Assembly: GCA_018819305.1 (NCBI GenBank)
Contig: JAHJQO010000054.1
Location: 1 to 42,602, forward strand
Direction of reading: 5' to 3'
DNA: 42,602 nucleotides
Source: Nanobdellota archaeon
GTDB lineage: Archaea > Nanobdellota > Nanobdellia > Woesearchaeales > SM23-78
The first letter of the stretch is position 1; each line of letters starts with the position of its first letter. The notes under the pieces are model-generated. The model was not told where the DNA came from. It worked only from the letters and a program-made list of their open reading frames with translations, and ran no database searches. The translations under genes and the position numbers were made by a program. Positions 1 to 42,602 of the stretch are shown one piece after another.

Positions 1-1
1 A

Positions 2-124
2 GCAAACAGCATGATAAAAAGAGGAATGGGAGAAACATTACGCGGTCGTACCGTCGGACAACAAGCCAGACATTTCTACATGAAATGCTTCACACACAAT
101 ATACTAGTGAGGTGCTCACAATGA
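2..124 (+). pseudogene. C-terminal end of a probable DDE transposase, cut by the window edge
   Basis: Frame 2 reads ANSMIKRGMGETLRGRTVGQQARHFYMKCFTHNILVRCSQ*, resembling the K/R-rich '..Q..E..K...HN' tails of DDE transposases. Too short for the ORF track. Confidence 0.5.
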
Positions 125-212
125 AACTTGCAAACGAGCCTCTGAGCTTGATATTTCATCTTCTAGGGCGCTGCTGTACTTGTTGTTTGCTGTTCTTGGA
201 TAAAGTCCCATT

Positions 213-2555
213 TTATTTCTCTGCACTCAAATACAATTGTTCTGCTAATTTTGCTGTATATTCAAATGAAAATCCATGTTTTTCTTTCATCGCGCTAAGT
301 AAACTTTCATAATTGTGCACTTCTCCATATTTGTATCTGCTTACTTGATTAAACATCAAATCATTCACATTTAGCGCTTCCACATTTATTTTTCCTTCTC
401 TTTGCTTTGTTTTTTTATCTAGTGTTATTATCCATGGAAGATTGTATTCTTTAACTAATAAATATCCTTCTAGTCCTTTAATTGTGCTTGAGTTGATTGT
501 GTCTACAAATAATGATCCGTGAGCTGTTATTTCATTATCTTTTTGAAAATTACTTTCATCTAATTCATATGGAACATATCCTTTTAAATCAAGTTGTGAA
601 AAATCCTTTATTTTTCCTTTTGTTTTAAAAACCGTATGATATCCGTCTTTTATTAATGCCAGATTTTCAATATTATAACTTTTTTCCATGTAGAACTCTG
701 TTCCTAAGGGAATATTACATATTCTTCTTAGCATTAGTTCATCTATTTCAATAGTTACTATTTTGGACTCTAATATTCGGTTAATACGATTTATCGGATT
801 AGGTAGAGGAACATTATTTTTATCTATTATTTTTTCTATGTTTTCTTTTCTTAAATAAGCAGTTGTTCCTTTTAATTCTAAAACATTGCCTTTTATTTGG
901 TTTTCATTTTCTTCAATAATTTCAGTCCTTTGGTCTTGTTTTGCTTTTTTACTTGGAGAAGCAGGTATTGCATTATAAATTCTTGTCAGATCATTAACTA
1001 TCTTGTTATATTGGGGTCTTAATTCTTTTAGGTGTTTTTGAAATGATTTTAAGAATTCATTCATAAAAAGATCAAATTGTTCTTTCATTTCTTTTTGAGT
1101 AACAGAAATTCTTTCACTAAGTATTTTATCATCTGTTCTCCAGTTATCAATGACATAATGTAGAAAATTGCTCCATTTAGCTATACTGAAATCTTTTTCT
1201 GGGTTGTCTAAATATTGAAATATGTAGTTATAATAAATATTCCCGAACGGAGTGGATTTTATTGTTCTGCCATCTGTTTCTAATAGATTATTTTTTATTA
1301 ACCTATTGATTAAAGGAGCTCTTGTTGTATGCGTTCCTATATTTTGTTCCCGGCAAATTTCCAAAAATCTTGAGTTTGATATTCCATTATTATATTCTTT
1401 TGTTTGAACCATTGCATAATCCGGTTCAGCGACTTTTTTTTGTATTGTTTCTAAATCAAGCAATCCGTCAAAAATTAAGTAAGTGTAATCTTCAGGATTT
1501 TCCTTTGATAACCTGTGTTCTTCTCGAAGCACCTCTTTAAGCCCTAAAAGAAGTGTCCTTCCAATAGAAAATTTTAGTCTTGATTCTGGCACTTTTTGTC
1601 TTTTGACATAATTTGCTTTTGTTGTTAAGCTAACACCATATATGTAATCAAAAAACGACTTGAGTTTTCCAGAATAAACATTTTCCCAATCTATTTCTTG
1701 CGGATTATTTATTTGTTCTTTTAATGTGGCAGATGATAAATCATCTGGATTTATTCTTTTTAACGGAATCTTTATTTCTTCATATCTTTTATTTTTCCTT
1801 TGAGCATTTGCAGCTTCTATTACTGAATAAAAAATACTTGATCCTGCTATGTCAAAGTCTGTTGCTCCTATTATTTCGTCTATTTCTATTCTTGATCCTT
1901 TCCTTATTGTCGGAGTATCGCAAGGCATTCTTTGCGCGCTTAGCAGTGAATTTATTAAAAAGCTTCTTGCTTGATAAGATCTATTATTTTTACCTTTTAT
2001 TTTATCTATTTTTGGCTTGAAGCTGAGTTTTGATTCTAAGTCAGAAAAGTCTTTGGCTTCAATTACTGCTTTTTCTAAATAAGTTTTTGAGTTATTATTA
2101 AGATTATATATGTTTCCGCTTGTATCTACTATTATGTAGCGCACTCCATCTTTTTCAATTAAGTAATAAGAAATGTCTTCCACTAAGGGTTTTTGTTTTG
2201 GATTTTTCTTTTCACTTTTTAAGCCCTGTTCTTTTTCTTCTTCTATTTCAATCATGGATTCAAGATTTTTTCTTGCTCTCGAAGGATTTTGTTTACTTGT
2301 TTTATCTACATAAACTGCTTCAAAATTACAATTATCACATTTGTATTGACAGAAATAATGGTAATTATCTTCTTTAAGATTGTTTTTTGATACAAAACAA
2401 GAAGTTATATCGTGTGTTCCTCTGGGCTTAACAAAAATAATATCTCTATGCAAAGCATCTGTTCTTCCTTCAGAATCAAATAATTCTGGAGCAATAGCTT
2501 TTGCAATGGCATCAGATATTGTTTTCTTTTCTGCTATGATGATTTTGGTTTCCAT
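213..2555 (-). CDS. Divergent topoisomerase IA-like protein (TOPRIM-type N-terminus, reduced or absent gate domains)
   Basis: N-terminal IIIAEKKTISDAIAKAI (TOPRIM Glu region), GATDFDIAGSSIFYSVIEAA (DxD), FSIGRTLLLGLKEVL (cf. SAGRVQ) and NIGTHTTRAPLINRLIKNNLL (cf. GIGTPATRA). No recognisable GLITYxRTDS catalytic motif. Confidence 0.7.
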   Translation of the reverse strand: METKIIIAEKKTISDAIAKAIAPELFDSEGRTDALHRDIIFVKPRGTHDITSCFVSKNNLKEDNYHYFCQYKCDNCNFEAVYVDKTSKQNPSRARKNLESMIEIEEEKEQGLKSEKKNPKQKPLVEDISYYLIEKDGVRYIIVDTSGNIYNLNNNSKTYLEKAVIEAKDFSDLESKLSFKPKIDKIKGKNNRSYQARSFLINSLLSAQRMPCDTPTIRKGSRIEIDEIIGATDFDIAGSSIFYSVIEAANAQRKNKRYEEIKIPLKRINPDDLSSATLKEQINNPQEIDWENVYSGKLKSFFDYIYGVSLTTKANYVKRQKVPESRLKFSIGRTLLLGLKEVLREEHRLSKENPEDYTYLIFDGLLDLETIQKKVAEPDYAMVQTKEYNNGISNSRFLEICREQNIGTHTTRAPLINRLIKNNLLETDGRTIKSTPFGNIYYNYIFQYLDNPEKDFSIAKWSNFLHYVIDNWRTDDKILSERISVTQKEMKEQFDLFMNEFLKSFQKHLKELRPQYNKIVNDLTRIYNAIPASPSKKAKQDQRTEIIEENENQIKGNVLELKGTTAYLRKENIEKIIDKNNVPLPNPINRINRILESKIVTIEIDELMLRRICNIPLGTEFYMEKSYNIENLALIKDGYHTVFKTKGKIKDFSQLDLKGYVPYELDESNFQKDNEITAHGSLFVDTINSSTIKGLEGYLLVKEYNLPWIITLDKKTKQREGKINVEALNVNDLMFNQVSRYKYGEVHNYESLLSAMKEKHGFSFEYTAKLAEQLYLSAEK

Positions 2556-2582
2556 TATTTTTCTTTAGTGTTTACTTCAGTA

Positions 2583-5492
2583 TCATTTATGGTAAAAATC
2601 TCTTATTTGTTCTCCCATTTGTTTAAATGAAATAAAGTCATTTGGACTGCTCATGTGGGAGGAAATATACTTCTTGATTAATGCAGAAGATTTTTCATTT
2701 AATGACCCTGGAATGACTATGTTTTGATCAAAAGTCCTTACTGGTTTTTGTAGTATTTGTAAATTTTTCTTTGCATTATCTGTATTTAACAATTCATACC
2801 CAAAAGGACTCTCACTGCCGTCATTTTTTACTCCCAGTAGTCTTTCATCTGCACAAATTATTACTGCTCTATCATCCATTCTTCTGTGTGTTCGTCCTAT
2901 TGTTTGGGCTAGTTTTCTGAAAGTATCTTGTTTAAAAGCTAAATCTTCTCCCATTGATTCATTGCCTGTCAGCATATGGAAATAATTCTTTTTTACTTCA
3001 TTTATTTCTCTTTCTGTTGCAGAACTTGGGTATGGAAGACCTATTGTGATTACCATTTCCATTTGGTTACCTACATAATCAACTCCTTCTGAAAGTGCTC
3101 CTCCGCTCACACTTAATAGCACTGATGTTAACTTTGTTTTTCCCAATTGTTTATATACTTCCACGACATTAGTGTCATTTAATTCCATATCATTCATGTT
3201 GACTTTTGCACAAGCATTTAAAAAATAAGTATGCATTATTTCTATAAATTTCTCATCAAAATAATTCTTTATATAAGGAATAATTATGTCATAATTATTA
3301 ATTTTCTTTATTATACCATAAACTTCTTCTACACAATTGTTACTATTACAAAACACACCTATGTTTTTTGTTTTTGCAGAAGAGAAAGCTTCATCAAATA
3401 AGTCAGTTAATATTTCTTTTTCTCCTGAAGAAAAATATTCAGCTTTTTCACCTATTCCTTTTCTGCTTGAATTTACTCCTGTTATGATAAATGGTTTGTA
3501 ATTTTCCTCAGGAAACACAGGATCTATTTGCACTTTGATTGCATCTTCCAGCCCAGTTACAGTTGCCACGTCTTTTACAGGTGTTATTGTGGCGCTAGTA
3601 AAAATTCTTGAGGAGTAATTTTTTAAGTCTCTTTCTATGCTTTTTTCAGGAGTCAAATTATAAAAGTTTATTTTCTCTTCTTCTTTTCTTATTAAGAAGT
3701 CTCTTGGGTTATCAATGATTTCTATAAAAGAAGATATTAATTGAGAGTAGGAATGCATATGGTGGCTTATTGTTCTTAAAAACTTTGTTTCTTCATTTGG
3801 TTTTATCGCATAATAAATTTCTTCTTGATTGTCATTAAGAAATGATTGAATATAATTGTTAGATTTTTTTAGTTCATCAACAAATTCCACAGGTAAGTTA
3901 TTGATAAATTCATCCATTTGATCTTCTTTAATTAAATTAGTTTGTCTTGGAACATGTTCTTGTATTATTGAATAAATATTTCTTAATTCATAAAAAAAAT
4001 CTCTTAAGTTTATATTTTCATAAAAAATAGGTTCTTCTCCTTCAAGTTCTCTATTAAGAAAGTTTTTTTCTATATCCCAAGATAAATCATGCATACAGTA
4101 CTGATTGTTGGTTCGGCTGCTAATCCTGTCTGTTTCTTCATTTGTTTTTTTTGAAAGTGTTAAAAATGGCTGGTTAGCACAATCAGCTACATAATTATGG
4201 CTCTCATCTACTATCAGCACAATATCCTCCAGAGTGGTGTCTGCATCCAGAAGATATTTTTTTATCCAATAGGTATCGCTTAAATATGTGTGAGGTGCGA
4301 TTATAATGTCGGCTTTTTTAGAAGCTTTTTGATATATTTTTACTGGACAAAATGGATAATCATCAAGCGAATCCAAATCAATGGAAAATCCTTTGCCGAG
4401 TTTTTCATCAAGCGATTCATGGTCGTTTTTAAACATAAAGAATTTTTTGCATGTTTTATTACATTCATCTTCGTCAAATAACTCTCCGTCATCATCTACG
4501 AAGTCTGATGGGTCAATATCAGGAATTTTTTCATAACATTTTTTATCTTCTCTTATGCGTTCTCTTCCAACAAAAACTGTTGCTTTTATACCAGAAAATA
4601 TTGGCGAGACTTCTCTTAGCTCTTTTATTTCTTTTGCAACATTATCAACCTGAGCTATTGTTCTTGTTGTGTATAGTATTTTCTTCTTTTTTTCTGGGTT
4701 CAATATGTATGGCAAAACCGCTCCTATCAGGGCTCTTGTTTTTCCAAGCCCTGTGGGGCCTTCGATTATCACATCCTGCTTATTTGTTATTGCTTCAAAA
4801 CAAGTAACTAAATATTGTACTTGCTGAGGACGGAGTTCTGATTTTTTTGAACCCGCACTCTTAAATTTGAATAAGTCAGAATAAAGTTCTAGTAATGAAT
4901 CAAGATTGGTTTCTAGCACGTATTGCGTTCCTACTCGAGATATGTCAATATCTTCTTCAGTATTTGCTGTTTTAGTATCATAGTCTATTAAGCTTGGTAT
5001 TTCAAAATCAGGATTTATTGAGGAATAAAAAGTCTTTCTTTCACCTTCAATTAATTCATTTTTTTTTGTTTTAATGCCATCTTTTAGTTGTTTAAGTTTT
5101 CCAGATAATTCTTTATGATGCTTTCTTGTTAAATTAGTATCCTTATAATCTTTTTCTATTTCTTTAAAAGCATGATTTAAGAAGGAAAATTCTTCTTTTG
5201 ATTCTATATCAAATACATCTCTCTCTATTTCTTTAATAGAATCCTCTAAATCTTTTGTTTTCTTTTCAGAATTTTCCCAAAATTCTCGTTTTACCTCTTT
5301 TTCTTTTTTATATTCTTCTCTGTCTTTTTTCCATTCTTCAAATTGATGGCTGATTCTGGCTAAAATATCTGTTTTTAAATGATGTTCATAATCAGATCTA
5401 AATATTTCATTTTGAAATTCTTTTAGCTCTTTCCACCCATCTTTTGGACCTAAATCTGACAGTTCGTCCAAACGCGAATACACATCACCCAT
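2583..5492 (-). CDS. XPD/Rad3/DinG-like SF2 helicase with putative Fe-S cysteine cluster
   Basis: Walker A EGPTGLGKTRALIGA; DESH box (VDESHNYVADCA); GGALSEGVDY; QTIGRTHRRMDD; four Cys (CYEK, CNKT, CKKF, CPVK) between motifs I and II. Confidence 0.85.
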   Translation of the reverse strand: MGDVYSRLDELSDLGPKDGWKELKEFQNEIFRSDYEHHLKTDILARISHQFEEWKKDREEYKKEKEVKREFWENSEKKTKDLEDSIKEIERDVFDIESKEEFSFLNHAFKEIEKDYKDTNLTRKHHKELSGKLKQLKDGIKTKKNELIEGERKTFYSSINPDFEIPSLIDYDTKTANTEEDIDISRVGTQYVLETNLDSLLELYSDLFKFKSAGSKKSELRPQQVQYLVTCFEAITNKQDVIIEGPTGLGKTRALIGAVLPYILNPEKKKKILYTTRTIAQVDNVAKEIKELREVSPIFSGIKATVFVGRERIREDKKCYEKIPDIDPSDFVDDDGELFDEDECNKTCKKFFMFKNDHESLDEKLGKGFSIDLDSLDDYPFCPVKIYQKASKKADIIIAPHTYLSDTYWIKKYLLDADTTLEDIVLIVDESHNYVADCANQPFLTLSKKTNEETDRISSRTNNQYCMHDLSWDIEKNFLNRELEGEEPIFYENINLRDFFYELRNIYSIIQEHVPRQTNLIKEDQMDEFINNLPVEFVDELKKSNNYIQSFLNDNQEEIYYAIKPNEETKFLRTISHHMHSYSQLISSFIEIIDNPRDFLIRKEEEKINFYNLTPEKSIERDLKNYSSRIFTSATITPVKDVATVTGLEDAIKVQIDPVFPEENYKPFIITGVNSSRKGIGEKAEYFSSGEKEILTDLFDEAFSSAKTKNIGVFCNSNNCVEEVYGIIKKINNYDIIIPYIKNYFDEKFIEIMHTYFLNACAKVNMNDMELNDTNVVEVYKQLGKTKLTSVLLSVSGGALSEGVDYVGNQMEMVITIGLPYPSSATEREINEVKKNYFHMLTGNESMGEDLAFKQDTFRKLAQTIGRTHRRMDDRAVIICADERLLGVKNDGSESPFGYELLNTDNAKKNLQILQKPVRTFDQNIVIPGSLNEKSSALIKKYISSHMSSPNDFISFKQMGEQIRDFYHK

Positions 5493-5629
5493 GAATAATG
5501 GGTATTAACGTTTATTTAAAAGCTTTGCCAGCAAAAATCATATATTTGACGAAATAATGATATAATATTATAAACACTCATTTTGATTAATAATAAGATT
5601 TAAATAAAAATATTAAATCTTGTTTTATT

Positions 5630-6073
5630 ATGGTGAGTATTAATATAAGAAGGCTGCCTGGCAACGAAGACATTCCTCTTCCCAGTTATCAGACTCCTGG
5701 CAGTGCTGCTTTTGATTTGCATGCTGCTGTAAAGGAAAAAATTATTCTGAAATCCGGTGAATACAGAGTGATTCCAACAGGATTGCAAATGGCGATTCCT
5801 TCTGGTTTTGTCGGCAAGATTACTCCTCGCAGCGGATTGGCTGCTAAGCATGGAATCAGTATTGTGAATTCACCAGGTATTATTGACAGTGATTATCGTG
5901 GAGAAGTTGGTGTTGTTTTGATTAATCTGGGCAAAGAAGATTTTGTTATTAATAGAAACGACAGGATTGCGCAGATGCACATTGCCTCTTATGAAAGAGT
6001 TGATTTTGAAGAAGTTGATGAATTGGATTCTACTGACCGTGGCGTTGGCGGTTTTGGGAGCACTGGAAGGTAA
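5630..6073 (+). CDS. dut: Trimeric dUTP diphosphatase
   Basis: GSAAFDLHA, PRSGLAAKHGI, GIIDSDYRGE, RIAQM and GVGGFGSTGR motifs, in order. Confidence 0.96.
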   Translation: MVSINIRRLPGNEDIPLPSYQTPGSAAFDLHAAVKEKIILKSGEYRVIPTGLQMAIPSGFVGKITPRSGLAAKHGISIVNSPGIIDSDYRGEVGVVLINLGKEDFVINRNDRIAQMHIASYERVDFEEVDELDSTDRGVGGFGSTGR

Positions 6074-6267
6074 AATGCACAGTGGAATGCTATTCTTAAC
6101 CGATACCTTTATAAACCCTAATTTACTCTTATGAGGTAATAATATAATATATGGCCTTACTTTTGATGAGAGAGCACTTGCTCAGTTTCCTGACATTTTG
6201 CTTTTTCTAGGGAAGTGCTTTATTAAAAAATAATAAAATGTATTAACATTTTGGAGATAGAAATAAA

Positions 6268-7512
6268 ATGAATTTTGAAAATTTTAATTTGAGCAGTCAT
6301 TTATTGATTGCCATAAAGAAAGCAGGAATTACAGAACCTACACAGATACAGGAATTATCAATTCCTCATATTCTGAATGGAAAAGATGTTTTTGGCGAAT
6401 CAGCCACAGGCTCAGGAAAAACCCTGGCCTTTGGTTCAGGAATTGTTGAATCAGTCTTGCCAAATAAAGGAATACAAGCATTAGTGCTTACACCAACCAG
6501 AGAACTTGCAGAGCAGGTTAAGAATGCTTTAGTTAAATTCTCTGTTAAAAACCGGCTTAATATTGTTGCAGTTTATGGAGGAATTTCTATTAACCCTCAA
6601 ATATCAGAACTGAGAAGAGCAGAAGTTCTTGTGGCTACGCCTGGCCGTTTATTAGACCATATGAATCGCAGAACTGTGGATTTATCCAGAGTGGGCATAC
6701 TTGTTTTAGATGAAGCTGACAGGATGCTTGACATGGGATTTATTGATGATGTAGAAAAAATTATGAGCAGATGCCCAAAGAAAAGACAGACCTTGTTTTT
6801 TTCTGCGACACTGCCTCCTCCAGTTAGGCAGCTGGCAAGAAGACATATGGATAATCCAGTGATGGTATCTGCCGTGAATATGGTGGATCCTGCAAAACTC
6901 AAGCAAGAGTATTTTAATATTAAGAAAAACATGAAGATGGCTTTGCTGATTCATTTGCTTGAGAATGAAAAATCAGAGCTGGCTATGGTTTTCTGCAATA
7001 CGCGAAGAAACACTGATTTTGTAGTTAAGAACCTGAAAGCCAACAATGTCAAAGCTGTTGCGATTCACGGTGGTTTAACTCAGAATAAGCGCGCCAGTAC
7101 TATGTCTGTATTCCATGATGAAAAAGTCAGAGTGCTGGTATGCACTGACGTGGCTGCCAGAGGCCTGCACATTGAAAATGTTTCTCATATATATAATTAT
7201 GAACTTCCCAAAGACCCAAAGGATTATATCCACAGGATTGGAAGAACTGCCAGAGCAGGAGAAGAAGGCAAAGTTATTAATTTGTTATGTGACCTTGATT
7301 TTGAAGCTTTTGGCAGAATACAAGGAGATTATCGTTCAATGAAAGTCGCAGAGATGAAAACTCCTTTACTGAAAAAAGTACAGATTACAGAGAGCAGAAA
7401 GAGTTTTGGCAGAAATTTCAGCAGAGGCGGAAACAGAGGACAAGGAGGGGGCGGCAGAAGACAGAGTGGTCCGCGGTCTCGAGGTCCTCCCCGGAGAGAG
7501 CATAGGAGATGA
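6268..7512 (+). CDS. DEAD-box RNA helicase with RGG-like C-terminal tail
   Basis: ESATGSGKT, PTRELAEQ, VLDEADRMLDMGF, SATLPP, HIGRTARAG-like HRIGRTARAGEEG; tail GGNRGQGGGGRRQSGPRSRGPPRREHRR. Confidence 0.95.
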   Translation: MNFENFNLSSHLLIAIKKAGITEPTQIQELSIPHILNGKDVFGESATGSGKTLAFGSGIVESVLPNKGIQALVLTPTRELAEQVKNALVKFSVKNRLNIVAVYGGISINPQISELRRAEVLVATPGRLLDHMNRRTVDLSRVGILVLDEADRMLDMGFIDDVEKIMSRCPKKRQTLFFSATLPPPVRQLARRHMDNPVMVSAVNMVDPAKLKQEYFNIKKNMKMALLIHLLENEKSELAMVFCNTRRNTDFVVKNLKANNVKAVAIHGGLTQNKRASTMSVFHDEKVRVLVCTDVAARGLHIENVSHIYNYELPKDPKDYIHRIGRTARAGEEGKVINLLCDLDFEAFGRIQGDYRSMKVAEMKTPLLKKVQITESRKSFGRNFSRGGNRGQGGGGRRQSGPRSRGPPRREHRR

Positions 7513-7548
7513 ATGCTGAAGAAAATAAAAGAATTAAAAGGGCAAATC

Positions 7549-8400
7549 TTACATATCTTCCATTACAGGCTTATCTTCAATAAACTCAGAAGGCAATCCA
7601 AATTTCTTAAAGTAATCAACCATAGATATACAGGCAAATCTTTCAGTAGAATAATGAGTTCCACCAAGAATGTTTATTTTATTTTTTTCAGCAAAATCAT
7701 GTGCCTTTTTAGAATGATCATTTTTAACAGCAATTCCAGTTACAAAAGTATTAACTCCTGCTTTGGTGATATCTTCAAGCAAATCAACTTCGTTTCCGCC
7801 GCCGGCAATAACCGCAACAGTTCTGTCTTTGATTTCATTGTCTCCATAATTATGCAAACTAACTTCATGTCCAACTGCTTCTTGAAACTTCTTTCTTAAA
7901 TCTTGAACTGTTGCAGAATCAGTTTTTCCAAAAACTCCGCATAAAGAGCCAAAGTAAGGCGCAAAAGATTTTTCAGGTTTAATACCTAATGCTTTTGCTA
8001 AACTTACACTTGTTGAATATTCACCAAAATTATCTAAAGGCACATGAAGATTGTAAATAGAGATTCTTCTATCTTTAAATTGTTGCAACAATTCTCTATC
8101 CATTTGCTGAAAAACTTCTGGAGCTTTTCTAATGTCCCAAATTGATGGGTGATGAACAAAAAGCATTGCATCTTGAGTTCCATCATCCAAAACTTTTTGC
8201 ATAACTTCTTTTGATGGAAAAACAGCAGTATATACTTTGTTTATTTCTGTTGCAAAATCACAGACTAAACCCATTGACCTTTTCTTAAAGTTCTCACTAA
8301 GAAAATCAGCAACAGAATCCATGTACTTCGCCCATTCATCACTCATTTCCGGAGTGATAAAATCTTTCTCAAGATGTTGATATAATTGGGTTGCTTTCAT
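7549..8400 (-). CDS. NIF3-like dinuclear metal-centre protein
   Basis: VHHPSIW, NLHVPLDN, AGGGNEVDLLEDITKAGVNTFVTGI, GGTHYSTE motifs typical of NIF3/YbgI. Confidence 0.88.
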   Translation of the reverse strand: MKATQLYQHLEKDFITPEMSDEWAKYMDSVADFLSENFKKRSMGLVCDFATEINKVYTAVFPSKEVMQKVLDDGTQDAMLFVHHPSIWDIRKAPEVFQQMDRELLQQFKDRRISIYNLHVPLDNFGEYSTSVSLAKALGIKPEKSFAPYFGSLCGVFGKTDSATVQDLRKKFQEAVGHEVSLHNYGDNEIKDRTVAVIAGGGNEVDLLEDITKAGVNTFVTGIAVKNDHSKKAHDFAEKNKINILGGTHYSTERFACISMVDYFKKFGLPSEFIEDKPVMEDM

Positions 8401-8512
8401 GATAAAATTAGATATGCTTATTTCTTTATAAGATTTATCACATTTTCAAAAAATTAAGGATGATTTCTGAATTGAGTATATATATGTTATACTATGGTGA
8501 GGAGCGATAGCG

Positions 8513-8644
8513 ATGAAGAATTTCAAAAAGAGAAAATTATTTAATCAAAAATATGATTTCTATCTTTATGGCAAAAAGAATTCCCAAAAACCACTTTATG
8601 AATATAATGAGAAAAAAACAAAAGAATGGTATGTCAAAACATAA
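8513..8644 (+). CDS. Small basic ORF (43 aa), possibly coupled to the next gene
   Basis: MKNFKKRKLFNQKYDFYLYGKKNSQKPLYEYNEKKTKEWYVKT*, preceded by GGTGAGGAG; overlaps the likely start (8631) of the next ORF. Confidence 0.4.
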   Translation: MKNFKKRKLFNQKYDFYLYGKKNSQKPLYEYNEKKTKEWYVKT

Positions 8645-8996
8645 TGCATTCAAATCTACTCAAGGATATGTAAAAAGTGGTAAGGTGAGAAAAACATATA
8701 AGAGTCGGGTCCCTGATTCTTTTAAAAAAATTGAGAATTATTATTTCACACTAACAGCGATTCTAGTTGTATTCTCACTTTTTGGAATAAATCAAATATT
8801 CTCTAATATTGCACTAAAGTTTTTCTCTGGATTAATAATGGGAATTCCTGGCTCTGCAATTGTAGAATCTATTTTAAATTTTTTTGGCTTAAATTCTTTG
8901 AAGAATTATGAATTTACTTGGAAATTCTGGAAAATAAAATATGGAATAACTTATTATGCAATTGCAACCATAATTCTTGAATTAATTCTTCTTTAG
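8631..8996 (+). CDS. Small membrane protein, unknown function
   Basis: Hydrophobic segments YYFTLTAILVVFSLFGI, ALKFFSGLIMGIPGSAIV and YYAIATIILELILL. ORF track starts at 8553, but MSKHNAF (8631) is the more likely start. Confidence 0.55.
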   Translation: MSKHNAFKSTQGYVKSGKVRKTYKSRVPDSFKKIENYYFTLTAILVVFSLFGINQIFSNIALKFFSGLIMGIPGSAIVESILNFFGLNSLKNYEFTWKFWKIKYGITYYAIATIILELILL

Positions 8997-9112
8997 TTTC
9001 TCTTTTTGAATTACATTTAACACCTGAATTTAACAAAGTCACAAGATATTCACCAAAACATTCAACAAAAATCTTAAAACATATTTTTGAGAATGTTTGC
9101 AAAACGCAAACA

Positions 9113-9120
9113 TTTATAAA
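9113..9120 (+). promoter_or_regulatory. TATA box of the ribosomal stalk operon, with adjacent upstream inverted repeat GTTTGC-N5-GCAAAC (9095-9111)
   Basis: TTTATAAA about 180 nt before the L1 start codon; inverted repeat is perfect. Confidence 0.6.
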
Positions 9121-9153
9121 TAAAAACCTTGTTCTGAGAGTATAAGTAGTCAT

Positions 9154-9264
9154 GCCCGGACGAACAAGCTTCGTCTCACTAACTTGTTTAGTAGGGCTTA
9201 TTAATGTTTATGATTTAAGGGATTCCGGTGTTTTTTTGCACTAGGAATCGCTTGCATTTTGCAA
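9154..9264 (+). ncRNA. Candidate structured 5' leader (three-way junction plus two hairpins) of the L1 operon
   Basis: GCCC(9154-9157)/GGGC(9194-9197) encloses GACGAA-caagc-TTCGTC (9159-9175) and ACTAA-cttgt-TTAGT (9178-9192); then GATTCC...GGAATC (9221-9249) and TTGCA-ttt-TGCAA (9252-9264). Confidence 0.55.
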
Positions 9265-9303
9265 ACTTTTTAGAGCGAATGAAATGAGAGGGCAAAAAGT
9301 TTC

Positions 9304-9957
9304 ATGAATAAAACAGATGTATTAAAGGCTTTAGAGTCTATAAAAAAAGACAAGAAGAAAGGTAAGTTCAGTCAGTCAGTAGACTTGATTGTCGGCTTGA
9401 AAGACTTGGATTTTAAAAAACTTGAGCATCAGATTGATTTCTTTATCACTTTGCACCATGACACTGGCAAAAAAACCAAGGTGTGTGCTTTTGTTGGCGC
9501 AGAGCTAAAAGATGAAGCTGAAAAAGTTTTTGACCAGATTATTACTGAAATTGATTTTAAAGATTATGACAAGAAAAAGGCAAAAAAACTTGCAGATCAG
9601 TATGATTTCTTTATTGCACAGGCAAATATCATGGCTAAGGTTGCCCAGACATTCGGAAGATACCTTGGAGTCAGGGGAAAAATGCCAAACCCAAAAGCAG
9701 GCTGTGTTGTGCCTCCGAAAGGAGCCAACCTAAAAGCTTTGCATGAGAATCTGCAAAAGACTTTGAAGATTTCTGCTAAAAAGATACCTTTAGTTCAATT
9801 GAGAGTGGGAACTGAGGAAATGAACCCTGATCATGTTGCAGACAATATCATTTATATTTATGATCAATTAGTACATCACCTGCCTGGTGAGAAGAACAAT
9901 GTTAAGGTTGTCTATTTGAAACTTACAATGGGCAAACCAATTAAATTAGACAAGTAA
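9304..9957 (+). CDS. rpl1: 50S ribosomal protein L1
   Basis: FGRYLGVRGKMPNPKAGCVVPP and VQLRVGTEEMNPDHVADNI. Confidence 0.96.
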   Translation: MNKTDVLKALESIKKDKKKGKFSQSVDLIVGLKDLDFKKLEHQIDFFITLHHDTGKKTKVCAFVGAELKDEAEKVFDQIITEIDFKDYDKKKAKKLADQYDFFIAQANIMAKVAQTFGRYLGVRGKMPNPKAGCVVPPKGANLKALHENLQKTLKISAKKIPLVQLRVGTEEMNPDHVADNIIYIYDQLVHHLPGEKNNVKVVYLKLTMGKPIKLDK

Positions 9958-9958
9958 A

Positions 9959-11056
9959 ATGGTAGACGTAGAAGTTATTAAGGAAGGAGAACCAGTCAAG
10001 GAAACAAAAAAGCCTTTGGCTAAGCCTGCTGCTGCTAAAAACAAAGGCAGACAAGGTGTTCCTGATAATAAGAAAAAACTTGTCAAGAGAATGGTTGATC
10101 TTATTGACAAAAATTCTATTGTTGGAGTTGTTAATATGAGGGGTCTTCCTTCAAAACAGCTTACTAACATGAGGTCTCAGTTAAGGGCAAATGTTACATT
10201 AGTAATGGTCAAAAAGAGATTCATAAAGCTTGCTTTAGAAGCCAGCAAAAAACCCGGTATAAAAAAACTTGAAGAATATGTCAAGGGAATGCCTGCATTG
10301 CTTTTTACTGATCAGAATCCTTTTGCTTTATACAAATTAATTAAAAAGAATAAGTCTACTGCGTCTATTAAAGGCGGCCAGACAGCGCCTAATGATATTA
10401 TTGTGCCTGCAGGTCCAACTGGGTTTAGCCCTGGCCCTGTTATTGGAGAGCTTGGAAGCTTTAAGATAAAAGCAGGTATTGATGCTGGAAAAGTTGTTAT
10501 TAAAGAGGATTCTCTTGTTGCTCATGAAGGCGATGAAGTAAGTACGAAATTAGCAGGACTGCTCACAAGACTTGGTATCGAGCCTATGGAGATTGGACTG
10601 AATGTGCTTGCTGTTTTTGAAAACGGAGAAATCCTGGATAAAAAAATACTTGATATTGATGAAGAAGAATATATTAATAACATTAAGAGCGCTGCAAGCG
10701 AATCTTTCAACCTTGCAATGTTCATCGCACTGCCAATTAAAGACACAATTGAATTATTGCTAAGCAAAGCTCACTCAGAAGCAAGAGCTGTTGCAAAAGA
10801 AGCAAATATTATGACAAGTGATAATGTTGGCGAAGTGTTGGCTAAGGCAGAAGCTCAGGCAAATGCTTTGAAAGCAAAGGTTCCTGATGCACCGGCTGTA
10901 GCAAAAGAAGAGAAAAAAGAAGAAGTTAAAGAAGAAAAGCAGACAGAAGAAAAGAAAGAAGAGCCGAAGGCAGAGTCTAAAGCTGAAGAAAAAAAAGAAG
11001 AAGTTAAAGAAGAGAAAAAGGAAACCCAATCAGTGAGTGGGGAGACAAAAAAATGA
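9959..11056 (+). CDS. rplP0: 50S ribosomal protein L10 / acidic stalk protein P0, without the usual C-terminal GLxxLF peptide
   Basis: N-terminal NSIVGVVNMRGLPSKQLTNMRSQLR, PAGPTGFSPGPVIGEL; directly downstream of L1; K/E-rich C-terminus ends ETQSVSGETKK. Confidence 0.94.
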   Translation: MVDVEVIKEGEPVKETKKPLAKPAAAKNKGRQGVPDNKKKLVKRMVDLIDKNSIVGVVNMRGLPSKQLTNMRSQLRANVTLVMVKKRFIKLALEASKKPGIKKLEEYVKGMPALLFTDQNPFALYKLIKKNKSTASIKGGQTAPNDIIVPAGPTGFSPGPVIGELGSFKIKAGIDAGKVVIKEDSLVAHEGDEVSTKLAGLLTRLGIEPMEIGLNVLAVFENGEILDKKILDIDEEEYINNIKSAASESFNLAMFIALPIKDTIELLLSKAHSEARAVAKEANIMTSDNVGEVLAKAEAQANALKAKVPDAPAVAKEEKKEEVKEEKQTEEKKEEPKAESKAEEKKEEVKEEKKETQSVSGETKK

Positions 11057-11412
11057 ATCCAGAAAGATTAGAGGAAATTATTAAACCCTTAGAAGACCTC
11101 TTTGTAGAACTTGACTTTATTCCTTATGGAGAACCAATAGCTGAAAAATCAGCGCGTGTGGCTTCTTTTAGGAGAAAAGATGGATTAATTGTTGACTATG
11201 CATTGCAAGTGATAAAAGATGAGGATAAAGGAGATGCTTCAGACAGTGAAATAAACCTAAGTGCTAGTTTGTATGTGAATGAAAGCACACGTTCTCTTGT
11301 TAAGAACACTCATAGGCATGGTAATTATCCTGTAACTGATATTGTTAATCATATGATTGAAGAGGAGATAGAGCCCGAACTTAAATTATATTTGTTAGGA
11401 TATATTGACTAA
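11053..11412 (+). CDS. Hypothetical protein inside the stalk operon, translationally overlapping L10
   Basis: ATGA overlap at 11053-11056; MNPERLEEIIKPLEDLFVELDFIPYGEPIAEKSARVASFRRKDG...; no family recognised. Confidence 0.8.
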   Translation: MNPERLEEIIKPLEDLFVELDFIPYGEPIAEKSARVASFRRKDGLIVDYALQVIKDEDKGDASDSEINLSASLYVNESTRSLVKNTHRHGNYPVTDIVNHMIEEEIEPELKLYLLGYID

Positions 11413-11442
11413 TCACTTAAAACATAAAAAAATTATACAAAG

Positions 11443-11458
11443 CGCCCAAAAACGGGCG
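11443..11458 (+). promoter_or_regulatory. Hairpin CGCCC-aaaaac-GGGCG just upstream of the P1 ribosome-binding site
   Basis: Perfect 5-bp GC stem followed by GGAGGAG and the P1 ATG. Confidence 0.5.
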
Positions 11459-11475
11459 AATAAGGAGGAGTAAAA

Positions 11476-11775
11476 ATGGAATATGTATATGCGGCAATGC
11501 TTTTACACAAAGCAGGACAAAAAGTTGATGAAGGTTCAGTAAAAAAAGTCTTGGAAGCAGCAGGCGTCAAGCCTGATGATGCAAGAATCAAGGCTTTGGT
11601 CGCTGCACTTGAAGGCGTTAACATAGAAGAGGCTATTAAGACAGCAGCAATGGCTGCACCTGTAGCAGCTGCTCCAGCAGCACCTGCAGGAGAAGCTAAA
11701 AAAGAAGCCAAACCTAAAGTAGAGGAACCTTCAACAGAAGCAGCAGCAGCTGGACTGGGCGCTCTGTTCGGATAA
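11476..11775 (+). CDS. rpl12p: 50S ribosomal protein P1 (archaeal L12)
   Basis: [14 protein letters not shown]...; Ala-rich hinge; C-terminal GLGALFG. Confidence 0.96.
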
Positions 11776-11824
11776 ATAAATTATTTAATTTTTTTTTAAC
11801 TTAAAATGTTTTTCCGAACTATAA

Positions 11825-12739
11825 ATGAATTTGTGGAATGTTACAATGCTAGAAGAATCAGAAGTGAAAAGACTTTTGGATGAGTTGAAAACTAAAGAGA
11901 ACGAAGTTCTTGAGTTTAGAAAAAAACTTAATTCTATTACTAAGCAGAAAGAAGGCTTGTTTAAGAGAAGAGACGGCCTTGGCAGAGAAATTAAGTCAAG
12001 GATTAATGAGCTGACTGATTCTAAGCAAAAAAGAAATGTCCTTACCAAGGATGTTCGCGAGAAGAAAAAGCAGAGAGATATTTTTAATGCTGCAGTTAAC
12101 AAAGAAGTTGCTCTTATTAAGAAACTAAAGGATGAGTTTGCTGAGATAAAAAGTAAAATGGGCATTAAGAATGATCCTTTTGAGCTTAAAAAACAAATTG
12201 ATGCCATGGAATTCAAAATGCAGACAGAACCTATGAGCTTTAAAAAAGAGCAGGAGTTCATGAAGACAATTAAGGATCTGAAAAAGAAATACAATGAAGT
12301 CAAAGTTCTTGTTGAAAAAAACAAAGAGATAAGGCAGAAGTCCAAAGAGATTGACGAGCTTAAGAAAAAAGCCAATGCTATTCATAAAGAAGTCCAGGAA
12401 GAGGCTAAGCAGAGCCAGGAACATCATGAACAACTCATTGAGAAGTACAAAGGTATTGATGAGTTCAGAAAAGATGAGACTGAGATTAAAGAGGCTTTTG
12501 AGAAATATAAGACTGAGTTTAATGAAGCAAGCAATGAGATTAAAGTCAAGCTTGAAGAATTGAGAGTTGTCAAGAAGAAGCTTGAAGAGAACAAGGTTGA
12601 GTTTGAGGAGAGCGTCAAGGAATTTGAAAAGAAAAGCCTTTCTGACAAGAAAAAAGAAATTGATGAAAAGATGAAGACAGGCATGAAACTCACCACCGAA
12701 GACCTTCTTGTGCTGCAGAGATTAGAACAGAGAAGATAA
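11825..12739 (+). CDS. Archaeal coiled-coil protein, COG1340-like
   Basis: Long heptad K/E-rich protein with LFKRRDGLGREIKSRINEL and LTTEDLLVLQ C-terminus. Confidence 0.75.
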   Translation: MNLWNVTMLEESEVKRLLDELKTKENEVLEFRKKLNSITKQKEGLFKRRDGLGREIKSRINELTDSKQKRNVLTKDVREKKKQRDIFNAAVNKEVALIKKLKDEFAEIKSKMGIKNDPFELKKQIDAMEFKMQTEPMSFKKEQEFMKTIKDLKKKYNEVKVLVEKNKEIRQKSKEIDELKKKANAIHKEVQEEAKQSQEHHEQLIEKYKGIDEFRKDETEIKEAFEKYKTEFNEASNEIKVKLEELRVVKKKLEENKVEFEESVKEFEKKSLSDKKKEIDEKMKTGMKLTTEDLLVLQRLEQRR

Positions 12740-12747
12740 AATATTTT

Positions 12748-13263
12748 TTATTCTTGCATTTGACTTAATTGTTTTTGTTCCAGTCCTAGTTTTCTAACTA
12801 TTCTGTCCAGATGGTCATAGCTTTTTCCAAATCCATATATTTCTCTTTGAGGATAATTGTTATTAATTGCATAGGGCACGAGTTTTTCAAAAAATTCTCT
12901 TCTTTGCAGTATATAATCTTTTTTTATTTCCTTCGGTACTAGTATTAATTCTCTTTTTAGTGATGTTGGACATTGTTCTGTGATTTCTAAATTCTGTGTT
13001 CTAAAGGCTTCATAGAATTCATGGAACATCCAGTATGGCTGGAATTTCTTATCTACAGTGTCTGCTACTCCTGCAAGATATCCGTCTTGTTCTTTTCCTG
13101 TAGTTAGCATAGTGGCAAACTTTGGCAGTCTTGGTTCTTCTGATTGTGAGACTTCAAAATACTTGAATCGTTCGCCTCCTAATTCTACTGTGAATTGAGG
13201 ATATCCTTTTTCTAGGAAATATTCTCTTACATTTTCTATTGTTGCTAAATCAACTAATTTCAT
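12748..13263 (-). CDS. Hypothetical protein
   Basis: 171-aa ORF with normal composition, convergent with the COG1340-like gene. Confidence 0.65.
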   Translation of the reverse strand: MKLVDLATIENVREYFLEKGYPQFTVELGGERFKYFEVSQSEEPRLPKFATMLTTGKEQDGYLAGVADTVDKKFQPYWMFHEFYEAFRTQNLEITEQCPTSLKRELILVPKEIKKDYILQRREFFEKLVPYAINNNYPQREIYGFGKSYDHLDRIVRKLGLEQKQLSQMQE

Positions 13264-13347
13264 ACTACTGTGAAGTGGTTACATCAGTTATATGTTTTTT
13301 GGTTTTCATGCATTAAATTTAAAAAACACTCTTCTTTCTGATATTGT

Positions 13348-14103
13348 ATGACATTATATATGATAGGAATCGGGCTTTGGGATGAGACAGACATAACTGT
13401 CAAAGGCCTGGAAGCAGTTGAGCAGTGCGACAAAGTTTTTCTTGAGAGTTATACTTCTAAGCTTGGTGTTGATGTTAAAGAGCTTGAAGAGTTCTATGGC
13501 AAGAAGATTATTCTTGCTAATCGTGATTTAGTAGAAAAGAATGCTGACGAAATACTTAATCCTGCAAAGACAAAGAACGTCGCGCTCTTAGTGATTGGAG
13601 ACGTGTTTGGTGCGACCACACATACAGATATTTATCTAAGAGCAAAAGAAAAAGATATTGAAGTGATTGTTATCAACAACGCATCTATACTAAATGCTGT
13701 CGGAATCGTTGGCTTGGAATTATATAAATATGGCAAGACAACAAGCATTCCATATCACAATGAAAATGTAGAGACACCTTACGATTTTATCAAGCAGAAC
13801 AAAGCTGCTAAAATGCATACACTCTGTCTTCTTGACATTGATTCTGAGAGTGATAAGTACATGACTGTCAAAGAAGCAATTGAATATCTTTTGAGAGTTG
13901 AAGATAAAAGAAATGAGAAAATATTTACAAAAGACACAAAATGCATTGGTGTTGCAAGATTAGGCAGTCCTGAGCCAAAGATTGTCTATGCAACAGCAGG
14001 AGAGCTTCTCAAAGTCGACTTTGGAGAGCCACTGTATTCATTGATTGTTCCTTCTGAGCTTCATTTTATGGAAGAAGATGCTTTGAAGAGATGGGTTGAT
14101 TGA
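13348..14103 (+). CDS. dphB: Diphthine synthase
   Basis: MTLYMIGIGLWDETDITVKGLEAV, VIGDVFGATTHTD, SILNAVGIVGLELYKYGKTTSIP. Likely leaderless. Confidence 0.95.
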   Translation: MTLYMIGIGLWDETDITVKGLEAVEQCDKVFLESYTSKLGVDVKELEEFYGKKIILANRDLVEKNADEILNPAKTKNVALLVIGDVFGATTHTDIYLRAKEKDIEVIVINNASILNAVGIVGLELYKYGKTTSIPYHNENVETPYDFIKQNKAAKMHTLCLLDIDSESDKYMTVKEAIEYLLRVEDKRNEKIFTKDTKCIGVARLGSPEPKIVYATAGELLKVDFGEPLYSLIVPSELHFMEEDALKRWVD

Positions 14104-14548
14104 TATGAATAAAAGAGAAGTAATTGAGAAAATTAAAGAACAAATTCTAGAAGCAAATAACTCCAATGATTTCTCAAAGATTAATTCTGATTTAACTAAG
14201 AAAAGGCTTAACTGGCTTGAAAATAACCTGGGAGATGTTGATGAACCTTCTATTGTTAAGAAAGCCTACTTTCTTCTTATTAAGAAAATGGAAATTGATT
14301 TATCTGAAGTGCCTATTATTTTCGAAGATGAAAAGAAAATAACCTATAGGTCATATAATTGGTGTCCTGTTCTCGAAGCATGCAAGGAATTGGGTTTGGA
14401 CACGCGAGAAATATGCAAAAAAGGATGGGAGAATTCAGTGAATGAGTTTGTTAAAAAGATACATCCAAAGCTTACATTTTCAAGAAAATACAATACCCTT
14501 AGACCGCATGGCAAATTCTGCGAAGAAACAATAGAATTAATTGAGTGA
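14096..14548 (+). CDS. Hypothetical Cys-containing protein (possibly related to L-2-amino-thiazoline-4-carboxylate hydrolase-like proteins)
   Basis: SYNWCPVLEACKELGLDTREICKKGWE ... SRKYNTLRPHGKFCEETIELIE; overlaps dphB by 8 nt. Confidence 0.55.
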   Translation: MIDMNKREVIEKIKEQILEANNSNDFSKINSDLTKKRLNWLENNLGDVDEPSIVKKAYFLLIKKMEIDLSEVPIIFEDEKKITYRSYNWCPVLEACKELGLDTREICKKGWENSVNEFVKKIHPKLTFSRKYNTLRPHGKFCEETIELIE

Positions 14549-14585
14549 TTTGAAAAAAATAAAATAATTTAAACCTTCTTCACGA

Positions 14586-14642
14586 ATTGTTCCTTCTGAG
14601 CTTCATTTTGTTGAAGAGGATGCTTTGGAGGAGTGGAAATAA
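14586..14642 (+). pseudogene. Remnant of a second diphthine synthase 3' end
   Basis: Encodes IVPSELHFVEEDALEEWK* versus dphB C-terminus IVPSELHFMEEDALKRWVD*. Confidence 0.8.
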
Positions 14643-14731
14643 AAAAAATTTAATTAATGCATCTTAAGGCTCTATTTGATTTACGCGCAAGTTTGTATTC
14701 TTTTTCTAAAAGAAGATAGGCAATTTTTTAT

Positions 14732-15700
14732 TTAATGTATGAAAGGTAAAGGTCTTACTTTTTCTAGATCTTCTCCTATTTGTAAAACATTAATTTCTAT
14801 GCATTCTTCTTTAAACAATTCCTTTATTTTTTCCACATTATCTCTAAGTTCTCCTTCTTCTTTGTGGAAAAGCTGAATTATACAATTTGGCTTTTGTAAG
14901 TTAAAAATCAATGAATTTGTATCTTTAGAATTTTTAGCAAAGTATTTTATTTTTTCCTTATTTTTTTTAGAGAAATTTCTAAAATCAATAAGTATTAGGG
15001 TAAAAAAATAACCTAGTGAAGACATATTAAATTGAATTCTGTTTCCGAAAATGATTTTTTCTTTTTTTAGTTTTTTTAACCTGTACAAAGCAAGCACGCT
15101 TGAGATTTTTGATTTTATTGCAATGTCGATTAGTTTTGTTCTCCCGTTTTCAGATAGAATTTTTAAAATTTTTAAATCTGTTTTATCTAGTTTTATCTCA
15201 TTTTTTGAATCTGAAGAAATTATTTCATAATCTTCTTTATTTATATCATAGAAGAATTTTAAAGGATACAGTTCAATAAATTGAGGTTTTATGAGAATAT
15301 AGTCAATGATAAACTGGTTTTCGTTCTCAAAAAGTTTAGAAATAAATTCATTAAGTTCTTTCTCGTCTTTGAATATGCAATTTAAGTATAAATCATATTT
15401 TCCGTAAACTTTTCCATAAGACATACAATTTTTACTTTTATTTAAGTCTTTTGAAAAATCTTCTGCCATTTTCGATTTTTCAAATTTCAAGAGTAAAATT
15501 ATGAAGACATCATAACCCAATTTACTCCAATCAAAAACAGGGGAAAATTTTCTTATTAGTCCTTCTTTCAGATATTTATTTATTCTATATCCAACTTGGT
15601 CTCTTGAAAGTTTTGTATTTTTTGCTATTTTAGACAGGGGTTCATCATAGTTATGATACAAATAACTCAATAATTTATAATCTGTCTCTTTTAAGTTCAT
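14732..15700 (-). CDS. Tandem Lrp/AsnC-type transcriptional regulator
   Basis: Two wHTH units (ETDYKLLSYLYHNYDEPLSKIAKNTKLSRDQVGYRINKY and KTDLKILKILSENGRTKLIDIAIKSKISSVLALYRLKKL), each followed by an effector-like domain. Confidence 0.85.
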   Translation of the reverse strand: MNLKETDYKLLSYLYHNYDEPLSKIAKNTKLSRDQVGYRINKYLKEGLIRKFSPVFDWSKLGYDVFIILLLKFEKSKMAEDFSKDLNKSKNCMSYGKVYGKYDLYLNCIFKDEKELNEFISKLFENENQFIIDYILIKPQFIELYPLKFFYDINKEDYEIISSDSKNEIKLDKTDLKILKILSENGRTKLIDIAIKSKISSVLALYRLKKLKKEKIIFGNRIQFNMSSLGYFFTLILIDFRNFSKKNKEKIKYFAKNSKDTNSLIFNLQKPNCIIQLFHKEEGELRDNVEKIKELFKEECIEINVLQIGEDLEKVRPLPFIH

Positions 15701-15808
15701 AAAATAGTTAAAATCCCTATATATTTAAATATTTCTATTATTCTTTTAACTTTTTCAAAGTTTTTGAAGGAAATATTTAGATAGTTGTTGATATTTTCCA
15801 TTACAGGG

Positions 15809-16108
15809 ATGCATAAAATGAAATACAAAATAAATGAAATAACACCAGAACCAATGAGATGTGCTGCTGTTGCTTGTCCTGCAATTTATCAGGGAGTGAG
15901 GGAAACAACTCCTGAAGAAATGAGATGTGCTGCTGCTGCTTGTCCTTCTGCTTATGAAGCCACAATAGGAGGAAAAGATGTATATTTGATAGTTGGAAAA
16001 GTTATTAATGTATCTGAAGTTGGATTTGGAGAACTCGAGAAGAAAATTGGAGAAGGTGAAACTTTAATTGAAGTTCCCAGAGCATTGATTGATGATCGAG
16101 AAAAATAA
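15809..16108 (+). CDS. Small protein with duplicated MRCAAxACPxxY motif
   Basis: TPEPMRCAAVACPAIYQ and TPEEMRCAAAACPSAYE, 22 codons apart. ORF track begins at TTG 15785; ATG at 15809 or 15818 is more likely. Confidence 0.75.
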   Translation: MHKMKYKINEITPEPMRCAAVACPAIYQGVRETTPEEMRCAAAACPSAYEATIGGKDVYLIVGKVINVSEVGFGELEKKIGEGETLIEVPRALIDDREK

Positions 16109-16691
16109 TTTTTCTAAAATGCCAAATTTCGCAGAAAAATTAGATGACTACTTTATTAGAAATTTAGCGTATTTTAATTATAGAAAGTATGTTGATGAGA
16201 TGAACTTGCAGGGTGATGAAAGAATTCTTGAAATTGGTTGTGGTGGTGGAAATTTATCAAGATTCTTAGCTAAAGAATTATCTTTAGGAGAATTAGTTTG
16301 TATTGACAGTTCTAAATATTGGGTTGACAAAGCAAGTAATAGATTAAGAAATATTGAATTTAGAGTTGAAGATGTTTTAGATTTCAAAGGAAAAAACTAT
16401 TATGATGTTATAGTGATTCATTATGTTTTGCATGATATTGTTGAAAAAGAAAATGTTGTTGATATTTTGAGAAATAGTCTAAAAAAAGAAGGATTAGTTC
16501 ATATTAGAGAACCAACAAGAAAAAAGCATGGAATAGATTCTGAGAACATAAGATTGTTAATGATTAAAAAGGGATTTTTAGAAAAAAAATCAAGAGAAGA
16601 TTACTCTTTTCCAATAAAAGGGAAAGTTTATGAAGGAATATTTAAAAAAGTGCCTCATAAATTTCGAAGCGAAGCTCTAGATGTTCATTAG
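16092..16691 (+). CDS. Class I SAM-dependent methyltransferase
   Basis: ERILEIGCGGGNLSRFLA motif I, LVCIDSS, YYDVIVIHYVLHDI; overlaps the preceding small ORF. Confidence 0.85.
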   Translation: MIEKNNFSKMPNFAEKLDDYFIRNLAYFNYRKYVDEMNLQGDERILEIGCGGGNLSRFLAKELSLGELVCIDSSKYWVDKASNRLRNIEFRVEDVLDFKGKNYYDVIVIHYVLHDIVEKENVVDILRNSLKKEGLVHIREPTRKKHGIDSENIRLLMIKKGFLEKKSREDYSFPIKGKVYEGIFKKVPHKFRSEALDVH

Positions 16692-16787
16692 GACTAGCGC
16701 GCGGCTAAAATAAAAAAGGAAAACTTTAACTAAATTCGATTTAATCAATGTTATGCGCTCCCGAGATGTTTTTTTATCGAAGGACGA

Positions 16788-16801
16788 GGCTCGTTAGAGC
16801 C
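16788..16801. other. GC-rich hairpin GGCTC-gtta-GAGCC in the 16692-16875 intergenic gap
   Basis: Perfect 5-bp stem in otherwise AT-rich noncoding sequence. Confidence 0.35.
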
Positions 16802-16875
16802 AAAGAGTTTTGCCTTTAATTGATGATTTTTTTATGAAAATGACGCGTGATTGTGTATAAGAAAAATAAAAAATT

Positions 16876-17637
16876 TTAACCCTTTTTCTTATTAAGCTTC
16901 ATCCCTACAGCTTCAAATGCTCTCAGCACTTCGACTGGCAGTGCAAAGATTATTGTATTGCTCTGGTCGCTACTGAGGTCATTGATTGTTTGAAGAGTTC
17001 TGAGATGTAGTGCGCCTGGTGCTGCTGACAATGTATTGGCAGCCTTGGCCATGTTACTTGCAGCCATGACTTCTCCCTGGGCTTTGATGATAACAGCTCT
17101 TTTCTCTCTCTCAGCTTCTGCCTGCTTTCCAATGACTCTTTTCATCTCCTGAGGCAAAGTAATGTCTTTCAAATCTACATTATCAACTTTTATTCCCCAA
17201 GGGTCTGTTGCTTTGTCAACAATGAGTTGTATTTTTTTAGAAATCTCATCTCTCTCGCTTAGTAATTGGTCAAGCTCTACTTCTCCAACAATATTTCTCA
17301 TAGTTGTCTGAGCTATCTGGCTCACAGCCCATTGGAACTGCTCAACTTCAATAACAGCTTTTTTAGCTTCACTCACTTTATAATATATAACTGCATTAAT
17401 GCCGACTGTTATGTTGTCCTTTGTAATGCATTCCTGATCAGGCACATCAACTGCTTTGACTCTGATGTCAACTCTTTGCCAGCTGTGGATGACTGGCAGA
17501 ATCATTCTTAAGCCAGGCTTCATAACTCCGCTGAACTTTCCCAAAAGAAATCTGACTCCTCTCTCATACTCCTTAACAACCTTTAGACTACTCAAAATAA
17601 TTAGAACAATAACTCCTATAACCCAATAAAACCACAT
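16876..17637 (-). CDS. SPFH/stomatin-like membrane protein
   Basis: N-terminal TM then EYERGVRFLLGKF, GLRMILPVI, VPDQECITKDNITVGINAVIYYKV, AEAEREKRAVIIKAQGE. Confidence 0.93.
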   Translation of the reverse strand: MWFYWVIGVIVLIILSSLKVVKEYERGVRFLLGKFSGVMKPGLRMILPVIHSWQRVDIRVKAVDVPDQECITKDNITVGINAVIYYKVSEAKKAVIEVEQFQWAVSQIAQTTMRNIVGEVELDQLLSERDEISKKIQLIVDKATDPWGIKVDNVDLKDITLPQEMKRVIGKQAEAEREKRAVIIKAQGEVMAASNMAKAANTLSAAPGALHLRTLQTINDLSSDQSNTIIFALPVEVLRAFEAVGMKLNKKKG

Positions 17638-17742
17638 ATTAAACTCACCCCCTTATAGAAATAGGTCATTAAGAACTCTATTTAAAGGTTTCTTTTTTTC
17701 AGAATAAGTTTTTTAAACAAATTTGTTTTCGCTATTCATAAG

Positions 17743-18384
17743 ATGCAAGAGACTGAACTAATTCCAACTCAAAACGAAGTAAGAACTTGGTTGTTAACAA
17801 CTTTAAAACATAGTTTTCATGTTGAATATTTTCTGGATAAGTTAGGATTGGGAAGTAAGGACCCTGAAAGGCCGCATGACTTGGTTGGTTTTGGCAATAA
17901 ATTTGAATGGGATGTTATCAAAGGATTTGCCTTGGCATTAAGAGAGCCAAAAGTTGATTTTGAAAAATACATTTCTCCTTCAAGAGAACTGCACAGGCAA
18001 CAGTATCATCATCGAAAATGGAATAATCCTAATCCTGAGGATATTACAAAACCAATTCGGGGCGCTTCAAGAGAAGACATGTTTGTTGGCGCAGTTGATG
18101 CAACCTGTTCTTTGCTTGAAAACAGAAGCTATCAAGGAGGAAATCATGATTATGATGAAATCACCAGGCTTGCCAGTAAAAACCCACCGCACAGGACTCA
18201 CTGGATGCTTAAGATCATACCTGATATGCGAGAAATTAAACAGCCAGAACTTTTTTTAATTGACAATCTTGCTGATTTTCCTAACATCGGAGTTCCTGTT
18301 GATTTGTATAAAGCAATTAAATCCAGAACAGCAGAAACTCTTGAAATGCTTAAAAGAGATTATGATTATATAATTGTTGAGTGA
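17743..18384 (+). CDS. Hypothetical His-rich protein
   Basis: 213-aa ORF with ELHRQQYHHRKWNNPNPEDITKPIRG. Confidence 0.65.
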   Translation: MQETELIPTQNEVRTWLLTTLKHSFHVEYFLDKLGLGSKDPERPHDLVGFGNKFEWDVIKGFALALREPKVDFEKYISPSRELHRQQYHHRKWNNPNPEDITKPIRGASREDMFVGAVDATCSLLENRSYQGGNHDYDEITRLASKNPPHRTHWMLKIIPDMREIKQPELFLIDNLADFPNIGVPVDLYKAIKSRTAETLEMLKRDYDYIIVE

Positions 18385-18418
18385 GTTAATACTTTATTCT
18401 TGCTTTGTTTGAAAGAAA

Positions 18419-19234
18419 CTAACGATTTATAAGAAATGCATGGTCTAAATCACCAGCATATAAAGTTCCAAATCGATACTCACCAAATTGAATAAAGAAC
18501 ATGTGTCTGACTGCTACTTCAGGTCCTGCTTTTTTCTCTTCCTTTATATGTCCATTGAGAATCAATCTATGTGAAACTTCTACATATGAGAAATTTCGTT
18601 TAGATTGCTCATCAAAACTATAGACTTTATGTCTGTAATCTCCAATTAACTCATTTATTTTATCTACGTGAGATTCCAGATGATAAAGTCCCACTAAGAA
18701 TTCAATTGCATTTTCACAAGACTGTGCAAAACCATGCTTGGCATTAATTGCTGATTCTGCTGCTTCTTTTGAATATTCAACAAGATCATATTTTCCTTTT
18801 TCTGTTAAATCTTCAGTAACCAAAAAATAAATGCTATTAGGATTAGTTGATGAGGATAGTATTCCATCTTTTGCAGTGATAAAATAGTTTTTAGGCACAT
18901 TAAAACCAAATGCTTTCAAGTTTTTTTCACTTTGAATTATATCTGGAATATAATGTTCATTATCAATAACATAATAATCAAATTCAGGATATCTAATCCT
19001 GGTTTTAATCAAATAACCTTCACCAATGTCAGCTAATACCTGTCTTGTTCCTTGGTTAATGATTGGAAAATCATCTTTTTTAATAAATAGATTATTATCT
19101 GTATAAATATGGAGCGAATCTTTTTCGCATTCACCAGTGTCCAAGAGAAATTTGCGAAATAACTTCAAAGTAGCTTCATTTGTAGATGCGTTAACAATAT
19201 CATTAAGCTTGGAAATTGTTTTATTTGCCTGCAT
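18419..19234 (-). CDS. Hypothetical protein
   Basis: 271-aa ORF with normal composition. Confidence 0.65.
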   Translation of the reverse strand: MQANKTISKLNDIVNASTNEATLKLFRKFLLDTGECEKDSLHIYTDNNLFIKKDDFPIINQGTRQVLADIGEGYLIKTRIRYPEFDYYVIDNEHYIPDIIQSEKNLKAFGFNVPKNYFITAKDGILSSSTNPNSIYFLVTEDLTEKGKYDLVEYSKEAAESAINAKHGFAQSCENAIEFLVGLYHLESHVDKINELIGDYRHKVYSFDEQSKRNFSYVEVSHRLILNGHIKEEKKAGPEVAVRHMFFIQFGEYRFGTLYAGDLDHAFLINR

Positions 19235-19365
19235 TTTAGGGACCAGAAAGTAGAGAAACCTTATAAATCATTCTGAAATGAAGCTTATTTCAATAAGGAG
19301 CAACAGAAAAATATATAAACCTATTTTCGTAATATGCAATTATACGCGTAAAAAGAGGTGAATAT

Positions 19366-19827
19366 TTGGATATTCATAGTGGGCTTGATAGTTTTTCTCA
19401 TGAAAAGAAGGGAATGTCTCCTTTGATAGCTACAGTACTCTTAATTGCTTTTGCAGTTGCTCTTGGAGCCATGATTATGAACTGGAGTTCTAGTTTAGGT
19501 GAAGATAATTCAGGTCCTGATTGTTCTACCATCAGCTTTATTATCAGTCCTTATTTGTGCTATGCTGAGAACATGATTAAAATGAGTGTGAAGACTGATA
19601 AAGCTGTGGAATCAGTCACTGTCAGGGTTATTGATCAGAATATTCAGAATGATATTTCATTAAAAAATTCAAAGCTTCCTCCTGGAGGTGTTCTGCAAAA
19701 AGACATTTCATATGTGAAGCCTGAAGGCAAAACATACATTGGCTTGATTCCAAGTATCAAGCATAAAAATGAAATTGTTCCTTGTGAGAATCCAGTCTAT
19801 GAGCTGGGCGACCTGCCTAAATGCTGA
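19366..19827 (+). CDS. Archaeal type IV pilin-like protein
   Basis: Class III signal peptide-like KKGMSPLIATVLLIAFAVALGAMIM; TTG start after GAGGTG. Confidence 0.8.
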   Translation: MDIHSGLDSFSHEKKGMSPLIATVLLIAFAVALGAMIMNWSSSLGEDNSGPDCSTISFIISPYLCYAENMIKMSVKTDKAVESVTVRVIDQNIQNDISLKNSKLPPGGVLQKDISYVKPEGKTYIGLIPSIKHKNEIVPCENPVYELGDLPKC

Positions 19828-19833
19828 TGTGTT

Positions 19834-20304
19834 CTACAAGAATTCTTTTGTTAAAATCATTTCAACATAATGCATGTTTTCATTCTTTTTGTAAAGAATG
19901 GCCGCTCCATCGCATTCAATACTGCTTAACACTTGTGCAGTTGCGTCTTTTTTATCAGGTAATATCATTTCTCCTAACTTATTTTTATTATGTTCATAGA
20001 ATGATTCTGAAATAGATTCCCCCTGAAGGTAGATTATGGGATGTGGAAGGATAATTTCAGATACGATCGCATCTGCTTCTTCAAAATCCACTAATTCATC
20101 AAGTAATGGTAATCTCATCCGGGGGTCATATAGTTCTGCTCGAATTATCATATCATTAAAGCCACAGCCATAAGATTCAAGCCTTTCTTCAAATTTACTT
20201 AAATCAACAGGAACATCTGAAAGCCTATTCTTCAACGTCCTGAACTCTGATTCTCCACCTTCTTTTGAAATTTTATATTCTTGAACTATTATGTTTAAAT
20301 CCAT
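19834..20304 (-). CDS. Hypothetical protein
   Basis: 156-aa ORF, convergent with the pilin gene. Confidence 0.6.
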   Translation of the reverse strand: MDLNIIVQEYKISKEGGESEFRTLKNRLSDVPVDLSKFEERLESYGCGFNDMIIRAELYDPRMRLPLLDELVDFEEADAIVSEIILPHPIIYLQGESISESFYEHNKNKLGEMILPDKKDATAQVLSSIECDGAAILYKKNENMHYVEMILTKEFL

Positions 20305-20388
20305 AATTCTAAAATTAGTTATTGAAATTTAAATAATTTTGCATTAAAGCTATTGAATAACAAAGTTTTTTAAGTTGTATGTATTACT

Positions 20389-21165
20389 TTGGCTATTATG
20401 GAAATAAGCCTTGATATTCGCAAGTCTGTTGAAGAGAATGCTGCTGAGTATTTTGAGAAATCAAAAAAAGCCAAGAAGAAGATTGAAGGCGTTGAAAAAG
20501 CCATTGATACTTACAAGAAGAAACTTAGTTCTTTGGAAGAACAGGAAGTTGAAAAGAAAACAGTTGTCAAGAAGAATGTTAAAAAAGAATGGTTTGAAAA
20601 GTTCAGATGGTTTGTGAGTTCTGATGGCTTTCTGGTTATTGGAGGCAGAGATGCTACAACTAATGAAATTGTTATCAAAAAATATTCTGATAAGGATGAC
20701 TTGGTTTTTCATACTGATATGAGAGGCAGTCCATTTGTGATTGTCAAGAGAGAATTAAAAAAAGGAGAACTACCTGAATCCACGATGCGAGAAGCTGCTG
20801 AATTCACAGCAGTTTTTTCTAAAGGATGGAAAATGGGAATGAGTACAATTGATGTTTTTTATGTAAAACCAGACCAGGTGAGCAAACAAATTGAATCCGG
20901 CGGCACTCTTACTAAAGGAGCATTTATGATTTATGGAGAGACAAAATATTATCATCCTGGAATGAGCTATGCAATAGGCATTTATGATGGCAAAGTTATG
21001 GGCGGGCCTCTGAGTGCAGTAAAAAAGAACTGCAAAGAGTTTGTTGAAATTGAGCAGGGCAATGAAAAACTCAGTGATGTTGCAAAGCTGATAAGAAAAA
21101 AGATTGGCGGAGAACTTGATGATATATTAAGAGCTCTGCCTGCTGGTTCTAAGGTTAAAGGATAA
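20389..21165 (+). CDS. Stand-alone NFACT-R (DUF814) protein with short coiled coil
   Basis: WFEKFRWFVSSDGFLVIGGRDATTNEIVIKKY, DLVFHTDMRGSPFVIVK, MREAAEFTAVFSKGWKMG; no NFACT-N region. Confidence 0.88.
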   Translation: MAIMEISLDIRKSVEENAAEYFEKSKKAKKKIEGVEKAIDTYKKKLSSLEEQEVEKKTVVKKNVKKEWFEKFRWFVSSDGFLVIGGRDATTNEIVIKKYSDKDDLVFHTDMRGSPFVIVKRELKKGELPESTMREAAEFTAVFSKGWKMGMSTIDVFYVKPDQVSKQIESGGTLTKGAFMIYGETKYYHPGMSYAIGIYDGKVMGGPLSAVKKNCKEFVEIEQGNEKLSDVAKLIRKKIGGELDDILRALPAGSKVKG

Positions 21166-21167
21166 AG

Positions 21168-21302
21168 TCAGAAAAATAATCTAATATATATTCCATATCT
21201 CTTGGCAAAGTCTTCTACATGAATGCTTTTTTCTTTGCTGATTTTTTTTATCTTCTCAACAAATTCCTGCCTTAATTCTGGCTCTAGCATGTTATTTTTC
21301 AT
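21168..21302 (-). CDS. Small conserved-looking ORF (44 aa) downstream of phosphomannomutase
   Basis: MKNNMLEPELRQEFVEKIKKISKEKSIHVEDFAKRYGIYIRLFF*, start adjacent to the stop of the upstream gene. Confidence 0.5.
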   Translation of the reverse strand: MKNNMLEPELRQEFVEKIKKISKEKSIHVEDFAKRYGIYIRLFF

Positions 21303-21303
21303 C

Positions 21304-22644
21304 TTATTTAATCATAGAAATAATCTTTTCTTTCATTTCATCAAGTTTTTCTTTTGTATCTGCTTCTAGTCTTAATCTTACAATAGGTTCTGTATTGCTC
21401 TTTCTCAGGCTGAACCACCAGTCAGGATACTCAACATAAAGTCCGTCTATCTCAAGGTTTTTTCCATCTGGAAAAGCATGCCTTAGTTTGCCAAGAGTCA
21501 TGTTAGGGTTTTTGACACGGAAGTTGAATTCAGGACTTGAAAAATATTTTTGCAAAGGCTTTGCAAGCTCAGAAAGTTTTTTCCTGCTCTGCACCAATAC
21601 TTTCATGACTTTAAGAGCAGCATATAAGCCGTCGTCAATTGCATAATGGTCCTGAAAAATAATATGGCCTGAGAGCTCAGCGCCAAAAACCCCTCCTTCT
21701 TCTGTGAGTTTTTTCTTGTAAAAAGGATTGCCAACCCGCATCTTGGTTCCTTGTCCATGATTCTCTTTTAGCACATCTTCAATTATCTTGCTGAATCTTA
21801 AATCATAATAAACTCTTTTATCGCTTCTTCCTTTGAGTTCATAAGGAATAAGAATTCCAATAAGAATATCTGTGAAAACAATTTCTCCTGTATCATCAAC
21901 ACAATAACACCTGTCTGCATCGCCGTCAAAGAAAATTCCCAGGTCTGCTTTTTCTTCAACAACTTTTTTCCTTAAGTCATCAAAATTCTCTAAATCATGA
22001 GGATTAGCAGGATGATTTGGAAAAGTGCAGTCAATTTCCTCAAATAATGGAATAACTTCAATATCAAGCTTTTCAAAAACAGGCTTTGCATTAATACTAC
22101 CCATGCCATTGCCGTAGTCAACAACAACTTTCAATCCTTTGACCTCGCTGAATTTTTCACTCAGTTCTTCAACATATTCATCCAGGATTTCAAATTCCTG
22201 CACTTTGCCTTTTTTCTCTTTTACTTCATTAACAATAGCATCATTGACAACTAGTTTTCTGATTTCATCCATGTCACCAGGGCTTGACAACTGAATATTT
22301 GGATGTTTGACCATTTTCAGAGCATTGTATTCTGGAGGATTATGAGAAGCAGTAATCATTATGCCGCCAGCAAATCCTTTTTTGGCAATTGCATAATAAA
22401 GCATTGGTGTGGAACAAAGCCCTATATCATATACATCAACACCAACATCAACTAATGCATCAACAACTGCCTTGTGAATTGCAGGAGAAGAAGTTCTTGC
22501 ATCCCTGCCAATAACAATATTGTCTGCCTGCAGAAAAAAAGCAAGAGCCTTGGCTGCTGCTGCAGCTTCTTTTTCACTCAGATCAGAAGGATAGATTCCT
22601 CTTACATCATAAGCCTTGAAAACTTTAATATTTATATCACTCAT
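21304..22644 (-). CDS. manB: Phosphomannomutase/phosphoglucomutase
   Basis: FKAYDVRGIYP, MITASHNPPEYNALK, DGDADRCYCVDD, ELSGHIIF, RKSNTEPIVRLRLEA. Confidence 0.95.
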   Translation of the reverse strand: MSDINIKVFKAYDVRGIYPSDLSEKEAAAAAKALAFFLQADNIVIGRDARTSSPAIHKAVVDALVDVGVDVYDIGLCSTPMLYYAIAKKGFAGGIMITASHNPPEYNALKMVKHPNIQLSSPGDMDEIRKLVVNDAIVNEVKEKKGKVQEFEILDEYVEELSEKFSEVKGLKVVVDYGNGMGSINAKPVFEKLDIEVIPLFEEIDCTFPNHPANPHDLENFDDLRKKVVEEKADLGIFFDGDADRCYCVDDTGEIVFTDILIGILIPYELKGRSDKRVYYDLRFSKIIEDVLKENHGQGTKMRVGNPFYKKKLTEEGGVFGAELSGHIIFQDHYAIDDGLYAALKVMKVLVQSRKKLSELAKPLQKYFSSPEFNFRVKNPNMTLGKLRHAFPDGKNLEIDGLYVEYPDWWFSLRKSNTEPIVRLRLEADTKEKLDEMKEKIISMIK

Positions 22645-22728
22645 TCTCTTTCAAATAAAAGAAGAAAATAATAGTTTAAAAACTTTTTTATATCAAAAAA
22701 TTTATAAGTCAAATATGGGATATTATGC

Positions 22729-23172
22729 ATGATGGCAGAAAAAATCGCAATTAGACCTTGTGTTGTATTATTTAAGGATAATAAGGTGTTATGTATTCGT
22801 TCTAAGTATGCTGATGGTGAATATTATTTGTTTCCTGGAGGTGGAATTGAATCAGGTGAGACTATCTTGAATTGTGCTATTCGGGAGATGAGAGAGGAGA
22901 CAGGATTAACTGTCGATATTGTGAAATTGATATATGTTAATGACTGGATTAAAGATAAAAAATCTAATGAACGTGTTTTGAATATGTTTTTTCTGGCAAA
23001 ACATAAAAGTGGAAAAATTATCAAGGGCGAGAAAGACGGTGGTAAGGTTAAGAGTGTTGAGTGGATTGATTTGGACAAATTTTCCGAAATAGACTTTAGA
23101 CCTAAATCTGTGGCAAAGAGAATTAAAAAAGATTCTGAGAAAAATTTTCAGGAATTGGTTTATTTTGAATGA
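22729..23172 (+). CDS. NUDIX hydrolase
   Basis: Nudix box GGGIESGETILNCAIREMREETGLTVDI. Confidence 0.95.
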   Translation: MMAEKIAIRPCVVLFKDNKVLCIRSKYADGEYYLFPGGGIESGETILNCAIREMREETGLTVDIVKLIYVNDWIKDKKSNERVLNMFFLAKHKSGKIIKGEKDGGKVKSVEWIDLDKFSEIDFRPKSVAKRIKKDSEKNFQELVYFE

Positions 23173-23217
23173 TATTCTTTACTGTTTACAAAGTAGAGAT
23201 ATAACAACGCTTTCAAA

Positions 23218-23784
23218 ATGAGAATAATAATATATGTTCCGGGAATTCATGAAGATGAAAAAAATGGTTTGATTAATACATTATCTAGTATTTCTAATGT
23301 TGATTTTATTTTGTTTTCTCCTTGGTCTTCTATTGAAGAATTAGAGGAATTAAATTTGAATTCATTGCATGAAAAACTATTAGCTCTTATCAAGGAGAAA
23401 AGTGCAGAAAATCAAGTATTTCTTGCAGGAAGAAGCTTTGGCGGAGGAATTGCATTAACTTTGAATTCTGATTTAATTAAGGGAATCATTCTATTTGCAC
23501 CTGCAATAAAGTTTTCTACAGTTAATGAGTTTAAAAAAGATGTCCTGTTTAAAAATATTAAAGGTTTTTTTGAGAAGTCTGTTAATAAAGAATTTATTGA
23601 TTTGCTGTCTGTGCCTATTCTGATTTTTCATGATGAGGCAGACAAAAAAATTCCATTTTCAAATTCTGAAAGGATGTCTGAAAGCTGCAATAATATTAAA
23701 TTGATTAGATGCCAAAAAGGACATAATTTTGAAAACAGCAAAGAACTTAATATGTACATTATGAAATGGCTTGATGAAATATGA
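23218..23784 (+). CDS. Alpha/beta hydrolase-like protein
   Basis: Nucleophile elbow AGRSFGGGIAL; HDEADKKIPF; late His in KGHNF. Confidence 0.7.
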   Translation: MRIIIYVPGIHEDEKNGLINTLSSISNVDFILFSPWSSIEELEELNLNSLHEKLLALIKEKSAENQVFLAGRSFGGGIALTLNSDLIKGIILFAPAIKFSTVNEFKKDVLFKNIKGFFEKSVNKEFIDLLSVPILIFHDEADKKIPFSNSERMSESCNNIKLIRCQKGHNFENSKELNMYIMKWLDEI

Positions 23785-23955
23785 ATAATTATTTTCTCAT
23801 ATATCTGTGTTGCTTTAAATTTGGTTTATTTTTGTAAAATATTTATTTCTTGTCCTACATATACTAAAAATCCTATAAAAAAATAAAAACTTTTTTAATC
23901 CTCAGGTATATCAAAGGAAAAATCTGAAAACTAATAAAGAGAATAAAAAAAGAAA

Positions 23956-24426
23956 TTACTTAAAATCATCGAGTTTCTGCTTGAGTATCTTAATAAAAGC
24001 ATGTATATAAACTTGAAACTTCAGCTTATATTCTTTCCATGTTTCAGCACTAACAGGCCTGCCTTCATAATGCACACCATTTCTTAACAATCTCATGATT
24101 TCGATAGTTTCCCAGTCAATTTCCCATTCTTTATGCTTTGTGCAGATGTGGGCATACAAACATTGATGATTCTCTGAACGAATTTTTTCAAGGAGAAGAA
24201 TGCCTTGCACCAATTGCCGCATAATTTCATATTGGCTGCTCCATATCATGCTAACATTCTTTTTCTTCTCCATTATAGGTATGGTATCTTTTAGCGTATC
24301 CATGTCTTGTTTCACATTATCAAGCAATGATTTAGCCTTCTCAAAATCAATTTCTTCTGGCTCTTGCAAATTTCCTTCTGCAACACACTGATTGTAAACT
24401 TTGTCTAAATCTTTTATATGTTTCAT
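23956..24426 (-). CDS. HEPN domain protein (TA-1)
   Basis: Helical protein with MRLLRNGVHYEG (R-x6-H); overlaps the MNT gene by 4 nt. Confidence 0.75.
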   Translation of the reverse strand: MKHIKDLDKVYNQCVAEGNLQEPEEIDFEKAKSLLDNVKQDMDTLKDTIPIMEKKKNVSMIWSSQYEIMRQLVQGILLLEKIRSENHQCLYAHICTKHKEWEIDWETIEIMRLLRNGVHYEGRPVSAETWKEYKLKFQVYIHAFIKILKQKLDDFK

Positions 24427-24989
24427 GCTTTCACCTCTGCAATGTCAAATATATTTCCTTTGACAAAATATCCTTTGACTACATTCTTCATTAATCCAGA
24501 ATGTATCTTCCTTGTATCTTGGACTGATTTGTAACTATGAACTTGAATTTCTCTTGCTTTTCCTTGGAAGCCTAGTCCTCTCCAAAGAGTGCCGAATCGT
24601 AGATCTTCCGAATCACCCAAAACAAAGATATCCACGTCGCTTTGAGTATTCCAGTCTGACCGAGCAAAGCTGCCAAAAATCACAATAACCCGGGCATTCC
24701 TTAGCTGCTGAAGTTTCATTAACAGACCTGTTTCATACATCTTTTGCATAGCATAAATCTTTTTTTTGTTGCGGTAATTCTCCTGTCTGAAATTGCCCTG
24801 AAAATAAGGCATTTTATCTTTGGGCTTTGTTCTATGTATGATGCTTTCTTTAAGCAGTTTGTTAAGCCATTTATTCGCAGCTGGTTCACTAATACTTGCA
24901 GTTTTTACTATGTCCTTGAAATGCCATTGGCGGGATGGCTCATTGAAAAAGAGCTCCAATATTCTTTCTTCTTTTGATGGCAGTCCCAT
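24423..24989 (-). CDS. MNT-type nucleotidyltransferase with N-terminal wHTH (TA-1)
   Basis: VIVIFGSFARSDWNTQSDVDIFV (GS-x10-DxD); N-terminal wHTH. Confidence 0.88.
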   Translation of the reverse strand: MGLPSKEERILELFFNEPSRQWHFKDIVKTASISEPAANKWLNKLLKESIIHRTKPKDKMPYFQGNFRQENYRNKKKIYAMQKMYETGLLMKLQQLRNARVIVIFGSFARSDWNTQSDVDIFVLGDSEDLRFGTLWRGLGFQGKAREIQVHSYKSVQDTRKIHSGLMKNVVKGYFVKGNIFDIAEVKA

Positions 24990-24991
24990 TT

Positions 24992-25012
24992 TACTTAAGT
25001 TAAAGCTTAGTA
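24992..25012. promoter_or_regulatory. Candidate operator of TA-1: TACTtAAG-ttaaag-CTTAGTA
   Basis: Inverted repeat with one bulge between TATA box (TTTAAATA on - strand) and ATG. Confidence 0.45.
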
Positions 25013-25169
25013 TTATTTAAATGTTTTGCTTTTGCCTTACTTTCTACCTGCATCTTTTATCAAGGCATTTTTTCATCCTATTAAAATCAGATGAAATTTC
25101 TTAAATACAATAAGAAATTGCCTTCCCAAAAAATTCCTGAGATAAACACATTTGTATTAAGAACCACTC

Positions 25170-25430
25170 TCATTTTTTCCTGGCTTGTTTAATTGCGCTT
25201 TCCACATCAGATGTTTTTATTCCTTTATTTTTGGCAAAATCTCTTGTTTTTTTAAGGAGTTTATCAATTCCTGTGAAAGTAGGCATTTCCAGTTTTTTCA
25301 ATACAATGGTGTTGTTTTCTCCGATAACAATGAATTTTTCTCCGGTGTGAATTTTAAGTTTGTTTCTTAAACTCTGGGGGATAACTACCTGTCCTCTTGA
25401 ACTTACGCTTGTGATTTCAATATTTTCCAT
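25170..25430 (-). CDS. AbrB/SpoVT-type DNA-binding protein, no adjacent toxin
   Basis: ITSVSSRGQVVIPQSLRNKLKIHTGEKFIVI. Confidence 0.85.
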   Translation of the reverse strand: MENIEITSVSSRGQVVIPQSLRNKLKIHTGEKFIVIGENNTIVLKKLEMPTFTGIDKLLKKTRDFAKNKGIKTSDVESAIKQARKK

Positions 25431-25452
25431 TTTTTACCTCTTGATAATATTG

Positions 25453-25474
25453 TCTTATCAGTAAGAATATCTTA
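25453..25474. promoter_or_regulatory. Candidate AbrB operator: TCTTA-tcag-TAAGA-ata-TCTTA
   Basis: Overlapping palindromes upstream of the orphan AbrB; the same half-sites occur upstream of the second AbrB gene. Confidence 0.45.
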
Positions 25475-25503
25475 TGTATGAATATTTTGGTTATAGGGAC
25501 TGC

Positions 25504-25902
25504 TTAAAGAATCAGGATGGCTTCCTCAGGCGTGATTATTTTGATTCCCTTATATTTGCCGAGTTTTAACAAGTGCTTATCATAAGTAATAATATACTTT
25601 GATTCGCTTTCTAAAGCACATTCAATTACCTTATCATCATCCGGGTCATCTTTTATAACTTGAACCTTAATTTTTGGGGTTATTATTGTGGCAAATTGCA
25701 TTACTTTACTAAGGATGTTCTCAATCTCGCTTTGATTATATTGAAAATCTCTGTTTAGCACATTAGCAAACTCTTCAAGAATGTCTTTTGTAGTAAATAT
25801 CTCAAACTTATTTCTGATTAGTTTTTGCAGCAGCTTATGAGCCACACTGTAATTCCATTGAGTAGAGGAGATAAGAAAATTTGTATCTGCAGTGATATTC
25901 AT
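25504..25902 (-). CDS. PIN-domain toxin
   Basis: ADTNFLISS, EE acid residues, DDKVIECALES, YIITYDKHLL. Confidence 0.88.
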   Translation of the reverse strand: MNITADTNFLISSTQWNYSVAHKLLQKLIRNKFEIFTTKDILEEFANVLNRDFQYNQSEIENILSKVMQFATIITPKIKVQVIKDDPDDDKVIECALESESKYIITYDKHLLKLGKYKGIKIITPEEAILIL

Positions 25903-26183
25903 TTTGCTTTTCTTGACTTATGGATTAAGTCAGGGACATCACTTTCTTTAATCCCGAGCCTTTTTGCTCTTTTTGCCCCTTCTTTGCCAATTACTTCTAA
26001 TTCTCTTATCAGCTCTTCTTTTGAAGGAGTTGCTATTTTTTTCAAAACTACAGAATCCTTACTTCCAACAACAGCAAAAACAGTGCCTTCGTCTGCGCAT
26101 ATCTTCTCTCTGATGTCTTTGGGTATCACAACCTGTCCTTTTGATGACATTTTTATTGTTTCAACAATCATTTTAACCTCCAC
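25899..26183 (-). CDS. AbrB-type antitoxin paired with PIN toxin
   Basis: IKMSSKGQVVIPKDIREKI; 4-nt overlap with PIN gene. Confidence 0.9.
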   Translation of the reverse strand: MEVKMIVETIKMSSKGQVVIPKDIREKICADEGTVFAVVGSKDSVVLKKIATPSKEELIRELEVIGKEGAKRAKRLGIKESDVPDLIHKSRKAK

Positions 26184-26186
26184 TTG

Positions 26187-26215
26187 TCTTACTTTCTTAC
26201 AATAAGATAATCTTA
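26187..26215. promoter_or_regulatory. Candidate AbrB operator: TCTTAC, TCTTAC, TAAGAT-a-ATCTTA
   Basis: Perfect palindrome 26203-26215 plus two half-sites. Confidence 0.45.
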
Positions 26216-26290
26216 TATATAAATGTTTTGGTTATAGAATTACAAAAAAGCATATCTCTCCTTTTAGAATGAGGAGATGTGTTGATTTTT

Positions 26291-29200
26291 TTAATCTTCA
26301 GAGTTCCATACCAGCATGTGGAAGTTTGCAAAGCTTCCTCTGTATTTGACTTTGGCTACGAAGTCATATATGTTTTCTATTTGTGAAGTTACAGTTGCTT
26401 TTATGACTGGGTTTATTGTTTCCAGGCCGTCACAGCAAATAAATTCATGCATCATTCCTGTGGTTGTGTTTTCATATCTTACTACAAAGTCTTTGGGTCT
26501 GTTGTGGCATAATGTAGTGATGAAGTTGCATGTGCCTTCTTTGAAGGTTTGTCCTTCGCATGCTGGGTTGCAGTTTTTGTAGTAGTCTGTGCAGTCTGCG
26601 TGGCAGCTTCCATTTATCAGTGTGAAGTTTTGATAAGTTGTTCCGGCTGTTGATATTGTTACAGTTCTTATGTCGTCGTCATATCCTTCTCTTCTTGCTA
26701 CAAAGTTGTATGTTCCTATCAGAGCATTGTTGATTACATAGTTTCCATTGAAGTCTGATAGTGTTGATTGGCTTTCATAAGCTTCACCAAGTCCTGCTGG
26801 TCTTCCTGTTACAATAGCTCCATCAAGTCTGAATCCTTCTTCATTAAAAATTATTCCTGTGACTACTCCCTGGCATGAACCATCTGCTCTGTCAATATAC
26901 CCGTCGCAGTCATCATCTACGCCGTTGATGCATAAGTCAAATTGTTCTTCATCACCAGACTGGCATTCTCCATTTTGGTCAACGCAATCTGTTGGTTGGT
27001 CGCAGCATGCATAGAATGTTGAGGTGTATCTTGCAATATATGTTGATATAAAGTTTTCTGAAGGTGAATCATCTCCGCAGCATCTTTGATTCATGCTTGG
27101 AGGGCTCAGTTCCCAGTTGAAGGTCAGAGTTCCGCATGCAGCAGCAGGGTCATCAAAACCAAATGGAGTTAGGCATAAGTCACAACAGCCAGGGTCATCT
27201 TCATCTATATAAGTATCTCCATCATTATCAACTCCGTCTGCGCAGCATCTGTTGTTGGTTCCTTGTCCTTCCTGACATTCTGCATCACATCCGTCAGTTG
27301 CGCAGTCGCAGTCATTGTCAATATCATCTGTGCAACTGCTTTCTGGTGAGGGGTTGTAGTATTGGCATGTTGATGGGTCGCATCTTTGGGTTGTGCATCC
27401 TGCTTGGCAGGCAGAGCCTTCGCAAGCTTCTGGTCCATTCACTATTAGGTCTCCGCAGTAAGGTCCTATTTCTGTTTGAGTTACACAACTATTGTCGCAC
27501 CAGTTGCATGTTCCTGCGTATGGTGGTGTGCATGGTATTCCGTTTCCTGCTCCGTCGTCGCATTGTTCTGGTGGTGATTGTATAATATCATCTCCGCAAG
27601 AAGGACCTGTTACAGTTAGGAGTTGTGAACAATCAGCGCTACAGTATTGGCAGCTTCCTCCGTATGGTGGTATGCATGGCACTCCGTTTCCTGCTCCACT
27701 ATCGCAGACTTCAGGGCCATTAGTTATACTGTCTCCGCAGGTTCCTGTGGGAATGCAACTACCCCATAAGCATGTTGCTAAATTGCAATTTCTTATTCCT
27801 GGATATCCTCCTATTGTACAGGAAGGATTAGTTGAAGCATCACATTGTGCAGTGCAACTTCCTACACTGCAGGCAAATGAGCAAGTGCCAGTAGCAACAC
27901 ATCTACCTGTTCCGCCACTGTATTGTCTGCTGCTGCATTCAGGGCACCAGTCACATGCAGTATCAGCTTCACAAGTTCCTGAGCCTGAGGGTGTGTATTG
28001 TGAGCAGCAACTAGAGCCGCCTACTGTAATTGTTGTGGTTTTGTCAGTGCCTGATTTGTAAGATTTAGAAGTGTCAATACTGCACTTTACAGTGTGGCTT
28101 CCGGTTGTTGAAGGGGCAGGCCATTGAAATCTGGCTACACTACCGCTCCATCCAAGAAAACCACTCTCAATATTTGTTGAATCAATAAAAGCTTGAATAC
28201 TGTTGATATTAGCAACAGTTGAAGTGCAACTTACAGTAATGGTTTCGCCAGGGCAAGGAGTAGTGTCAGAAACAGCTACAGCCGTAACACCAACAGCGCA
28301 ATTGTTGTCACCGTGAATACCGTCACTACTGTCCCAATTGGTTTCGCTGTCACAGTCCTCGTCTCCTGTTCCTAAAGTGCACACTTCTGCTGAGCAGCAG
28401 TCACTAATACAAGTGTTGCCATTCTCTCCGCAGGCAGTGTTGCATTTTCCGTCTCCGCAGTAGCTCCATTTTTTTTCTCCTATTTGGCTTGGGTCGCAGC
28501 ATCTTCCGTCTCTCTTATCTCCTGCTATTAGGTTTTCTGTTGTCCAGTCCCATGTTCCTCTTGGTGCTGAGCATGAACGCCAGACATTGCTTGAGCATCT
28601 GAATCGAAGATCATTATTAATACTACATCCAGTATTAGCCACCACGATGCCTCCAATCTGAGTATTGTCTCCGCATCTCTGATTAGTGCTTAATGTTCCC
28701 AGGCAGTCCCATGTGCCGTCACCGCATACCTTACATGCATCAAGTTTGCAGGTGCTGCTGCATCCATCTCCACTAATTGTGTTGCCATCATCACATTGTT
28801 CGCCGCATGCCGTATTTTTTCTTCCGTCTCCGCAATAGCTCCAAGTATATGTTCCTCCTTGGCTTGGGTCGCAGCATCTTCCATCTCTCTTATCTCCTGC
28901 TATTAGGTTTTCTGTTGTCCAGTCCCATGTTCCTCTTGGTGCTGAGCATGAACGCCAGACATTGCTTGAGCATCTGAATCGAAGATCATTATTAATACTG
29001 CATCCAGTATTAGCCACCACGATGCCTCCAATCTGAGTATTGTCTCCGCATCTCTCATTAAGAAAATCTTCTCCAGTACAATCCCATGTCGTATCACCGC
29101 ATAACTGACATCCTTTTTCTGTTACTTCGCAATGTGCACTGCCTGCACTGCCAACACACTCAAAGCCAATACCATCATCTCTACAATCTCTATACTCTGC

Positions 29201-29626
29201 GTCACCGCACACAATGCTACCTCCAAGACTAAGAGGAAATACTTCTCTTATTGTGTATTGGTCTACACATCTTGGATATCCTACAGGAGTAGCACTCTTA
29301 AATTCACATTCACAGGTCTGGTAAATATCATGACATATCTGACAAGGAGGGTTTGGAGGATTGGATTGCGCACACATTTTTACATTATTACCATTAGTAC
29401 ATGAACAGCTACCGTCAGGGCTAAATCCTGTTCCGCAATCACATCCACAGGCAATGCTTGGTGGATTTCCAGTGCAAACACATCCTGATATACATGCAGG
29501 AGTGCAGTCACTGGGAGTGCATGATGCTCCAAGAACTATTTGCAATGTTAATATTGCAATCAATAAGACAATCATTGTTTTGACTGTTATTAACAAAATA
29601 TTATTCTGAGAATTCCTTTTTTCCAT
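26291..29626 (-). CDS. Very large Cys-rich secreted surface protein (DUF4215-like, MopE-like and carboxypeptidase-regulatory-like repeats)
   Basis: N-terminal signal IAILTLQIVLGASC; CGDGRKNTACGEQCDDGNTISGDGCSSTC; GVDDDCDGYIDRADGSC; GVVTGIIFNEEGFRLDGAIVTG...NGNYVINNALIGTYNFVARREGY. Confidence 0.88.
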   Translation of the reverse strand: MEKRNSQNNILLITVKTMIVLLIAILTLQIVLGASCTPSDCTPACISGCVCTGNPPSIACGCDCGTGFSPDGSCSCTNGNNVKMCAQSNPPNPPCQICHDIYQTCECEFKSATPVGYPRCVDQYTIREVFPLSLGGSIVCGDAEYRDCRDDGIGFECVGSAGSAHCEVTEKGCQLCGDTTWDCTGEDFLNERCGDNTQIGGIVVANTGCSINNDLRFRCSSNVWRSCSAPRGTWDWTTENLIAGDKRDGRCCDPSQGGTYTWSYCGDGRKNTACGEQCDDGNTISGDGCSSTCKLDACKVCGDGTWDCLGTLSTNQRCGDNTQIGGIVVANTGCSINNDLRFRCSSNVWRSCSAPRGTWDWTTENLIAGDKRDGRCCDPSQIGEKKWSYCGDGKCNTACGENGNTCISDCCSAEVCTLGTGDEDCDSETNWDSSDGIHGDNNCAVGVTAVAVSDTTPCPGETITVSCTSTVANINSIQAFIDSTNIESGFLGWSGSVARFQWPAPSTTGSHTVKCSIDTSKSYKSGTDKTTTITVGGSSCCSQYTPSGSGTCEADTACDWCPECSSRQYSGGTGRCVATGTCSFACSVGSCTAQCDASTNPSCTIGGYPGIRNCNLATCLWGSCIPTGTCGDSITNGPEVCDSGAGNGVPCIPPYGGSCQYCSADCSQLLTVTGPSCGDDIIQSPPEQCDDGAGNGIPCTPPYAGTCNWCDNSCVTQTEIGPYCGDLIVNGPEACEGSACQAGCTTQRCDPSTCQYYNPSPESSCTDDIDNDCDCATDGCDAECQEGQGTNNRCCADGVDNDGDTYIDEDDPGCCDLCLTPFGFDDPAAACGTLTFNWELSPPSMNQRCCGDDSPSENFISTYIARYTSTFYACCDQPTDCVDQNGECQSGDEEQFDLCINGVDDDCDGYIDRADGSCQGVVTGIIFNEEGFRLDGAIVTGRPAGLGEAYESQSTLSDFNGNYVINNALIGTYNFVARREGYDDDIRTVTISTAGTTYQNFTLINGSCHADCTDYYKNCNPACEGQTFKEGTCNFITTLCHNRPKDFVVRYENTTTGMMHEFICCDGLETINPVIKATVTSQIENIYDFVAKVKYRGSFANFHMLVWNSED
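28484..28680 (-). repeat. 197-bp in-frame direct repeat, copy A
   Basis: Nearly identical to 28859-29055 (two differences seen by eye), offset 375 bp = 125 codons. Confidence 0.93.
28859..29055 (-). repeat. 197-bp in-frame direct repeat, copy B
   Basis: See copy A. Confidence 0.93.
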
Positions 29627-29755
29627 GTTTCACTCACCACCTACTCCTTTTTTATTAATTATTAATAAATATAATTCTATTAAAGGATAATATACTGTTA
29701 ATTCTTTTTAAATCTTTTGAAATTCATGTTAATTCAGGTGTTATCATGGTGTTTT

Positions 29756-30220
29756 CTAGAAATATTCTTCTAATCTTTCTTTATATTGTTTTTTTTGCTC
29801 TTCTGTCAGGTTTTCAATGAAATAGTTGAGTTGGTCTGTGAATTCTTTTGTTGTTTCTATTTGTTGCTCCACTTGTTCTTTTGATATTTTGAATTCTGTG
29901 TAGTATTGCTTGTCTATTCTTTCTTTTTTAGCGTCTTTTATTTCTTTGTTGTCTATTTCAAATATTTCTTTTAGCAATATTATTGTTCCTGTGTGGTTTT
30001 CGCATTTTATTCCTACTAAATATAATAATGCTGTTGCTTTGTTATACATTGAATAATAGGTCATGCTTGTTGCTTCTTCTAGTAAGTCTTGTGTTATTAG
30101 TATTTCTGCTGCTTTTAAGGAGTTTCTTGATTTTTGGTGATAGGATTCTGCTATTTCTTCACTTGGATCTATAAGAGTTATTTTTTCTTCTTTAATTAGT
30201 TTTGTTATAAATTTGTTCAT
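29756..30220 (-). CDS. HEPN domain protein (TA-2)
   Basis: EATSMTYYSMYNKATALLYLVGIK; 4-nt overlap with upstream MNT. Confidence 0.8.
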   Translation of the reverse strand: MNKFITKLIKEEKITLIDPSEEIAESYHQKSRNSLKAAEILITQDLLEEATSMTYYSMYNKATALLYLVGIKCENHTGTIILLKEIFEIDNKEIKDAKKERIDKQYYTEFKISKEQVEQQIETTKEFTDQLNYFIENLTEEQKKQYKERLEEYF

Positions 30221-30762
30221 TTTATTAGTTGATAGTATCTTTCTGTGTTTTGTATTATTACATGGTCTTTGATTATTTCTTTTGCTAAAAGGTTTTCTTT
30301 GTCAAATTTTCCTATTTTTATGCTTAGTTTTGAATCTATTTGTTCGAGTTCTTTTTTTAAGTTTTTGTTTTGTGTTTCTATGTATATGTCTATATCGCTT
30401 GTTTTTTTTGCTTTGTTTTTTGCGTGGCTTCCGAATAGTATTATTAATTCTCCTTTTGTTTTCTCTTTTAGTTCTTTTATTATTCTTCTTAGCTTTGGTT
30501 CTTGTATTATTTTGGTTAGTTTGTATTGTTCTGCCATTACCAGAGCTATTTCTGCTTCAGGGCTGTTTTTTAGGAAATATTTGTTGTTTTTTCCTTCTGT
30601 TTTGTAATCTACAATGTTTTCTTTTCTTAATTTTTTCAGTATTCTCATTGTTGTTGAGGGTATAAGGTTTAGTTTTTCTGCTATCTTTCTCAGGTGGCAT
30701 GGTTCTTTTCTCAGGACTTCAACAATCTCGAAATCGTTTCTTTTTTGCAACATGTGTTTCAT
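30217..30762 (-). CDS. wHTH-MNT nucleotidyltransferase (TA-2)
   Basis: LIILFGSHAKNKAKKTSDIDIYI; N-terminal wHTH LRKIAEKLNLIPSTTMRILKKLRKENIV. Confidence 0.9.
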   Translation of the reverse strand: MKHMLQKRNDFEIVEVLRKEPCHLRKIAEKLNLIPSTTMRILKKLRKENIVDYKTEGKNNKYFLKNSPEAEIALVMAEQYKLTKIIQEPKLRRIIKELKEKTKGELIILFGSHAKNKAKKTSDIDIYIETQNKNLKKELEQIDSKLSIKIGKFDKENLLAKEIIKDHVIIQNTERYYQLIK

Positions 30763-30771
30763 TTATGCAAC
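30756..30771. promoter_or_regulatory. Candidate operator of TA-2: GTTtCAT-tt-ATGcAAC
   Basis: Imperfect palindrome (one mismatch pair) overlapping the start codon, just downstream of TTTAAATA on the - strand. Confidence 0.4.
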
Positions 30772-30828
30772 GATATATTTAAATGTTTCGTTTTTGAGGT
30801 CAATACGGGTAAAAAAACAAAATTAATT

Positions 30829-32997
30829 TTAGAACTTGACAGATGCACTGTACAATATATTAACATCATACACTCTGCCATTTGCACCAACCAGGCCAAA
30901 GCTTAGTCTTCCAGGCCCGATTTTTTTAGAAACATTAATGTCAGCAAAATTAAACTGGTTTGAATCTATAAACATTGTTTTGTAATTTCCATTAATCATG
31001 ATTTGCTTAATCAATGGCAGGCTAAGATTTGCACCTATTCCAACACTTAATGATTCTGCATTTGACATGCCTTCAGATGAGGTATATGAACCTGTAACTC
31101 CAATGCTGCCTAAATTAGGAATCTGAAATCCAGTTGCAAGAGTAACTGCCTGGCTTTGATTATTTGGAGATGAGTTTCTGTTGTAGCCTGCTTGAATTCT
31201 TTGAATAAGATTATTGCTGTTTTTTGAAGCTGTTCCAATTGTAAAGCCCATGTTGTTTGCTCCTGTTCTTGCATCATACATTCCATTACCGCCTACAACA
31301 ACTCCTTTAAGATTTGCATCTCCTCTTGCTGAGAATATCTGATTATCAGGTGTAAGAATCATTCCTATCTGGCCATTGAAATTATTTAAAGCAAAATAAG
31401 CATTTGTCATGTTTTGAAGATGATTGTTTCTCATAGCCATGGTTGTGTTTACTCCTGCTTTTTTATTTCCAATGCCTGCTCTAAGTCCATTTCTGTCAAT
31501 GCCAACATTAACACCTTCGATGCTGGTGTTAATATCAACTGCATTAAGCATAGCCATTGCAGAAGCATTTGCATTTGTTGCTACAGAACCAATAGTCTGA
31601 GTATCTTTAACATAAATATAAGCTAATAATTCTTTGCCAGCAGTATTAAGATTGCCTGTTGTTTTATAATCAGTAATTGTATAATTTGTATTTCTACCTC
31701 CTAAATCATCTGTCTCTGTCATGAGCTCAAATATTTCAGCATTCCAAATTGCTTTAATAGTTGAATTAACATTTTGACAATTATTAGGGTCAACAACAGC
31801 AAAATAACCACCTGAACCAGAACCATGAATTCCTAGTTTATTATCTAGTTTATCATAATATACCAAAAAATCTCCACCAGAGTCAACTTTTTTTAAGCTA
31901 CCATAAGTCATCCAAGGATAAGACAAAGCAGAGTTTAACTGATTAACAACTTCAGTTATAAGATTTTCAGGGCCTGTTACTGTGTCATATCTTCTGGTAA
32001 AAGTTGCATTAGGACCAAATCTGAGTTTGCCAAAGCCAGCATCAATATGTTCATCAATCAAACCATAATTAGTACCATTGCTTGCGTTAAACAAAAACAA
32101 TGTGTATTGGAAATTCCAGGGATCTTTATGACTCCTGTTCACTGTAAAGATTACATCGCCGTCTCTGTCGAAATCAAGATATTTGCAGTCATTAAGAGGG
32201 CCTCTCACAGCAATTCTTTTATCATCAACATTAGTAAGCCCAAGAGCATTAACTATTTCATCAATAGAAATAGTCACCTGAGAGCTTGTCATAACATTAT
32301 TAATAGTATAATTTCCCAGGATTCCCTGAGTATGATTAATAACCTGAACATTAAGATTTGTATTGTAGTCAGTGTCTGGAGTAACAGGGTCGGGTTTTTT
32401 CTTTAACAAAACTGCTGCTGCAACTCCTCCTGCAAGAGCAAGCCCTCCGATTATCCATGGCAGAGCACTTTTCTTCTTTTTTTCCTTGCCTTCAGACTTT
32501 AATTTATCAAGAGTAATAAGTGCATTTGCTTGATTATAAAACTTATGAGCGATTGTGTCAAGTGTTTGAGAATCAAGAAGTGCTTGTTTGTTGTTAAGAT
32601 TGATTGCTTTTGTAAAATAATCAACAGCCATTTTCTGGCTTTCCTTGTCTTTTTCATGAGAAAATGTCTGAGCATGCTCAAAATAGTGTTTGTATAATTC
32701 TTCTTGCGTAGGTGTCTGAGCAGTAAGATTAATTTTTTTATCTGTGCTTGTTTCAGATACAACATCAGATATATCACTGGATATATCACTGCTTTGTGCC
32801 AGACTAAAGTGTTTTATTATTCTTGGATGAAAAATGTTTTTAGAATATTCTAGCTTTTTTTCAGCTCCAAAACCCATTCCTGCAGTAAGAATAAGTGCTG
32901 ATAATGTGGATGCAATTAGCTTATAACCTTTTCTGAACTTTGGTTCAGTTGGGTGGTTGTTTTTTAGTGCATCGCCAAGATAATCTGTTATTGTCAT
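30829..32997 (-). CDS. Surface/secreted protein, unknown function, with TPR-like region, internal TM and beta-rich C-terminus
   Basis: Signal-like LIASTLSALILTAGMGFGA; HYFEHAQ...AVDYFTKAINLNNKQALL; ALPWIIGGLALAGGVAAAVLLKKK; C-terminus ends SASVKF. Confidence 0.75.
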   Translation of the reverse strand: MTITDYLGDALKNNHPTEPKFRKGYKLIASTLSALILTAGMGFGAEKKLEYSKNIFHPRIIKHFSLAQSSDISSDISDVVSETSTDKKINLTAQTPTQEELYKHYFEHAQTFSHEKDKESQKMAVDYFTKAINLNNKQALLDSQTLDTIAHKFYNQANALITLDKLKSEGKEKKKKSALPWIIGGLALAGGVAAAVLLKKKPDPVTPDTDYNTNLNVQVINHTQGILGNYTINNVMTSSQVTISIDEIVNALGLTNVDDKRIAVRGPLNDCKYLDFDRDGDVIFTVNRSHKDPWNFQYTLFLFNASNGTNYGLIDEHIDAGFGKLRFGPNATFTRRYDTVTGPENLITEVVNQLNSALSYPWMTYGSLKKVDSGGDFLVYYDKLDNKLGIHGSGSGGYFAVVDPNNCQNVNSTIKAIWNAEIFELMTETDDLGGRNTNYTITDYKTTGNLNTAGKELLAYIYVKDTQTIGSVATNANASAMAMLNAVDINTSIEGVNVGIDRNGLRAGIGNKKAGVNTTMAMRNNHLQNMTNAYFALNNFNGQIGMILTPDNQIFSARGDANLKGVVVGGNGMYDARTGANNMGFTIGTASKNSNNLIQRIQAGYNRNSSPNNQSQAVTLATGFQIPNLGSIGVTGSYTSSEGMSNAESLSVGIGANLSLPLIKQIMINGNYKTMFIDSNQFNFADINVSKKIGPGRLSFGLVGANGRVYDVNILYSASVKF

Positions 32998-33017
32998 ATT
33001 GCAATTTTATTTGTTTT

Positions 33018-33095
33018 AATCATTTATAAACTTTTCGCTTTTTACACCACTGTGGAGTGGTTATTAAATGGAGATGAAACCGAAACATTTAAATA
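33018..33095 (+). repeat. Cassette-boundary element, copy b
   Basis: CATTTATAAACTTTTCGCTTTTTACA-CCACT-GTGG-AGTGG-TTATTAAATGGAG..CCGAAACATTTAAATAC; hairpin 33047-33060. Confidence 0.8.
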
Positions 33096-33102
33096 CTTTG
33101 TC

Positions 33103-33113
33103 TGGTAATACCA
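33103..33113. promoter_or_regulatory. Candidate operator of TA-3: TGGTA-a-TACCA
   Basis: Perfect palindrome between TATA and ATG; GTCTGGTAA also repeats directly 21 bp apart. Confidence 0.45.
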
Positions 33114-33118
33114 TACAT

Positions 33119-33733
33119 ATGTCTGGTAAAAACATACAAGAATTAAATTTCACAAAAACAGAAATAAAAATATTAAAACATATTTTTAAGCATTATAAAG
33201 ACAGATACAATGCCAGACAAATAGCAAAAGAACTATCACTAAACCACGCGCACATAAATGATTTGTGCAATGCTTTAGAAAAAAAGAACTTGCTAGTTAG
33301 AGAAGAGATTGGGAATTCAATTTATTATCAATTTGATTATGCAAATAAGTTAGCATTAAATTTTATTGAATATTTGCTTAGTCTTGAAATAAAAGAATTT
33401 CCCAAATACCTTAAAGTGCTGTTGCATAGTTTAAGTAAATTTAATGAACATATACAATTAGGATTAGTTTTTGGTTCTTCAATAAAAAGCAGCAAATACA
33501 ACGACATAGATGTTTTGCTGATTTACGATAAGAAAAAAAGCCAATCAATAAATAAAATAAAAGAAGATATCAGAAAATCTGAATTAGTTGAAAAACCAAT
33601 AAGATACGTTGAAATATCTGAAAAAGATTTAATAAAGAATAAAGATAATAAAATATTTTACAGTATAATATCGGAAAATTTAATTTTTCATAATTCATCA
33701 AAATACATTGAGGTGATTAAATGGTCCATATAG
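33119..33733 (+). CDS. wHTH-MNT nucleotidyltransferase (TA-3)
   Basis: LGLVFGSSIKSSKYNDIDVLLI. ORF track starts at 33068, upstream of the TATA box; MSGKNIQ (33119) preferred. Confidence 0.85.
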   Translation: MSGKNIQELNFTKTEIKILKHIFKHYKDRYNARQIAKELSLNHAHINDLCNALEKKNLLVREEIGNSIYYQFDYANKLALNFIEYLLSLEIKEFPKYLKVLLHSLSKFNEHIQLGLVFGSSIKSSKYNDIDVLLIYDKKKSQSINKIKEDIRKSELVEKPIRYVEISEKDLIKNKDNKIFYSIISENLIFHNSSKYIEVIKWSI

Positions 33734-34203
33734 ACCAACACTTAAAATGGTGCTTAAATGACGAAAATCGATTAAAAAAAGTTAGACCAAATATTTCATT
33801 AGCTTTAGCACATATAAAAAAATCTGAATACAACAAAGGAGTAATGGACATACTTGAAAAAGCAGAAAAATATGACTGGGCATTAAATGTAGGTTTTTAT
33901 TCAATATATCACTGCTTCCTAGCAATAATAGCCAAATATGGATACGAATCAAGAAATCAATCCTGCACAATAACTGCAATACTAAAATTAATTGAAGAAA
34001 AAAAGATGGATTTTGACAAAGATTTAGTAATGCAATTTGACACATTAGATGTTGATAAAGAAGCAACTAATCCAACAATAAGAGAAAACAGAGAAATATC
34101 AACCTACGGAGTAAAAACAGAAGTCAATACAGAACAATTTGACAAAGTTAAAGATTTAGTTATCAAAATACAAAGAGAAACAATAAGAATAATTAACGAA
34201 TAA
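33721..34203 (+). CDS. HEPN domain protein (TA-3)
   Basis: YDWALNVGFYSIYHCFLAIIAKYGYESRNQ; overlaps MNT gene by 13 nt. Confidence 0.8.
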   Translation: MVHIDQHLKWCLNDENRLKKVRPNISLALAHIKKSEYNKGVMDILEKAEKYDWALNVGFYSIYHCFLAIIAKYGYESRNQSCTITAILKLIEEKKMDFDKDLVMQFDTLDVDKEATNPTIRENREISTYGVKTEVNTEQFDKVKDLVIKIQRETIRIINE

Positions 34204-34223
34204 AAATTATTGATGATACTTCT

Positions 34224-34303
34224 TCATTTATAAACTTTTCACTTATACACCACTACAGAGTGGTTATGACTTGGAGATTCTACATTATTTTCAGAATTCT
34301 TTC
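34224..34303 (+). repeat. Cassette-boundary element, copy c
   Basis: CATTTATAAACTTTTCACTTATACA-CCACT-ACAG-AGTGG-TTATGACTTGGAGATTCTACATTATTTTCAGAATTCTT; hairpin 34250-34263. Confidence 0.8.
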
Positions 34304-34363
34304 AATTACCACTGGACATCCTGGCGTAGAGTTTATAAACATAAAAAAATTACTCATTTATAA

Positions 34364-35197
34364 ATGAAAGAAAAAAACAAACTTGTTGTTTTTCAAAACA
34401 AAAAAATCAGAAGAATATGGCATAACGATGAATGGTATTTCTCAATAGTGGATATTGTAGCTGTTTTAACAGAGAGTGTGGATCCAACAGCTTATTGGAG
34501 AAAACTGAAACAACGACTAAAGGAAGAGGGAAATGAAACCGTGACAAATTGTCACGCTTTGAAAATGCTTGCGTTTGATAACAAAATGAGACTTACAGAT
34601 GTAGGCAGGACTAAAGAAATATTTAGGCTAATTCAATCAATCCCTTCTAAAAGAGCAGAACCATTCAAACAATGGTTAGCACAGGTTGGTTATGAGAGAA
34701 TTGAGGAGATTGAGAATCCTGAGCTTGGTCAAGATAGAATTAAGGAATATTATGAGCTTAAAGGTTATCCAAAGGAATGGATTGACAAAAGGCTTCGTGG
34801 AATAGCAATAAGGCAGGAATTAACAGATGAGTGGAAAAACAGAGAGATTAAAACTGAAAAAGAATTCTCAATACTTACAAATGAAATAAGCAAAGCAACA
34901 TTCGGCAAGACGGTTGGTGAATACAAGGAATTCAAAAAACTACAAAAGCAAAATCAGAATCTTAGGGATCATATGAATGATTTAGAATTAATCTTTACAA
35001 TGCTTGGTGAAGCATCAACTACTGCAATAACCAAAGAAAAAGATTCAAAAGGTTTTGATAAATGTAAAAATTCGGCAAACAAAGGCGGGAACATAGCAAA
35101 AAGGGCAAGAGAAGATTTGGAAATAAATCTTGGAAAAAGCGTTATTTCAAAAGATAATTTTTTATCTAAGCAAAAAGACAAGAAAAAACTGAAATGA
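34364..35197 (+). CDS. BRO-N / DinD-like DNA-damage-inducible protein
   Basis: KKIRRIWHNDEWYFSIVDIVAVLT (BRO-N start) and RIKEYYELKGYPKEWIDKRLRGIAIRQELTDEWKNR...LGEASTTAITKEKDSKGF. Confidence 0.85.
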   Translation: MKEKNKLVVFQNKKIRRIWHNDEWYFSIVDIVAVLTESVDPTAYWRKLKQRLKEEGNETVTNCHALKMLAFDNKMRLTDVGRTKEIFRLIQSIPSKRAEPFKQWLAQVGYERIEEIENPELGQDRIKEYYELKGYPKEWIDKRLRGIAIRQELTDEWKNREIKTEKEFSILTNEISKATFGKTVGEYKEFKKLQKQNQNLRDHMNDLELIFTMLGEASTTAITKEKDSKGFDKCKNSANKGGNIAKRAREDLEINLGKSVISKDNFLSKQKDKKKLK

Positions 35198-35268
35198 ACT
35201 TCATAATCACAAAATTAACACTGCTATTTCTACTAAATTTTGTCTTTTGCAGTGTTATTTTTTCATTG

Positions 35269-35340
35269 TTTCATTTACAACTTCCGCTTCTTCACCCTGA
35301 TGAGTGGTTATGAATCAGAGTGAAATCCGAAATATTTAAT
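35269..35340 (+). repeat. Cassette-boundary element, copy d (degenerate hairpin)
   Basis: TTTCATTTACAACTTCCGCTTCTTCACCCTGATGAGTGGTTATGAATCAGAGTGAAATCCGAAATATTTAAT. Confidence 0.7.
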
Positions 35341-35345
35341 TGATT

Positions 35346-35375
35346 ACTATTAGTTAATATATGTAAACTAATAGT
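35346..35375. promoter_or_regulatory. Perfect inverted repeat ACTATTAGTT-N10-AACTAATAGT downstream of a TATA-like box
   Basis: 10-bp arms, 10-nt spacer, positioned like the MNT operators but with no MNT gene following. Confidence 0.6.
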
Positions 35376-35385
35376 TGACATAAAA

Positions 35386-35505
35386 ATGACTGCTGCAAGC
35401 GTTCTGGAAAAAAGATTTGTATTGAAGCTGTTTAAGGATTTGACAAAAGGCTTTGGTGCTAGGATAAATCAGAGGTTGGAAGAGAGGCTAAATGTGAGTG
35501 TGTGA
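35386..35505 (+). CDS. Small orphan ORF (39 aa), possibly a remnant
   Basis: MTAASVLEKRFVLKLFKDLTKGFGARINQRLEERLNVSV* after the element-d promoter. Confidence 0.4.
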   Translation: MTAASVLEKRFVLKLFKDLTKGFGARINQRLEERLNVSV

Positions 35506-35515
35506 GGAATAGGAA

Positions 35516-36034
35516 TTATTTATTTAATATGATTCTGATTCGTGATATGAATTTCCTTGCGTTTTCAAATATTTCTTTAACTCTTCTCTCAGTATAGACT
35601 TTTGTTGCGCTATACCTGCTTATTGAGCTTTCTTTTCTTGCATCTTCAAAATATTCAATGTAATCATCCTCAAATATCTTATGGGCTTGTTCTAGTAATT
35701 CTAAATCCTCTTTTTCTATTTCATTTGGAACTAATAAATGCCCTAATGCTATCTGGGTCGCATAATGGTCATCAGTCTCATAGCCTTTGGTTAGAATGGC
35801 TGCTTTCGCAATATAAAGCATGGAATAATAGCAAATGGTTATTGCCCAATAGTCTTTTGCGGTTTTATCTGAATCTTTAATAAGATTTGCTAATTCGAGG
35901 CTGTCGGTTCCTTTCCTGACAAATTTATTTATTTTGAATGTTGAACTGCTATTTTTTATATAAAATTTTTTCCCTTCTTTTTTCTTCAATAATTTCTCAA
36001 ATTCTTTCTCATAAAATTCTTTGTCAAATTCCAT
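35516..36034 (-). CDS. HEPN domain protein (TA-4)
   Basis: AKDYWAITICYYSMLYIAKAAILTKGYETDDHYAT; overlaps MNT gene by 11 nt. Confidence 0.82.
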   Translation of the reverse strand: MEFDKEFYEKEFEKLLKKKEGKKFYIKNSSSTFKINKFVRKGTDSLELANLIKDSDKTAKDYWAITICYYSMLYIAKAAILTKGYETDDHYATQIALGHLLVPNEIEKEDLELLEQAHKIFEDDYIEYFEDARKESSISRYSATKVYTERRVKEIFENARKFISRIRIILNK

Positions 36035-36602
36035 TTTTCCAGATCAGATTCCAAAAATATTCTTCGCCATATAAAATTATATGTTTTTTAATGATTTCTT
36101 TTGCCAGGTTTTGTTCTTCTTCCTTCAGCATTAGCTTAAATTCTTTGTGTTTTAGATATATTGGGTTTATCTCCAGTTTGAACAATAACTCAAATTTTGA
36201 GAAGTTAATGTTTTTCTTTCCATCTTTGTTGATGATACATAAATCAATATCGCTTTTTTCTCTTTGTTTTCCTTCTGCTCTTGAGCCGAATAATATTAGG
36301 GAATAATTTCCAGATGGAATCTCTTTTTTTAGTACTTGAAATTCAGGGTTTTTGTTAAGGTACTGCTCTGTTTCTTTTCTTTCTGCTAAAATAAGGTAAT
36401 TTTTAGTTATGTTATCTCTAAGATTCAATGAAACTAATTTAATATTCCCCTTTTGGTCAATGATAAATATTTCTTTATTGTTATTAATTAATCTGTGCGT
36501 TGTAGTATACGGCACTTTAGATTCTTTGGAAAGTTGCCTGATTGGAATTTGATTATTGAGGTTTTTTCCTAATGTTTGGATTAATTTTAGTAGATTATCC
36601 AT
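36024..36602 (-). CDS. wHTH-MNT nucleotidyltransferase (TA-4)
   Basis: YSLILFGSRAEGKQREKSDIDLCII. Confidence 0.9.
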   Translation of the reverse strand: MDNLLKLIQTLGKNLNNQIPIRQLSKESKVPYTTTHRLINNNKEIFIIDQKGNIKLVSLNLRDNITKNYLILAERKETEQYLNKNPEFQVLKKEIPSGNYSLILFGSRAEGKQREKSDIDLCIINKDGKKNINFSKFELLFKLEINPIYLKHKEFKLMLKEEEQNLAKEIIKKHIILYGEEYFWNLIWKNGI

Positions 36603-36605
36603 TTT

Positions 36606-36621
36606 TGGTTAATATTAACCA
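36606..36621. promoter_or_regulatory. Candidate operator of TA-4: TGGTTAATATTAACCA
   Basis: Perfect 16-bp palindrome between TATA box and ATG. Confidence 0.6.
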
Positions 36622-36761
36622 TATTTGGTATTTAAATCTTTCTGTTTTTGAGGCTAATGCAAACAGTAATTCAGCAAGTTATACTGATAATGAGATAAAT
36701 GGAAAACAGGATGAAAAGGGAGATGAATAAAGTTAAAAACAAAATATTTATATACTATTTA

Positions 36762-36777
36762 GTTAACACATGTTAAC
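36762..36777. promoter_or_regulatory. Candidate operator of TA-5: GTTAACA-ca-TGTTAAC
   Basis: Perfect 7-bp arms between TATA-like ATATTTATATAC and ATG. Confidence 0.6.
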
Positions 36778-36791
36778 ATAAAGGTGAACAC

Positions 36792-37388
36792 ATGTATGTT
36801 AATAAGTCTACAGCTAAAATATTGCAGTTTTTTGCAGGCCATATAACTGAATCATTTACTCTGAGAGAGGCAGCAAGAAGGCTAAAAATGCATGTATCTC
36901 TTGCCCATCGGGCAATACAGCCATTAATACGCTTCAAAATTATTGAGCAGGATAAGCATAAGAATCTTAAGTTAAATTACAAGACTTATCATGAAACCCT
37001 TGCTTTTGCAGAATATTTAAGAAGAGATAATTTTCTTGATAAATTCAAGGGCATTAAATTTTTTGCAGATGAAGTTATTAGCAAAATTAAGCAGGATTGC
37101 TTTGTCCTGCTTGTTTTCGGCTCAGCAGTAGAATCAGCAAGGCCAAGAGACATTGACATATTGCTAATTGTGGATGCCACTGATAAAATAGAATTCCATG
37201 AAAAATTCTTGCATAACATCACATTAAATTATGACTTGCCATTCGAGGAAAGAGTTATCGGATTTGAAAGCGTATATGAAATGCTCTCAAAAAGAGATGA
37301 AAAAAATGTTATGAATGAGATATTGAATAAACATATAATATTATATGGTGCAGAATTATTTTATAGGCTTCTTGGAAGGGGAAGATGA
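36792..37388 (+). CDS. wHTH-MNT nucleotidyltransferase (TA-5)
   Basis: FVLLVFGSAVESARPRDIDILLIV. Confidence 0.85.
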   Translation: MYVNKSTAKILQFFAGHITESFTLREAARRLKMHVSLAHRAIQPLIRFKIIEQDKHKNLKLNYKTYHETLAFAEYLRRDNFLDKFKGIKFFADEVISKIKQDCFVLLVFGSAVESARPRDIDILLIVDATDKIEFHEKFLHNITLNYDLPFEERVIGFESVYEMLSKRDEKNVMNEILNKHIILYGAELFYRLLGRGR

Positions 37389-37461
37389 TAAAAATATCTG
37401 CTGCCCAAAACTAGGAAATGTCTGGGCATCCTGGTGTTTTCTGAGGTGAAAATTTTGATAG

Positions 37462-38047
37462 ATGAAAAAAGCTAAAAGAAGCAGAAAACAGAGTTAAAAG
37501 ATTTATCAGCGAAGGCGTAATCAAGTCAAAAGGCAAGTCTGAACATATGGATTTTTTTCTCAAAAACGCTTATGATTCAATAGATTCTGCAAAAGCATTA
37601 TTTGAGTTATCAACTAACCCTCAAAAGCAGGAGTCTCTTGGTTTCACCAGCTTCAATGGCCTGCTTTGGGTTGTCAATGCCAGTTACTACAGCATGTTTT
37701 ACATGGCAAGGGCTCTTCTGGAAAACAGCGGTATTAAGATAAAAGCAGACCTGTCTATTCATGCAGTTACATTTGATGCTGTGATTTACTATTTTTACCT
37801 CACAGGCAAATTACAGAAAGAATTCTTAGAGGACTTTATTGAAGCAAAAGAGGATGCTGCTGAGCTTCTTGGAAAGCAAAAGGCAGATGAACTGATGGAA
37901 GAATATTTATTTGAAAAAAAGAAAAGAGGTATGTTCACATATGATATGGGAATGGTGCTTGTTCAATCAAAGGCAAAAACTTCTCTGGAAAGAGCACAAA
38001 AATTCAGAAGAGAAATAAGGAGGATTATTGATAAAAGCAGAAATTAA
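37462..38047 (+). CDS. HEPN domain protein (TA-5) with apparent +1 frameshift near its 5' end
   Basis: In-frame ORF 37547-38047 (MDFFLKNAYDSIDSAKALFEL...ASYYSMFYMARALLENSG). Removing one A from ATG-AAAAAA-GCT at 37462 restores MKKLKEAENRVKRFISEGVIKSKGKSEHMDFFLKNA. Confidence 0.75.
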
Positions 38048-38143
38048 GCTCGTTTATTAATGCATTAGTAAGAATGCGTTATTTTTAAATATTTCGTTAA
38101 TATGTTTACATCTTGTGAAATACTGTTAAAAAGAAAATTAATT

Positions 38144-38329
38144 TTAGAACTTGACAGATGCGCTATACATTATATTAACATCATATACTCTGCCATTCGC
38201 ACCAACAAGACCAAGACTTAGTCTTCCAGGCCCGATTTTTTTAGAAACATTAATGTCAGCAAAATTAAACTGGTTTGAATCTAGATTATTGTTTTTCAGT
38301 GCATCGCCAAGATAATCTGTTATTGCCAT
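38144..38329 (-). pseudogene. Internally deleted mini-copy of the 722-aa surface protein gene
   Basis: MAITDYLGDALKNN fused to DSNQFNFADINVSKKIGPGRLSLGLVGANGRVYDVNIMYSASVKF; matches the two ends of 30829-32997. Confidence 0.9.
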
Positions 38330-38350
38330 GATGTGATTTTACTAGTTTTA

Positions 38351-38430
38351 ATCATTTATAAACTTTTCACCTATATACCACTGCAGAGTGGTTATGATTA
38401 GGAGTAAAATCCGTAAGATTTAAATACTAC
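38351..38430 (+). repeat. Cassette-boundary element, copy e
   Basis: CATTTATAAACTTTTCACCTATATA-CCACT-GCAG-AGTGG-TTATGATTAGGAGTAAAATCCGTAAGATTTAAATAC; hairpin 38378-38391. Confidence 0.82.
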
Positions 38431-38443
38431 CTGAATAAAGGTA
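38428..38443. promoter_or_regulatory. Candidate operator of TA-6: TACCT-gaataa-AGGTA
   Basis: Perfect 5-bp arms, followed by a TATACC half-site. Confidence 0.45.
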
Positions 38444-38470
38444 TGTTTATACCATTAAAGAGGTAAGATA

Positions 38471-39103
38471 TTGTTAACGCCAAAACAAATTAAGATTTTT
38501 GAAGCATTTTTGAAACAGCCTTATGAAGAACTTACATACAGGGATATAAAGGATTATTCTAATGAGAAGTCAAATTCAATTATACAGAAAGCTATTTTAA
38601 AGTTCCTTGAAGATGATCTTGTGAGTAAAAAAGAAATTGGCAATATGTATCTTTATGGATTAAATTTAAAAAATAATTCTACGTTCTCATATTTTGATAT
38701 ATTAATTAATGAAAAACTGCCTTTGATTGTAAAAAAAACTCTAAAAATAATAAAAGAAGAGTTAGCAAACACAGATTTCTTTTCAATTGTCATTTTTGGC
38801 TCTTATGCTGAAGGAAAACAAAGTCAGAAATCTGATTTGGACGTCGCGTTTTTTGTTTCTTCTGAAAGAGAAAAAAGAGAATGTGAGCAATCATTAAAAT
38901 CTGCAGAATTAAAAAGCCTGTTGAATGTTGATTATCATGTTTTTACAAAAAATGAAATGCTTCAAATGCTTAAAGATAAACAAGAAAATCTTGGAAAACA
39001 AATAGTTCATAAACATCTTGCAGTTCATAATCCATTAATATTTTATTCAATTGTTCAGGAGGGTATAGATAATGGATTCAAAGTTGCATATCCAAAGAGC
39101 TGA
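38471..39103 (+). CDS. wHTH-MNT nucleotidyltransferase (TA-6)
   Basis: FSIVIFGSYAEGKQSQKSDLDVAFFV; TTG start after GAGGT. Confidence 0.9.
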   Translation: MLTPKQIKIFEAFLKQPYEELTYRDIKDYSNEKSNSIIQKAILKFLEDDLVSKKEIGNMYLYGLNLKNNSTFSYFDILINEKLPLIVKKTLKIIKEELANTDFFSIVIFGSYAEGKQSQKSDLDVAFFVSSEREKRECEQSLKSAELKSLLNVDYHVFTKNEMLQMLKDKQENLGKQIVHKHLAVHNPLIFYSIVQEGIDNGFKVAYPKS

Positions 39104-39539
39104 GAATGAGATTAAACTTGCAGAAATAATATTTGTTATGAGTGAGAAGTCTGAGCTGCAAACAGAATATTTTGATGTTAAAGATCCTGAAACTTATTAT
39201 AGCGCTGTAATTAGTCATTGTTATTATGCTATTTTTTATGCTGCCAAGGCATATTTAATCAAGAAAAAAATTAGAGTAAGTGCTCCTGAAGAGCATAAGA
39301 AAGCGTTTAATGAATTCAAGAAGTTTGTTGAATCAGGAGAGCTTGATGTTGAGTTGCTTAAGATTTATCAGGAAGCATTAATCAGGGCGGATCATCTTTT
39401 AGGCATATTTAAAGAAGAGAAGTCTAAGAGAGGAACTTTTACATATAGAAAAATGCCTCAGGCAAATAAAGACCCTGCGCGAGACAGTTTAGAGCATGCA
39501 AAAACTTTTTTTAAGCATATTAATGCAATAATCTGTTAA
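39072..39539 (+). CDS. HEPN domain protein (TA-6)
   Basis: ETYYSAVISHCYYAIFYAAKAYLIKKKIRVSAPEEHKKAF...GTFTYRKMPQANKDPARDSLEHAKTFF. Confidence 0.85.
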   Translation: MDSKLHIQRAENEIKLAEIIFVMSEKSELQTEYFDVKDPETYYSAVISHCYYAIFYAAKAYLIKKKIRVSAPEEHKKAFNEFKKFVESGELDVELLKIYQEALIRADHLLGIFKEEKSKRGTFTYRKMPQANKDPARDSLEHAKTFFKHINAIIC

Positions 39540-39655
39540 TAATTCTTATAGAAAGGATTTATCTAATAATCAATATTCTGGAGAAAAGGGTTTTGCTTGT
39601 TTGAATATTACTCATCTATCATTATACCTCAAACATATTAATTTATAATGTTTTT

Positions 39656-39735
39656 CGTATTATAAATTTTTCAATTCTAAACCATTGTGGAGTGGTTATG
39701 AATTGGAGTAAAATCCGAAATATTTAAATACTACC
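39656..39735 (+). repeat. Cassette-boundary element, copy f
   Basis: ATTATAAATTTTTCAATTCTAAA-CCATT-GTGG-AGTGG-TTATGAATTGGAGTAAAATCCGAAATATTTAAATAC; hairpin 39682-39695 (wobble-compatible). Confidence 0.82.
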
Positions 39736-39748
39736 TGTATTTAGGGTA
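39732..39748. promoter_or_regulatory. Candidate operator of TA-7: TACC-N9-GGTA
   Basis: Inverted repeat just downstream of TATA, similar to the TA-6 operator. Confidence 0.4.
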
Positions 39749-39771
39749 GATTATACCTTAAAAGAGGGACA

Positions 39772-40398
39772 ATGATAACTACAAAGCAATTAAAAATATT
39801 CAGTATATTTTCCAAGAATGTATTTAAAGAGCACTCTTACAGGGAATTAAAAGAGCTGTCTGGAGTGAAATCTAATTCTGTGCTTCAGAATGCAATAAAA
39901 AAGTTTCTCAAAGAGGAATTAATCTCCGAAAGAAAAATTGGTACATCAAAACTTTACAAAATTAATTATGATAATGATAAAGTTTATACCTATTTTGATA
40001 TCAGTATAAAAGAAAACCTAAATAAATTAGTTAAAAAATCAATTTCAATCATTAAACAGGAATTGGATAAATATAGCTTTTTTTATTCTCTTGTTATTTT
40101 TGGATCCTATGCAAATAGCACATTCAGAGAAAAGTCAGATTTGGATATAGCAATATTTATTCCAGATAAGAATCAAGAAAAGAACTTTAAAGTTGCAGTT
40201 AATTCTGCAGAGAATAAGTCTTTAATTGGTTTGGATGTTCATATAATAACTGCTGAAGATTTTTTAGAAATGTTAAGTGTTGATTACGAGAATTTAGGTA
40301 AGGAAATTATAAGAAATAATCTTCCTGTGTACAACAGTGCAGTATTTTATAAATTAGCCATTAAGGGGGTAAAACATGAATCCAAAATTATATCTTGA
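39772..40398 (+). CDS. wHTH-MNT nucleotidyltransferase (TA-7), paralogue of TA-6 MNT
   Basis: SLVIFGSYANSTFREKSDLDIAIFI; colinear similarity to 38471-39103. Confidence 0.9.
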   Translation: MITTKQLKIFSIFSKNVFKEHSYRELKELSGVKSNSVLQNAIKKFLKEELISERKIGTSKLYKINYDNDKVYTYFDISIKENLNKLVKKSISIIKQELDKYSFFYSLVIFGSYANSTFREKSDLDIAIFIPDKNQEKNFKVAVNSAENKSLIGLDVHIITAEDFLEMLSVDYENLGKEIIRNNLPVYNSAVFYKLAIKGVKHESKIIS

Positions 40399-40692
40399 AC
40401 ATATCTTCTGGCAAAAGGAATAAAAACAGAACCTCCGGAAGAGCATAAGAAAACTTTTGAAGAATTCAAGAACTTAGTAGAACAAGGAATTATTGATGTG
40501 GAATTACTAAGAATATATGAAAAAATCCTTATTAAAGCTGATACCCTTCTCCATATATTTAAACATGAAAAAGGAAAAAGAGGAAAATTTACTTATAGAG
40601 AATTACCTCAAGCAAATAAAGAGCCGGCAAAAGAAAGTCTGGATAATGCAAAAATATTTTTTAAGCACATTTATACTCTTTGCAATAAATAA
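40376..40692 (+). pseudogene. Degraded HEPN partner of TA-7 (internal deletion plus frameshift)
   Basis: Starts MNPKLYLEHI, then another frame resumes LAKGIKTEPPEEHKKTFEEFKNLVEQGIIDVELLRIYEKILIKADTLLHIFKHEKGKRGKFTYRELPQANKEPAKESL; the YYSAVISHCYYAIFYAAKAY helix of TA-6 is missing. Confidence 0.85.
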
Positions 40693-40740
40693 GGTCGAAT
40701 ATTTGGGCTGCTGAAGCAGGTCATACTATGTTATTTCTAT

Positions 40741-40830
40741 CTGTTATACATATTTCAATTTCTATACTGCCAGAAGTGATTATGAATCAGAGATTCTACA
40801 GTATTTTCAGAATTCTTATGGAAAAATTTA
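40741..40830 (+). repeat. Cassette-boundary element, copy g (degenerate)
   Basis: TTATACATATTTCAATTTCTATACTGCCAGAAGTGATTATGAATCAGAGATTCTACAGTATTTTCAGAATTCTT; downstream half matches copy c. Confidence 0.65.
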
Positions 40831-40838
40831 TAAACAAG

Positions 40839-40856
40839 TGTCACTTTATGTGAACA
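40839..40856. promoter_or_regulatory. Candidate operator of TA-8: TGTCAC-tttat-GTGaACA
   Basis: Inverted repeat with one bulge after TTTATAAA. Confidence 0.4.
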
Positions 40857-40868
40857 ATTGTCACAAAG

Positions 40869-41387
40869 ATGTTACATACTAATAAATTAAAAATACTTGA
40901 ACTTTTTTTTGAAGAGCCTAACAGAAACTTTCACTTAAGGCAGATAAGCAGATTAACAAAAATAGCAGTCACTTCAGTAAGAAAATATCTTGATGAACTA
41001 TTACATGAAAATTTAATAACAACAGACACAAAAACAATATATCCAACATATGTTGCAAACGAGACAAATAAAATATTCCGAGTTTACAAGCAGCAAAGGA
41101 TAATCCTAAAAATCCATGTTTCAGGATTAATAGATTATTTGGAAGAAACAACTCTTCCTAAATGCATAATCCTTTTTGGCAGCATGAGCAAAGGAGAATA
41201 TACTAAGACCAGCGATATAGATATATTAATACAAGCACCCAATCAGGAATTAAACCTTGAGAAATTTGAAAAAAAACTCAATCATAAAATAAACATATTG
41301 TTTGAACCAAAACTAAACAACCTGAATCAAGGTTTACTTAATAACATACTCAACGGATATGTTTTGTCTGGCCAGATAAAGCTTTAA
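40869..41387 (+). CDS. wHTH-MNT nucleotidyltransferase (TA-8)
   Basis: KCIILFGSMSKGEYTKTSDIDILI; N-terminal wHTH FHLRQISRLTKIAVTSVRKYLDELL. Confidence 0.88.
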   Translation: MLHTNKLKILELFFEEPNRNFHLRQISRLTKIAVTSVRKYLDELLHENLITTDTKTIYPTYVANETNKIFRVYKQQRIILKIHVSGLIDYLEETTLPKCIILFGSMSKGEYTKTSDIDILIQAPNQELNLEKFEKKLNHKINILFEPKLNNLNQGLLNNILNGYVLSGQIKL

Positions 41388-41398
41388 TCATCTACAAA

Positions 41399-41830
41399 TT
41401 ACTCCATGATTATTTTTCTTAAAGTTTTAATTATGTGCTGAAATTCAATTTTATTCATTTCAAAGTACTCTGGCTTGACAAAGAAGCCTCTGTAAGATAT
41501 TTCGTTTCGAATATTTTTTAATTGATAAATTATGTCGGATTCGTAATCAAATTCAGGATATTTATGTTTAAAGAATGCTATCAAACATTCATGATTGCCT
41601 GATTTAAATCCTTCGGTATAAAGTAGAGCTGTCAACATTTCTTTTATGACTTCATAATAACCATCAACAACCAAGGATACATATTTCTTATCATAATGAT
41701 GTTTTTTCCAGAATTCATACCTAAGATCTGCCATCTTAATAAGTTCATTGGCCCTGTTTTTATCCTTTTGAATTCTTTTAATATGGTGGGTTAAGCAGTT
41801 TTCCCATGACATCAATTCTTTTTTATTCAT
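41399..41830 (-). CDS. HEPN-like protein, convergent to TA-8 MNT
   Basis: YVSLVVDGYYEVIKEMLTALLYTEGFKSGNHECLIAFF...LKNIRNEISYRGFFV. Confidence 0.75.
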   Translation of the reverse strand: MNKKELMSWENCLTHHIKRIQKDKNRANELIKMADLRYEFWKKHHYDKKYVSLVVDGYYEVIKEMLTALLYTEGFKSGNHECLIAFFKHKYPEFDYESDIIYQLKNIRNEISYRGFFVKPEYFEMNKIEFQHIIKTLRKIIME

Positions 41831-41944
41831 ATTTTCGTAGTCTGATTAATTGTTTATATATTGCTATGATAAAATTTCGGATATTTTTTTTAAAAAACGA
41901 ATTTTTTTCGAGACTTATTTTACAAAACCCAAAACTTTAAATAT

Positions 41945-41964
41945 TACTTAGTATATACTAAGTA
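41945..41964. promoter_or_regulatory. Candidate RHH operator: TACTTAGTATATACTAAGTA
   Basis: Perfect 20-bp palindrome between TATA (TTTAAATA) and the RHH start codon. Confidence 0.7.
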
Positions 41965-41969
41965 TTACC

Positions 41970-42242
41970 ATGGAAAACATAAGCCTTAAGATGGATAAAA
42001 ACCTGCTCAACAATATAGACAAAACTCTAAAGAACCATAACTACAGCACAAGAACAGAATTCATAAGAGATTCTATCAGGAGCAAACTAACTCAACTGGA
42101 AAAAGAAGAAGCAATAAGGAAACTAGAAGCATTTAGAGGTAGCTTAAAAGGAAAAGCAAAGATGAGCTATGAAAAAGCAAGAAAAGAAGCTGTTAAAGAA
42201 TTATTCTTAAGTAAAGGTTGGGATTTGAAAGATTTAGATTAA
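41970..42242 (+). CDS. Ribbon-helix-helix (CopG-like) antitoxin/repressor
   Basis: ISLKMDKNLLNNIDKTLKNHNYSTRTEFIRDSIRSKL. Confidence 0.88.
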   Translation: MENISLKMDKNLLNNIDKTLKNHNYSTRTEFIRDSIRSKLTQLEKEEAIRKLEAFRGSLKGKAKMSYEKARKEAVKELFLSKGWDLKDLD

Positions 42243-42446
42243 TTCTTCCGGCTTTCTCACATTTCCATTAATTTCTAAAAAATGAGCATCTCTTGTAACT
42301 AAAATTGCACTAACTTCATTTGCCATAATTATATGTAAAGCATCATTCATAGGAATATTAAATTTATTCTTTAATTCTATTGCTTTTCTCTTGTGCTGTT
42401 CAGAAACATTAGTTTCAATTATTAGATTTTTAGGAATAAATTTCAT
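42234..42446 (-). pseudogene. 5'-truncated PIN-domain gene, convergent with RHH gene
   Basis: C-terminal PIN half: IPMNDALHIIMANEVSAILVTRDAHFLEI; frame closed upstream by a stop, first catalytic half absent. Confidence 0.75.
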
Positions 42447-42473
42447 TAAATCTATCAGTTTCTCATTGTCTTA

Positions 42474-42514
42474 GGCAAGGATACTCACAGACTTTAGTCT
42501 GTAGAGGAATTGCC
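42474..42514. mobile_element. Possible IS200/IS605-type subterminal palindrome (insertion end)
   Basis: GGCAA...ACAGAC-TTTA-GTCTGT...TTGCC; a GACTTTAGTC-type stem-loop is typical of many IS200/IS605 ends; sits where the PIN ORF is truncated. Confidence 0.45.
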
Positions 42515-42602
42515 TTGCTTTCTCCGTAAGTTTTTTCTATTCTTTTGATTATAAAATATGCGCGCGACGAAAATCGGCGCACGCATACACAATTTTGCCT
42601 AG

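Follow-up and report, generated by a model that had tools for sequence, protein, structure and literature searches.

The window analysed here (42,602 nucleotides) is the whole of one contig, C49, of a genome assembly of 1.53 Mb in 57 contigs that is 81.7% complete. Near its left end, the minus strand carries two ORFs separated by a gap of 27 bp, encoding an XPD/Rad3-like helicase of 969 amino acids (2583–5492) and a type IA topoisomerase-like protein of 780 amino acids (213–2555), which agrees with the co-directional genes 27 bp apart described in an earlier reading of this DNA made from its letters alone (hereafter the sequence-only reading). The helicase gene is the first of an operon and the topoisomerase-like gene the second; a third ORF (ORF3) and ORFs of 237 and 88 amino acids follow in the same direction, with a tRNA-Ser adjoining the operon beyond the 88-amino-acid ORF, on another contig (C26, see below). 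Tight spacing between genes is the rule across the operon. A TATA-box-like TTTAAATA (5513–5520, minus strand), read in the sequence 21–28 bases before the helicase ATG, is a putative promoter, and its position would fit the leaderless archaeal type.

The edge of the window is formed by an insertion sequence (IS). Bases 1–140 are the end of a multicopy element with the terminal inverted repeat GGCTCGTTTGCAAGTT; contigs C9, C53, C29 and C1 carry the first 141 bases of the window at their ends, and the opposite end of the IS is seen at six further contig ends. Copies of the element break the assembly at window bases 1–141 and at contigs C1, C8, C9, C11, C25, C26, C29, C53 and C55. All five left ends of the IS pair with right ends via perfect 8-bp target duplications (C49 with C26, C9 with the end of C29, C53 with C55, the start of C29 with C8, and C1 with C11). 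For the window, the duplication is AGCTCAGA (141–148), and its second copy opens the flank on C26 (141–148 of that locus, L066). ORF3 stays in frame when C49 is joined to C26 across the empty IS site, and in a sister genome, G005, homologues of the dUTPase that neighbours the operon and of the C26 genes lie no more than 4 kb apart. Given the perfect duplication, the like behaviour of the other four pairs, the in-frame ORF3 and the synteny in G005, we identified C26 as the predicted continuation of the operon. The inverted repeat and 8-bp duplication of this IS resemble what we take to be those of the IS6 family; its terminal peptides (two, one of them an approximate reading) gave no identification against Pfam. 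On C26, the 237-amino-acid ORF (L066 771–1484) has no confident family, its AF0941-like match being weak (E 0.0012, below cut-off), and the 88-amino-acid ORF (L066 1481–1747) has no confident family match. A perfect tandem repeat of 36 bp in 3.9 copies (AAAACAAAATTAGAAATTTTGAATATTTTCAAAAAT; L066 3288–3428) closes this contig.

As can be seen from several searches, the first gene encodes a superfamily 2 DNA helicase of the XPD type. The protein matches Helicase_C_2 (E 1.5e-21) and DEAD_2 (E 3.9e-10) of Pfam, rad3 of NCBIfam (E 4e-46; 157.9 bits, under the cut-off of 247) and XPD structures among PDB sequences (E 3.5e-22), the nearest entries being archaeal XPD. It carries a Walker A motif, GPTGLGKT, at residue 245 and a DESH box at 429, and between them lie four candidate Fe–S cysteines (C319, C344, C348 and C382), in keeping with the XPD/DinG-like Fe–S helicase proposed before. 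These motifs and Helicase_C_2 are common to XPD/Rad3/DinG helicases, from which the protein differs in its score below the rad3 cut-off and in an N-terminal extension of 215 residues. The extension (residues 1–215) is charged, probably coiled-coil, and without family match. The helicase is distinct from the ordinary XPD-like ORF of the genome, found on contig C45.

In ordinary type IA topoisomerases the gate, made up of domains II and III and bearing the catalytic tyrosine, is inserted within domain IV. The 780-amino-acid protein of the window keeps the normal succession of domains I and IV, and its gate is not nested in domain IV. The TOPRIM-like and domain IV-like motifs that the sequence-only reading had noted (TDFDIAGS, FSIGRTLLLGL and NIGTHTTRA) were present, and so was E9–K10. 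The TOPRIM glutamate E9 (2529–2531, minus strand) precedes K10, a pairing shared with topoisomerase III (the E–K rule; PMC10969213), and is conserved in the single homologue found (P0003, see below). In the TOPRIM motif TDFDIAGSS (1836–1862, minus strand) DxD is kept and the third acidic residue is replaced by alanine, so that DxDxE indeed reads DxDxA, as had been claimed; TDFDIAGS is identical in the homologue. The two parts of domain IV correspond to positions 2–72 (1467–1694, minus strand; 12.6 bits alone) and 324–377 (1221–1382, minus strand; a Pfam match containing NIGTHTTRA) of the Topoisom_bac profile, and the homologue covers positions 5–73 of the first part. Against Topoisom_bac the whole protein scored 36.8 bits (cut-off 35.1), with the NIGTHTTRA segment the best, and the homologue 22.1 bits, below the cut-off. 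The Pfam Toprim profile gave the window protein 13.9 bits only, also below cut-off; archaeal TopA models matched it at about 1e-17, topA_arch (TIGR01057) giving 61.7 bits against a cut-off of 458. S-x-G-R and GTxTTR stand 77 residues apart, versus 292–319 in ordinary Woesearchaeal enzymes (n=20); the shortened gap of the earlier description thus held, with 77 in place of its figure of about 90 residues between FSIGRTLLLGL and NIGTHTTRA. An ordinary type IA topoisomerase, with 387.8 bits across the whole Pfam core, is encoded on contig C40, which makes the window protein an extra type IA paralogue, as had been suspected.

We searched 353 genomes of the order and found one true relative of the topoisomerase-like protein (E 6e-78), in a Woesearchaeota MAG of the same order (G172; contig JAFGSP010000169.1). 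The homologue is 33–34% identical and has both the 77-residue spacing and TDFDIAGS. A helicase lies directly upstream of it with a 4-bp overlap, and is 51% identical to that of the window over the C-terminal part, so the gene-neighbourhood search suggested earlier did recover the helicase–topoisomerase adjacency in a second genome. Since the equal spacing, TDFDIAGS and the upstream helicase recur together on JAFGSP010000169.1, the short-spacing protein is, as judged from these sequences, neither chance nor a fragment. Samples of 371, 378 and 315 genomes (phylum and class) held no further family members; three candidates (G452, G480 and G561) were rejected as ordinary enzymes, since their YPRT sits where it normally does. 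The earlier suggestion of plasmid or virus biology found no backing, as neither protein of the pair, nor an alignment of either, retrieved a relative from the IMG/VR, phage and plasmid collections; an ordinary-topoisomerase query against IMG/VR likewise gave no match. With one relative in the order and none in the further samples or in the viral, phage and plasmid collections, the pair is conserved but rare, the five-gene operon having 2 carriers among hundreds of genomes.

The question of the missing gate centres on the C-terminus of the protein and on ORF3. Catalytic Tyr-then-Arg is absent from the 780-amino-acid ORF, and neither family member has a tyrosine motif inside domain IV, which was the outcome of the proposed search for a conserved tyrosine in homologues. 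However, the last 85 residues of the window protein matched, among 24,736 Pfam families, solely Topoisom_bac at positions 101–155 (E 0.01), the putative relocated start of gate domain III with its pre-tyrosine helices (228–395, minus strand; about 60 residues at the C-terminus). A single base separates the topoisomerase stop from the ATG of ORF3 (TAA A ATG), which lies in another frame; ORF3 begins MGLYPRTANNKYS, and its start in the window (116–211, minus strand; MGLYPRTANNKYSSALEDEIS...) has the catalytic-tyrosine-like motif YPRT at residues 4–7, in register with the C-terminal helices. Around the catalytic tyrosine, the sequence of ordinary relatives is LYTxGxISYPRTSSQKLP. The IS interrupts ORF3 71 nucleotides in, after about 23 codons, and the codons below base 141 are IS DNA; with the IS bridged, ORF3 is 224 amino acids long, its remainder lying on C26 (L066 141–752). 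The claim that the catalytic tyrosine region is missing stood as far as its usual place is concerned, and is probably wrong for the family, as pre-tyrosine helices seem to end one ORF of this locus and YPRT opens the next.

When the tail was joined with ORF3, the Topoisom_bac match extended to position 177–179 (E 8.7e-6 to 1.5e-5); in these joined queries one lysine was put at the junction by us and does not imply the real sequence. The joined protein of 1005 amino acids matched the profile in three stretches (48.9 bits, E 6.5e-13), in the order 2–72, 324–377 and 101–178, the C-terminal stretch being the best. Changing the tyrosine and arginine of YPRT to alanine lowered the score from 25.4 to 12.3 bits, and control sequences, one reversed and one shuffled, gave no match. 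An independent comparison of profiles, made against aligned ordinary enzymes, placed HGFSFEYTAKLAEQLYLSAEK|MGLYPRTANNKYSSAL across the stop on the tyrosine region as the top local match, with a score of 26.8 versus a maximum of 24.4 in 100 shuffles. A PDB sequence search with the tail found nothing, and AlphaFold2 on the two-sequence alignment reached a pLDDT of 30. Support for relocation is moderate, not overwhelming, because a narrow HMMER profile of Woesearchaeal topoisomerases did not separate the tail from background (E about 3). The evidence comes from one genome; the G172 contig stops at the position matching residue 643 of the window protein, before the C-terminus of the homologue, and a search for a continuation contig found none. 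ORF3 alone gave nothing convincing against Pfam, NCBIfam, PADLOC, PHROGs and the 353 genomes of the order, and its remaining 200 or so amino acids showed no family match and nothing that clearly corresponds to the HPAIYPT motif, so that the rest of domains III and II is putative.

These results point to a type IA topoisomerase that has been rewired and is encoded behind an XPD-like helicase: domain IV has probably closed up and the gate moved to the C-terminus, a reading that we hold with moderate confidence. The stretch bridging domain IV would measure 77 residues where about 295 are usual, and the gate would come after it at the C-terminus. E9 and DxD of the TOPRIM domain together with the relocated Tyr-Arg could form one active site, which would cut a single strand through a 5′-phosphotyrosyl link. 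The XPD-type helicase would open the duplex by ATP hydrolysis and feed single strands to the topoisomerase; with strands supplied in this way, the pair may pass them in the manner of the RecQ–Top3 pair or reverse gyrase. The tyrosine part is here a separate ORF, and could belong either to a true two-subunit enzyme or to a frameshifted gene. We rate these two as equally likely, since it would be unusual for a separate polypeptide to carry the tyrosine as early as its residue 4. The IS cuts the tyrosine ORF and the reading frame is broken, so the enzyme of this genome probably has no activity, unless an IS-free allele exists.

The sequence-only reading had proposed a non-cleaving or very compact TopoIA. 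In the non-cleaving version the gate would be lost, the TOPRIM and domain IV parts would bind single-stranded DNA to aid the helicase, and YPRT of ORF3 would be coincidental. The alanine at the third TOPRIM acidic position in both members, the failure of ORF3 alone to match a family and the lack of a tyrosine motif inside domain IV would all fit this. However, the C-terminus by itself matches the pre-tyrosine helices, the adjoining YPRT extends that match in register, and E9–K10 and DxD are retained, though a mere binder would not need them. We consider this version unlikely, and a very compact enzyme is not supported either: with pre-tyrosine helices at the C-terminus and Tyr-Pro-Arg-Thr starting ORF3, the gate looks relocated rather than lost. 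A closer contender, to which we give a little short of an even chance, is a decayed gene: a topoisomerase of about 1005 amino acids, once continuous, would have been disrupted by the gain or loss of a single base (genuine or introduced during assembly) and by the IS within a degenerating island. On domain order this agrees with the rewired topoisomerase; the two part over whether the split has a function. The one-base change of frame falls exactly at the stop, and the IS has entered the second ORF after 71 nucleotides; a pair of neighbouring ORFs whose frames differ by one base has elsewhere been treated as possible pseudogenisation or sequencing error (PMC6878951). Decay is less easily reconciled with 780 plus 204 further codons that are open and coding-like in composition, or with the tight gene spacing seen throughout this operon.

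The surroundings bear on decay as well as on a third reading. The operon looks like a genomic island, because its third-position G+C (0.19–0.27) is lower than that of its neighbours (0.32–0.36) and its spot is taken by other genes in G005; both points would suit a degenerating island. The third reading is a candidate defence or mobile-element module, in which the helicase, the topoisomerase-like protein and three small proteins would act against foreign DNA. A patchy distribution, five co-directional genes, an adjacent tRNA-Ser and a helicase that matches DinG-like models of CRISPR type IV speak for such a module. PADLOC, however, had no convincing model for the other operon proteins, no repeat of a tRNA attachment site was found at the island, and phage, plasmid and viral relatives are lacking from the collections searched. 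The type IV match is explained by XPD/DinG kinship. Among the operon proteins the helicase alone matches a type IV model, that of DinG (Csf4), and no other Csf proteins stand alongside it. A defence or mobile-element role thus seems to us distinctly improbable.

The putative rewired topoisomerase recalls several known systems. With archaeal type IA topoisomerase and topoisomerase III (PF01131 and the TIGR01057 family) it shares the TOPRIM E–K and DxD, S-x-G-R, GTxTTR and, once the next ORF is counted, a putative YPRT-type tyrosine motif; it differs in the DxDxA, in a domain IV without the gate, in its C-terminal pre-tyrosine helices and in a tyrosine motif placed in the next ORF. Type IA enzymes from two archaeal polypeptides are found in Nanoarchaeum equitans, whose Top3 comes from a split gene (reviewed in PMC4200833), and among reverse gyrases, which are split in both N. 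equitans and Methanopyrus kandleri (reviewed in PMC8185306); split reverse gyrases are likewise described in PMC6878951. These split enzymes are, as far as is known, cut within the usual succession of domains, whereas in the window protein the order itself seems to be changed. Reverse gyrase and RecQ–Top3 share with the window pair a superfamily 2 helicase and a type IA topoisomerase. The window helicase, however, is of the XPD/DinG class and encoded by a separate gene, and not of the RecQ type or of the reverse-gyrase type, joined or split; the likeness is in work, not membership. It is possible, although we hold it doubtful, that the locus represents an undescribed type IA class and a new machine, with an un-nested C-terminal gate, the tyrosine on a separate polypeptide and an XPD-type helicase of its own.

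We know of no described type IA topoisomerase whose gate is not inserted in domain IV, and gate-opening models rest on the two-hinge connection of the gate. If the relocation is true, an enzyme with a single-point gate attachment would directly test the need for a double connection in strand passage, and the locus would show an XPD-type helicase and a type IA topoisomerase teamed up in nature. It would also caution that a verdict of 'catalytically dead' may be mistaken if a domain has changed place or the contig breaks off. Compared with archaeal type IA topoisomerase and topoisomerase III, the TOPRIM domain of the window protein further carries a Cys-rich insertion (FCQ..C..C.FE). The homologue in G172 (L037 883–3042) has an extra insertion of its own in the TOPRIM region, at residues about 120–205 (FQRPVLEILRQRGNMSLNDLRDAV...), which is absent from the window protein and is possibly a winged helix.

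Follow-up and report, generated by a model that had tools for sequence, protein, structure and literature searches.

The window analyzed here is a single 42,602-base contig from a draft archaeal genome (1.53 Mb in 57 contigs, 81.7% complete), whose ribosomal-protein genes and TATA/BRE-type promoters point to an archaeon. On its reverse strand lies a 61-aa mini-ORF with the translation MAITDYLGDALKNNNLDSNQFNFADINVSKKIGPGRLSLGLVGANGRVYDVNIMYSASVKF, and further left on the same strand a 722-aa ORF (Table 1). Residues 1-14 of the mini-ORF correspond to residues 1-14 of the 722-aa ORF with one change, and its C-terminal 46 residues to residues 677-722 with two changes past the first aligned residue; protein and DNA matches agree on this composition, which the initial annotation had given as the first 14 and final 45-46 residues. 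The C-terminal match had 93% identity (E = 2e-21) in a genome-wide search that found matches at these two loci only, while a search of the masked window gave E = 2.1e-21 for the C-terminal piece and E = 0.002 for the N-terminal piece; the N-terminal 53 residues used as a query returned no further convincing copy. Judged by these alignments, the similarity far exceeds chance. The product lacks parental residues ~15-676, including both predicted hydrophobic helices; the loss of the hydrophobic N-terminal segment, described earlier as a signal peptide, is thereby supported. As the initial annotation also had it, the 5′ flank runs into promoter element e just as the flank of the parent runs into element b. 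The 3′ flank, which had been called near-identical, matches exactly for ~13 nt and fades by ~25 nt; about half of the string quoted in its favor is coding (the last five codons and the stop).

Table 1. Features of the mini-gene locus, its full-length paralog and their surroundings (positions in the window)
Feature	Position	Strand	Remarks
Mini-ORF, 61 aa	38144-38329	-	Parental codons 1-14, filler and final 46 codons
Full-length paralog, 722 aa, orphan family	30829-32997	-	
C-terminal/3′ homology block	38128-38295	-	92% identical to 30813-30981 (169 bp); includes the 67-bp identical tract beside the junction
N-terminal/5′ homology block	38289-38428	-	82% identical to 32957-33097 (141 bp); first codons and promoter element e
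Element e	38345-38430		Leftward TATA (TTTATAAA), palindrome ACCACTGCAGAGTGGTTAT, rightward TATA (TTTAAATA)
Element b, 5′ of the full-length gene	33013-33097		
Element c, copy of the leftward promoter lacking any leftward gene	34224-34276		82% identical to e over the left 45 nt
Element f, upstream of MNT_E	39660-39734		Right side 90% identical to the right side of e
MNT_D/HEPN_D pair beside the mini-gene	38471-39539	+	
MNT_E, with HEPN_E truncated at its N terminus by ~59 residues	39772-40692	+	Tandem paralog of D
MNT_F (+)/HEPN_F (-) pair	40869-41830		68-71% identical sister-species ortholog is divergent to a homolog of the 722-aa gene

Protein and profile searches of 359 genomes of the order with the 722-aa protein returned a 788-aa homolog in one genome (G049), a 305-aa fragment in a sister species of the same genus (G002), and marginal matches, and a profile search of 377 genomes across the phylum added no further homolog. 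The G049 protein aligns from its N-terminal LGDAL motif with 31% identity over parental residues 3-497 and has a near whole-length profile match, while the G002 fragment corresponds to the middle region only and contains a TAG in the frame of the match. Protein and profile searches of the order (359 genomes) and a profile search of the phylum (377 genomes) did not find the 61-aa form elsewhere, a check that the initial annotation had suggested. Because a 788-aa homolog exists in G049, the full-length form is, on these comparisons, ancestral and the mini-gene a deletion derivative of it. Scans of genome-contig and viral-contig collections with the 722-aa protein found no relatives, phage records none, Pfam no family above its cut-off, and a PDB sequence search and NCBIfam nothing meaningful. 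The AlphaFold2 model had a mean pLDDT of 34 and gives a weak hint that the C-terminal half may be strand-rich. A putative role as a surface protein is plausible for this protein, which is without a family, a solved relative or a confident model.

Relative to its parent, the mini-gene has a net loss of 1983 bp, or 661 codons, with the frame kept. In the sense of the gene, the junction reads GCACTGAAAAACAATAATCTAGATTCAAACC in the mini-gene, against GCACTAAAAAACAACCACCC on the N side and TACAAAACAATGTTTATAGATTCAAACC on the C side of the parent. Deletion through microhomology at AAAACAA had been proposed, and the motif is indeed at both parental sites, but its codon phase differs between them (1 at the N-side site, 0 at the C-side site), so a direct join would be out of frame and needs an extra 1-bp loss or filler. 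At the junction of the mini-gene, AATC replaces GTTTA and is one base shorter. From this sequence, the joining event may have been end-joining with filler, a simple join followed by a later indel, or a join in a lost copy whose sequence differed. A draft assembly of 57 contigs, 81.7% complete, might also bring two repeats together by mistake; such an artefact is highly improbable because the junction offers just 7-8 bp of common sequence, too short for assembly error. The copies differ at many sites on either side of it, and the 67-bp exact match, which could swap flanks, could not make the N-terminal join.

Upon comparison of the common codons, a dN/dS check raised with the initial annotation, we counted 9 synonymous and 3 non-synonymous differences between the two sequences compared (omega ~0.11; P = 4e-4 against a neutral expectation of 25% synonymous). 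The excess of synonymous differences therefore suggests that the copies diverged mostly under constraint. Constraint acting before the deletion is the simpler reading, although two sequences cannot separate it from constraint that may also have acted afterwards. A selected short protein, such as a 61-aa cytosolic binding partner of the full-length protein, would account for this pattern as well, and also for an open frame of 61 codons that retains its start codon, TATA box and stop, and for a fusion that stays in frame even though the simplest microhomology join would break the frame and an additional indel was required. These intact signals leave room for a translated, selected product. We nevertheless consider such a product unlikely: the 61-aa form is in no other genome searched, divergence that preceded the deletion would give this substitution pattern just as well, and the C-terminal piece comprises only the last few strands predicted by a low-confidence model, with the hydrophobic segment gone. 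The open frame is itself less telling because ORFs of this size are frequent by chance (the 42.6-kb window has 154 that reach 50 aa or more) and the frame is kept 1 time in 3.

The differences between the copies are unevenly spread. The identical tract beside the junction spans 67 bp, while the following ~85 nt hold ~10 differences (permutation P = 0.014), a distribution that hints weakly at gene conversion. This tract is what would be expected if the mini-gene served as a silent donor for conversion with the full-length gene, as in antigenic variation, but it could be due to chance or local constraint. With a single truncated copy of just 46 C-terminal and 14 N-terminal codons, and no variant array or expression site, a donor role is very unlikely.

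The sequence upstream of the mini-gene belongs to a recurring set of elements (b to g), each with a leftward TATA box and a palindrome, (A)CCACT-N4-AGTGGTTAT, that is imperfect in d and g; elements b, e, and f also have a rightward TATA box. In the window, the form CACT-N4-AGTGGTTAT(N)A is found at 33048-33066, 34251-34269, 38379-38397 and 39683-39701. Across the order, the pattern CAYTNNNNAGTGGTTATNA was present in 46 of 351 genomes, with ~57 sites compared with ~6 for the reversed control. Within ~40 nt on one or both sides of the palindrome, a TATA-like sequence was found at all 30 sites examined (L033-L062), against a background of 5% per side, and the spacing was narrow, with offsets mostly of 11-13 nt to the right and 16-20 nt to the left. 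Genes downstream, inspected by eye, were varied and mostly unrelated to toxin-antitoxin (TA) systems. The element had been described as a cassette or boundary element; with a palindrome that is linked to TATA boxes order-wide and lies upstream of unrelated genes, it is better taken for a promoter region with a probable transcription-factor site, and the palindrome a candidate for such a site across the order. Rfam gave no match over 30000-42602.

Since six palindrome-bearing elements stand between gene pairs, all oriented alike, we considered a mobile unit, MITE-like or integron-like, ending in them. This is exceedingly improbable given the promoter-adjacent distribution just described, the weak AT-rich inverted matches in place of clear terminal inverted repeats around the mini-gene, and the lack of a transposase match in the 722-aa parent. 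An integron-like cassette array was likewise rejected, the palindrome not being confined to cassette junctions and being TATA-linked across the order. The recurring element could still provide homology for rearrangements. Its halves look mosaic, in that e is similar to b and c on its left but to f on its right, and c is similar to g on its right. It is conceivable, but rather unlikely, that copies of the bidirectional promoter with its palindrome seed recombination that reshuffles HEPN/MNT pairs and the 722-aa-type gene, with truncated copies as by-products or donors. Elements c and g (34259-34301 and 40775-40817) have another right half in common (GAGATTCTACANTATTTTCAGAATTCTT, 88%), and the genes downstream of these halves, a 277-aa BRO/DinD-like ORF and MNT_F, are unrelated.

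The TA neighborhood is dense: approximately eight MNT/HEPN pairs, belonging to several subfamilies, occupy 18 kb (23956-41830), with D and E the only close paralogs. MNT_A/HEPN_A adjoins the full-length gene and MNT_D/HEPN_D the mini-gene, an arrangement that the initial annotation had read as one duplicated block of gene, element and TA cassette. However, the A and D pairs are not close relatives: MNT_A (33068-33733) matches MNT_D (38471-39103) with E = 0.16 only. By comparison, MNT_D and MNT_E are tandem paralogs with 43% identity, and the retained portion of HEPN_E is 64% identical to HEPN_D; by their sequences, D and E arose, along with elements e and f, in a tandem duplication of their own. 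HEPN_E (40399-40671) starts right after the stop of MNT_E; the toxin is truncated, and the antitoxin gene next to it is apparently intact. The 3′ homology of the two copies of the 722-aa gene stops just beyond the stop codon, and the genes that follow differ. Because the TA pairs are not close paralogs and the 3′ homology ends past the stop, the duplicated unit was the gene with its own promoter region and terminator.

In the three genomes where the 722-aa family is clear (30829-32997 here, L031 1609-3975 and L029 3680-4597), its gene always neighbors an MNT/HEPN pair, and in two of them that pair is of the F type. The G002 homolog is divergent to a pair 68-71% identical to MNT_F/HEPN_F with AGTGGTTAT in between, and the G049 homolog follows a pair whose best match among the tested window proteins is the F type. 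A plausible history would have placed the gene first beside F, with D and E inserted or expanded between; the mini-gene would then be the F-side remnant and the intact copy the one further left. A cysteine-rich neighbor in common with the sister species was set aside as proof of synteny (E = 0.002 only). The 1111-aa cysteine-rich ORF of the window contains a ~312-bp repeat (28425-28736 and 28800-29111) with 88% identity.

Overall, the mini-gene is probably a non-functional truncated remnant of a diverged duplicate, an ordinary deletion relic. Both ends match one paralog in the same order and on the same strand, the full-length form is ancestral, and the genomes searched in the order and phylum do not share the truncated form. 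The 9 synonymous and 3 non-synonymous differences fit a relic because most divergence is expected before the deletion, and decay is found nearby in HEPN_E (minus ~59 residues), in element c without its gene, and in the G002 fragment with its TAG. On the other side stand the intact signals and in-frame fusion described above. We infer that a duplication within the HEPN/MNT-rich region copied the 722-aa gene together with its promoter and terminator, and that the copies then diverged for a time as constrained full-length genes. An illegitimate deletion resembling end-joining, with a few filler bases, would next have removed ~2 kb from the middle of one copy. What it left is an in-frame fusion of 14 N-terminal to 46 C-terminal codons, still flanked by the promoter and the terminator.

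The truncated HEPN_E and the geneless leftward promoter in element c suggest that this stretch loses sequence by repeated deletion, and the mini-gene most likely represents a gene copy in ordinary decay, within an unstable region filled with TA genes. The locus is thus a clean example of how duplication adds genes to a TA-rich stretch of a small archaeal genome and deletion takes them away, and a caution that short conserved ORFs in such stretches are not to be taken for genes. The promoter palindrome is a better lead than the mini-gene, and as a candidate order-wide regulatory site it merits its own study.

HEPN/MNT (HepT/MntA) toxin-antitoxin modules have been described as mobile and abundant in archaea (PMC2701414, PMC7641770). 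The pairs neighboring the mini-gene likewise carry nucleotidyltransferase and HEPN domains, but the mini-gene and its 722-aa parent lie outside any TA module, and what recurs in three genomes is the proximity of the 722-aa family to TA pairs. Silent donor copies are known from antigenic variation, such as the msp2 pseudogenes of Anaplasma (PMC2789410); the mini-gene is similarly a truncated copy near an intact putative surface gene with a tract of exact identity, yet it is one copy, without a variant repertoire or signs of recurrent conversion. Compared with truncated paralogs and internal-deletion pseudogenes in prokaryotes, the mini-gene differs in its in-frame fusion and apparently intact promoter, with loss of function presumed, while in common with them it is not conserved elsewhere, its middle is gone, and both ends of the full-length neighbor are kept.
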